Part shown: positions 1 through 64,000 of the stretch, piece by piece
Numbering within the stretch: position 1 is the first letter of the stretch
Layout of the letters: each line of letters begins with the position of its first letter
Made by a program: the position numbers and the translations under genes
Source: Thysanoteuthis rhombus
Taxonomy: Eukaryota; Mollusca; Cephalopoda; Oegopsida; Thysanoteuthidae
NCBI GenBank assembly: GCA_963457665.1
Contig: OY735224.1
Coordinates: forward strand, 53,361,429 to 53,425,428
Length of the DNA: 64,000 nucleotides
Reading direction: 5' to 3'
Notes under the pieces: generated by a model
Databases searched by the model: none
Told to the model about the DNA's origin: nothing
Seen by the model: the letters and a program-made list of their open reading frames with translations, nothing else

Positions 1-1022
1 CTTAATCTACTGCGTACCTTTTATTGAAATTAATTGATTTATTACAATAAATCAAATAAAAATATCACTTATCTTATCACTAAAAATTGAACGAAGATAT
101 TTTACTGAAAAAAAAATTGAATCAAATATTACCTAAATTGCTGCTTCTAGAGACGCAACCTGAAACATCCAGATTTAGATGAAAAACGTCTTAATTTGTA
201 ACACTGAGCAAGAGATTTAACTCTCATTTGGTTGTATCAGTTAGGGATGGTATCTGCCACTGTAGATACTAATAGATCTAAAAATTTATATCTTCTTCAG
301 CTGCCCTGTTGTTGGAGTACATGCAATATTAAAGATTCAATGGAATCTTTGTTATCCTTAATTACTTTACAGTTGCTCAGTTTTTTAAATTTCTTCCACC
401 TCTAGGCTAGACTGTTTCATTCCTTCTCAGGTTATGAAACTAACTGTATCGAATTCATCTTTCTATCTGATGAAAACCATAATCAATGTGAAGGGTTGGT
501 GAATCATACAATACGACAGTATTTCGATCGGAAGGACGCGTGTTCTCTTGTGGACAGCCAGAGTCCTCAATTGATCGTTCAAATTGGAAGTCAACTCAAT
601 ACGATCTCATAGAGGAATCTTATAACTTTGATGAGATGTGAAAAATGCGTTGAAAGTTTCCAAATTAAACGTTTCAAGTCATATCACACAGAATAATTGC
701 ATTTACAAAAAATGTCATTTTGTATAATAAATATTCCTAGCATTCTACATGTTGGATTCCTGAAATTTTTGTGATAAGATTGTTTGTTTTTTTAAATAAA
801 TCTATATAAACCAGCTGATATATATATTCATTTACCCTGTATTTCTAATTATACTAAAATTGACAAATCTGACTGTGGGCATAAATGGGTTAAACAATCT
901 AGCCAGATTCTTTTATCCCCTCAAGGTACCCAATCTCATTACAAATCATTTATTTACATTTGTGTAAGAGCTAAGACCTGAGGAGAGGAAAAGATTTCGT
1001 AAATTGTTGTTAGAATAAATAA

Positions 1023-1091
<69 letters not shown>

Positions 1092-2956
1092 TAAATTTCA
1101 GTTATTATAATTGTTTCTACATTGACTCTCTGTATCCCTTATATGTTTATTCTGTTTACGAAGAAATCTGAAGGCGTAGTAAATGGTCGATTTGTTCAGT
1201 TCTAACAACTGACTTGTTCATTGTTCAAACAAAAGAATTTTTAGCCACATTTCTCCCTAAGAACTTGGAGCTAAGTTCTTTGATACAAAACAGATATGAT
1301 TTTTTTCATTTTTCTCTTCCTCCTTCCTCTCCAACGCATATAACCTCGAACCCAGTGTTTTCTATTTATTTTTTTCTTCATAATAATTTCTTTTCTCAGC
1401 ACTTGTCTCTTGAATCTTGTACAGTGATAATTGCTCCACCAAAAACAAAGACAAAATATTCTGTTTTAACAGAAATACGTTTTGTACTTTTCCAATTCTT
1501 TTTGTGTTTTTTTTTCAGTAGAATAATTATCAAATTGCTTTACTCTTGTGTTCAGCAATTATGAACAAATTATCATCTTATTAGAATTTAACTAAATAAA
1601 TACATTTCTAATAAATCTTTTAGATTTTTTTAGAATGTAAAGAGATATGAAGATGAAAATTATTCTCATGTTTAATCCTCTTTGTTTTCTTGATCAGAAA
1701 TAGTTTGGTACAATTGCACTTTCTTGTTGGTTAAAAGTCAACTTGTAGATAATTTTTCTTATCATTTTTGATGGATAGTAAACTTTATTCCTAATAAATG
1801 AAACTTAGAGAAAATTAAAAATGCAAGTTTTGAAATCATATTCAATTTCATTATAGTATTTTCCAGGACAGCGCGATAACAATTTTGATCACTAAACATG
1901 AAATGTAAGATATGGACACTTAGAAGAAACATAACCTCAGTTATGATTTTCTTTTTTGCAAATAATGCATGAGTTTAGAACTTTCTTTAAAAATATTTTT
2001 TCTTTATTCACAGAAATTGCATTGAAAAATTCGTAATCAGAATGGGGAAAAATCATTTTTTGAACAGGTTTTTACACATATTCTTGCCATTTACTAGATT
2101 ATGCATTTTCATTTTTTATATTTGGATATACATTGGATAGAAATGTAGTGTGAGGAGCCCGACCTTGTGTCGAATTCCGCTGTGGTGGGACAGTAGATAA
2201 ATAGAATAGAACACATGAAAAGCATCTAACTTTAGATGATGAACATATGAATTGGTAACACTGGAAGTCGAGAGCGTCTCGGTGTGAATGGCATATGACA
2301 CTAGGTTGAAGATGTTTCTGGCCAGGATCAAGACAAAAAAAGGCTAAACCCCCAAAGTATTTAAAACAAAAATCATTTTATTTCTTTAAAAGATCAAGTA
2401 TTTCAAATCATTAGTACTAATTTTTCAAGATCTAATACTACTATTTACCTTCATCCAAATTTCTCAGTTGCTTTTTATTGCAACTTTAAAGCGATGACCA
2501 GAGTATTGAAGTTGCGATCACTAAGAGCGACCGACAATTTAAGATGAAGGTGGTTAGTAAAACTAAAATAATTGATTATAACAGTTGTTTATGAAACACT
2601 GTAATTCTAAAGTACACATCAAATATATGAATTTACAAAAAACACCATAGCAAATAAGTCAACTTTTCTATTCTGTATGAATGGCAGAACAATGAGGGTC
2701 GAGTTAGGCATTACAATTATATGGTAAATAGATCATCAACTAAACGATATCAAAAATTGATTTTCTCAAACTGACAGATTTCCATGGGAAACAAAGGAGT
2801 CATTGATGGAGAGTACAAAAATTACTTACAAACTTTTTTCTGTCTATTTTTAAATAAAATGTCCAAAGGAAATAGAAAATGCCTGAAAATGGCCAGAAAA
2901 TAAATCCAGAGAGTTCATGGCCAATTGCCTTTCAAAAATGCCAAATTTGTCAAAGT
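1..2956. other. AT-rich intergenic DNA, no gene recognised
   Basis: No open frame here resembles a known protein. The longest (1,214-1,564 +, 116 aa) is rich in Phe, Leu and Ser, as expected from T-rich DNA, and has no domain. A 71-codon frame at 2,116-2,331 (-) is also unrecognised. The base composition is strongly AT-rich with many homopolymer runs. Confidence 0.6.
1010..1087. repeat. (TA)n microsatellite
   Basis: An AATA-rich lead passes into an uninterrupted TA dinucleotide run of about 60 bp. Confidence 0.95.
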
Positions 2957-3300
2957 TGAGACAAAATATTGTTATTGTTCCACAAATTATTCACATGAGT
3001 ATCCACATCTTTGTGCATTATGGTTTTAAAAAATGCAATCGATTAATTACTAGAAAAATGAATATGAAGTAGAGCCTAATTATTTTAAGAGAGAAATCAA
3101 CAGAAATAATTCAGCAAATATAATTTTGAATTCATTGGAAAGATCATTTTGGGTAACATACAATTCATACAAAAAAATGGAATACAAATTTCATGGGATA
3201 TCACTTTGGATTGAAATAATTCTCCTTTTGTCCATTTGAAAAATATTTTACAGTATTCACAAGAGTCCCACTGATTTTTGATAATATTCATTGAAGAGTT
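2957..3300. repeat. dispersed repeat R1, copy 1 (possible decayed C2H2 sequence)
   Basis: This stretch aligns by eye with 12,359-12,800. Shared landmarks in the same order are a GAGTATCC motif, a TTATGG-T-run-AAATGCAATC block, GAAGTAGA followed by AATTATTTT, and AATTCATACAAAAAAA. Read on the minus strand, this copy contains SCEYCKIFF and FFCMNCM, which look like remnants of C2H2 knuckles, so the family may descend from an old zinc-finger array. That origin is an inference; the pairing of the two copies is seen directly. Confidence 0.55.
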
Positions 3301-5120
3301 CCACAGTCAATTACCAAGTTTCAAGTGGTTTATGAATTTAAGAGTTGAAAAAAGTCTTGATGTAAAACTTGGGGCTGTCATGACTCCCATCTTGACTTTT
3401 AAACCATATTATTCTCGCTTTGGTTGTTATTGATATGCAAGGTAGAAGTAGCTGATACAAACATACTCCAGGACATATCTATAGATTTTTATGAGGGGCG
3501 TGCTAAATTTGCTAACAAAGTGAGGGAGCCACCTGAAAGTTATAAAAAGGCTCAGTTTGTCCGTGACTTTTGTGCTAAAAACACTGCGATCACCTAACAC
3601 AACTTCATTCTTTTATCTTCTTTTTTCTTGTATGAACAATATGCTATATTATAAAGTTTCCCCTTCCTCATATGAAAGACTAGTCAACAACTAATGATAC
3701 TAACCGCAATTCAGCATGTAATTTGCAACCGTAAGTTATCCTTTGATAAAGACTTATGTCTTCTAAACTCAAATACTTATCGTAGATCCTGGTTATGTAG
3801 TGTAAAGGGAAAATAGCTGTGAGAGTCCTGCATGTGGGGAGCAAGAAATAAGTTTGAAGCCTGGATGAGGTGTAAGCACGGCTCTAACAGGTAGTTGTTA
3901 TGAATCAAAGTTAGCTTACTTCAGTTTGTTAAACATACACTTGATAGCTATTTGAAATAGATTAATGAAACTGTAAACCTAGAGAGAAATATAGCGGTTT
4001 GAGGTGGACAGAGAGAAGAAAAGAGACAGAGTGAGAGGATGTCTGAGCAGATTTTGTGCTACAGATCCCTAATGTCTACTCTGGTTGCTTATTTTGTTTG
4101 AATCTTTAGTTTCCGCTACAGATGAAAACTTGATCATTTTTCAACTATAGAATGTATATTGTCTGCAAACATTTTCATGATCATTTTCAGATTATATTAA
4201 CACATGAATAACATTCTTCAGCAATCCAGAAATCAATCAGTACAATGTGCTTTGCATCGTAGTTATTTTTCGATATGATCACAGCCTGTAGATGAGAGAT
4301 TACTGACTTACAAAAAAAGCTGCACTGTTTCTCTGTCTAAATTGGTCAGGGTTTGACAAAAGATTGGCTTACATCAGCTTTAGTCAGTCTCATCAAAAAG
4401 TTTCATGATGTTATGAATGGTCTTCCAGCAAAAAATCTAGGTCTTTCAGTCCAGCCTTTTTCAAGAGAACCATTCAGTCATGTATTCAATACCTACTTAG
4501 AATAGAATGATGAAACTGTAAGCATAGAAAGAGCAGATGTTTGAGATACTCTGTGCGAAATTACAAGCCCACATGTTTAAATGTAAGTTTATAAGATACA
4601 ATTAGATGATTGGTAAATCTTTATGGCATACCTTGGAAGGCTTTACAGCTTGAAAATATACAAGCTTGAACGTTACCTTTTTGAGTTCATTCAAGTACAT
4701 ATCGTCACAATGCAAATAGGAAGAGTCTTTTGAACCAGTAATGTCAAGGAAAGTAATCCATTTCTATAACTATGGGAAGGAAAAACAAAGAGATATCTTC
4801 AGTTTTTTTTATTAGATATTTATTGTGTGAAAACAAAAACATGCTGAATAAGAATCGAAAGTGTTGGAAGACAAAAATGTTTCTATTAGAAAAAAAAACA
4901 TCAATGAGAAAGAAACAATTGAAGATGCTGAAATATATAGGGTGAGTAAAATATTTAGTACAGTCAATTGGTGGACAATAAGCATTTATAATTTCAAGTT
5001 TAGTATCAGTGTTTAACAACCAAGTTTCGATAGCAATTGTTTTCTAAAAAAATTCATGTATAGATTACACATGCAGAGAATAATAAGTATCTACAAAAGA
5101 GAAGTTAAAAGAATTTTACA
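3301..5120. other. intergenic DNA downstream of the first zinc-finger exon
   Basis: No coding sequence is recognised. TTTATT on the plus strand near 4,808 and 4,818 reads as AATAAA on the minus strand, about 300 bp past the zinc-finger stop codon, and could supply its polyadenylation signal. A plus-strand TATAAAAAGG near 3,541 resembles a TATA box but no gene follows it. Confidence 0.45.
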
Positions 5121-6347
5121 TTATCTTGCCTCATAGAGCAGACTTTTGCCATCACTCCTGTGTATCAGCCTGTGTCTTTTTAAAGATGATCTCTGAGAAA
5201 ATGCTGTACTGCATACTTCACAAGTAAATGGCTTCTCCCCCGTATGTGTTAGCATATGTGTTTTTAAACAAGAACTAACAGAAAATGCCAACCCGCATAC
5301 TTCACAAGAATATGGTTTCTCTCCAGTGTGTGTTCGCATATGAGTTTTAAAATTGGAACTTTCGGAAAATGCAGACCCACACACTTCGCAAGAATATGGT
5401 TTCTCACCAGTGTGTGATCGCATGTGTACTTTTAACTTTGAACTATCGGAAAATGCGGACCCACACTCTTCACAACTATATGGTTTCTCCCCAGTGTGTG
5501 TTCGCAAGTGTTTTCTAAAATTAGAACTTTCAGAAAATGCCGACCCACACACTTCACAAGAATATGGTTTCTCTCCGGTGTGTGTATGTATATGTCTTTT
5601 TAAAGATGATCTCTGAGAAAATGCTGACCCACACACTTCACAACCAAATGGTTTCTCTCCAGTGTGTGTTAGCATATGTGTTTTCAAACATGAACTGACA
5701 GAAAATGCCAACCCACATACTTCACAAGCATATGGTTTCTCTCCAGTATGTGTTCGCATATGTGTTTTAAAATTAGAACTTTCGGAGAATGCCAGTCCAC
5801 ACACTTCACAAGAATATGGTTTCTCTCCAGTGTGTGATCTCATGTGAACTTTCAAATTGGAACTATCAGAAAATGCAGACCCACACACTTCACAATTATA
5901 AGGTTTCTCTCCAGTGTGGGTTCGTAGGTGTTTTTTAAAATTTGAATTTTCAGAAAATGCTGACCCACACACTTTACAAGAATATGGTTTCTCCCCAGTA
6001 TGTATCTGCACGTGTCTTTTTAAAGATGACCTCTGTGAAAATGCTGAACTGCATACTTCACAACTAAACGGTTTCTCTCCTGTGTGTGTGAGCATATGTG
6101 TTTTTAAACAGGAACTAACAGAAAATGCCAACCCACATACTTCACATGAATATGGTTTCTCTCCAGTGTGTGTTCGCATGTGTCTTTTAAAATTAGAACT
6201 TTCGGAAAATGCTGACCCACACACTTCACAAGAATATGGTTTCTCTCCAGTGTGTGACCTCATGTGTACTTTTAACTTTGAACTATCAGAAAATGCAGAC
6301 CCACACACTTCACAAATATATGTTTTCTCTCCAGTGTGCGTTCGCAT
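5121..6347 (-). CDS. C2H2 zinc-finger protein, 14 tandem fingers
   Basis: The open frame encodes 408 aa made almost entirely of 14 Krüppel-type C2H2 fingers (CxxC-12-HxxxH) joined by canonical TGEKP linkers, so it is expected to be a nuclear sequence-specific DNA-binding protein. All 14 fingers keep both Cys and both His. The helix types recur in fixed order (DSSxLKVH, ESSNFKxH, VSSCLKTH, QRSSLKRH, ExSNFxKH), a five-finger block of 420 bp present about 2.8 times. Several fingers have Phe in place of the usual helix Leu. There is no KRAB, BTB or ZAD domain. The first Met lies inside a linker (MRTHTGEK), so this is probably the array exon of a longer gene, or a remnant whose 5' fingers have decayed. 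The C-terminus is a short tail after finger 14. DNA target and biological role are unknown. Confidence 0.85.
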   Translation of the reverse strand: MRTHTGEKTYICEVCGSAFSDSSKLKVHMRSHTGEKPYSCEVCGSAFSESSNFKRHMRTHTGEKPYSCEVCGLAFSVSSCLKTHMLTHTGEKPFSCEVCSSAFSQRSSLKRHVQIHTGEKPYSCKVCGSAFSENSNFKKHLRTHTGEKPYNCEVCGSAFSDSSNLKVHMRSHTGEKPYSCEVCGLAFSESSNFKTHMRTHTGEKPYACEVCGLAFSVSSCLKTHMLTHTGEKPFGCEVCGSAFSQRSSLKRHIHTHTGEKPYSCEVCGSAFSESSNFRKHLRTHTGEKPYSCEECGSAFSDSSKLKVHMRSHTGEKPYSCEVCGSAFSESSNFKTHMRTHTGEKPYSCEVCGLAFSVSSCLKTHMLTHTGEKPFTCEVCSTAFSQRSSLKRHRLIHRSDGKSLLYEAR

Positions 6348-7200
6348 GTGTAACTTTGGATTTGAACTATCGGAAAAGGCTTCACGAGAATATTGCCTCT
6401 CCCATATGCATCTGTTTTCTCAAAAGTGTCCTCTGACCCAAACACTAGACAAGAATGGGGTTTCTCTCCGGTGTATGTTCATGCATGATTTTAAAGATGA
6501 ACTGACAGAAAATGATGAGCCACACACTTCACAGGAAGTGTTTTTTCTCTAGCCTGTATTTGCATGCACGTTTTCAAACCTGATTCCTTTACAAATACTA
6601 ACCCGCTCATTTCGCAAGGATACGCTTCTTAAAGAGGAACTATTAAAAAAACAAATTATTGTTCCTCTATCAAATTAATTCTTAATTATGATCACTGTGA
6701 AAATGCTGATCACCATTCTTTATATTTGGTTCTCCCCAGTGTTTGCATAGGTTCTTGATTCTAAATTCTGTAGGAATGCTCACTCCATAAAATGTCCTCT
6801 CTAATGTGAATTCGCAAATGGATTTAGAAATTTATCCCCATTTATAATGTTGATCTAACCATTCCAATAGTTTTTTTCCAATCTGTGTTGATGTTCATAA
6901 AAGTGAATTCCAAGATGATGATGAACTTTGCAGTATACTCCCTCATCAGCGTATACTTGGAAAAAATTAAAAACTCTGAATCACACACTTCACAATAATA
7001 CTGTTTCCTTCTGGTGTGTTTTACCATCAATGTTTTGAAATTTCCTTTCAATGTAGATGGGTTTACACTGGATGCCCACTGCTTTCAGATATCTTTTTAA
7101 ATACAAAATTGGCCAAAGAAGAATATTGCTTCAATTTTGTTTTTGGGTGATTACTTCTAAATATGAACTGTTTCAAGATGTAGACCTATATATCTAAAAA
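6348..7200 (-). pseudogene. decayed C2H2 fingers upstream of the intact array
   Basis: On the minus strand this stretch continues the array with recognisable but broken fingers. The finger just upstream keeps its helix (FSDSSNPKLH) but has lost its Cys pair, and the frame meets a stop near 6,419. Around 6,480-6,540 a finger reads CEVCGSSF with the first zinc-binding His changed to Cys, followed by a frame change. At 6,842-7,051 a frame contains YYCEVCDSEF without its His pair. Weaker traces reach about 7,200. I read this as the dying 5' edge of the same array. Confidence 0.7.
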
Positions 7201-8057
7201 AATACAGCAGCTCTATGACATGATCTTCCAAGTTTGTTTTTTGATGTGGGAAATTCTAGGAACTGTAATTGAACACACTTCAGAAGAACTTTCTTCGTTC
7301 TTTTTTTTTTTTGTTATGCATTTATTCAGTTGGGATTCATACGATTCACAGAAATTCTGTTCCTTTCTACGGAATGTTCAGAAAAATATATTCACCGAGA
7401 CAACAGTTTTGTAAACTTAATAATATTCGCCTTCTTGATTATATATCCATAAATTTCTGTTTCACCGTATAATATTTACAAACCACTGTCCGATGAATTC
7501 ATCTGGTTTCTACTTCAGCCGCTATCTGCAAATAAAAAAAAATATCATTAAGGAAATTGTTGGCTACTCACATTCAATAATTCTTGCCTATCTTATGATT
7601 AACCCCTCCACTTTTAGATACATTGTGCCTGAGATCTCGAGAGGAAAAGCTCAAATTGATCAAAAAATCTTCTGTTTCTTGACAATTGAAATGTTTTTGT
7701 CTAATCCATCCAAATTTTACAGTTCATGTGCCCCATAAGTAAAATATATTTCTCAGTAGAAGCATGGGAGCTTTGTCACATCTTTCGTCAAATTACTCTA
7801 TGATGTATAATAACATAGCGCTCATCCCAATATACTGGACCAATGGTTTTTAGTGAAATATCGCTTGACCCATAATATCAGGCCAACTACATCAAATATT
7901 TGGCTTACAGATTCAAAGGGTCAACCAACAAAAGTGGCAATCAGTGAAACCTTTCTTGATATTAAATGAAAAAAAGCACTAACTAGAAAATTTGTTTAAA
8001 CCTCGTGATCCAAAGAGTTAACAATCTCTTGTAAATGTTGATTATTATTTGATATTA
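7201..8057. other. AT-rich intergenic DNA
   Basis: Short open frames (for example 7,493-7,738 +) match nothing I recognise. No repeat structure stands out apart from T-runs. Confidence 0.5.
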
Positions 8058-8236
8058 AATTAAAAAAACCCAAAGGAATCAGTCATTTTCACAGTGTTCT
8101 TATTGTTTATAGACAGAGTGTACATAAAGATTCAACTATTTCACATGAATGTTATCTAGGCTTTCTTCCTGAATTTTGATAAAATGATAAGGTTTTTAAT
8201 TCATTAACATGTACACAAGAAAGGAAAGTTCTAGAA
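8058..8236. repeat. 179-bp direct repeat, left copy (flanks the inserted TRIM segment)
   Basis: Identical to 9,298-9,476 apart from one C/T difference. It begins at AATTAAAAAAACCC and ends at GTTCTAGAA. The two copies sit exactly at the ends of the inserted TRIM segment, which is the layout of a duplicated target site, although far longer than transposon target duplications. Confidence 0.9.
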
Positions 8237-9295
8237 CCTTAAGTGTAAACATCTCCTGCTTGAAAAAAACAAACAAGTTTTTCCCAGATTACAAATTCAC
8301 GTTTTTATTGTAGTTTTATTTTTTTGTTTTTGCTTCTATTGTGAAAGAATATATATTTTTTTACTCTACTAGTCATCAAACTATAGAATCGGAGTCGATT
8401 TTGGCTAAGAACGATTTTTCTTTCAATTCATCAAATATTGGGTGTTTTTTTGTTTTTTAAATATTTTCAGTTGTAACTGACATCTGATAAAATAAAAGGA
8501 CCAACCTCTTCCCCCCTCTCTTTATCTCCCCCGTTCCCCCTCTCACTCTTTGCCGTTCCCCTCCCTATTTTTCTTCTCTCTCCCTTTTCCCCTCTCTCCC
8601 ATTCTCTCTTCTTTTTTTTCTTCTCTCTTCCCTCCTTCTCTCTATTTCTTACTCTCCACTCTCTTGCTAATTCCTGAACTTTCTCTCACTCTCATAAAAG
8701 GACCAACCTCTTCCCCCCCTCTCTTTATCTCCCCCGTTCTCCTCCCTATTTTTCTTCTCTCTCCCTTTTCTTCCTCTCTCTCCCATTCTCTCTTTTCCTT
8801 TTTTCTTCTTCTCTCTTCCCTCCTTCTCTCTATTTCTTACTCTCCCCTCTCTTGCTAATTCCTGAACTTTCTCTCACTCTCGATCTGAAACATCCTAAAA
8901 ACAGGTCATTTTACGTAAAGTTCTACAAATGGACTATTTTCCCTATATTAACTGAGTCATTTTATGCCTTTGAAAATCGACTTTATTTTTTTCGTTCCCT
9001 TTCGACTTACTCTTCATCTTTTTTGTTTGTTTTGTGATGGCATTTTATTTACAAAATGATTTCATTTTATTTTCAGGTTGATTATTGGTCATCGTTCTGT
9101 CAGAGAAATGGCTCCAAACCAAAGTCCTAGTTTATTTCAATGCACCAGTTGCCATGAAGAGTTGAATCTAGAATCGAAGACATTACCATGTCTTCATTCT
9201 TTCTGTCGCTCTTGTCTAGACAGGAATTTGGTGGAACAGACGGATGGAAATGGTCGGTGTCCAGAGTGCCAAGAACCATTGATTCATGACCAGTT
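8237..9295 (+). pseudogene. inserted copy of TRIM-like gene 5' segment (intron end plus RING exon part)
   Basis: This 1,059-bp segment is a near-perfect copy of 14,371-15,430. I see only a handful of differences, including one base of T-run length and single substitutions in the C/T-rich part. It carries the C/T-rich intron, the TTTTCAG splice acceptor and the first 62 codons of the TRIM-like protein, then stops abruptly inside codon 63. Both ends abut the 179-bp direct repeats. The very low divergence implies a recent event. The copy is truncated after the RING finger and lacks both B-boxes, the coiled coil and the C-terminal domain. Confidence 0.9.
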
Positions 9296-9299
9296 TTAA
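9108..9299 (+). CDS. RING-only mini-ORF created by the duplication
   Basis: Starting at the same ATG as the parent gene, this frame gives 63 aa: the complete RING finger (Cys12, Cys15, Cys28, His30, Cys33, Cys36, Cys51, Cys54) and residues up to Gln62, then one new Phe codon and TAA supplied by the flanking repeat. All eight zinc ligands are kept. If transcribed and spliced, since the acceptor is present, it would make a lone RING domain that might compete with the full-length protein for an E2 enzyme. Whether it is expressed cannot be judged from sequence. It may simply be a truncated pseudogene. Confidence 0.45.
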   Translation: MAPNQSPSLFQCTSCHEELNLESKTLPCLHSFCRSCLDRNLVEQTDGNGRCPECQEPLIHDQF

Positions 9300-9476
9300 T
9301 TAAAAAAACCCAAAGGAATCAGTCATTTTCACAGTGTTCTTATTGTTTATAGACAGAGTGTACATAAAGATTCAACTATTTCACATGAATGTCATCTAGG
9401 CTTTCTTCCTGAATTTTGATAAAATGATAAGGTTTTTAATTCATTAACATGTACACAAGAAAGGAAAGTTCTAGAA
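9298..9476. repeat. 179-bp direct repeat, right copy
   Basis: Partner of 8,058-8,236, in the same orientation. The original single-copy sequence can be read by joining the left flank of 8,058 to the right flank of 9,476. Two extra T bases lie between the copied TRIM segment (ending 9,295) and this repeat. Confidence 0.9.
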
Positions 9477-12358
9477 TTGTTTTGTTGAAAGAGAAATATA
9501 CTTGATGATATTTAAAATTGCAAACCACTGTTAGAAAAAAAAAATTTGGTAAACCCTTTGAACACTGCCTCCCTCCTGCACATGTACAACTCCCTCAAAA
9601 GACACCTAGAGACTATATAAAGTGTGCAGTGTTGGATCTCTATCCAAGTCAGATGAAAGACAGAGGGCCATGATTCCGGGAGTACAAAAGCTCAAATAGG
9701 CAGGAAAACAGCAACTGTAATACACACTGTGTCTGATCCATGCCCCTGGATCAGGGGGTCATGATTGCTGGGATCGATGTTTGTGGATGAAATGCATGCA
9801 TCAGTGGCCCCTCATATGGCCACTTGCATATATGGACTTTCAAAGAGATGAAACATACCAAATATTCAGAGAGAGGTATAAATGTACCAAGAGTGGCAGC
9901 ACTGTTTTAAATTATCTCTTGCTTCATCAGCTGAATTAATTTTTTTTCTCAGATAAAATATAGATTTGAAAGGAAATTGCCGAAAATATAATCAATCCCC
10001 AGGGCGTAATACTAATAGTGCAAAAACAAGTAAAAGGTACCAGTCTGTTGGTAGCAACACATTTTTTCTTAAACGATAATTCATGAACAAAAAAAGTATT
10101 GTTCATAAGTATTTGAACAAGCTCAAAATCTGTTTTATTTCCCAAGATCTCATGGTCCATTATAGATTTTGAGCACGTGGGGATCAGAATTAACTTACTA
10201 GTTCCACCACTGTTCCGTCCAGCAAGGTGAGTTCAATTTTTTACTTTCCGAGACCAATTCTTACCAAGATTTTTGAATGATAAAGAAAGAAAAAAAAAAT
10301 GATCCCCTCATCAAATTCAATTCTGTTAGAAAATATTTTGAAGATATCCAACATTCAGAACCACAAAACATGACTAAATGCATGCCTTGTTATGTTGATT
10401 GCAAGAAATTTGGTTCTTCCAGCGTAATTTCCTGATTCAAACTCTCAGACCCAAGCAATTAGAAGTAAAATGTCCGTTTGTTCAAATACTTATGACACGT
10501 ACTGTACATCAGAGTGACAGCACATGACCTGTGTCAAATGAACAATTTTTTAAAAAGTTGATATTTTCATTATCAACAGAGCTGTACCTTATGCATTATT
10601 AGACTCCCTTTCCATTTTGAATCTCAGACAGTCAGCACCGGGATTCACACGAGTGTTCATTGAGAAGAAAACCATGGAAAATTAAGATGTAAGTAAAAAG
10701 TAACAGAAAGAAAATTGATATTAATGATTTTTAATAAAACATTGCAACACTGAAATAGAAAGCAAAAATAAGAATCCAAAGAATGGTATCACTCTTTTTC
10801 CATTTTATCTTCGTGGATTGAGATTCTCAACTCCAAAAGATAAAAACAAAAACGAATTAATACAATTACTGAAAAGGCAGACGTATTAATCATATCATCT
10901 GGTTCGAAAACAAATTTTAAAAAACAACTACTTTACTATGCAAATAGAAAAAAGGTATGTTTCAATATTCATGTGTATTTTGAAAAATAGTTTCTAAAAT
11001 ACAGAAGGGTATATATCTTCAAACTAGTGGAATTTTGATAAATAAGAACCCTGAATGATTAAAATCGAACTTCGGGTGTCCGAGGGGGTGGTCACAAAGT
11101 CAGGGTCCAGTTTTACATTATATGAGTATTGTAGATCGCTCACCTACTTTAGAGCCAGTTAATTCCCATCGCCACATTACGTATCTCTGCTCGACATTTA
11201 ATCAGTCTGATCGGATTTTTCCATCATTTACCCAGCCTCAAGGAGGAAAGATACTCCATTAAATACATTTTCACTGTTTGTGACATAGTAGAGAATTTAA
11301 AAAAAGAGAAACAGGGAAAGTAAAAGAACAAAAAAATCATGGAAGGTAAAATAATAAAATGGATTTGGATGAACTTACGGCTGGACGGAATGATAGGTAA
11401 AAATATGAGTCTCGGAATGAATGGCAGACGGCGTTGTTTTTTTCGGGTTTTTTTTTTTTTTTGAGAAATCAATAAAAAATCTTTAAAAATAGGAGTTGAA
11501 AAAAATAAATTCAGGAATTTATTTCCTCTCAGGTTAAAAAAGTTGAAAGGTAAAAAAAAAGAAAAAAAGTTACATGAGGAATGTATTGAGTGCGTTGACG
11601 GGAAAACGGTGTCTTACCAACTTTGTGTCAACGGCACAAAGATCCATTAATTGAAAGAACAGTTGTGTGATGCCAGTTTAGATGTTTTCCGTCGAAATCT
11701 AGATGGTTTTAGATGTCTGAAATGGCTATTTGCATGATAAGAGTAAATCTAAGAGTTTTCACCGACTGAATTAGCCGGATTGGTATGTTGTTCTTTCAAT
11801 TCTCAATGAGAAACAGGTCATGATGCTTTTTATGGAAATGAATTTGATAAATGCGTTTTCCCCCATTAACCCCGACATTGCATTTTCGTATCAGGCCGCA
11901 CCAGTGGAGCTTGAAGGCTGAAAGTATAAACATTTCAACTTTACTATGTTTGGAAAAAATGAATTTATTTTACCTCATTAAAATTCAACCCCAGATAAGT
12001 TTTAATTCGTGGGGTATGGGAGATCGAGATGTAATGAAAGTTTATACAAAATTGGTCTCTTAGTTTCTGCCCAGCAGCATTCGCGCTGGATTTTGGGGGA
12101 AAAAAATACCCCCCCCCAAGACCTTTTTGTTATCAGCACCTAACAAAGAGCAAGAGCAGTGATTCATTCGTTGATCATCCTTTTTTCCAATTTTTAATTG
12201 AATGTGGCATGCCGCCAAAAGATGGTCGTCACATAACAGTTTCTACCAAGTGACGAACCAGACCTGTATCATTTCAAATTCGATTCTTTTCAGACGTTTT
12301 TTCCCCAAATGACAAATGAGTTACCTGATTCTCTCTTGTGAAATTATTGTCTGAAATT
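9477..12358. other. AT-rich intergenic DNA
   Basis: No gene is recognised. TATATAAAG near 9,612 resembles a TATA box and lies in a slightly GC-richer patch (9,540-9,880), but no open frame of note follows. A 14-base A/T run and Lys/Phe-rich frames near 11,224-11,472 reflect composition only. Confidence 0.5.
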
Positions 12359-12800
12359 CTGGGATGAAATTTTGTTATGCCCTCAAATGATTCAGATGAG
12401 TATCCTCATCTTTGCTATTTTGATAATTTCATTCCAGTCGGTGAATTATGGTTTATTAAAAAAATGCAATCTATATATCACTAGACAGAATGAATAGGAA
12501 GTAGACCCGAATTATTTTTAAAAAGAAATCATCGGAAATATTCCAACAAAGATAATTGTGAATTTACGGGAATTTGAAAGATAAGTTTCGGTATCAAACT
12601 GGTGAATTAACTCTTAAATTCATACAAAAAAAGAAATTAATCCCCTTTGACCATTTGGTGGAGTTTTTAATATTGAATTCAATTCGGTTCTCTGGTGATC
12701 TCTAATGTGAATTTTAATATCTGCAACATGTCCAGCCCACTGCTATTTTAGTTTGCCTTAAAATATTTGGAAAAAGATTTGATAACATTCGTTAAGAAGC
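12359..12800. repeat. dispersed repeat R1, copy 2
   Basis: Shares the ordered landmarks listed for the copy at 2,957. It is considerably diverged, with small insertions such as an extra stretch before AATTCATACAAAAAAA. The copies are about 9.4 kb apart in the same orientation. Confidence 0.5.
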
Positions 12801-12916
12801 TAAAAGGGCTCCGTTTATAATTTTTAAGCTTGTGAAATTCAATTATATATGATTACTGCGTACAAGAAAATAGTAGAAAAACCTTAAAAACATTGGTTTT
12901 GAAGCTTTTTTTTTTT

Positions 12917-13122
12917 TTTACCTCAAAACAAAAGAAACAACAATTTCAAGGGCCTTCTCTTAGGCATTTAATAATTCTTTCTTCAAATTCGTTGAACCTG
13001 GGTTGAATGATTTTATCTTAAAATTATACTCTGATTAAACCCTCCAACATATCAATGAATTATATTTCGGCTTCACTTTTATTTATAATTACATTTTTCA
13101 CATACATAGCAGCCTCAAAATT
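12917..13122. repeat. dispersed repeat R2, copy 1
   Basis: About 206 bp, clearly homologous to 22,574-22,782 in the same orientation. Shared blocks run from TACCTCAAAAC through GGGCCTT, TCCTCCAACA-ATCAAT-like sequence and GCTTCACTTTTATTTATAAT to GCAGCCTCA. Identity is roughly four fifths by eye. No coding capacity, terminal inverted repeat or tRNA-like promoter box is seen, so the family is unclassified. Confidence 0.75.
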
Positions 13123-13354
13123 GTTGAGTGTATAATAGGTTTTTATTTCATTTCTGCATCAGATGTGTTGTTTTAATATACCTTATAGTTGATAAACATA
13201 CGACCTCAGACACAACATATGAGAATGATAAAAGCGGAAGCGGAAGCGGAAGTGGTTCGTATAGTCATAAAAACTCTCTAAAAAGTCTTGTTCTTAATTG
13301 AAAGGTTTATTCTTTGGACAGTGCTCCTTCTCCCTCAACCAGTGTTCTTCCGTT

Positions 13355-13368
13355 CTATATAAAGATAT
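13355..13368 (+). promoter_or_regulatory. possible TATA box upstream of the TRIM-like gene
   Basis: CTATATAAAGA lies in a GC-richer patch about 1.9 kb before the TRIM start codon and is preceded by a GCGGAA triplet repeat (about 13,236-13,254). The coding exon has a splice acceptor, so an upstream non-coding exon is required, and this is a plausible place for it. The evidence is only motif plus position. Confidence 0.2.
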
Positions 13369-13879
13369 CGTCTCCCACTCCATCTGCATCACTATCTCTT
13401 ACCCCTCCTCCTCTTCTAGTGCAATTAAGTAACGCCAGACGGCGTAATATTTCTTATCCAATGAAAAGCCTTATAATCCAATCACGTTAAAAAGTTCTCT
13501 CCTGAACACTCTCTTGAAAATATCTGGCAACAGAAATGTTGAAAACTTTGCTCTCAGAATCTGGTTTGTAATTTGGAGAAAAGGCAGGAATCACTACTAA
13601 AAAAAAAACTGTAAGTCTTGTTAAATGTTTTTTATTTAATTGAAAATATTCATTCAATCGAAAATATTCTACATGCTACACTATTTCCAGCTAAAACTAT
13701 TGAAAAGACGGCAACATAAGAAAAGCTTTAAATATGGCGAGATTCCTCATTTCCACATCTCAACAATTGAAAACCTACTATAATAGTTATTCTGAAATGT
13801 TCACTCTTTAGGAAGTGTTTTCTGTGAAAATTACAGGATAAATTGTTTGAATAACGTAGCAACTGGGATGAAATATCAT

Positions 13880-14640
13880 TTTCTCTATATTTTCACTCCA
13901 GTTGAATGACTTAACTAAACTACGCATTCGTAAGAGTCGGATTTTGCCCATCCTCCGTCATTGGTACGGAGGACCATAAGCGTAAACTTGTCTTAGTTTG
14001 GAAATCAGGTTCTTCAAGATTACGTATTTACGTTTCATGGTCTTTTTTTTTTTTTCTGAATCTATTGGGAAAGGATATTTTTTTCTTTCTACTACGCTAG
14101 TCATCAAACTACAGAATCTGTGCTGGCTTCAGTTAAAAACAAATTTTCTTAATATAGATTATTCTGAATTTTCATTTTTTACTGCAACTTGATATCTTAG
14201 AAAAAGAAAAAGTTGAAAGCAGTTATGAAAGAAACAATGTAATGTTCACTTTCCTACTATTATGCTCTCCTCAATGTTTACGCCCACTTCACTGCAGTTC
14301 AGTGACTCATCTAAACTACGCTATTCCAAACGTCGGCTTTTAGCGATATCTCTGTCATAAGTACGGGGGACCTTAAGTGTAAACATCTCCTGCTTGAAAA
14401 AAACAAACAAGTTTTTCCCAGATTACAAATTCACGTTTTTATTTTAGTTTTATTTTTTTGTTTTTGCTTCTATTGTGAAAGAATATATATTTTTTTACTC
14501 TACTAGTCATCAAACTATAGAATCGGAGTCGATTTTGGCTAAGAACGATTTTTCTTTCAATTCATCAAATATTGGGTGTTTTTTTGTTTTTTTAAATATT
14601 TTCAGTTGTAACTGACATCTGATAAAATAAAAGGACCAAC
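13880..14640. repeat. old tandem duplication (about 390-bp unit) upstream of the TRIM-like gene
   Basis: Two diverged units follow each other: about 13,880-14,265 and 14,266-14,640. Each has, in order, an AACTAAACTACGC-like or ATCTAAACTACGC motif, a GTACGG-GGACC-TAAG block, an A/T-rich stretch, and CTAGTCATCAAACTA followed by AGAATC. The left breakpoint of the segment copied to 8,237 lies inside the second unit at CCTTAAGTG. Confidence 0.65.
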
Positions 14641-15016
14641 CTCTTCCCCCCTCTCTTTATCTCCCCCGTTCCCCCTCTCACTCTTTGCCGTTCCCCTCCC
14701 TATTTTTCTTCTCTCTCCCTTTTCCCCTCTCTCCCATTCTCTCTTCTTTTTTTTCTTCTCTCTTCCCTCCTTCTCTCTATTTCTTACTCTCCACTCTCTT
14801 GCTAATTCCTGAACTTTCTCTCACTCTCATAAAAGGACCAACCTCTTCCCCCCCTCTCTTTATCTCCCCCGTTCTCCTCCCTATTTTTCTTCTCTCTCCC
14901 TTTTCTTCCTCTCTCTCCCATTCTCTCTTCTCCTTTTTTCTTCTTCTCTTTTCCCTCCTTCTCTCTATTTCTTACTCTCCCCTCTCTTGCTAATTCCTGA
15001 ACTTTCTCTCACTCTC
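14627..15016 (+). repeat. C/T-rich tandem pair (202-bp unit) in the intron
   Basis: A polypyrimidine-rich unit starting ATAAAAGGACCAACCTCTT is present twice in tandem (starts 14,627 and 14,829), each ending CCTGAACTTTCTCTCACTCTC. The same pair is in the inserted copy (starts 8,492 and 8,694), so it predates that event. It lies in the putative intron before the TRIM coding exon. The Ser/Leu/Phe-rich open frames here are composition artefacts. Confidence 0.8.
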
Positions 15017-15199
15017 GATCTGAAACATCCTAAAAACAGGTCATTTTACGTAAAGTTCTACAAATGGACTATTTTCCCTATATTAACTGAGTCATTTTAT
15101 GCCTTTGAAAATCGACTTTATTTTTTTCGTTCCCTTTCGACTTACTCTTCATCTTTTTTGTTTGTTTTGTGATGGCATTTTATTTACAAAATGATTTCA

Positions 15200-15211
15200 T
15201 TTTATTTTCAG
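15200..15211 (+). promoter_or_regulatory. 3' splice site of the TRIM-like coding exon
   Basis: A T-rich tract followed by TTTATTTTCAG and then GTTGATTATTGG. The start codon follows about 32 bp into the exon. This is a typical metazoan acceptor and explains why no promoter sits directly upstream of the ATG. Confidence 0.6.
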
Positions 15212-15242
15212 GTTGATTATTGGTCATCGTTCTGTCAGAGAA

Positions 15243-17132
15243 ATGGCTCCAAACCAAAGTCCTAGTTTATTTCAATGCACCAGTTGCCATGAAGAGTTGA
15301 ATCTAGAATCGAAGACATTACCATGTCTTCATTCTTTCTGTCGCTCTTGTCTAGACAGGAATTTGGTGGAACAGACGGATGGAAATGGTCGGTGTCCAGA
15401 GTGCCAAGAACCATTGATTCATGACCAGTTGAGCCTCTGCCCAATTGTGGCCAAGGCTTTGAGACGTCATCAACTGCAATCAGCCGAATGGAAGTGTGAT
15501 TTATGTACGGAAGATGGTGCTGAATCCACGGCCAGTAATTGGTGTCATGAGTGCCAAAAACTCTTCTGCAATAATTGCTGTAGATTCCACAAGAAATTCT
15601 ACTTGACACATAAAGCAAGAGCCTTAACTGAAAATGAGATAAGGGAAGTGATACATTCAATGACAACTGACATGTGCCCTTTGCACAGAAGCCCCAAAGA
15701 CTCATATTGCGAGCTTTGCAATATTTGTTTTTGTAACACTTGTTACAGAACTCATCTTCCTGATTCTCCTGGCTGTTTGTCTCAGCCATTGTTGGTAAAG
15801 GAGGAGGCTTCTAAACAAAAATCTCAGGGCCCCACCCTGGCAAAAGAAATGGACGACCTCGAGATGAGTCAAAGAAGGCTGATCGAAAGGACAATGAATT
15901 ACACTGCAGAACTGAATGCTGATTGTGATTCGAAATGCAGGCAAATGTGGGAGGATTTTGAAGAAATGAGGGTGAATGCAAAGCGGAAAACGGAAGAATT
16001 GTGCGAAGATATGAAGCGAATAACAGACGAGCAGGTGAAAAAGTGGCAATACCTCTTGGTAGAAAATGAGAAAACATTGAAAGAAATCAAGATCTGGCGC
16101 TTACATCTGGATCATTTGCTGAGTGAATCCCAACAAGACGCAGACGTTGTTTGTGGTCTGCGGATGTTGAGATCGAAACTGTCATCTCGCCTTCAAAAAC
16201 CAGTCGGACAGGGAGGGAAATGTCATTTGAATGTCACGTTTCCCAATTGGTGGACAGAAACGTTGGCCAATTTTAAAACCAAAAAGATTGGCTGCATTTA
16301 TTTGACCCCAGAATACTTGACTTCTGCAGATAATGTCATCTTGGAAAAAGAATGGAATCTGCTGGATTCGAACATGGGTATTACATCGATTCTAGTAACA
16401 GGACAAAACAATCACCTCCTAATCTGTGATCATAACAGCAAATCAATCATCGAAGCCAGTGAAGATGGAACAGTTATAGATCGGTGTCTTTTAAAGGAAG
16501 GATCATTTGAATTATCTCCCTTGGATATCTGTTCTGTGTCCCCAAACATTTTTGTTGTTGTTGCTTGGGAGTTGTCCCGGAGGGTGAATGATAAACTTAT
16601 ATTTTTGGAGAGAAACCAACTTCCTCCGATTTTACAGATGAAAAAAATCATCGACACAGGGAAGAAGATGACTATCCGTTCTTTGTGTCAAACAAACGAA
16701 TATATTTTCGTTTGTGACGATTCATTTAATGTTGATTCCTTCTCAAAGGAAGGCCAAAAAATAAAAACTATCAAAACTGGAGAATCGTTTGATCTTTGTT
16801 GGCCCGTAATTCGTGCCGATCCCTGGACGGGAGATTTTTGGATGACAAGGATAAATTCTTCTGAATTATTTTGTTTTAATCCAAATGGAAAGGAAATCCA
16901 ATCTGTGAAAATTGAAGAAACGATTTCAGATTTTTGTGTGAATGATTTTGGTCAAGGCTATTTTTGTAATCAGAAAGGGATTTTCACTTTTATCCCGGAA
17001 ACAAAGATACTGTACAAATTTGAGAAAAAACCTGAAAAGTCTCCCAGAATTTTTGTTTTAAAAAATGAAATATTTGTTTATCTCGAAATTAATGGGAAAC
17101 ATTCAATGAAAATCTTCAAACTCTTTTACTGA
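15243..17132 (+). CDS. TRIM-like RING/B-box/coiled-coil protein, putative E3 ubiquitin ligase
   Basis: 629 aa from an ATG in strong initiation context (G at -3, G at +4); the frame is open to TGA at 17,130. The RING finger is at residues 12-54 (C12, C15, C28, H30, C33, C36, C51, C54). B-box 1 is at about 85-123 (C85, C88, C101, C104, C109, C112, H116, H123) and B-box 2 at about 145-180 (CPLH, CELC, CFCNTC, H171). A Glu/Lys-rich coiled coil spans about 198-315. The C-terminal 250 residues have repeated beta-rich segments such as VTGQNNHLLICDHNSKSI and TNEYIFVCDD, resembling NHL-type propeller blades as in TRIM2/3/56-like proteins. No SPRY domain is seen. Known TRIM proteins act as RING E3 ligases in the cytoplasm or nucleus, often in immunity or development; the substrate here is unknown. 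The coding region is a single exon. The exon's start has been copied to 8,237-9,295. Confidence 0.88.
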   Translation: MAPNQSPSLFQCTSCHEELNLESKTLPCLHSFCRSCLDRNLVEQTDGNGRCPECQEPLIHDQLSLCPIVAKALRRHQLQSAEWKCDLCTEDGAESTASNWCHECQKLFCNNCCRFHKKFYLTHKARALTENEIREVIHSMTTDMCPLHRSPKDSYCELCNICFCNTCYRTHLPDSPGCLSQPLLVKEEASKQKSQGPTLAKEMDDLEMSQRRLIERTMNYTAELNADCDSKCRQMWEDFEEMRVNAKRKTEELCEDMKRITDEQVKKWQYLLVENEKTLKEIKIWRLHLDHLLSESQQDADVVCGLRMLRSKLSSRLQKPVGQGGKCHLNVTFPNWWTETLANFKTKKIGCIYLTPEYLTSADNVILEKEWNLLDSNMGITSILVTGQNNHLLICDHNSKSIIEASEDGTVIDRCLLKEGSFELSPLDICSVSPNIFVVVAWELSRRVNDKLIFLERNQLPPILQMKKIIDTGKKMTIRSLCQTNEYIFVCDDSFNVDSFSKEGQKIKTIKTGESFDLCWPVIRADPWTGDFWMTRINSSELFCFNPNGKEIQSVKIEETISDFCVNDFGQGYFCNQKGIFTFIPETKILYKFEKKPEKSPRIFVLKNEIFVYLEINGKHSMKIFKLFY

Positions 17133-17202
17133 TAAGAAAGGGACTTGTTCAAATTTCTTGAGAAAATACAGCAAAGCAATTTCCATTTTTCCAAAATGAA
17201 TG

Positions 17203-17208
17203 AATAAA
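17203..17208 (+). terminator. polyadenylation signal of the TRIM-like gene
   Basis: AATAAA lies about 70 bp after the stop codon and is followed by an A/T-rich stretch. Confidence 0.7.
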
Positions 17209-17269
17209 ACTTTCTGAAAAAGATCCTGAATATTTTCGTTAACTATTTGTTGGTTTCCAGAAGGTTCTT

Positions 17270-17796
17270 CTTCGAAATTCAATTTTTCGTATCAATGAGT
17301 TTCATCATTTTTCATTCAAAGCTGAAATTCTTATTTTGAGATTTTTATTGAAACCGTGATATGAGTGTAGACGGATAATCATACAAATATGTTTTTTGTT
17401 TTTTAAAAAATTTAATCATTCAATTTTTTATATTGTCTGTACGTGGGATTTTCACAACCGTAGCGACTCTCTGTTTCAACTGGGAACAAGTGATGGCAAG
17501 TTTTTTCAATAATTTGATGTATTATATATTTTTTTTCTTTTTTTTTTTTAAAATGGAGAAAAAAATACAGAACAGACAATTTTCAGTTTTAAAAAATTAA
17601 TGTAACTTTTTTTTTTTTTTTAGATTTATCTATTATTTTTGTTTTGTTTTTTTAAATTTTCCTTATAAATGTAATTTTTCGTATGAATGAGTTTTTCTGC
17701 CTTATGTTTTTCATTCATGATTTGAACTTGTTGAATTTTCACATTCATGGCAACGAAGATCAAGAGACAGCAAGTTTCCTCAATTTATCAATGTAT
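17270..17796. repeat. diverged direct repeat leading into the minisatellite
   Basis: AATTTTTCGTAT-AATGAGTTT occurs near 17,280 and again near 17,671. Each copy is followed by matching TTTTCACA and GCAAGTTT-TCAAT blocks (near 17,450-17,510 and 17,738-17,790). The second copy runs into CAATGTATCTTCTCATACGA, so the minisatellite seems to have arisen from sequence inside this repeat. Confidence 0.45.
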
Positions 17797-18192
17797 CTTC
17801 TCATACGAATTCATCTGTCTTCTCATACGAATTCATCTGTCTTCTCATACGAATTCATCTGTCTTCTCATACGAATTCATCTGTCTTCTCATACGAATTC
17901 ATCTGTCTTCTCATACGAATTCATCTGTCTTCTCATACGAATTCATCTGTCTTCTCATACGAATTCATCTGTCTTCTCATACGAATTCATCTGTCTTCTC
18001 ATACGAATTCATCTGTCTTCTCATACGAATTCATCTGTCTTCTCATACGAATTCATCTGTCTTCTCATACGAATTCATCTGTCTTCTCATACGAATTCAT
18101 CTGTCTTCTCATACGAATTCATCTGTCTTCTCATACGAATTCATCTGTCTTCTCATACGAATTCATCTGTCTTCTCATACGAATTCATCTGT
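17797..18192. repeat. 22-bp minisatellite, 18 units
   Basis: Each unit is CTTCTCATAC followed by GAATTCATCTGT (an EcoRI site per unit). Eighteen units fit the interval exactly and are essentially identical. Because 22 is not a multiple of three, all three plus frames rotate through the same peptide and stay open. The 192- and 188-codon frames across it are artefacts. Confidence 0.97.
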
Positions 18193-19232
18193 CTTCTCAT
18201 ACGAATTCGTCTGTCTGTCTTCTCCTACGAATTCATCTGTCTGTCTTCTCCTACGAATTGATTCATCTGTCTTCTCCTACGAATTGATTCATCTGTCTTC
18301 TCCTACGAATTGATTCGTCTGTCTTCTCATACCAATTGATTCGTCTGTCTTCTCATACCAATTGATTCGTCTGTCTTCTCATACCAATTGATTTGTCTGT
18401 CTTCTCATACCAATTGATTTGTCTGTCTTCTCATACGAATTGATTTGTCTGTCTTCTCATACGAATTGATTTGTCTGTCTTCTCATACGAATTGATTTGT
18501 CTGTCTTCTCATACGAATTGATTTGTCTGTCTTCTCATACGAATTGATTTGTCTGTCTTCTCATACGAATTGATTCATCTGTCTTCTCCTACGAATTGAT
18601 TCATCTGTCTTCTCATACGAATTGATTTGTCTGTCTTCTCATACGAATTGATTTGTCTGTCTTCTCATACGAATTGATTTGTCTGTCTTCTCATACGAAT
18701 TGATTTGTCTGTCTTCTCATACGAATTGATTTGTCTGTCTTCTCATACGAATTGATTTGTCTGTCTTCTCATACGAATTGATTTGTCTGTCTTCTCATAC
18801 GAATTGATTTGTCTGTCTTCTCATACGAATTGATTTGTCTGTCTTCTCATACGAATTGATTTGTCTGTCTTCTCATACGAATTGATTTGTCTGTCTTCTC
18901 ATACGAATTGATTTGTCTGTCTTCTCATACGAATTGATTTGTCTGTCTTCTCATACGAATTGATTTGTCTGTCTTCTCATACGAATTGATTTGTCTGTCT
19001 TCTCATACCAATTGATTCGTCTGTCTTCTCATACCAATTGATTCGTCTGTCTTCTCATACCAATTGATTCGTCTGTCTTCTCATACCAATTGATTCGTCT
19101 GTCTTCTCATACCAATTGATTCGTCTGTCTTCTCATACCAATTGATTCGTCCGTCTTCTCATACCAATTGATTCGTCCGTCTTCTCATACCAATTGATTC
19201 ATCCGTCTTCTCATACGAATTGATTCATATGT
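18193..19232. repeat. 26-bp minisatellite, 40 units, derived from the 22-bp unit
   Basis: Exactly 40 units of 26 bp follow the 22-bp block without a gap. The first two gained 4 bp by doubling CTGT. The rest gained 4 bp in the middle (GAATTGATT-TGT or GAATTGATTCATCTGT). Variants come in runs: CTCCTACGAATTG, then ACCAATTG units, a long run of ACGAATTGATTTGT, then ACCAATTGATTCGT, ending in CCGT-type units. Confidence 0.95.
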
Positions 19233-19380
19233 CTTGACACACCTCTTCATTTATCTTTTTTTACACACCTTTTCATCTATCTGTCTAACTGCACATATGT
19301 ATTTATGCATCCATGTATTTATCTATTCATATCTATCTATATAATTTTCTCTCTGTTCTTATCTATCTATTAGCTGGTTT
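19233..19380. repeat. degenerate TCTA-type simple repeat
   Basis: TCTATCTGTC and TATCTATCTAT-type runs, interrupted by short unique pieces. Similar stretches recur near 20,480-20,620, 21,095-21,330 and 22,300-22,450. Confidence 0.75.
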
Positions 19381-21102
19381 TGATTTGGTGGCTGGCCAAG
19401 GGGCATCAAAATAGAATAGCATTAGTCAAAAAAGATCGCAACGTAGTACAAACTACTGCAAGGTACGATTGCGTTGGTTCGGAAGCACAACTGACACTAC
19501 TTACAGATGTTTCAATGAATGGTTTATTGATAATATAATTTGATTAAGTAAATTTAATTTTGTAAATTTAAATAAATATATATTTTGGGAGGATTTTATT
19601 TTATGTTTCGTGCTATATGTCTGACGAAACCTTAGTAATAACATTTAATTCAGATTCAAATGATAAAGAAGTGACACTTTCATATGAAATAAATGATATT
19701 CTAGAACTTTTTTATCATTATTTAAGTAACAAATATAAATCTTTGATTTGGAGTGGCCCCAAAAGTCATACAAAATCTCTAGAAGTATTGTTAATAATCA
19801 AAAGGTATAATTATATCTTTTTTAGATTTTGCTGTCATGAAAAGGTTGAGTGAAAAAAATTATCTATTTTTATTTGTGCCTTAAACATATTGTTTGATTA
19901 TACCTAATGATCAGAATTATACTTTTCCAGACCCATCTTATACGACACAAATAAAACTAAAACACTTTATTAATTCATTTTTTTTCAATGTATTGAAATG
20001 TATAGTTTTATTTTGGACAAAAGTGAAACTGAATAATAATGAAATACTTCCTTATACAACATCTTTAAAAAGTATTGTTCCTAGTTAAAAGCTATAATTA
20101 TGTCTCTATTAGATGTTGCTACCATGAAATCATAAAATGAATAAAAGGTTTTAATTTCACTTGTGCGTTAAACAAGTTATTCTACAAAACCTTATGATTG
20201 AAAAATCTGCTATTCTAGACCCCAAATATGAGAATTTAAAACTCTGTTTTTCTTTCAGTGCTTTAAAGATGGATTCAGATGTTCAGTTTCGAAATCAATA
20301 AAAGTGAATCTGAATTATAATCATATGGAATGTTTAAAGATTAAATCAAGAGATAATTTGAAGATAAAATCATTTGAATTTGAGTTGGATTGATTTGAGG
20401 AAAATAAATCATTAAGAGCCAGAGAAAAAGGCAATTAAAAAGTGTTGACTACTAAGTTTTGATGTAAAGAAAAAGGACACTTCTATGTACTTATCTATAC
20501 ATATATCAATTTATCTGTTTTTATCTATTCATCAGACTGTTCATATCTATCGATCTTAGTATGTGTGTATCTATCTGTCTAACAGTTTGTTGATATCTAT
20601 CTAATAAAAAAAGTAATATTTTTATAGGAATTAAATTGATTCTGAAATGAAATTATTCTCATTCCCTTTCATAAACTTGAAAAGAAAAATACTGGAAACC
20701 CGATAAATGGAAAAATGAAAGAATCATGATTGGTTTCACATGGAGAGCCCACAAGACAGCACAGTACATCCGAGAAAAGACAAGAGTCAGCAACATCATA
20801 TAAAATCATTAAAAATGTCAAATGGCAGTGGGCTGGCCGTGTTGCAAGAATGGCAGACAACCGTGACTCACGACATAGATCCCTCGAGATCACATGCACA
20901 ACTGAGGGCCGGCAGAATATCAGATGGAGAGAGGAGCTAGACAAATTCAGAAAATACTAGCTCTGTGACGCCCATGATAGAGAAATGTGGTGAATCCTGG
21001 GGAAGGTCTATGTCCAACGACAGATGTTGAAAGATTGATGATGATGAAATAGGAAAGAACCGTTTTTTAAAGAGAAGTAACTTCTATCCACCAGTCTGTA
21101 CA

Positions 21103-21133
<31 letters not shown>

Positions 21134-22573
21134 TTTTTGTTCATATCTATCTCCCTATTCATACCTATCTCTGTCTCTCAATCTATGTGTCTATCTATCA
21201 GTCTATTCCTATGTATCTATCTGTTCATATCTATGTCATGAAAAAAAAACTTTTATTGGAAAAAAAAAAAATTTCTACTCACTTTTTATTTTACATCTAC
21301 CAATAAATATCCGTCTATCTTTCTATCTGTTGGTCTTTACTTGGTGGCCAGTCAAAAGGCATCAAGAAAAATTGCAACAGTCAAAAAGAAAGCAGTGTAG
21401 TATGGAATTCTGCAATTACTATCAGATTCAGTCAAATCGACTACTCATACCAGTTACAAGAGTTTTCACTCAATTTTGACTGATCAAGTAATTTGATATT
21501 GTATTTTCTGGAAAAATGATAGTGATAAATAACATTCTATGACTTTTTTCACACTTATTCAAGTAATATCTATAAATCTTTGAATTGAAGTTGGCCCAAA
21601 GTCAGACAACATCTCAAAAAGATCATTCCTTATAATACAATATATTTATATCTTTATCTAAATTTTGTAATTATGAAATAGAGAATGAATAAAAGGTTTT
21701 AAGTTCATTCAGGCTTTGGATATATTGCGTGATTATACCTTATGATAAAAATTATATCATCTTAGTTGAGGAAAAACTAAAATTCAAACTGTTTCAATTC
21801 AATTTTTTATGTATTAAGAATTTCAGTTTCACTATCGTTAAAGTGAAACTGAATAACATTGAAATGACGTGTTTACAGGTTTGCTCAATGATATAACAAT
21901 TTTAGATTCTTAAATGAAATTATCTTCACATGATTCAATGAATCTGGAAAAAGGTGAATTATTTGAAATGTAAGAAAAAGAAAATAAATTGTTATATACT
22001 ACGTTCTGAAATGAAGTACAAATCAGCAATTAAATCATTTCAGATATTAATTGATGGACAAAACTAAATCAAAACTTTATTTTCATTTAATTTCTATCCA
22101 ATGGACTGAGAATTCAAGTTGTACTATCACTAGAATTAAACCAAAATATATTGAAATGACACACTAACAGGTTCAATCAAATATAAGCAAATTGTAAATT
22201 CCAGAATAAAATTCTTACCTGGTTCATTAAACTTAGAAAAAAATATTGAAAGCCTAACAATTGGGAAAAATTTGTGAAGAAAGGAACAACTTCTATCAAC
22301 AAGTTTATCCATATTTATCTATTTGTCTATAGATCTGTTTATCTCGAACATGTATGCATATCGGTGATCAGATAGATAGAGAGATACATAGATATATATT
22401 AGCAAATAGATATACAGATAGATATATATGATCTCACAGATAGCTATATATGAAAAGTTCTTTTTTCATCTAACACAGAATTAAAAAGCAACTGATATGT
22501 ATCATTAAGTATCAACAGTTTTATTATTCAACTTGTTGATGATCAACCTTGAACTTCCAAGATGTTGATACCT
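19381..22573. repeat. old diverged repeat domain
   Basis: The stretch is built of diverged copies of the same material. TTGGTGGC(T/C)(G)GCCA followed by GGGCATCAA or AGGCATCAA occurs near 19,387 and 21,350. Both copies are followed by matching TAAATCTTTGA-TTG, GGCCC-AAAGTCA and GATTATACCT-ATGAT blocks. AATGAATAAAAGGTTTTAA occurs near 20,137 and 21,684. TCTA/GATA simple repeats punctuate the units. A 78-codon frame at 19,617-19,853 lies within one unit and matches nothing known. One RTE fragment is inserted at 20,715-21,048. Confidence 0.6.
20715..21048 (+). mobile_element. 5'-truncated RTE LINE fragment (3' end)
   Basis: Translates to the C-terminal end of the RTE reverse-transcriptase ORF: TWRAHKTAQYIREKTRV, WAGRVARMADN, GRQNIRWREELDKFRKY, and ILGKVYVQRQMLKD just before the stop. 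It ends in GATGATGATGA, the RTE-type tail. Compared with the long copy at 26,565 it has a short deletion after ADN, a stop in place of Trp after KY, and many substitutions, so it is older. Plus strand. Confidence 0.9.
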
Positions 22574-22782
22574 TTTCTACCTCAAAACCAAAGAAATAAC
22601 AATTTTGAGGGCCTTTTCTTGGGCAATTAATAATCAATTTCCTCGAATTCGTCCAACCAGGGCATAATGATTCTATCTTCGAATTATACATTTATTGAGT
22701 CCTCCAACACATCAATTGATGATAATTCAGCTTCACTTTTATTTATAATTAAATTTTCCTCATATATCGCAGCCTCAGAATT
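22574..22782. repeat. dispersed repeat R2, copy 2
   Basis: Homologous to 12,917-13,122 (landmarks given there). Its right end, GCAGCCTCAGAATT, is immediately followed by an RTE fragment. Confidence 0.75.
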
Positions 22783-23213
22783 ATGAACACCTTCTTCAAG
22801 ATGGGACCCAATAGGAAATGGACTTGGAAGAGCCCCAATCACGAAACAACGAACGAAATAGACTACATCCTAACGGACAAAAACGATATCGTCAAGGACA
22901 TCCAAGTCCTAAATCAAGTCAATGTAGGCAGCGACCACAGAATGGTACGATGTAAAGTACAAATAAACACCAATAAAGAACGCAGGAAAATGTTCCACTC
23001 AAAACCGCAGCCTGTAAACATACCAAAAGAGCACGCTCAATCTTTCAAGCTCGAATTGAAAAACAGATTCAGAATTCTTACTGAACAAGACAACACCAAC
23101 ATCAACGAACTAAGCAACAAAATGACAGCGTCAATAATTGAAGTAGCCTCTACATTCAAACCGATGAGCACACAACCCATTAGCAAAATCTCAGATGAAA
23201 CTAGAAATCTCAT
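22783..23213 (+). mobile_element. internal RTE LINE fragment (endonuclease C-terminus and linker)
   Basis: Encodes the end of the RTE endonuclease and the region after it: MNTFFKMGPNRKWTWK, NEIDYILTDKND, then the SDHRMVRCKVQ motif that ends AP-type endonucleases, then NIPKEHAQSFKLELKNR to ISDETRNLM. It matches 28,425-28,860 (-) closely. Unlike that copy it keeps one frame through the SDH motif. It is cut off at both ends, which is unusual for a LINE, and the right end joins unrelated sequence. Confidence 0.88.
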
Positions 23214-23589
23214 GAGTGAGAGATTATACACATTTGGAGCCCGTGGCGTAACTGCATGGCTGTGTGTATGTGTAAGGCTCAATATCGGTGAAGTGATATT
23301 GGCAAAGTTAGTACAGAGATAGGTCAGGGTGGAAGAAAGGTTGAGATCGGGTCAGCCAGGAGGTCAGCGAAATGATAGCGATCTTAGAGCGATGGCAAAA
23401 GGGAGAGAGTGGCTGCCAAGAGAGGCCAGGGCCAAACGCATGTCTTGCTAGAGGGCCTTGCGCCAATGATGATTGGACCATGTGGGTCTACGTGTTATAC
23501 AAAGGTCGTTAGAGGAAGTGACGTTTTCGACATCAATCTAAAAGAATGTTTTCGTGTTTGTTTCCTAAATAAAGTAGAACGGGCGCTAA
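23214..23589. other. GC-richer inserted segment, family not recognised
   Basis: About 375 bp with higher GC than its surroundings separates the RTE fragment from satellite block A. It contains AATAAA near 23,568. Length, composition and a late AATAAA would suit a solo LTR fossil, but no second copy, primer site or coding part is present to confirm that, and other origins are possible. Confidence 0.3.
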
Positions 23590-26564
23590 TAATACATTGA
23601 ATGTAGGAAAACAAATGATTTCATTGAAATCTGCACCATAATTTATGTCATAAACCACCGGAAATTTGAAAATTAAAAAGAATCTTCCTACTATCAAAAA
23701 ATACGTCGAATATTGGAAAACCAATGATTACATTGAATTCAGTGTATGAAGATATGTCAAAAACGACATTAAACTCAAGTGCAAAAATTTTTAGAAGCAC
23801 ATTTCCGGGAAAAATAGGTTATTTCGGAAAATATATGAAATATGAGAAAACCAATGGTTTCATTGAATTCAGCATTTCAAACTATGTTAGAAAAGACCTT
23901 AAACTCAAAATGCTAAAGTGACTTTTAGAATTGCATTTCCTAAATATAGGAAAACCAATGATTTCATTGAATTTTGTGCGTCAAATTTCGTCTGAAATAA
24001 GCACTCAAAAAAATACATTAGATATAAGAAAACCAATGATTTCATTGGATTCAGCAGATAAAATTACGTCAGAAACAGGCTTTAATGCAAATGGCAAAAT
24101 GACTTTTAAAACAACATTTTTTTGAGAAATAGGCCATGTAAAAAATACATCAAATATATACGAAACCAATAATCTCATTCACTTCAGTGCACCAAACTGT
24201 CAGAAAAAAGCTATCGAAAAATACATTAAATATAAGACAACAAATGAATTTTGCGCATCAAATTATGTCAGCAATAAGCTATCTCGAAAAATTTCATTGA
24301 ATTCAGCACATCAAACTGTCAGAAAGAAGCTTTTAATAATTACATTAGATATAGGAAAACTAATGATTTCATTGAATTAAGCAAATCAAATCATGTCTGA
24401 GAAAAGCTAAAAATCGAAGAGCAAAAATGATTTTTGGGAAATATAGGCTATCTCTGAAAATTTATTAAATAGAGGAAAACCAGTGATTTAATTGAAATTC
24501 GTGCATCAAATCATGTCAGAATCGATCACTCAAAAAATACATTAAATATAGGAAAACAAATGATTTCATTGAATTCATCACATCAACCTGTCAGAAAGAA
24601 GCTTTTGATAAATACGTTAAATATACGAAGACAAATGATTTCAAAGAATTCAGTGCATCAAACTATCAGAAATAAGCTTTCGGAAAAAACATTAAATATA
24701 GAAAAACCAATGATTTCATTGAATCCGGAGCATCAAATTATGTCAGAAACAAGCTTAAACTCAAAATGCTAAAATGACTTTTAAAACAGCATTTTCGGTA
24801 GAAATACATCAAATATAGCAAAACCAATGATTCCATTTAATTTAGTGCATCAAATTTCGTCAAAAACAAGCATTCAAAAAATTTATTGAATATAGGAAAA
24901 CCAATTATTTCATTGAAATCCACGCCTCAAACTGTCGGAAACAAGCACTCCAAAAAATATATTAAATATAGGAAAACCAATGATATCATTGAATTCAGCA
25001 CATCTAACCGTCGGAAAGAAGCTTTTGATAAATACATTGAATATAGGGAAACCAATGATCTCATTGAGTCCAGCGCATGAAATTATGTCTGAAATGAGCT
25101 CAAAATCAAAGTGAAAACATGACTTTTGATACTGCATTTTCAGGAAAAATAGGCTATCTCAAAAAATACATCGAATATAGGAAAACCAATGATTCTGTTG
25201 AGTACAACATATTGAACTGTCAGGCAGAAGTTCTGGAAAAATATATTAAATATAGGAAGACCAATGATTCCGTTGAATTCAGTGCATCAAACTGTCAGAG
25301 ACAAGCACTTAAACATATATAAAATATAGGAAAACAAATGATTTCATTGAATTCATCACATCAACCTGTCAAAAAGAAGCTTTTGATAAATACATTAAAT
25401 AGAGGAAGACCAATGATTCCATTGAATTCAGTGCATCAAATTGTCAGAAACAACCTATTTGAAATACATAAAATATAAGAAAACTAATGATTTCATTGAA
25501 TATAGCGCATCAAATTATGACAGGAACAAGCTAAAAATCAAAGTGCAGAAATGACATCAAACTGTCAGAAACAAGCTCTCCCAAAATACATCATATATAG
25601 GAAAATTATTGATTTCATTGAATTCAGCATATCAAACTGTCAGAAAAGAACTCTTGAAAAATACATTGAATATAGGAAAACCAATGATTTCATTCAATTT
25701 AGTGCATCATTCATGTCAGAAACGGGCATCCCCCCAAAATACATTAAATATAAGAAAACAAATGATTTCATTACAATCAGCTTATCAAATTGTCAGAAAC
25801 AAGCACTCAAAAATTACATCAAATATAGGGAAACAAATGATTTCATTGAATTCAGCTCCTCAAACTGTGTCAGGAACAAGCACTCAAAAATACACTAAAT
25901 ATAGGAAAACCAATGATTTCATCGAAATCATCGTATCAAACTACGTCGGAGACGACCTTAAACTTAAGAATCAAAAATGATCCTCAAACTGCCTTTCCGA
26001 CGAATATTAGCTATCTCGAAAATTTCATTAAATGTAGGGAAACCAATGATTCAATTGAAATAAGCACATCAAACTGTCAGAAACAAGCACTCGAAAAATA
26101 CATTAAATATAAAAAACTAATGATTTCATTGAATTCATCAAATCAAACTGTCAGAAAGAAGCTTGCCAGAATTACATCAATTATAGGAAAACCAATGATC
26201 TTATTGAAATCTTCGTATCAAACTACGCCAGAAACGACCTCAAAATCAAGAATCTAAAATGACTTTCAAAACTGTATCTTCGGCGAAATTTTCAAAAAAT
26301 TCATTAAATATAGGAAAACCAATGATTTCATTGAATCTAGCACATCAAAGTGTCAGAAACAATCTCCACAAAAATACATTAAAAATAGGAAGACCAATGA
26401 TTTTATTGAATTCAGTGCATCAAACTGTCAGAAACAAACAATCGAAAAAATACATTAGATATAGGAAAACCGATGATTCAATTGAATTCAGCGCATCAAA
26501 CTATGTCAGAAACGATTTTGAGCTCAGAATAAAACAATGATTTTTGAAACAGTATCTTTGTGAA
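23590..26564. repeat. satellite block A: diverged AT-rich tandem array, about 75-bp core unit
   Basis: Some 3 kb of tandem units with the core ATAGGAAAACCAATGATTTC, ATTGAATTCAGC, CATCAAACTGTCAGAAACAAG and AAATACATTAAAT. Many units are about 75 bp. Longer ones carry an extra stretch (AAAATGACTTTTAAAAC-like, then GCATTTTC and AAATAGGCTATCTC) between cores. Units differ at many positions, so the array is old or not being homogenised. Short open frames of 60-125 aa here are chance products. The array is abutted by the RTE tail at 26,565. Confidence 0.9.
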
Positions 26565-26574
26565 ATCATCATCA

Positions 26575-28056
26575 TCAGTCTTTTAGCGTCCGTCGTTGGA
26601 CATAGACCTTCCCCAGGATTTGCCACACTTCTCTATCATGGGCGTCACGGAGCCAGTAGTTCCTGAACTTGTCTAGTTCATCTCTCCATCTAATATTTTG
26701 CCGGCCTCGGTTGCGCATATGGTCTCGGGGAATCCATGTTGTGAGTCGTGATGTCCATCGATTGTCAGCCATTCTTGCAACATGGCCAGCCCACCGCCAT
26801 TTGAGATTTTTTATGGATTCTATGATGTCTCTAACTCTTGTCTTTTCCCGGATGTGTTGTGCTGTTTTGTGGTCTCTCCATGTGAGGCCCAGCATTATTC
26901 TTTCATGTGCACGTTGCATGGTTCTCAGCTTACGGGTCTGTCTCTTGGTTAAATTCCATGTTTCAGCTCCATAAGTGACTATTGGGAGGATGCATTGGTT
27001 ATACACCCTTCTCTTTAGGATTAATGGGATCTTATTATTTTTGAAGGTTGAGCTTGCTCTGCCAAAGGCTTGCCATCCTAGTGTGATTCTTCGCTTGATT
27101 TCTTCTTCTTTTGAGGGTCTCATGGAGATTCGTTGCCCTAGGTAGATGTAGTGGTCTACTTTCTCGACTTCTGTGTCCTCGATTTCGATCTTAGTATTCT
27201 TATCTCCAATGTGGTTGTTGCACATGATCATCGTCTTGCTGAAGTTCATGTGTAGGCCGACTTTCTTGCTCTCCTCATTTAGTTCATCTATCATTAGTTG
27301 GAGGTCGTGTAGGTTCTCTGCGAAAAGGGCTATGTCGTCTGCGAATCTGAGGTTGCTCAGATACTCGCCGTCTATTTTAATTCCTTTACTCTCCCAGTCT
27401 AGCCTTCTGAAGATCATCTCGAGGCAGGCTGTGAAGAGTTTAGGTGAGCTGGTATCACCTTGTCTTACTCCTTTCTGGAGCTGGAAGGGGTCCGAGTCTT
27501 TATGTAGCCTGATAAAGGAGCTGCCGTGATTGTATATATGTTTCAACACTTCAACATATACTGGATCTACACCTTGCCGACTGATGGCCTCCATGACCTT
27601 AGGGATTTCTACTGAGTCGAACGCCTTTTTGAAGTCGATAAATGCTACGGCAAGTGGTAGTCTATACTCTGCTGCTTTTTCCTTCAGTTGATTTATCGCG
27701 TGCAGGTGGTCCATGGTCGAGTAGCTTCTTCTAAAGCCAGCCTGTTCACGTCGCTGGTTTTCATCGAGTGTTTTTGTGATTCGGTTGGTGATGATCTTCG
27801 TGAAAAGTTTATATACACAGTTGAGTAGGCTTATAGGCCTATAGTTGTTGAGGTCTTTCGGGTTTCTTTTTTTATATAAAAGCATTATGATAGCAGTATT
27901 CCATTCGTCTGGGACTTTACTGTGTTTTAGACACAGGTTGGAGAGGACGGCCAGTTTCCTATTGATGATTTTACCTGCTTTTCGGAGTAGGTCGATGGTG
28001 ATGTTGTCTGGTCCAGGGGCAGTTCCTTTCTTCGTCTGTTTAATGGCTTCCTTCAC
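26575..28056 (-). CDS. RTE reverse transcriptase region
   Basis: 493 codons from an internal Met; the frame is open further upstream to about 28,335, so the true polyprotein start lies in the endonuclease part. Reverse-transcriptase motifs are clear: GTAPGPDNI (11-19), NNYRPISLL (70-78), EQAGFRRSYST (104-114), AFIDFKKAFDSV (138-149), GVRQGDTSSPKLF (196-208) and the catalytic FADD (238-241). The C-terminal part has TYGAETW and the conserved WAGHVARM and GRQNIRW stretches also found in the two shorter fragments. It copies element RNA at the target site. No stop lies within this frame. Confidence 0.9.
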   Translation of the reverse strand: MKEAIKQTKKGTAPGPDNITIDLLRKAGKIINRKLAVLSNLCLKHSKVPDEWNTAIIMLLYKKRNPKDLNNYRPISLLNCVYKLFTKIITNRITKTLDENQRREQAGFRRSYSTMDHLHAINQLKEKAAEYRLPLAVAFIDFKKAFDSVEIPKVMEAISRQGVDPVYVEVLKHIYNHGSSFIRLHKDSDPFQLQKGVRQGDTSSPKLFTACLEMIFRRLDWESKGIKIDGEYLSNLRFADDIALFAENLHDLQLMIDELNEESKKVGLHMNFSKTMIMCNNHIGDKNTKIEIEDTEVEKVDHYIYLGQRISMRPSKEEEIKRRITLGWQAFGRASSTFKNNKIPLILKRRVYNQCILPIVTYGAETWNLTKRQTRKLRTMQRAHERIMLGLTWRDHKTAQHIREKTRVRDIIESIKNLKWRWAGHVARMADNRWTSRLTTWIPRDHMRNRGRQNIRWRDELDKFRNYWLRDAHDREVWQILGKVYVQRRTLKD

Positions 28057-28303
28057 CTCCCACGGGGTTACTTTTGGGAAGTCCTCTAGTTGTTTGCCCG
28101 TGTCTTGCGTATCTTGCTCATTGTTTTGCAGTCCTTGTTTGGACGAATAAAGTTTTTGGTAGAATTCTTTGGCACGTTTGACAATCCTGTCTCTGTCTGT
28201 TGTTAGGTTTCCATTTTCCTCGAGTATGTTAGTTATTTGCCTTCGTCCCGAGTTGAGGAGTTTGTTTATAGCTTTGAAGCCCCGACCTTTTTCAAGAGTT
28301 GAT

Positions 28304-28699
28304 TCAATGACTGCCGTTGTGTATCTCCTTCTGTCTTCTCCGTTTCTTCTTGATTAATTTGTTTAGTTCAGCCTCTTCAATTTTCTCTCTCGTTGTTGTC
28401 GGTGGCTTGAGGTTTCTGCGTTTTTCCATGAGATTTTTAGTCTCATCCGAGATTTTGCTAATGGGTTGTTTGCTCATTGGCTTGAATGTAGAGGCTACTT
28501 CAATTATTGACGTTGTCATTTTGCTGCTTAGTTCGTTGATGTTGGTGCTGTCTTGTTCAGTAAGAATTCTGAATCTGTTCCTCAATTCAAGCTTGAAAGA
28601 TTGAACGTGCTCTTTTGGTATGTTTAGAGGCTGCAGTTTTGTATGGAACATTTTCCCGCGTTCTTTATTGGTGTTTATTTGTACTTTACATCGTACCAT
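28304..28699 (-). CDS. RTE linker between endonuclease and reverse transcriptase (frame fragment)
   Basis: 131 codons beginning MVRCKVQ, directly after the SDH motif of the endonuclease, and running through ISDETKNLMEKRRNLK to a Lys/Arg-rich end. It is the same protein region as 22,925-23,213 (+). It is separated from its neighbours only by frame changes in this LINE copy, so it is not an independent gene. Confidence 0.8.
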   Translation of the reverse strand: MVRCKVQINTNKERGKMFHTKLQPLNIPKEHVQSFKLELRNRFRILTEQDSTNINELSSKMTTSIIEVASTFKPMSKQPISKISDETKNLMEKRRNLKPPTTTREKIEEAELNKLIKKKRRRQKEIHNGSH

Positions 28700-29741
28700 T
28701 CTGTGGTCGCTGCCTACATTGACTTGATTTAGGACTTGGATGTCCTTGACGATATCGTTCTTGTCCGTTAGGATGTAGTCTATTTCGTTTTTTGTTTCGT
28801 GATCTCTTCCAAGTCCATTTCTTACTGGGTCCCTTCTTGAAGAAGGTGTTCATGATTTTGAATCCATTAGCCGTTGCAAAGTTTACAAGATCTTCTCCTC
28901 TCCCGTTGCGTATTTTGTATCCAAATTTGCCGACGCAATTTTCATTTCCTTGTCCTACTTGTGCGTTGAAGTCTCCCATGATAACATTGAAGTGTTTTCT
29001 GGTGCTTTGGAGTAGGGAGTTCAAGTCATCATAGAAGTTGTCTATTTCTTGTTGGGTTGATTGCGAAGTGGGGGCGTAGACTTGGATTATATTGAGTTTG
29101 TATCGTTCTGAAAGTTGTATGGTGACGCTAGCTACTCGGTCAGAGACGGCTTTGAAGCCAGTTACATTGTCTTTCAGGTTCTTATTGATGAGAAAGCCAA
29201 CTCCACTTTGTTTTACTTTCTCTTTACCGTAGCTGTAAAGAAGATGCTTGCTTCTCAGTTCGATTAGTTCTTCTCCGGGTCTTCTTACCTCACTAATGCC
29301 TATGATGTCCCATTTGACATTTCTGATTTCACTTTCTAGATCAGTTAGGTGCATGTCAGCTGACAGTGTTCTGACGTTGTATGTGCCTATGTATAAATTT
29401 GTCTTCTTGTTGACAGTCTTAGAGTTCTGTTGAAATGGTCGTTGTTTGAGCGGTGACTCAGTAGGGACAGATGGTCCCTTGGTGAAGGGTTTGGGTAGTC
29501 GCTTTCGGAGCACATCACCCCTACCCAAAGTAAGTGATGTGGCTGAGTCTTTTGGGGCCGATGACCCAGCAGGAACTGACGTACTCTTGGTGTAGTTTTT
29601 GGGTAGTCGCCCTTGGAGCATATCACCCCCACCCAAAGCAAGTGATATGGCTGGGCCTTTTGGTACCGAGGTCCCAGCAGGAACGGCCCATATAATATTT
29701 GGTGTGCAAATCATGGGGAGTAATGGGCCATGCCCTGCCAC
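28686..29741 (-). CDS. RTE AP-like endonuclease region
   Basis: 351 codons. Residues 21-90 are two imperfect repeats of about 37 aa (PAGTSVPKGP-type and PAGSSAPKDS-type). The endonuclease starts near 115: TYNVRTLS (120-127), the catalytic Glu in ISEVRRPG (149-156), VGFLINK (181-187), IIQVYAPTSQ (218-227) and GDFNAQVG (256-263). After WTWK at 309-312 the frame shifts and the last 38 residues are out of register, so the terminal SDH motif falls in another frame. The enzyme nicks target DNA for target-primed reverse transcription. Confidence 0.88.
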   Translation of the reverse strand: MAGHGPLLPMICTPNIIWAVPAGTSVPKGPAISLALGGGDMLQGRLPKNYTKSTSVPAGSSAPKDSATSLTLGRGDVLRKRLPKPFTKGPSVPTESPLKQRPFQQNSKTVNKKTNLYIGTYNVRTLSADMHLTDLESEIRNVKWDIIGISEVRRPGEELIELRSKHLLYSYGKEKVKQSGVGFLINKNLKDNVTGFKAVSDRVASVTIQLSERYKLNIIQVYAPTSQSTQQEIDNFYDDLNSLLQSTRKHFNVIMGDFNAQVGQGNENCVGKFGYKIRNGRGEDLVNFATANGFKIMNTFFKKGPSKKWTWKRSRNKKRNRLHPNGQERYRQGHPSPKSSQCRQRPQNGTM

Positions 29742-29893
29742 GCTGGTCTAGGACGTGTTGGCAGGGGGTCTAGTGGATTGTCCACTAGGGGTCAGTGGCT
29801 AAAGAGCTCCACCGGCTCTTGATACACATCCATAATGTTCTTGTGAAACAAGAGTGGATGTTCGGAGCACCAAGGTTAAAAAAAAAAAAAAAA

Positions 29894-29922
29894 GAAGATC
29901 TGATCAGATCAGATCTTCTCAT
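29894..29922. repeat. GATC-rich near-palindrome beside the RTE 5' end
   Basis: AGAAGATCTGATC followed by AGATCAGATCTTCT forms an imperfect inverted repeat of about 27 bp next to an A-run of about 16. It lies exactly at the presumed 5' boundary of the LINE. Confidence 0.6.
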
Positions 29923-31280
29923 CCTTGCATGTACTTTATCTTAATTCTTGTATTAAACGTACGTCTTTTCCGTGGCCAGAAATATGTGTATATTTTCATT
30001 CCACTTTGTTATTTCAATGCGCGTCCAGCTTCATACTTGGCGCGCATTCCGTTCACTTCCTTACATCTCTTTTCTTCCTCCACAAGAACAGGGCCGACAC
30101 ACGAAGAGACCAAATCTCCTCGTCTCTCAAACAAGAATTCCATCGCTGTTCGGATTCAACAAGAGACTACGCGAAAACTGGTGACCCATCTTCGCGAATA
30201 GATTCAATAAAACCTTTCGGATGAAAATTCGAAGGTGAATCTATAAACGAACACGCTTTCAAAATACTGATTCAACTCTCGAAAATCGAGAAACCTCCAC
30301 TCCAACAACGAGTAATTCTTCAACGATGACTCTTTCTACGTCTTCATGCGAAAGTTTTCAACAAAACCACCCGAAAAACTGCACTTATTTTCAACACAAG
30401 ATTTCAGGAAATCGTCACACGTGTCCACACAAGAACAGATTCTTCACCAAAAACATGCGATCATCTAACAACAGACAAATTGTTTCGAATTCAGCTCTGG
30501 TGATCTGACCGAAATATTTTCCTCGTGGACACCGACTACTACGTCTAGTACGACTATCGTAGAACTTTCTACTTGCTCACTCGCACACACACGCTTGAAT
30601 GAATACTGCTACCAATTAAAATGATGTGACCAACAAATATTCCTCGTGGACTCCGACTATTACTACTAGTACGGCCATCGTAGACGCCTTCTACGCGCAC
30701 GAATACGATTGAATGAACACTGCTACCAATTAGCACACTTTGGACGAGCACAAACACACGTTTGGTTGACCTTTATTTTCATTCACATACAAAACTGCTC
30801 CATTAGTTGTCTACATCCACACGGTAATATGTACACTAATTTTTTGTATCAATTTGCAATAGTTTTGTTCTCATTAACTTATACACATACACTATCTTTT
30901 TTGAACTAGATTTCAAACACACAAAAATTTACTTCACAGCATTTACCTGAAACAGAGACATTTTGTTTTTGACGGAATGAACATTTTCTTTTGCGATTCT
31001 TTCTGGTTTTACAACACTAATCTTTGCTGACACATCTCTCTTGTGATTGTTTTTTGTCCATGATTTTGTTCCATCACGTTGTTGAAACCTTCTTGGATTT
31101 CAAACTACTATCTTCCACCTGCCTATTACTCTTTCTGATTCTAACTCCTCTTTGCAGCCCTCCTGACTGCTAAAGGTGGGGGGGGGGGTACTCTAGTGCC
31201 CCCTATACTTTAGTTAAGAAGTACGAAACTCTTCTTTTAGCAAAATATACAAAAGTCACTTCCTCCGACGACCCCTATAT
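29923..31280. other. intergenic DNA with a 120-bp direct repeat, unassigned
   Basis: No gene is recognised. A unit of roughly 120 bp occurs twice, near 30,515-30,630 and 30,640-30,745. Both copies share TCCTCGTGGAC, CCGACTA, TACTAGTACG- or TCTAGTACG-like blocks, ATCGTAGA and CTGCTACCAATTA. A run of 11 G lies near 31,175-31,186. The part before 30,200 is GC-richer than the rest. Confidence 0.5.
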
Positions 31281-31870
31281 TAATATCAACACTCCACTAC
31301 CATGACTTGAAATCATAAGACCAACTGATTGGTAGGTACCTCTTTCACCGACTCACTTAAATTTTACACATCTACGAAAATTTATCTTAGATGTACATAC
31401 GGGCTTCTTTCATTCTGATGATGAATATATTTATAAAATTAACTTCACCCTAACATGACTTGAAATCATGAGGCCAACTCATTGGTAGGTACCTCTTTCA
31501 CTGACGCAGCTAAATCTTACATATCTACGAAAATTTGTCTTAGATATACACATGGGCTTATTTCATACTAATGATAAATACATTTATAAAATCAACATTC
31601 CATTACCATGACTTGAAATTTTAAGACCAACTGATTGGTAGGCACCTCTTTCATCAACTCAACCTAATTTTAAATATATACGAATATTTATCTCAGATAT
31701 ACACATGGGCTTATTTCATTCTAATGATAAATACATTTATAAAATTAAGATTACCCTACCATGATTCAGAATCACAACTGAGCTCAACTCAAATCTCATA
31801 TCTATAAAAATTATTTAGTAGATACACAGGGGCTTATTTCATCCTAATAAATAAATACATCTATATAAAA
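31281..31870. repeat. tandem repeat, about 155-bp unit, nearly 4 copies
   Basis: The landmark CATGACTTGAAATCAT or a variant recurs near 31,296, 31,455, 31,608 and 31,760, a spacing of 152-159 bp. Each unit also has ATTGGTAGGTACCTCTTTCA (lost in the last), TCTACGAAAATTTATCTTAG and GGGCTTATTTCAT. The last unit is the most diverged. Confidence 0.88.
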
Positions 31871-34800
31871 ATGTATTCAATTTTTTTTTTATCTATACAA
31901 TAAAAAAGTTGCAGTAATCATCTTCAGTCAAGTTAAAGAGTTGAGTTTGACCCTGCAGCAGCCTGGCTTGTTCCAGTGAGTAAAGACAAAAAAGTATCAT
32001 TTTCATTTGGAAAATCTTACAAAAAGCATTGGCTTAGCTTTTCGCATTGCAGTCTTCAGAAGTATGGTTGTGTAGATTTGTAGGGGTTTCGAACATTCAT
32101 CCAAGTTATCTTCGTGTGTTACTGTAGAGAATTAAATCAGAAGAGAAATTATCAACTCTCTGGCTTGAAATACTATAAAAAGCAATGTTATTTCCCAATT
32201 CCAGTCAATTACGTTAGCAACATAGGTCAAGGGCTGAAATGAAAGTCAGGTCTTATCAGTCAAAATTAAACATCATTTCTCCCGAGAAAATGAAAAAATT
32301 TAGATGTATGCATGTATAATTCAATGCATAGCAAACACAACTTTTGAAGGTAGAAATAAAAATCTTTTCAAAAATCTTTCAGAGGGAAAAATAGTAAAAA
32401 GGAATTAACAATAAATAATCGCAACAAATAATTTTCCGAGAGTAGATTACATACAAATACAATAAAGATGCAGCGATTTATGGTATTTTATTGGATAAAG
32501 TAGTTCAAATTTCATTATAAACTCATGCATACACATACATACATAAATATTAAATACATTATAAACTCATGCACACACATACATTCATACATAAAAATCA
32601 AAAACATTATAAACTCATGAACACATATACATAAAAATCGAATGCAATTGAAATAAAAGACAGAGTGAGTCATAAAAGAAATGATCATTTTATTTTGATG
32701 TCAATGAACAAAAGTATTCAAACAAACAAACACATAGATATACCATAAATACTAGTAGACATACATCATTAGGGGCAGATCCAGGACTTTGAGCTGGAGT
32801 GGGGGTTGGTGGATCTGCATCCGATTATTTTGAGTTATCTATATTCTCACTGGAATTGTATTTTTGACAGTATGCATTTAAGATTTCATAGCAGAACATT
32901 TGACACAAACTTTACAAAACTCAGACTGTTTCGATAATGCTTTAGTCAAATATGAAAGTATTCATGAAAGAAATACAAAGAAGATATTAAAATATACGCA
33001 TTTAATCATACATAAAAAATGACATCAATAAGGAGGTACAGGCCTGTTAGTTGCTGAACAAAAATATTGTAACATTCTAGGGCAATGTTAAAAGTTATAA
33101 TGCTAGTGTAATAAAGCACACTGAATGTAGTAATATTAGCTTCAAAACAATGATATCTCACATCTACGTCATGCATAGATGGGTACATGAATGTTGTATC
33201 TAGCAGCTAGTTATAAGTTGGTGTGAAAATGTAGATACATTTTTCCAAGTAAACTGTAAGGTTTGTATTTCAAAACTTAGTGGAAATTATATAAAGTCTC
33301 AATTCAGACACCATAAAAGATGTTTACAAGCTATTTCTAGCTTTTGGCTGTTACAAATAGTCCCCTCCCCGGACGTGTCTCGGTATCCGAAAATCTGATG
33401 ATGAATTACGAGGTTTGAAAAGTAGTACGATATTTTTGAGAAATAGAGTAATCGACAATATGCATGATATTTAATTCACAGAAAATGAAAGAGTGACGTG
33501 GCATTCATTGATAAATATCTTGACACAGGAGAGGTGTTCATAAAAGTCTGTCAGTTAAAGGCTAGAGACTGTTTTGTGCCACAATGTGTGTTTGACAGTT
33601 CCTGTATGCATGTGACAATAGAAGTTAAGAACAAAACACTGACTGAAATGTAGCAGGCTTAAGACAGTCAAGTCACAGACAAGTATTGGACACTAGACAC
33701 AAAATTGTTGGGAAAATTTGAATTTTTTTCCTTAAAAATCTTTGTTTCAGTATGTAATTTGTTTATTTGCAACTGTGACCGATAATTAATTTTTGAATAA
33801 TAGAACGGTATTTTTTATTGGAAAAAAAACAAAAAAACAAAATCAGCTGAAAAGATGGCATTGAATGTGTTCTTTTGGTCTTTTTGAACAAAATAAAATG
33901 ACATTGCTCATTGTCATAGCCGTATAGATTTCTATCAAATCAGAGCCTTTGATCCATACAAGCAGTATTTGGCATTTTTGAAATTTGAATCAATTATTGG
34001 AAACCGTCAATCTGAAGTGTCACCAAAATTATCAAGTTGGCAGATAATGTATACAAGCTGCACCAATGGAGCTAAATGGCTGAACATTTCAACATTTACT
34101 CCTTAATGAAATTCTTGGTAATATTGAAATATTCCAATTAATAAAACTCCTGGAACTGCATTAAAATAGAATTTGGCAATTGTTGAAAATATCATTTATT
34201 TACAATGTTGGGAAAAAAAAAAAAATTGAAGGATTTAAAAAAAAAAATGAATGAATCTTATTTCACTGATGACATCGAAAGTTTCTGAGATTTCATCACG
34301 AAAGAATAGATTTTTTCTAAATGCATTGAAAATCCTTGTTTGAAATCTATGAACTAATTTTATTTTGGCATTGATAATCAAAAATACAGACTTATATTAT
34401 TCAAAGTATTTAAAGTATTTCAGTGAGAAAAGTTTAGACAAACATTTCATACTATTATCATGGTAATCTGCACTGTGAATCATCCACTGGTGTAACTAGT
34501 GGCACATGAATTTTCAAGTTTTATGTTGAGGTCATTACATAAAAATCACGTTAGGCAAATGTATTTCCATCTGGTAGATTTCACAGATTTGAAAGAGACG
34601 CTTTCATGTGCGAACCATAACAAAATTGTTAGACTAAGATGAATTTAATTATCTATTTACAAGATTTTGGAAACAATTGTGAACAATAACATGACTATAT
34701 ATTTCTTTATTACTTATAAAAATTATAATATGAGAGACTTTATTTAATTGGTTTGATATTTACTTCTTATTGTCAAAATAAATTTTGAAAAAATATACAA

Positions 34801-35847
34801 TTTCCACCCAATAATCCCTTATGGATGTCAATAATTCTTTCAGATATGATAGGTTATGTTTCCCGGATACCAAATTGTTTTATTCTACTCTTTAGACAAG
34901 ATCACGTACTCAATTTTGTGTATGGCCTCCTTTGATAACACAAAACTTTACACTAAAATAAATCCATCTTTCAGATCATAATTTTATGATTCAGTATGTA
35001 TTGAAAATATATAATCAAATAGACATTATGTTGTATGAATAATTAGAGAAATATATTGTGTTACATTTCATATTGTTATTGCTCTGATATGCTTTAAAAT
35101 CTGGTTGATAATTAAATAAATATACTATAGTCTTACAATTCATATTGTTATGGTTCATATATACTTTTTAGAAATATTTTATGAAAAAAATGATCACTTA
35201 AGCTCCTGATATCAGAGCTAAGTGTATACAGGAATGCATGAAAATCAGCAAAATTTCATCGTAAATTCTAATCGTTAAATGTTCCACCAGAAGTGGAGAA
35301 TTCAAGACTGGATATCGTCTTTGCTCTGGATGTATTTCATTTTGTTGAATAGATAAAATTTAAGATGGCATCTAAAAGTATTTTATAGGCTTCAAAAAAA
35401 ATATTCATACTTCAAGGTGAGTGTTACAATGGAACTGATCCAGTGATTTTTTTCTGGCTAAAAAGCCAAGCTATGTGCACAAAAAATACCATCTTTTTAT
35501 CATGGTTAGATTTTTCAGTTTGAAAAGCAACAGAAGAATTAATAGTGGCTTTTGACTCCTAAATTCATGAAAGAAAATTCAAATAATATCAATAGGAATA
35601 ACAATAGATCTAAGTTATCTCCCTTTCCAATTTATTTCCTTTGTCAATTTTGAGTGATACCAAGTGGTTTTTGACTTATGACAGAAATATCAAGAGATTT
35701 ATGATATTGAGAGGAGAATTTTCATGTTTGACTCTGGAAATACATTAAGAAATTCTTTCAGGTGTACGGCTACGAGTGCATTTAATCACTAACTCCTTAC
35801 ATATAGGAATCCACACACTTCATCAAAAAATGATTGTATGTGAGTTA
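31871..35847. other. AT-rich intergenic DNA
   Basis: No gene is recognised in about 4 kb. A short three-copy repeat of about 55 bp (ATTATAAACTCATG plus ACACATACAT) lies at about 32,513-32,640. The remainder is low-complexity AT-rich sequence with short frames only. Confidence 0.55.
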
Positions 35848-36470
35848 TTAAATTCGGATCCAGAGGAAAAAATGACCAATATACTTTGCAGGATTGTGTA
35901 TTTTCATGTTTACTATTAAGTGGAGTAAAAGAAAAATGTTAAACAACATCCTTGAACAAAGTTTCCCCTCAGTGTGTTTGCAAGTTTTTATGTTCAGCTT
36001 CTCTACAGTGTTCACATGAGTTCCACTCAATTTAAGTTTCAGAATATGCTTATTTGCACACTTTGCACAGATGAAGATTCTTTCAAGTGTGTTTGCCCGT
36101 ATCTCTTCAAAGCAGTACATTGTAGAAATAGTGATCCTCACACTTTCCAAAATGCAGTGTGTGTCTGTATGCGTCTTTCAAAGTCGAAGCAAGCAAAAAT
36201 GCTGTTCAATACTCTTAACAAAAGAAGGGCTTCTCTCCATTGTTTGTTTGAATGCACATCTTCAAAGCTTAACTCTGTGAAAATGTCGTTTTACACACTT
36301 GCAAAGACTTAGATATCTCTTAAGTGTGTTTGCATGTTTTTTTCAATCAGAATAGTCCGAAAATACTAATCCAGACACTTGACAAGGTTCCCTCTGGGGT
36401 ATGTTCGCATGTGTTTCTTCAAAGTAGAATTCTGTGAAAATGCTGATCTACACACTTCACTAGAGAAGGC
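35848..36470 (-). pseudogene. decayed C2H2 fingers, 3' of the intact array
   Basis: Minus-strand reading past the stop of the intact array still shows finger-like spacing every 84 bp or so: a helix-like STLKKHMRT just after the stop, then fragments such as CAKCANKHILKLKLSGTHVNT near 36,000. Cys/His pairs are mostly lost and the frame is broken repeatedly. About six to seven former fingers. Confidence 0.7.
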
Positions 36471-37166
36471 TTACTTTCCAGCATGTATTCGCATGTGTTT
36501 CTTCAAATGAGAACTGAGTGAAAATACTGATCCACAGACTCGACAAGAGTAGGGTTCCTCCCCAGTGTGTGTTTGCACATGTCTCCTGAAAGCTGAACTG
36601 TCAGAAAATTTTGATCCACATACTAGACAAGAATAGGGTTTCTCTCCAGTGTGTGTTCGCATGTGTGATTTCAAATGTGAACTTGTCGAAAATGTTGTTC
36701 CACACACTTCGCAAGAGAAAGGTTTCTCCCCAGTGTGTGTCCGCATGTGTTGCTTCAAATGTGAATTCTTTGAAAATGCTGATCCACACACTAGACAAGA
36801 GAAGGGTTTCTCTCCAGTGTGTGTTCGCATGTGTTGATTCAAATGTGAACTCTCCGTAAATGCTGATCCACACATTTCACAAGAGTAGGGTTTCTCCCCA
36901 GTGTGTGTTCGCATGTGTTTCTTCAAACTACCATTCTGTGAAAATGCTGATCCACACACTCCACAAGAGAAAGGTTTTTCTCCAGTGTGTGTTCGCAAAT
37001 GTTGCTTCAAACTACCAATTTGTATAAATGCTGATGGACACATTTGGCAAGTGTATGGTTTCTCTCCAGTGTGTGTTCGCATATGTACCGTCAAATGTGA
37101 TTTCTGTATATATGCTGATCCACACACTTCACAAGAGTAAAGTTTCTCTCTAGTCGGTGTTTGCAT
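36471..37166 (-). CDS. C2H2 zinc-finger protein, 8 tandem fingers
   Basis: 231 aa with eight complete Krüppel-type fingers and TGEKP linkers (one TGEEP before the last finger). All eight keep CxxC and HxxxH. Helix segments are QKSHLTVH, QIGSLKQH, QNGSLKKH, ESSHLNQH, KNSHLKQH, TSSHLKSH, DSSAFRRH and LSSHLKKH; most carry His at helix position 3, unlike the first locus. There is no effector domain. It starts at a Met in a poor linker (MQTPTREK) and ends at a stop in what was a linker (HAGK), with decayed fingers on both sides. It is therefore either the surviving core of a longer gene or a late-stage pseudogene with a chance-intact middle. Expected role if expressed: nuclear DNA binding, target unknown. 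Confidence 0.72.
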   Translation of the reverse strand: MQTPTREKLYSCEVCGSAYIQKSHLTVHMRTHTGEKPYTCQMCPSAFIQIGSLKQHLRTHTGEKPFSCGVCGSAFSQNGSLKKHMRTHTGEKPYSCEMCGSAFTESSHLNQHMRTHTGEKPFSCLVCGSAFSKNSHLKQHMRTHTGEKPFSCEVCGTTFSTSSHLKSHMRTHTGEKPYSCLVCGSKFSDSSAFRRHVQTHTGEEPYSCRVCGSVFSLSSHLKKHMRIHAGK

Positions 37167-37490
37167 ATTTTTTTTTTTCTAAATTTTTCAAGTAGGCTGA
37201 TTCACGCAATTTGCTCAGAATTATTTGTCTCCAGTTTGGATCTGCATATTTACTTCCATATGTAAATCCAGAGAAAATGCTGATCTATAGACAAAGTAAA
37301 AATAAGGAGGGTGCATGTGATAATTCCAATTAGTAGTATAAAAATGCTGATCTACACCCTCAACATGATTTTATTTCTTTTTCAGTGTCTCTTGGCATTT
37401 TATTCTCAAAATCGTAGTCAATGAAAATGATTATACACTCAGTGCACAATAGCAGGTCTCTCCAATGCGAGTGTATGCAAACGTGTTTTA
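37167..37490 (-). pseudogene. decayed C2H2 fingers, 5' of the intact array
   Basis: Plus-strand phrases complementary to finger codons persist (CTCCAGTTTGGATCTGCATA, GAAAATGCTGATCTATAG, AAAAATGCTGATCTACAC) at finger-like spacing, but the reading frame is lost. About three to four former fingers. Confidence 0.6.
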
Positions 37491-39400
37491 AAATGGGGAA
37501 ATGTATGGTCCCAGAACAGCTGAAAATATGTTAAAGAACTGTTTTTTTCTCCATTCAACCTCTAATCGATGATTACAGTTTATGGTCATCAATTTTTCAT
37601 TGCAATATCTGTGAATAAAGAAGAGGTATTATTAGATGAAATACAAAACTCATGCATTATTTACAAAAAAAAATCATAAAACCCTTTTTCATGTTTCTAT
37701 AAACTCAAAATATCATGTTCAGTTACCAGATGAAATTGATATCCTGCTCTTCTGGAAACTACAATAATTATATCAAATATGATTTAGAGATTTTCATTTT
37801 TACTTTCTCTGAATTTTATTCATTTGGAAGAAGACACTTCATTATCTACAAGGAAATAATGAAAACAATTTATATTTCAACATTTAACCAACGAAATAAG
37901 TGTAACATTCAACGAAAGTCCAACAGATTCATTAGAATGTATTCATTTAGTTGAATTGAAATATGTAGACTTTTTGTGATTTCCTTTTTATATTTTGCTG
38001 AAAGATAGACGGAAATTTTTTAAAAAATGATATCAATGGTAATTTCATCGATTTGAAACCCAGGCAATGGAAAAAAAAATTTCATGAAGGGAATCCTTAA
38101 AAAAGTAAATTTCTAAAAAAAAAACCATTCCATATCTAATCATTCACTTCTATTTAAAAGCTGTGATTAGTCCATTGAACTGAAAGAAGAAATTGTTTTT
38201 CAAATGATGAAATTATGCACAACACTTCAGAAATATCTTTTATTTCTTCGTGATCTGGACAAAATATTTTAATCAAGATTCATTTTTTCCACAGAATGCT
38301 ATTTAGAAGAAACCGCTAGTTTTTCTGTCAATTCTACGTCCTTTAAATCCATTACGTCTTTGAAATATTCATCTCTAGTGTATAATACACATTGACTTTT
38401 CCTTAGAATCATGAATTTTTTTAGTTTTTCGGTTTTACAGGAGAGAAGGTTCTATTAACACTGTAACTATAATAAGTTGTGCACATACTTTCCACTATCT
38501 TCATCATCTTCTAGTTACTTCCCTCAGTACCATCAACTTAAACCCGCCATAATGTAGGGATGGTGATCCTTATGGTAAATTGCAAAATTTCACAATCCTG
38601 CTCACTCAATGTTGAAAATGGCACACAAATAAGAAGAAATAAGAGAATAAATGAAAGAAAAATGAAAGTAAATAGATAAATTATGTTGTTATTGCAAAAA
38701 ACATCTCAAGGTACTCATTGACATCATTTTTAATTTTTTTTTTCCAATTAGACTAGATACTAGCACTAATGGACGGATCAAATTGTTGTGCAGAAAAGAA
38801 AATGGATGTAAATCAGGTATTGTTTAATTCAATGTGTTTCAATAAAATGATTTCATACCACATTTTCTTTACACAGGAAAAAGAGAATATCAAAAAAAAA
38901 AAGGGGGCATCACTTTTTGCGGTATTCTCTGTCTATGATCTGGACTTCTTCCTAAAGAGAATAATTCTCACCCTTCTCTCTCTAAATCTGGAATGGTAAA
39001 CCACATCTGGAAAGAGAGAATTCTTCTTTTTTTTTTTTATAGTTCCTCACCATCTTGTGGAAAAAAGATATTGTAAGGTTTTTATCCTTTACCACACCAT
39101 ACAAGTATCAATTGCCCCACTCTGAAAATAAAGTCAGTAATGAATTACTTGTCAACACACCTGATTTGATGGTAGTTCAAGCTATTGTTCTTGGTAGATA
39201 CTATCTGTGATTCAAATTCAGGCTTTTAACATTTAGTGGTTGTACATGAAAAAAACTTAGTCAAGTATTGGATTTTGCTGAAAAAAGAACAGAATTTTGT
39301 TTAACAAAATTTCAAGAATTTTTCGCTATGAAATTATTTTACTTGCATTGGTTATTACCTATAAGCGAGTGGAATACTCCGTATACTTCAAACAGTCACC
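37491..39400. other. AT-rich intergenic DNA
   Basis: No gene is recognised. The longest frames (for example 37,715-37,954 +) are Phe/Ile/Lys-rich and match nothing known. Confidence 0.5.
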
Positions 39401-39404
39401 GTTT

Positions 39405-39414
39405 CTCTCTCTCC

Positions 39415-39448
<34 letters not shown>
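39405..39448. repeat. (CT)n microsatellite
   Basis: A CT dinucleotide run of about 30 bp with CTCTCCGTTT at its start, at the left edge of the GC-rich island. Confidence 0.9.
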
Positions 39449-39450
<2 letters not shown>

Positions 39451-39469
39451 ATCACAGCACAATTCGGCC

Positions 39470-40030
39470 AGCTCGCAGCTCACCTGGACGGACTGCTGTT
39501 GACCGCTCCAACTTTCCGACTACGTATCGCTGACCTGCGTGACCACCTGACTTGTGTGAAAAAAATATCAAGTCAGTCAGATCAAGTTAGCTTTTCAACT
39601 GACTATTATTGTGTAGAAAGCTTCTGGTAGACCTTGTGGAATAGTCCGATCAAGAGACTCGATGCTGCCCAACCCATGTGCGGAACGAAGAAGGCATCCA
39701 CGGTACGAGTGCCGCCACCGTCCGTCCGTCCGTCCGTCCGTCTCCGGACAGCGTGGTGGCCGCCCAAGATGCGTAGCACGTTAGGCAAAGATCGATCGAT
39801 CGATCGATCGATCGATCGAACAAGCTCGTGTTATCAGGTTGTTGTGAGGCCCACACAGCAGTCCACCCAGGTGAGCAGCAAGCTCGCCGGCTCAAGTGGC
39901 TCCTGAGTTAGTTAGTCAGAGGGCTAGCCAACCCTCTGGGTGATTGGAGAACCATACGACGAACGAAAGTGGAGGATAAAGACGGAAAGGCAAACCAGAG
40001 GACAACGACGACAGCGGCGGCGGCGGCAGC

Positions 40031-40061
<31 letters not shown>

Positions 40062-42148
40062 GCGGCGGCAGCGGCGGCAGCAGCGGCAGCGGCAACCTTG
40101 GACAGGCTGCCAGCAAGTGACGGAGCAATAGTATGCTATATCAGTGCTACGACCAGCAGTTTGTGCTGGGTGGTCATCAACCTGTACACGGGTGAACGTA
40201 CGACGCTGGGGACCTGTAAACATAGAAGAAAACTTGGGACACTTTTGGTTGAAGCTCCAAGACGCCAGGCGACGACTGACACGGGGAAGACGGCGAAGAG
40301 AGGAGTGACGAAAGCGGAAGACTTAGCTTACGCCCTAGTCTTGAACCTGAGAAGAGAGCAGGTGCCCCAGGATCACGATAAACGAAGCAAGCTGACGGAC
40401 ACAGCGGTCAGCCGGGACGGACTTCGAGAGAGCGAGCGAGCGAGCAAGTGAGCGATGAGGAGCCAAGACACGAGGAGACGGCGAGCAGAGGACCAGCTGA
40501 GGACAACGAAGAGATCGTAGGTATCCTTCTGTTCACAATTACGTTTGCCACCCGAAGTAGATGGACCTCTGCTCGCCGTCTCCTCGTGTCTGGGCTCCCC
40601 ATCACTCGCTCGCTCGCTCGAAGTCCGTCCCGGCTGACCGCTGTCTCCGTCAGCTTGCTTCGTTTATCGTGATCCTGCGGCACCTACTCTCTTCTCAGGT
40701 TCAAGACTAGGGCGTGAGCTGAGTCTTCCTGTTCTCGTCACGCCTCTGTTCGCCGTCTGTCCCGTGTCAGTCCTCGCCAGGCGTCTTTGAGCTTCAAGCA
40801 AAAGTGTCCCAAGTTTTCTTCTATGTTCACATGTCCCCAGTGTCGTAGCTTGACCCATGTACAGGTTGATGACCATCCAGCACAAACTGTTGGTCGTATC
40901 TTCGCGTCCGTTCTTATGCTCTGCTGGGCTACGATAGATAGATCACAGGATATCGTGACCTGTTTAACATTATCGCTTCGTGTGGCGAACGTAATTGTAA
41001 ACAAAAGCATACCTAGGACCTCTTCGTTGTCCTCTGCTGGTCCTCTGCTCACTGTCTCCTCGTGTCTGGGCTCCCCATCGCTCGCTCAGTCGCTCGTTCG
41101 GTTGCTCGCTCGAAGTCCGTCCCGGCTGACCGCTGTCTCCGTCAGCGTGCTTTGTTTATCGCGATCCTGCGTCACCTGCTCTGTTCTCAGGTTGAAGACT
41201 AGGGCGTAAGCTATGTCTTCCTGTTCTCGTCACTCCTCTGTTCGCCGTCTGTCCCGCGTCAGTCCTCGCCTGGCGTCTTTGAGCTTCAAGCAAAAGTGTC
41301 CCAAGTTTTCTTCTATGTTTACAGGACTCCAGCGTCGTTGGTTGCCCCGATCAAGAGACTCGATGCTCCCCGATCTGTGTGCGGAACGAAGAAGGCATCC
41401 ACGGTACGAGTGCCACCACCGTCCGTCCGTCCGTCCGTCCGTCCGTCTCCCGACTGCGTAGCGGCCGCCCGAAACGCGTAGCACGTTAGGCAGAGATTGG
41501 TCGCTCGATGGATCGATCGATGGAGCTGGTGTTATCAGGTTGTTGTAAGGCCCACATAGCATGGCTGGGACGGTTATTGGTGAAGGGTGTCCGTTCTGTC
41601 CGTCCCAGGGCGTGGATGTCGGCTTTATGGGTGGCCTTAGGACAGCCTGATAACTGTGACTGGATCTCTGGCCGACGTGGTAGGCGTTTGGGATGGGTAT
41701 GCAGTCGGGAGAGAGATGGTGGTGGCACTCGTCTGGTGCATGCCTCAGCTGTGCAACGGGTAGGGAGCATGGAGTTTCTGGATTGGAGAATTCCACAAGG
41801 TCTATAAGAAGGGTTATAGAAAAAAGTGAGGTGAAAGGCTAGGTCGATCTGAGTGATTTTCTCTATTTTTTAGTCCGCACAGCGTGCAGAGTGACGCTTC
41901 TTAGGGGTCGGGGAGCATGGGTTTGGCTTTGAATATTTTCGGACATGTCTGGATGCGCCGCAAGTGAACGATACGCAATCTAAAAAAGAAAGCGGCGAAC
42001 AGCAGTCAATCCAGGTAAGTAGCAAGCTAGCCGGCTTAAGAAGCCCAAAACTTAGTGAGAAGGCTAGCCAACCGTCTTGGTGATTTGAGAACGGTACAAC
42101 GGGCGAAAGTGGACGATAAAGGCAAAACCAGAGGACAACGACGACAGA

Positions 42149-42192
<44 letters not shown>

Positions 42193-44610
42193 ACTGGCTG
42201 CGAGCAAGTGACGGAGCAATAGTATGCTATATCAGTGCTACGACCAGCAGTTTGTGCCGGGTGGCCATCAATCTGTGCACGGGTGAACGTACGACGCTGG
42301 GGAAATGTAAACATAGAAGAAAACTTGGGACACTTATGGTTGAAGCTCCAAGACGCCAGGCGAGGGCTGACACGGGGAAGACGGCGAAAAGAGGAGTGAC
42401 GAAAGCGGAAGACTTAGCTTACGCCCTAGTCTTGAACCTGAGAAGAGAGCAAGTGCCGCAAGATCACGATAAACGAAGCAAGCTGACGGAGAAAGCGGTC
42501 AGCCGGGACGGATTTCGAGCGAGCGAGCGGGAGCCCAGACACGAGGAGACAGCGAGCAGAGGACGAGCCGACGACGAAGAGATCGTAGGTATACTCTCTT
42601 TTACAATTACGTTTGCCACCCGAAGCAGCCATAATGTTAAACAAGTCACGATATCCAGTGATCTCTCTCTCTCTCTCTCCCGTAGCCCAGCAGAGCGTAA
42701 GGATGGACGCAAAGAGACAGCTGCGGTTGGCTACCTACAGGCCGGGACAGCTAGCTCGCACAAGTACCAGTCGATGTTTACGTTCGAAATCAACAGAGTC
42801 ACCGTTTGGGAAGGAAAGACACGAAGAGACGACGAGCCGACGACGACGACGAAGAGGTCGTAGTTATCCTTTTGTTTACAATTACATTTGCCACCCGAAC
42901 CGGGCGAAGCGGACATCAAACACGACACGGTGCCGACAACGGCCGACTAACCTCCCGGGGCGGACAAACGTTCCTTCACTGTAAGCCCGTCTGTGAAGGT
43001 GCTCCCTCTAACATTGTCAAAACATCGAATTCGTGTAACAACTTTTGGAATTTTTTTAAAAATACGCTCCCAGAGCCAGTCATCGCATTCATCACGTCTG
43101 CCCACCTCTGGCCGATGCTGCCATACCGGTTAGAGCCCGCTGTCGGCATTCTGACCCATAGAAAATGGCTTTAGTTCGATCCTCGAAAAGCCCTACGAAC
43201 ATCGAAGTCTGCGTTCAGGCGAACCGAGTCGCTTTCCACGCTAACCCACCGACGGACGGGATGGTCTGCTGGCCTGGGCAGAGATTGTTTCTGTCTACGA
43301 CTACGGGACGAAGAAAAACTTTGAAAAATTAGGAAAGGGGATAGGCAAGCCAGCTGCGCTAGCCACCGTTCTCCTGTCCACGGTGCTCGACAGTCACGAC
43401 GCGACTATTATAAAATGGTTACAATGATCGTCCCTTTGCCGCGCAAAGCGGACATCACAGACGAGACGGTGCCGACAACGGCCGACAGCCGATTAACCTT
43501 CCGGGGCGGACACTTGTTCCTTCACTGTAAGCCCGTCTGTGAAGGTGCTCCCTCTAACATTGTCAAAACATCGAATTCGTGTAACAACTTTTGGAATTTT
43601 TTTCAAAATACGCTCCCAGAGCCAGTCATCGCATTCATCAAAACATCGAATTCGTGTAACAATACGGGTCAAGCTACGACAAAACTTTGAAAAGTTAGGA
43701 AAGGGGATAAGCAAACCAGGTGCACCAGCCACCGCTGCCCGTTCCAAACAACAACTGGCGGGGGAGCATATTTAGGAAGGAGGATAGGCTAGCCTTGGGG
43801 CTGCTACACACATCTCATTTTCTCTACAACTCTGATCGTTCGGGGCTCAGACTGGGCAGGCAACACAAGCCACACCACAACAAACCTGTGATCGAACGCG
43901 TTCGGGGCCGGTAGGCAGTCAGGAGAGGGAGGGTCGTCGTTACTTGTACCGTCGACGCCTTCGTTCTGCAAACGGGTCGGGGAGCAGCAAGTTTGTAATT
44001 GGAGACTTCCACAAGCTGTAGAAGAAGGGTTTGAGAGAATAGTGAGTTGAAAAGCTAAGTCGATCTGAGAGACTTTCCCCTGTTCTCTGGTGCGTGCAGC
44101 GTGTGCAGAGTGACGCTGCTTACGGGTCGGGAAGCATGGCTCGGACGGTTAGCCGGGAGGGAAGTCGTTTTGCCTGGATGTCGAGTAGCAAGAGGGACAC
44201 GCGAGCCGCGTGCGTCAGACACCACCGCCTGCTCCTCCAAGCAGGACTGGCAGCCGACCATTTGACTATTGTGCCGTCCCAAGTCAGGGCGGGGATGTCG
44301 GCTGTGTTGGCCGCAGAAGACCCTGATAACTGTTGCTCAATCTCTGGCCGACGTCGCACGCGTTTGGGGCCGGTAGACAGCCGGAAGACGGGGGGGGGGG
44401 GGGATTTGGCACATGTACCGTGGACGCCTCCGTTCCGCACACGGGTCGGGGAGCAGCAAGTTTTGTAATTGGAGACTTCCACAAGGTGTAGAAAAAGGGT
44501 TATAGAGAATAGTGAGTTGAAAGCTTGGTCAATCTGACAGACTTCCCCCTGTTCTCTGCTACTTACAGCGTGTACGGAGTGACGCTACTTACGGCTCGGG
44601 GAGCATGTCC
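39470..44610. repeat. GC-rich island: mosaic of repeated segments in both orientations
   Basis: About 5 kb, markedly GC-richer than all surroundings. Direct pairs include 39,650-39,850 with 41,340-41,560; 39,855-40,560 with 42,003-42,650; 42,905-43,100 with 43,445-43,640; and 43,900-44,160 with 44,360-44,610, with a weaker match at 41,700-41,920. Inverted copies of the second unit lie at 40,562-40,898 and about 40,905-41,335. Embedded simple repeats are CCGT at 39,718-39,742 and 41,421-41,446, ATCG at 39,790-39,818, GGC/GCA at about 40,010-40,095 and 42,150-42,192, CT at 42,660-42,682, and a G-run near 44,390. Long frames, including a 160-codon poly-Ala one, are expected from the composition. 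No transposase, reverse transcriptase or other known domain is seen. Family unknown. Confidence 0.75.
40148..40898. repeat. large inverted repeat, arms about 340 bp
   Basis: The left arm, 40,148-40,493, is the reverse complement of 40,562-40,898 with modest divergence; the spacer is about 68 bp. The inner edge has GACACGAGGAGACGGCGAGC against GCTCGCCGTCTCCTCGTGTC. The outer edge has CGACCAGCAGTTTGTGCTGG against CCAGCACAAACTGTTGGTCG. It would form a long hairpin if single-stranded or transcribed. Confidence 0.85.
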
Positions 44611-44639
44611 CAAACAATTTTATTTAATGTAGTAATAAC

Positions 44640-46047
44640 AGCAGTGTTAAATGTGAAACAAAACGACCGGAAAATCGTTTCCAGCTTTTGAAACCAATGT
44701 TTCTAATGTTTTTGAGCAAACTTTTTTAAATCTAACTATAATAATACATGATTGAATTTCGAAAGTTTGAAAATCTACCCTGAAATAGTATGAACATAGC
44801 CTTTTTCAGCTTCATAAATCAATGTTTTCAAAGTTTTTCGACAATTTTCTAGAATGCACTAATAACATAGGATCCAATTTTCAGACTGTTGACACCAAAC
44901 CTATAAAGGTATCAAGGGAAGCCTTTTCAGCTTGGGAAAAGTCACATTCTCATGGCTTTTCAACAATTTCACCTAATATAGCAATGATACATGATTTCAT
45001 TTCCGAATATCAAAACTAAGCCCTAAGGAAGCAGGAACAGAGATTTTTTAGCATTGAAAGCAATGTTTTCAAGATTTTCATTGATTATCTTGAAAATAGT
45101 AATCACATAGGAGTGAGAAGCTCAAAATAAAGCTCGAAAGAGTATAAACAGAGACTTTCTAGCCCGGAAACAAGTGTTTTCAATGTTTTTAACCATTTTC
45201 TCCAATGTATCAATGATAAATGATTGAATTTGTAAAGTGTGAAAACCAAGCCGAAAAGGCTGTGAAAAGAGTGTTTTTAGCTTTGGAATCAATGTTTTAG
45301 AGGTTTTTAACAATTTATACGTATGTACTAATACTATACATGTAAGTGTTAAGACCAAGCCTAAAAACCTACAGGGAAGCCTTTTTTTGGCTTTGAGAGT
45401 AACGTTTTCAATAGTTTCAAGCAATTTCCTTGAATATATATGAACATGTTTTCTGTAATGTAATATAATACGTGATTTTATCTTCAGAATGTCTAAAGAA
45501 TGCCGAAAAGGGCATCAACAGAGCCTTTTTAGCTTATAAGAGAAATGTTTTCAAGGTTTTTCAACAAATTTTTGAATGAAGTTATGATATTTGAGTGCGC
45601 CTTTAAATGTCAAAACCGAGCCCGAAAAGGTCTTTTCAGCTCTGTAAGCAATGTCATCATGGTTTTCGACGATTTTTTGTCAATGTGTAAATGATATACG
45701 GTTGAATTTTCAGCATGTCACAACCTAGCCTAAAAGGGTAATAAGAGGGACTTTTCAGCTTTGAAACCTAGTTTTTAAAAGTAATAACCTTTCAAAGATG
45801 CTTTTCAAAGCTGAAATTAAAAACAATCTAATCGAAGGTAGTATTCATATATAAGTAAATGTCAAAAGCCAGCCTGAAAGGATAAAAAAAGAGACTTTTG
45901 GGCGTGGAAAGCAATGTTTAAAATGTTTTCTTCTGCAATTTTCTCGAATGTAGTAATGACATGTGAATATGTGTGAAAAGCATGCTGAAAAAGCATGTGA
46001 CGAGAGCGTTTTCGGCATTGAAACCAGTGTTTCCAACATTTTCTTAC

Positions 46048-46048
<1 letters not shown>
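44640..46048. repeat. satellite block C, about 120-bp unit, roughly 12 copies
   Basis: CAATGTTTTCAA-like landmarks recur every 110-142 bp (near 44,695, 44,820, 45,060, 45,175, 45,290, 45,400, 45,540, 45,650, 45,770, 45,912 and 46,028). Between them lie ACATGATTGAATTT, CAAGCCTGAAAAGG-like and CTTTTTAGCTTTGAAA-like blocks. Units are heavily diverged. The block starts just after the GC-rich island and ends at the RTE fragment. Confidence 0.85.
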
Positions 46049-46097
<49 letters not shown>

Positions 46098-46462
46098 GTT
46101 TTTTAACGTCCGTCGTTGGATATAGACCTTCCCCAGGATTTGCCACACTTCTCTATGATGGGCGTCGCGGAGCCAGTACTTTCTGAACTTGTCTAGTTCG
46201 TCTCTCCATCTAATATTCTGCCGGCCTCGGTTGTGCATGTGATCTCGGGGGATCAGTGTCGTGAGTCGTGATGTCCATCGGTTGTCTGCAATTCTTGCAA
46301 CATGGCCAGCCCACCGCCATTTGAGATTTTTTATGGATCCTATGATGTCCCTAACTCTTGTCTTTTCTCAGATGTACTGTGCTGTCTTGTGGTTTCTGCA
46401 TGTGAGTCCTAGCATAATTCTTTCATGTGCCCGTTGCATGGTTCTCAATTTACGGGTCTCGC
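46049..46462 (-). mobile_element. 5'-truncated RTE LINE fragment with long ATC tail
   Basis: On the minus strand this is the 3' end of the same RTE family (about 410 bp), with its tail expanded to 16 ATC triplets on the plus strand (46,049-46,096). Sequence is close to 26,565-26,950, but several substitutions and at least one in-frame stop show it is inactive. The 5' end is cut inside the reverse-transcriptase C-terminus, at a fold-back junction described separately. Confidence 0.92.
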
Positions 46463-46473
46463 AAATTGAGAAC
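46441..46473. repeat. 11-bp inverted repeat at the RTE 5' junction
   Basis: GTTCTCAATTT (46,441-46,451, within the element) is the perfect reverse complement of AAATTGAGAAC (46,463-46,473), with an 11-bp loop containing the last element-derived bases. Confidence 0.85.
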
Positions 46474-46964
46474 AATAAGATAACCAGTATTAAAATTTGA
46501 TTTCAACTATCAATGTATGTACGGGGTGAATATAAGTTGTGGTAAAGAGAAATTAAGAATTAGAATTAAGTGAGAACTAGTCAACATTGATGATAGAAAT
46601 ATTATTTTTTCGGAAATATCAGACTGGTATTCCCGGACTGTTAAATACAAAGCATGGGTCTGCAAAGAAAAGAATTAGCCTTTGGCAAGTTTTGGACTGG
46701 TTTTTCTCATCTTTAGGAACTTGTCTTACTTTGTCTCTGCCTTACCAATTAGGTAACGTAGGCTTGATCAGCAGATGTTGCTCATAGCTATAGTCTTTTC
46801 TTATTTGCTCTCGTATTGTTAGATGCTAATATCCACTAGTGTAAAACAAATGATTGTCTGGTGGTAACAGATTTGGATAACACTAATCTCCAATCCCAAC
46901 TTCATGGTAGCTTTTTACGCTGTAGTAGTATTAGATATAATAGTATTGTCAATTATTATCAACA
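46474..46964. other. unique sequence between RTE fragment and 190-bp satellite
   Basis: No gene or repeat is recognised in this stretch of about 490 bp. A 66-codon frame at 46,587-46,787 has no known match. Confidence 0.5.
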
Positions 46965-47524
46965 CTAGTGGAAGTGCCTTCTCGACCGATAGCGGCTATT
47001 TCCATCAAATTTGGCTACATCGAAAAATACATCAAATGCAGCCAATTCAATGGTACCGTTGCAATCAGCACGTCAAACTACACCAGAAAAAGCCATAAAA
47101 TCGATAGGTAAAAATGATATTCGAAACACCATTTTTGACGGCTCTCTTATGTATGTGCTGGAAGTGCCTTCTCGACCAATAGCAGCTATTTCCATCAAAT
47201 TGGGCTAAATCGAAAAATACATCAAATCCACCCGATCCAATGGTACCGTTGCAATCAGCTCGTCAAACTACGCCAGAAAAAGCCATAAAATCGATAGGTA
47301 AAAATGACATTCAAAAGACCATTTTTGACGGCTCACTTATGTACGTGCTGGAAGTGCCTTCTCGACCAATAGCGGCCATTTTCATCAAATTGGGCTGAAT
47401 CGAAAAATACATCAAATCCACCCGATCCAATGGTACCGTTGCAATCAGCACGTCAAACTACGCCAGAAAAAGGCATAAAATCGACAGGTAAAAATGACAT
47501 TCAAAAGACCATTTTTGACGGCTC

Positions 47525-48410
47525 ACTTATGTATGTGCTGGAAGTGCCATCTCGACCAAGAGCGGCTATTTTCATCAAATTGAGCTGAATCAAAAATACA
47601 TCAAATCCACCCGATCCAATGCTACTGTTGCAATCAGCACGTCAAACTACGCCAGAAAAAGCCATAAAATTGATAGGTCAAAATGACATTCAAAAGACCA
47701 TTTTTGACGGCTCACTTATGTATGCGGTAAAAATGCATTTTACGGTCAATATTGGCTATTTCCATCAAATTGGGCTGAATCGAAAAATACATCAAATCCA
47801 CCCGATCCAATGGTACCGTTGCAATCAGCACGTCAAACTACGCCAGAAAAAGCCATAAAATCGATAGGTAAAAATGACATTCAGAAGACCTTTTTTGACA
47901 GCTAACTTATGTATGTGCTGGAAGTGCCTTCTCGACCAATAGTGGCTATTTTCATCAAATTGGGCTGGATCAAAAAATACATCAAATCCACCCGATCCAA
48001 TGGTACCGTTGCAATCAGCACGTCAAACTATGCCAGAAAAGGCCATAAAATCAATAGGTAAAAATGACATTCAAAAGACCATTTTTGACGGCTCACTTAT
48101 GTATGCGGTGAAAATGCATTCTCGGTCAATATTGGCTTTTTCCATCTAATTGGGCTGAATCAAAAAATACATCAAATCCACCCGATCCAATGGTACCGTT
48201 GCAATCAGCACGTCAAATTACGCCAGAAAAGCCATAAAATCGATAGGTAAAAATGACATTCAAAAGACAAATTTTGACGGCTCACTTATGTATGTGCTGG
48301 AAGTGCCTTCTCGACCAATAGCGGCTATTTTCATCAAATTTGGCTGAATCGAAAAATACATCAAATCCACCCGATCCAATGGTACCGTTGCAATCAGCAC
48401 GTCAAACTAC
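47525..48410. repeat. higher-order repeat block in satellite B (left copy)
   Basis: About 885 bp (nearly five monomers) is practically identical to 50,754-51,639, a shift of 3,229 bp or 17 monomers. Rare variants are shared in order: CATTTTACGGTC, CCTTTTTTGACAGCTAAC, AGAAAAGGCCATAAAATCAA and CCATCTAATTGGG. The copies diverge near 48,415 / 51,640. Confidence 0.85.
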
Positions 48411-50753
48411 GCCAGAGAAAGCCATAAAATCGATAGGTAAAAATGACATTCAAAAGACCATTTTTGACGGCTCACTTATGTATGTGCTGGAAGTGCCTTC
48501 TCGACCAATAGCGGCTATTCTCATCAAATTGGGCTAAATCGAAAAATACATCAAATCCACCCGATCCAATGGTACCGTTGCAATCAGCACGTCAAACTAC
48601 GCCAGAAAAAGCCATAAAATCGATAGGTAAAAATGACATTCAAAAGACCATTTGTGACGGCTCACTTATGTATGTGCTGGGAGTGCCTTCTCGACCAATA
48701 GCGGCTATTTTCATCAAATTGGGCGGAATCGAAAAATACATCAAATCCACCCGATCCAATGGTACCGTTGCAATCAGCACGTCAAACTACGCCAGAAAAA
48801 GCCATAAAATCGATAGGTAAAAATGACATTCAAAAGACCATTTTTGACAGCTCACTTATGTATGCAGTAAAAATGCATTTTTGGTCAATATTGGCTATTT
48901 CCATCAAATTGGGCTGAATCGAAAAATACATCAAATCCACCCGATCCAATGGTACCGTTGCAATCAGCACTTCAAACTACGCCAGAAAAAGCCATAAAAT
49001 CGATAGGTAAAAATCACATTCAAAAGACCATTTTTGACGGCTCACTTATGTATGCGGTAAAAATGCATTTTTGGTCAATATTGGCTATTTCCATCAAATT
49101 GGGCTGAATCGAAAAATACATCAAATCCACCCGATCCAATGGTACCGTTGCAATCAGCACTTCAAACTACGCCAGAAAAAGCCATAAAATCGATAGGTAA
49201 AAATCACATTCAAAAGACCATTTTTGACGGCTCACTTATGTATGCGGTAAAAATGCATTTTTGGTCAATATTGGCTATTTCCATCAAATTGGGCTGAATC
49301 GAAAAATACATCAAATCCACCCGATCCAATGGTACCGTTGCAATCAGCACGTCAAACTACGCCAGAAAAAGCCATAAAATCGATAGGTAAAAATGACATT
49401 CAAAAGACCATTTTTGACGACTCACTTATGTATGTGATGGAAGTGCCATCTCGACCAATAGCGGCTATTTTCATCAAATTGAGCTGAATCAAAAATACAT
49501 CAAATCCACCCGATCCAATTGTACCGTTGCAATCAGCACGTCAAACTACGCCAGAAAAAGCCATAAAATCGATAGGTAAAAATGACATTCAAAAGACCAT
49601 TTTTGACGGCTCACTTATGTATGCGGTAAAAATGCATTTTCGGTCAATATTGGCTATTTCCATCGAATTGGGCTGAATCAAAAATACATCAAATCCACCC
49701 GATCCAATGGTAACGTTGCAATCAGCACGTCAAACTACGCCAGAAAAAGCCATAAAATCGATAGGTCAAAATGACATTCAAAAGACCATTTTTGACAGCT
49801 AACTTATGTATGTGCTGGAAGTGCCTTCTCGACCAATAGTGGCCATTTTCATCAAATTGGGCTGGATCGAAAAATACATCAAATCCACCCGATCCAATGG
49901 TACCGTTGCAATCAGCACGTCAAACTATGCCAGAAAAAGCCATAAAATCGATAGGTAAAAATGACATTCAAAAGACCATTTTAGACAGCTCACTTATGTA
50001 TGCGGTAAAAATGCATTCTCGGTCAATATTGGCTTTTTCCATCAAATTGGGCTGAATCAAAAAATACATCAAATCCACCCGATCCAATGCTACTGTTGCA
50101 ATCAGCACGTCAAACTACGCCAGAAAAAGCCATAAAATCGATAGGTAAAAATGACATTCAAAAGACCATTTTTGACGGCTCACTTATGTATGTGCTGGAA
50201 GTGCCTTCTCGACCAATAGCGGCTATTTTCATCAAATTGGGCTGAATCGAAAAATACATCAAATCCACCCGATCCAATGGTACCGTTGCAATCAGCACGT
50301 CAAACTACGCCAGAAAAAGCCATAAAATCGATAGGTAAAAATGACATTCAAAAGACCATTTTTGACGGCTCACTTATGTATGCGGTAAAAATGCATTTTC
50401 GGTCAATATTGGCTATTCCCATCAAATTGGGCTGAATCAAAAAATACATCAAATCCACCCGATCCAATTGTACCGTTGCAATCAGCACGTCAAACTACGC
50501 CAGAAATTGCCATAAAATCGATAAGTAAAAATGACATTCAAAAGACCAATTTTGACGGCTGTTTTGTATGTATGTGCTGGAAGTGCCTTCTCGACCAATA
50601 GGGGCTATTTTCATCAAATTGAGCTGAATCAAAAAATACATCAAATCCACCCGATCCAATGGTACCGTTGCAATCAGCACGTCAAACTACGCCAGAAAAA
50701 GCCATAAAATCGATAGGTAAAAATGACATTCAAAAGACCATTTTTGACGGCTC

Positions 50754-51639
50754 ACTTATGTATGTGCTGGAAGTGCCATCTCGACCAAGAGCGGCTATTT
50801 TCATCAAATTGAGCTGAATCAAAAATACATCAAATCCACCCGATCCAATGCTACTGTTGCAATCAGCACGTCAAACTACGCCAGAAAAAGCCATAAAATT
50901 GATAGGTCAAAATGACATTCAAAAGACCATTTTTGACGGCTCACTTATGTATGCGGTAAAAATGCATTTTACGGTCAATATTGGCTATTTCCATCAAATT
51001 GGGCTGAATCGAAAAATACATCAAATCCACCCGATCCAATGGTACCGTTGCAATCAGCACGTCAAACTACGCCAGAAAAAGCCATAAAATCGATAGGTAA
51101 AAATGACATTCAGAAGACCTTTTTTGACAGCTAACTTATGTATGTGCTGGAAGTGCCTTCTCGACCAATAGTGGCTATTTTCATCAAATTGGGCTGGATC
51201 AAAAAATACATCAAATCCACCCGATCCAATGGTACCGTTGCAATCAGCACGTCAAACTATGCCAGAAAAGGCCATAAAATCAATAGGTAAAAATGACATT
51301 CAAAAGACCATTTTTGACGGCTCACTTATGTATGCGGTGAAAATGCATTCTCGGTCAATATTGGCTTTTTCCATCTAATTGGGCTGAATCAAAAAATACA
51401 TCAAATCCACCCGATCCAATGGTACCGTTGCAATCAGCACGTCAAATTACGCCAGAAAAGCCATAAAATCGATAGGTAAAAATGACATTCAAAAGACAAA
51501 TTTTGACGGCTCACTTATGTATGTGCTGGAAGTGCCTTCTCGACCAATAGCGGCTATTTTCATCAAATTTGGCTGAATCGAAAAATACATCAAATCCACC
51601 CGATCCAATGGTACCGTTGCAATCAGCACGTCAAACTAC
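50754..51639. repeat. higher-order repeat block in satellite B (right copy)
   Basis: Partner of 47,525-48,410. A third, slightly different relative begins about 2,467 bp (13 monomers) further on, near 53,220. Confidence 0.85.
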
Positions 51640-54600
51640 GCCAGAAAAAGCCATAAAATCGATATTTAAAAATGACATTCAAAAGACCATTTTTGACAGC
51701 TCACTTATGTATGCGGTAAAAATGCATTTTCGGTCAATATTGGCTATTCCCATCAAATTGGGCTGAATCAAAAAATACATCAAATCCACCCGATCTAATG
51801 GTACCGTTGCAATCAGCACGTCAAACTACACCAGAAAAAGCCATAAAATCGATAGGTAAAAATGACATTCAAAAGACCATTTTTGACGGCTAACTTATGT
51901 ATGCGGTAAAAATGCATTTTCGGTCAATATTGGCTATTTCCATCGAATTGGGCTGAATCAACAAATACATCAAATCCACCCGATCCAATTGTACCGTTGC
52001 AATCAGCACGTCAAACTACGCCAGAAAAAGCCATAAAATCGATAGGTAAAAATGACATTCAAAAGACCATTTTTGACGGCTCACTTATGTATGTGCTGGA
52101 AGTGCCTTCTCGACCAATAGCGGCTATTTTCATCAAATTGAGCTGAATCGAAAAATACATCAAATCCACCCGATCCAATGGTACCGTTGCAATCAGCACG
52201 TCAAACTACGCCAGAAAAAGCCATAAAATCGATAGGTAAAAATGACATTCAAAAGACCATTTTTGCAGCTCACTTATGTATGTGCTGGAAGTGCCATCTC
52301 GACCAATAGCGGCTATTTTCATCAAATTGAGCTGAATCAAAAATACATCAAATCCACCCAATCCAATTGTACCGTTGCAATCAGCACGTCGAACTACGCC
52401 AGAAAAAGCCATAAAATCGATAGGTAAAAATGACATTCAAAAGACCATTTTTGACAGCTCACTTATGTATGCAGTAAAAATGCATTTTCGGTCAATATTG
52501 GCTATTTCCATCAGATTGGGCTGAATCGAAAAATACATTAAATCCACCCGATCCAATGGTACCGTTGCAATCAGCACGTCAAACTACGCCAGAAAAAGCC
52601 ATAAAATCGATAGGTGAAAATGACATTCAGAAGACCTTTTTTGACAGCTAACTTATGTATGTGCTGGAAGTGCCTTCTCGACCAATAGTGGCTATTTTCA
52701 TCAAATTGGGCTGGATCGAAAAATACATCAAATCCACCCGATCCAATGGTACCGTTGCAATCAGCACGTCAAACTACCCCTGAAAAAGCCATAAAATCGA
52801 TAGGTAAAAATGACATTCAAAAGACCATTTTTGACGGCTCACTTATGTATGCGGTAAAAATGCATTTTTGGTCAATATTGGCTATTTCCATCAAATTGGG
52901 CTGAATCAAAAAATACATCAAATCCACCCGATCCAATCGTACCGTTGCAATCAGCACGTCAAACTACGCCAGAAAAAGCCATAAAATCGATAAGTAAAAA
53001 TGACATTCAAAAGACAATTTTTGACGGCTCACTTATGTATGTGCTGGAAGTGCCTTCTCGACCAATAGGGGCTATTTTCATCAAATTGAGCTGAATCAAA
53101 AAATACATCAAATCCACCCGATCCAATGGTACCGTTGCAATCAGCACGTCAAACTACGCCAGAAAAAGCCAAAAAATCGATAGGTAAAAATGACATTCAA
53201 AAGACCATTTTTGACGGCTCACTTATGTATGTGCTGGAAGTGCCATCTCGACCAATAGCGGCTATTTTCATCAAATTGAGCTGAATCAAAAATACATCAA
53301 ATCCACCCTATCCAATGGTACTGTTGCAATCAGCACGTCAAACTACGCCAGAAAAAGCCATAAAATTGATAGGTCAAAATGACATTCAAAAGACCATTTT
53401 TGACGGCTCACTTATGTATGCGGTAAAAATGCATTTTTCAGTCAATATTGGCTATTTCCATCAAATTGGGCTGAATCGAAAAATACATCAAATCCACCCG
53501 ATCCAATGGTACCGTTGCAATCAGCACGTCAAACTACGCCAGAAAAAGCCATAAAATCGATAGGTAAAAATGACATTCAGAAGACCTTTTTTGACAGCTA
53601 ACTTATGTATGTGCTGGAAGTGCCTTCTCGACCAATAGTGGCTATTTTCATCAAATTGGGCTGGATCAAAAAATACATCAAATCCACCCGATCCAATGGT
53701 ACCGTTGCAATCAGCACGTCAAACTATGCCAGAAAAGGCCATAAAATCGATAGGTAAAAATGACATTCAAAAGACCATTTTTGACGGCTCACTTATGTAT
53801 GCGGTAAAAATGCATTCTCGGTCAATATAGGCTTTTTCCATCAAATTGGGCTGAATCAAAAAATACATCAAATCCACCCGATCCAATGGTACCGTTGCAA
53901 TTAGCACGTCAAACTACGCCAGAAAAAGCCATAAAATCGATAAGTAAAAATGACATTCAAAAGACCAATTTTGACGGCTGTTTTGTATGTATGTGCTGGA
54001 AGCTCCTTCTCGACCAATTGGGGCTATTTTCATCAAATTGAGCTGAATCGAAAAATACATCAAATCCACCCGATCCAATGGTACCGTTGCAATCAGCACG
54101 TCAAACTACGCCAGAAAAAGCCATAAAATCGATAGGTAAAAATGACATTCAAACGACCATTTTTGACGGCTCACTTATGTATGTGCTGGAAGTGCCATCT
54201 CGACCAATAGCGGCTATTTTCATCAAATTGGGCTGAATCGAAAAATACATCAAATCCACCCGATCCAATGCTACTGTTGCAATCAGCACGTCAAACTAGG
54301 CCAGAAAAAGCCATAAAATTGATAGGTAAAAATGACTTTCAAAAGACCATTTTTGACGGCTCACTTATGTATGCAGTGAAAATGCATTCTCGGTCAATAT
54401 TGGCTTTTTCCATCAAATTGGGCTGAATCAAAAAATACATCAAATCCACCCGATCCAATGGTACCGTTGCAATCAGCACGTCAAACTACGCCAGAAAAGC
54501 CATAAAATCGATAGGTAAAAATGACATTCAAAAGACCATTTTTGACGGCTCACTTATGTATGTGCTGGAAGTGCCTTCTCGACCAATAGCGGCTATTTTC

Positions 54601-57600
54601 ATCAAATTTGGCTGAATCAAAAAAATACATCAAATCCACCCGATCCAATGGTACCGTTGCAATCAGCACGTCAAACTACGCCAGAAAAAGCCATAAAATC
54701 GATAGGTAAAAATCACATTCAAAAGACCATTTTTGACGGCTCACTTATGTATGCGGTAAAAATGCATTTTCGGTCAATATTGGCTATTTCCATCAAATTG
54801 GGCTGAATCAACAAATACATCAAATCCACCCGATCCAATTGTACCGTTGCAATCAGCACGTCAAACTACGCCAGAAAAAGCCATAAAATCGATAGGTAAA
54901 AATGACATTCAAAAGACCAATTTTGACGGCTCACTTATGTATGTGCTGGAAGTGCCTTCTCGACCAATAGCAGCTATTTTCATCAAATTGAGCTGAATCG
55001 AAAAATACATCAAATCCACCCGATCCAATGGTACCGTTGCAATCAGCACGTCAAACTACGCCAGAAAAAGCCATAAAATCGATAGGTAAAAATGACATTC
55101 AAAAGACCATTTTTGCAGCTCACTTATGTATGTGCTGGAAGTGCCATCTCGACCAATAGCGGCTATTTTCATCAAATTGAGCTGAATCAAAAATACATCA
55201 AATCCACCCGATCCAATTGTACCGTTGCAATCAGCACGTCAAACTACGCCAGAAAAAGCCATAAAATCGATAGGTAAAAATGACATTCAAAAGACCATTT
55301 TTGACAGCTCACTTATGTATGCAGTAAAAATGCATTTTCGGTCAATATTGGCTATTTCCATCAAATTGGGCTGAATCGAAGAATACATCAAATCCACCCG
55401 ATCCAATTGTACCGTTGCAATCAGCACGTCAAACTACGCCAGAAAAAGCCATAAAATCGATAGGTAAAAATGACATTCAAAAGACCATTTTTGACGGTTC
55501 ACTTATGTATGCGGGTAAAAATGCATTTTCGGTCAATACTGGCTATTTCCATCAAATTGGGCTGAATCGAAAAATACATCAAATCCACCCGATCCAATGG
55601 TACCGTTGCAATCAGCACTTCAAACTACGCCAGAAAAAGCCATAAAATCGATAGGTAAAAATCACATTCAAAAGACCATTTTTGACGGCTCACTTATGTA
55701 TGCGGTAAAAATGCATTTTTGGTCAATATTGGCTATTTCCATCAAATTGGGCTGAATCGAAAAATACATCAAATCCACCCGATCCAATGGTACCGTTGCA
55801 ATCAGCACGTCAAACTACGCCAGAAAAAGCCATAAAATCGATAGGTAAAAATGACATTCAAAAGACCATTTTTGACGGCTCACTTATGTATGTGCTGGAA
55901 GTGCCATCTCGACCAAAAGCGGCTATTTTCATCAAATTGGGCTGAATCGAAAAATACATCAAATCCACCCGATCCAATGGTACCGTTGCAATCAGCACGT
56001 CAAACTACGCCAGAAAAAGCCATAAAATCGATAGGTAAAAATCACATTCAAAAGACCATTTTTGACGGCTCACTTATGTATGCGGTAAAAATGCATTTTT
56101 GGTCAATATTGGCTATTTCCATCAAATTGGGCTGAATCGAAAAATACATCAAATCCACCCGATCCAATGGTACCGTTGCAATCAGCACGTCAAACTACGC
56201 CAGAAAAAGCCATAAAATCGATAGGTAAAAATGACATTCAAAAGACCATTTTTGACGGCTCACTTATGTATGTGCTGGAAGTGCCATCTCGACCAAAAGC
56301 GGCTATTTTCATCAAATTGGGCTGAATCGAAAAATACATCAAATCCACCCGATCCAATGGTACCGTTGCAATCAGCACGTCAAACTACGCCAGAAAAAGC
56401 CATAAAATCGATAGGTAAAAATGACATTCAAAAGACCATTTTTGACGGCTCACTTATGTATGCGGTAAAAATGCATTTTCGGTCAATATTGGCTATTTCC
56501 ATCAAATTGGGCTGAATCAAAAATACATCAAATCCACCCGATCCAATGGTACCGTTGCAATCAGCACGTCAAACTACGCCAGAAAAAGCCATAAAATCGA
56601 TAGGTAAAAATGACATTCAAAAGACCATTTTTGACGGCTCACACATGTATGTGCTGCAAGTGCCTTCTCGACCAATATTGGCTATTTTCATCAAATTGGG
56701 CTGAATCGAAAAATACATCAAATCCACCCGATCCAATGGTACCGTTGCAATCAGCACGTCAAACTACGCCAGAAAAAGCCATAAAATCGATAGGTAAAAA
56801 TGACATTCAAAAGACAAATTTTGACGGCTCACTTATGTATGTGCTGGAAGTGCCTTCTCGACCAATAGCGGCTATTTTCATCAAATTGGGCTGAATCGAA
56901 AGATACATCAAATCCACCCGATCCAATGGTACCGTGTCAATCAGCACGTCAAACTACGCCAGAAAAAGCCATAAAATCGATATGTAAAAATGACATTCAA
57001 AAGACCATTTTTGATGGCTCACTTATGTATGTGCTGGAAGTGCCTTTTCGACCAATAGCGGCTATTTTCATCAAATTGGGCTAAATCGAAAAATACATCA
57101 AATCCACCCGATCCAATGGTACCGTTGCAATCAGCACTTCAAACTACGCCAGAAAAAGCCATAAAATCGATAGGTAAAAATGACATTCAAAATACCATTT
57201 TTGACAGCTCACTTATGTATGTGCTGGAAGTGCCTGTTCGACCAATAGCGGCTATTTTCATCAAATTGGGCTAAATCGAAAAATACATCAAATCCACCAG
57301 ATCCAATGGTACCGTTGCAATCAGCACGTCACACTACGCCAGAAAAAGCCATAAAAACGATAGGTAAAAATGACATTCAAAAGACCATTTTTGACGGCTC
57401 ACTTATGTATGCGGTAAAAATGCATTTTCGGTCCATATAGGCTATTTCCATCAAATTGGACTGAATCGAAAAATACATCAAATCCACCCGATCCAATGGT
57501 ACTGTTGCAATCATCACGTCAAACTACGCCAGAAAAAGCCATAAAATCGATAGGTAAAAATGACATTCAAACGACCATTTTTGACGGCTCACTTATGTAT

Positions 57601-60600
57601 GCGGTAAAAATGTGTTTTTGGTCAATATTGGCTATTTCCATCAAATTGGGCTGAATCAAAAATACATCAAATCCACCCGATCCAATGGTACCGTTGCAAT
57701 CAGCACGTCAAACTACACCAGAAAAAGCCATAAAATCGATAGGTAAAAATGACATTCAAAAGACCATTTTTGACGGCTCACTTATGTATGTGCTGGAAGT
57801 GCCTTCTCGACCAATAGCGGTTATTTTCATCAAATTGGGCTGAATCGAAAAATACATCAAATCCACCCGATCCAATGGTACCGTTGCAATCAGCACGTCA
57901 AACTACACCAGAAAAAGCCATAAAATCGATAGGTAAAAATGACATTCAAAAGACCATTTTTGACGGCTCACTTATGTATGTGCTGGAAGTGCCTTCTCGA
58001 CCAATAGCGGTTATTTTCATCAAATTGGGCTGAATCGAAAAATACATCAAATCCACCTTATCAAATGTTACTGTTGCAATCTTCACGTCAAATTACGCCA
58101 GAAAAAGCCATTAAATCGATAGGTAAAAATGACATTCAAAAGACCATTTTTGACGGCTCACTTATGTATGCGGTAAAAATGCATTTTCGGTCAATATTGG
58201 ATATTTCCATCAAATTGGGCTGAATCGAAAAATACATCAAATCTAACCGATCCAATGGTACCGTTGCAATCAGCACGTCAAACTTCACCAGAAAAAGCCA
58301 TAAAATCGATAGGTAAAAATGACATTCAGAAGACCATTTTTGACGGCTCACTTATGTATGTGCTGGAAGTGCCTTCTCGACCAATAGCGGTTATTTTCAT
58401 CAAATTGGGCTGAATCGAAAAATACATCAAATCCACCCGATCCAATGCTACCGTTGCAATCAGCACGTCAAACTTCACCAGAAAAAGCCATAAAATCGAT
58501 AGGTAAAAATGACATTCAGAAGACCATTTTTGACGGCTCACTTATGTATGTGCTGGAAGTGCCTTCTCGACCAATAGCAGTTATTTTCATCAAATTGGGC
58601 TGAATCGAAAAATACATCAAATCCACCCGATCCAATGGTACCGTTGCAATCAGCACGTCGAACTACGCCAGAAAAAGCCATAAAATCGATAGGTAAAAAT
58701 GACATTCAAACGACCATTTTTGACGGCACACTTATGTATGCGGTAAAAATGTGTTTTTGGTCAATATTGGCTATTTCCATCAAATTGGGCTGAATCAAAA
58801 ATACATCAAATCCACCCGATCTAATGGTACCGTTGCAATCAGCACGTCAAACTACACCAGAAAAAGCCATAAAATCGATAGGTAAAAATGACATTCAAAA
58901 GACCATTTTTGACGGCTCACTTATGTATGTGCTGGAAGTGCCTTCTCGACCAATAGCGGTTATTTTCATCAAATTGGGCTGAATCGAAAAATACATCAAA
59001 TCCACCCGATCCAATGGTACCGTTGCAATCAGCACGTCAAACTTCACCAGAAAAAGCCATAAAATCGATAGGTAAAAATGACATTCAGAAGACCATTTTT
59101 GACGGCTCACTTATGTATGTGCTGGAAGTGCCTTCTCGACCAATAGCGGTTATTTTCATCAAATTGGGCTGAATCGAAAAATACATCAAATCCACCCGAT
59201 CCAATGCTACCGTTGCAATCAGCACGTCAAACTTCACCAGAAAAAGCCATAAAATCGATAGGTAAAAATGACATTCAGAAGACCATTTTTGACGGCTCAC
59301 TTATGTATGTGCTGGAAGTGCCTTCTCGACCAATAGCGGTTATTTTCATCAAATTGGGCTGAATCGAAAAATACATCAAATCCACCCGATCCAATGGTAC
59401 CGTTGCAATCAGCACGTCAAACTACGCCAGAAAAAGCCATAAAATCGATAGGTAAAAATGACATTCAAACGACCATTTTTGACGGCACACTTATGTATGC
59501 GGTAAAAATGTGTTTTTGGTCAATATTGGCTATTTCCATCAAATTGGGCTGAATCAAAAATACATCAAATCCACCCGATCCAATGGTACCGTTGCAATCA
59601 GCACGTCAAACTACACCAGAAAAAGCCATAAAATCGATAGGTAAAAATGACATTCTAAAGACCATTTTTGACGGCTCACTTATGTATGTGCTGGAAGTGC
59701 CTTCTCGACCAATAGCGGTTATTTTCATCAAATTGGGCTGAATCGAAAAATACATCAAATCCACCCGATCCAATGGTACCGTTGCAATCAGCACGTCAAA
59801 CTTCACCAGAAAAAGCCATTAAATCGATAGGTAAAAATGACATTCAAAAGACCATTTTTGACGGCTCACTTATGTATGCGGTAAAAATGCATTTTCGATC
59901 AATATTGGCTATTTCCATCAAATTGGGCTGAATCGAAAAATACATCAAATCCACCCGATCCAATGGTACCGTTGCAAGCAGCACGTCAAACTACGCTAGA
60001 GAAAGCCTTAAAATCGATAGGTAAAATGACATTCAAAAGATCATTTTTGACGGCTCACTTATGTATGTGGTAAAAATGCATTTTTGGTCAATATTGGATA
60101 TTTCCATCAAATTGGGCTGAATCGAAAAATACATCAAATCCACCTTATCAAATGTTACTGTTGCAATCTGCACGTCAAATTACGCCAGAAAAAGCCATAA
60201 AATCGATAGGTAAAAATGACATTCAAAAGACCATTTTTGACGGCTCACTTATGTATGTGCTGGAAGTGCCTTCTCGACCAATAGCGGCTATTTTCATCAA
60301 ATTGAGCTGAATCGAAAAATACATCAAATCCACCCGATCCAATGCTACCGTTGCAATCAGCACGTCAAACTACGCCAGAAAAAGCCATAAAATCGATAGG
60401 TAAAAATGACATTCAAAAGACCATTTTTGACGGCACACTTATGTATGCGGTAAAAATGCATTTTCGGTCAATATTGGCTATTTCCATCAAATTGGGCTGA
60501 ATCAAAAATACATCAAATCCAACCGATCCAATGGTACCGTTGCAATCAGCACGTCAAACTTCACCAGAAAAAGCCATAAAATCGATAGGTAAAAATGACA

Positions 60601-63600
60601 TTCAGAAGACCATTTTTGACGGCTCACTTATGTATGTGCTGGAAGTGCCTTCTCGACCAATAGCGGTTATTTTCATCAAATTGGGCTGAATCGAAAAATA
60701 CATCAAATCCACCCGATCCAATGGTACCGTTGCAATCAGCACGTCAAACTACGCCAGAAAAAGCCATAAAATCGATAGGTAAAAATGACATTCAAACGAC
60801 CATTTTTGACGGCACACTTATGTATGCGGTAAAAATGTGTTTTTGGTCAATATTGGCTATTTCCATCAAATTGGGCTGAATCAAAAATACATCAAATCCA
60901 CCCGATCCAATGGTACCGTTGCAATCAGCACGTCAAACTACACCAGAAAAAGCCATAAAATCGATAGGTAAAAATGACATTCTAAAGACCATTTTTGACG
61001 GCTCACTTATGTATGTGCTGGAAGTGCCTTCTCGACCAATAGCGGTTATTTTCATCAAATTGGGCTGAATCGAAAAATACATCAAATCCACCCGATCCAA
61101 TGGTACCGTTGCAATCAGCACGTCAAACTTCACCAGAAAAAGCCATTAAATCGATAGGTAAAAATAACATTCAAAAGACCATTTTTGACGGCTCACTTAT
61201 GTATGCGGTAAAAATGCATTTTCGGTCAATATTGGCTATTTCCATCAAATTGGGCTGAATCGAAAAATACATCAAATCCACCCGATCCAATGGTACCGTT
61301 GCAAGCAGCACGTCAAACTACGCTAGAGAAAGCCTTAAAATCGATAGGTAAAATGACATTCAAAAGATCATTTTTGACGGCTCACTTATGTATGTGGTAA
61401 AAATGCATTTTTGGTCAATATTGGATATTTCCATCAAATTGGGCTGAATCGAAAAATACATCAAATCCACCTTATCAAATGTTACTGTTGCAATCTGCAC
61501 GTCAAATTACGCCAGAAAAAGCCATAAAATCGATAGGTAAAAATGACATTCAAAAGACCATTTTTGACGGCTCACTTATGTATGTGCTGGAAGTGCCTTC
61601 TCGACCAATAGCGGCTATTTTCATCAAATTGAGCTGAATCGAAAAATACATCAAATCCACCCGATCCAATGCTACCGTTGCAATCAGCACGTCAAACTAC
61701 GCCAGAAAAAGCCATAAAATCGATAGGTAAAAATGACATTCAAAAGACCATTTTTGACGGCTCACTTATGTATGTGCTGGAAGTGCCTCCTTGACCAATA
61801 GCAGCAATTTTCACAAAATTGGGCTTAATCGATAAATATATCAAATCCACCCGATCCAATGGTACGGTTGCAATCAGCACGTCAATCTACGCCAGAAAAA
61901 GCCATAAAATCGATAGGTAAAAATGACATTCAAAAGACCATTTTTGACGGCTCACTTATGTATGTGCTGGATGTGCCTACTCGACCAATATCAGCGATTT
62001 TCATCAAATTGGGCTGAATCGAAAAGTACATCAAATCCACCCGATCCAATGGTACCGTTGCAATCAGCACATCAAACTACACCAGAAAAAGCCATAAAAT
62101 CGATAGGCAAAAATGACATTCAAAAGACCATTTTTGACAGCTCACTTATGTATGCGGTAAAAATGCATTTTCGGTCAATATTGGCTATTTCCATCAAATT
62201 GGGCTGAATCGAAAAATACATCAAATCCACCCGATCCAATGGTACCGTTGCAAGCAGCACGTCAAACTACGCTAGAAAAAGCCTTAAAATCGATAGGTAA
62301 AATGACATTCAAAAGATCATTTTTGACGGCTCACTTATGTATGTGGTAAAAATGCATTTTTGGTCAATATTGGATATTTCCATCAAATTGGGCTGAATCG
62401 AAAAATACATCAAATCCACCTTATCAAATGTTACTGTTGCAATCTGCACGTCAAATTACGCCAGAAAAAGCCATTAAATCGATAGGTAAAAATGACATTC
62501 AAAAGACCATTTTTGACGGCTCACTTATGTATGCGGTAAAAATGCATTTTCGGTCAATATTGGCTATTTCCATCAAATTGGGCTGAATCGAAAAATACAT
62601 CGAATCCACCCGATCCAATGGTACTGTTGCAATCAGCACGTCAAACTTCACCAGAAAATGCCATAAAATCGATAGGTAAAAATGACATTCAGAAGACCAT
62701 TTTTGACGGCTCACTTATGTATGTGCTGGAAGTGCCTTCTCGACCAATAGCGGTTATTTTCATCAAATTGGGCTGAATCGAAAAATACATCAAATCCACC
62801 CGATCCAATGGTACCGTTGCAATCAGCACGTCAAACTACGCCAGAAAAAGCCATAGAATCAATAGGTAAAATTGACATTCAAACGACCATTTTTGACGGC
62901 ACACTTATGTATGCGGTAAAAATGTGTTTTTGGTCAATATTGGCTATTCCCATCAAATTGGGCTGAATCAAAAATACATCAAATCCACCCGATCCAATGG
63001 TACCGTTGCAATCAGCACGTCAAACTACACCAGAAAAAGCCATAAAATCGATAGGTAAAAATGACATTCAAAAGACCATTTTTGACGGCTCACTTATGTA
63101 TGCGGTAAAAATGCATTTTCGGTCAATATTGGCTATTTCCATCGAATTGGGCTGAATCAACAAATACATCAAATCCACCCGATCCAATTGTACCGTTGCA
63201 ATCAGCACGTCAAACTACGCCAGAAAAAGCCATTAAATCGATAGGTAAAAATGACATTCAAAAGACCATTTTTGACAGCTCACTTATGTATGCGGTAAAA
63301 ATGCATTTTCGGTCAATATTGGCTATTTCCATCAAATTGGGCTGAATCGAAAAATACATCAAATCCACCCGATCCAATGGTACCGTTGCAAGCAGCACGT
63401 CAAACTACGCTAGAAAAAGCCTTAAAATCGATATGTAAAATGACATTCAAAAGATCATTTTTGACGGCTCACTTATGTATGTGGTAAAAATGCATTTTTG
63501 GTCAATATTGGATATTTCCATCAAATTGGGCTGAATCGAAAAATACATCAAATCCACCTTATCAAATGTTACTGTTGCAATCTGCACGTCAAATTACGCC

Positions 63601-64000
63601 AGAAGAAGCCATTAAATCGATAGGTAAAAATGACATTCAAAAACCATTTTTGACGGCTCACTTATGTATGTGCTGGAAGTGCCTTCTCGACCAATAGCGG
63701 CTATTTTCATCAAATTGAGCTGAATCGAAAAATACATCAAATCCACCCGATCCAATGGTACCGTTGCAATCAGCACGTCAAACTACGCCAGAAAAAGCCA
63801 TAAAATCGATAGGTAAAAATGACATTCAAACGACCATTTTTGACGGCACACTTATGTATGCGGTAAAAATGTGTTTTTGGTCAATATTGGCTATTTCCAT
63901 CAAATTGGGCTGAATCAAAAATACATCAAATCCACCCGATCCAATGGTACCGTTGCAATCAGCACGTCAAACTACACCAGAAAAAGCCATAAAATCGATA

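Follow-up and report, generated by a model that had tools for sequence, protein, structure and literature searches.

How did a kilobase of a TRIM-type gene come to lie between two almost identical direct repeats, a few kilobases upstream of the gene itself? We examined this arrangement in a stretch of 64,000 nucleotides (hereafter the window) of the cephalopod Thysanoteuthis rhombus, which is taken from contig OY735224.1 of assembly GCA_963457665.1 (positions 53,361,429 to 53,425,428, forward strand) and does not contain any N. The locus lies ~0.79 Mb away from a contig end. We refer to the repeat as R, to the inserted copy as S', and to the segment that it resembles as S.

Arrangement of the locus

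Read from left to right, the segments occur in the order R, S', R, 4.9 kb, S, with every unit in direct orientation and all of them on one contig (Table 1). In a self-BLAST of the window, 8236-9295 matched 14370-15430 with 99.6% identity over 1,061 columns (E 0.0), and 8055-8236 matched 9295-9476 with 98.9% identity over 182 bp (E 1.7e-90); given these E-values, neither match is due to chance. Reading base by base, we found 4 differences between S' and S in 1,058 columns, which consist of three substitutions (copy/source: 8310 G/T, 8795 T/C and 8815 C/T) and one T-run indel at 8452. The core of R has one mismatch (8153 T versus 9393 C), and with its ambiguous edge counted the comparison extends to 182 columns with 2 differences, the second being at edge position 8057 (A, versus T at 9297). 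These readings confirm the description in an earlier note on this DNA, made from the sequence alone, of a 1,059-bp copy of 14371-15430 between 179-bp direct repeats with one mismatch. The same note placed the copy about 6 kb upstream of its source, which is correct from start to start (6.1 kb), but the end of S' is separated from the start of S by 5.1 kb.

Table 1. Features of the locus and its surroundings, in window coordinates
Feature	Position	Strand	Basis
C2H2 zinc-finger open frame	5121..6419	-	Pfam, 14 zf-C2H2 stretches
R, left copy	8056..8236 (core 8058-8236, 179 bp)	+	BLAST and base-level edges
S', inserted copy of 14371-15430	8237..9295	+	99.6%; 4 differences in 1,058 columns
Pyrimidine-rich tract in S'	8505..8853 (349 bp, 90.5% C+T)	+	maximal-scoring segment
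63-codon open frame, complete RING finger (putative)	9108..9299	+	translation; Pfam zf-C3HC4, 34.4 bits versus cut-off 21
R, right copy	9296..9476 (core 9298-9476)	+	BLAST; similarity extends into right flank in C32 paralogue
NML interval between duplicated segments	9477..14370 (4,894 bp)	+	no high-identity second copy (search within window)
S, source: intron 3' end, splice acceptor, start codon, RING coding part	14371..15430	+	paralogue alignments
Source TRIM-type coding sequence, 629 codons, single open frame	15243..17132	+	translation; Pfam

R and the insert sit upstream of the zinc-finger open frame. The NML interval contains older matches to other places (12441-12564, 12914-13122 and 13006-13086, at 80.7-81.5%), and one part of it, 14002-14118, resembles 8271-8390 at 76.6%.

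A survey for similar triples covered one 264-kb block, which includes 5,000 N, and allowed repeats of 40-800 bp and spacers of 100-6,000 bp after masking of low-complexity sequence. At an identity of at least 95%, the spacer was copied elsewhere in the block for one of two direct pairs, namely the present locus, and there was no second case in the 264-kb block. Lowering the identity to 90% gave 16 direct pairs and eight flagged spans, consisting of the present locus and seven spans at 76.7-79.8 kb (window numbering) that are probably a continuation of the 190-bp satellite described below. At 85% the pairs numbered 25, and at least two further spans were flagged, 43942-44607 and 104028-104960.

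The window has several other repetitive features. A 190-bp satellite array occupies 46969-64000, with 89.7 copies in the window, and reaches its right end. The region 39646-44607 includes a GC-rich stretch (0.53-0.56 at 40001-44000, versus 0.37-0.40 on both sides) and is internally duplicated several times, in both direct and inverted orientation, for the most part at 82-92% identity. On the minus strand, 26575-29747 holds a LINE-like element whose frames are of the reverse transcriptase and endonuclease types; part of this element matches 22775-23214 in inverted orientation at 93%. Directly downstream of the TRIM-type gene, a 26-bp minisatellite spans 17796-19225 with 57.8 copies.

Source, insert-free relatives and age

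The TRIM-type gene encodes a protein whose RING scores above the Pfam cut-off, and whose B-box scores 17.1 bits versus a cut-off of 24.1 (E 0.0061). The copied unit consists of the 3′ end of an intron with its splice acceptor, and the first 188 nt of coding sequence, which cover the RING only. The expression 'copied TRIM exon', which had been used for the insert, therefore applies to the exon part, but the exon is not whole and the end of the intron is included.

Searching the genome with the TRIM-type coding sequence gave at least 42 matches (40 of 112 candidates scored), in a list that is incomplete and from which S' itself is absent. We fetched 12 of these loci, one of which is the gene itself, leaving 11 paralogues (of 41 other listed matches). 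Since all 11 are continuous in alignment through both 14371 and 15430, this segment is the source, its edges are not the ends of an element, and the proposed direction of copying, from source to copy, is upheld. A further search with the upstream part of the source (14371-15239) found near 100% identity only at S and S' among the scored matches (40 of 245 candidates), which identifies the neighbouring gene as the template. The remaining scored matches reach at most 81%, except for one 51-bp piece at 84%, and another TRIM paralogue is thus ruled out as donor by identity.

None of the 42 listed matches to the TRIM coding sequence, which are spread over 12 contigs, is more than 1.2 Mb away from a contig end (scored: 40 of 112 candidates). 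The same is true of 39 of 39 once contigs C49 and C51 are set aside, both of which are shorter than 1.2 Mb. A subtelomeric expansion of this TRIM-type family is likely. For the flank of the zinc-finger gene (7100-7973), scoring of 40 of 270 candidates gave at least 43 matches in the genome; many of them have low contig coordinates, and others lie in the interior. We also noticed that a pyrimidine-rich unit of 188 bp occurs as 1.8 tandem copies in both S (14700-15038) and S' (8565-8903). In six paralogues, the two query halves of this repeat match overlapping subject stretches, as they would with a single unit, so the doubling seems to be private to the locus and to predate the copying.

Near-identical copies of R number two in the genome, both at the locus. 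Its more distant relatives comprise one good match (C32:528364-528536, 74% over 173 bp) and three pieces of 50-56 bp at 82-84%. The insert is absent from both of the paralogous sites that we examined in the same genome, on contigs C32 and C20. The C32 site has a single R, with similarity extending 37 bp beyond the right edge of R (to 9513) and a zinc-finger array to the left of R, on the same side as in the window; the stretch directly left of R (window 7866-8063) is unaligned, and a comparison over 20 kb listed no S-like match (matches of more than 60 columns, E up to 1e-5). At the other site (C20:289701-290900), alignment of the left flank extends to 8046, and that of the right flank begins again at 9630 and then at 9840, with only 93 bp separating the left-flank block from the block that starts at 9630. 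The last part of the left block is overlapped by a weak match to R and the beginning of the right flank (62%, 153 columns). Neither site has a clear second R. As both are diverged paralogues (62-77% in aligned blocks) rather than orthologous alleles, they reveal the older arrangement of the family and not that of this very allele. They agree with the earlier note in that the insertion is derived and entered a formerly single R.

We considered whether the left edge of R is the boundary of an element, a suspicion raised by the fact that similarity starts near it (8064-8077) in C32, C7, C26 and C19. However, the C20 paralogue aligns through to 8046, so the left flank of R is shared, and divergence of the other four loci is the more likely explanation.

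The paralogues also bear on the differences between the copies. At 8310, all 11 share the base of the source and the copy differs, although the adjoining alignment is gappy. At 8815/14950, the copy's base is found in 4 paralogues, the source's in 1 and a third base in 6, and at 8795/14930 and the 8452 indel all 11 agree with the copy, but both positions fall in low-complexity sequence that does not align reliably. The C32 paralogue has T at the position equivalent to 9393 (read by eye), and the right R has therefore probably mutated there. Since the change at 8310 is private with respect to 11 of 11 paralogues, and that at 9393 with respect to C32, the copies appear to have mutated since the event. 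Their divergence amounts to 3 substitutions in 1,058 (S) plus 1 in 179 (R), or ~0.32%. Long matches between TRIM paralogues have 81-85% identity, with two short pieces reaching 87% and 93%. By this measure, the event is recent relative to the divergence of the TRIM paralogues, and the young age previously proposed from the few differences is borne out.

S' retains the end of the intron, the acceptor, the start codon and a complete RING. In the resulting putative RING-only frame, the first 62 residues match the source exactly, and the stop codon is supplied by the right copy of R. The 188 coding bases of S' are identical to those of the source, which is uninformative on selection because such identity is expected at this age. 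We regard this frame, as predicted from translation, as a by-product of the event.

Order of events

The explanation that we prefer, with a probability of about one half, is a single local event of repair or replication in which the template was switched twice on the same strand. Synthesis would pass through R to its right end (9476) and then switch for the first time, with a forward jump of 4.9 kb that lands at 14371. About 1,059 bp of the 5′ part of the TRIM-type gene would be copied, as far as 15430, before a second switch leads back by 6.1 kb to the start of R, where synthesis would continue. The outcome would be a doubled R, with one copy on each side of S'. We infer the single event, its replicative nature and the path of the polymerase from the arrangement of the segments. 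The double switch is preferred on three grounds: it needs a single event, its donor is close by and in direct orientation, and the structure has the published DUP-NML-DUP form. This is a preference, as the order R-S'-R-NML-S is equally expected from template switching, from fill-in with a captured patch, and from tandem duplication plus deletion, and the finished sequence is compatible with all three orders of events.

The junctions share few bases: 1 bp at R-S', and 0, 1 or 2 bp at S'-R depending on where two ambiguous T nucleotides are placed. Of 200,000 random joins within window positions 1-46000, 46% shared 1 bp or more and 18% shared 2 bp or more. Because random joins do as well, nothing at the junctions speaks positively for switching driven by microhomology, and we rejected microhomology as positive evidence for MMBIR. 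Pyrimidine-rich tracts are able to stall replication forks; S carries its 349-bp C+T tract at 14640-14988, midway along its length and away from both edges.

An alternative with an exact geometric fit is a staggered break, in which two nicks on opposite strands ~180 bp apart at R are followed by capture of a 1-kb patch templated by the neighbouring gene and by fill-in of the overhangs, so that R would be a 180-bp target-site duplication. Fill-in at paired-nick breaks has been shown experimentally to yield tandem duplications, with the 43-bp overhangs described in PMC8355091. Capture of proximal DNA at breaks is represented by 824 probable human repair-mediated duplications (RDs) with a donor within 5 kb, as catalogued in PMC2671141, and target duplications were present in 6 of 39 inspected proximal breakpoints. 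However, those target duplications are of 4-21 nt, compared with 179-182 bp here, and those inserts have a mean of 162 bp and a maximum of 619 bp, compared with ~1,058 bp here. A captured patch would also be free to insert either way, and S' is direct, though a single case decides nothing. We consider a staggered break unlikely. The proposed target-site duplication thus fits the geometry of the R pair, but a staggered-break origin is not established, since other routes give the same order.

One of these routes was omitted from the earlier note, whose two explanations, fill-in and template switching, both fit. If the 6.1 kb between the start of R and the end of S were first duplicated in tandem, and 4.9 kb were then lost from inside the first copy, the observed junctions would be reproduced exactly, that of S-end with R-start through the duplication and that of R-end with S-start through the deletion, and microhomology would be unnecessary. 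This route involves two events instead of one, which is an argument from parsimony only, as no sequence feature contradicts it; we likewise hold this sequence of steps to be improbable.

The 99.6% identity of the S copies could suggest an assembly artefact, that is, a false join of two haplotypes or repeats. However, the window is continuous in its bases, the copies bear private differences, and the bases at 8310 and 9393 look like later changes when compared with the paralogues, which makes an artefact very improbable. Least probable of all is the insertion of an unspliced transcript fragment via RNA by a LINE-type enzyme: LINE-like frames are present in the window and an A-run lies near the left edge of R, but both ends of the insert are devoid of poly-A (poly-A/T being found in 0 of 39 inspected proximal human insertions in PMC2671141), the intron end and splice acceptor are retained, the duplication is far above the usual length, and the donor is ~5 kb off, although reading one window favours nearby donors. 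No hallmark of LINE-mediated retrocopying was seen, and the retained intron end, the lack of poly-A and the nearby donor support the earlier conclusion that copying occurred at the DNA level. We also rejected a transposon or LTR-type element with R as its terminal repeats, since inspection by eye revealed no short repeat common to the two outer flanks, and since R forms no dispersed high-identity family. No transposon hallmark was seen, in line with the previously noted lack of transposon ends.

Comparison with known duplications

Human disease cases of the DUP-NML-DUP form are much larger than the locus described here, in which the segments measure only ~0.18 kb and 1.06 kb and the microhomology is not above chance. 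A duplicated target segment flanking a break is reportedly also a feature of the rice insertions of Vaughn and Bennetzen (2014). DUP-NML-DUP structures, or linked interspersed duplications, are ascribed to replicative template switching in the accounts of PMC12616954 and PMC6902434, and a 627-kb duplication is named among the human cases in the former. The present locus has in common with the structures described there two direct duplicated segments on the same chromosome, separated by an interval of normal copy number (checked within the window), and two novel junctions that join the segments mutually and that are here read at the base level.

The locus resembles the RDs described in PMC2671141 in being a nearby intrachromosomal copy with insert-free related sites and no poly-A, and in that a target duplication is sometimes present. 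As with RDs, there is one nearby donor, the neighbour alone being near-identical among the scored matches, and the acceptor site is empty in relatives at 2 of 2 sites, which are paralogous rather than orthologous. It differs in that the donor is 5.1 kb off, slightly past the 5-kb class, and in that insert and duplication exceed the sizes given above. As in the fill-in tandem duplications at staggered breaks of PMC8355091, the target segment is doubled across a break, but unlike in the small duplications described there, a kilobase of ectopic sequence separates the copies. Templated sequence insertion polymorphisms, as presented in PMC5110952, are also copied from elsewhere in the genome, and are divided into class 1, which has a target duplication and poly-A features, and class 2, which has neither. 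In contrast to both, the present case combines a long duplication with the lack of poly-A, and has a nearby donor.

The case therefore belongs to a known class of genome change, although it exceeds the catalogued proximal repair duplications in size, and no new mechanism is required. A much broader reading would be that, in this genome, repeated local template-switch copying of 5′ gene parts to new places diversifies the TRIM-type and zinc-finger genes that lie close to chromosome ends, and that this event made a new RING-only gene, with an acceptor site, a start codon, an entire RING and a stop codon contributed by the target; we consider this reading quite improbable. What the locus does provide is a natural example in an animal genome of a template-switch or repair-captured duplication whose source, insert-free relatives and both junctions are readable. 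It also cautions that an apparent '179-bp target-site duplication' may be something other than a target-site duplication. It further shows a way in which part of a gene, with one domain complete, can end up close to its parent, possibly in a single step.
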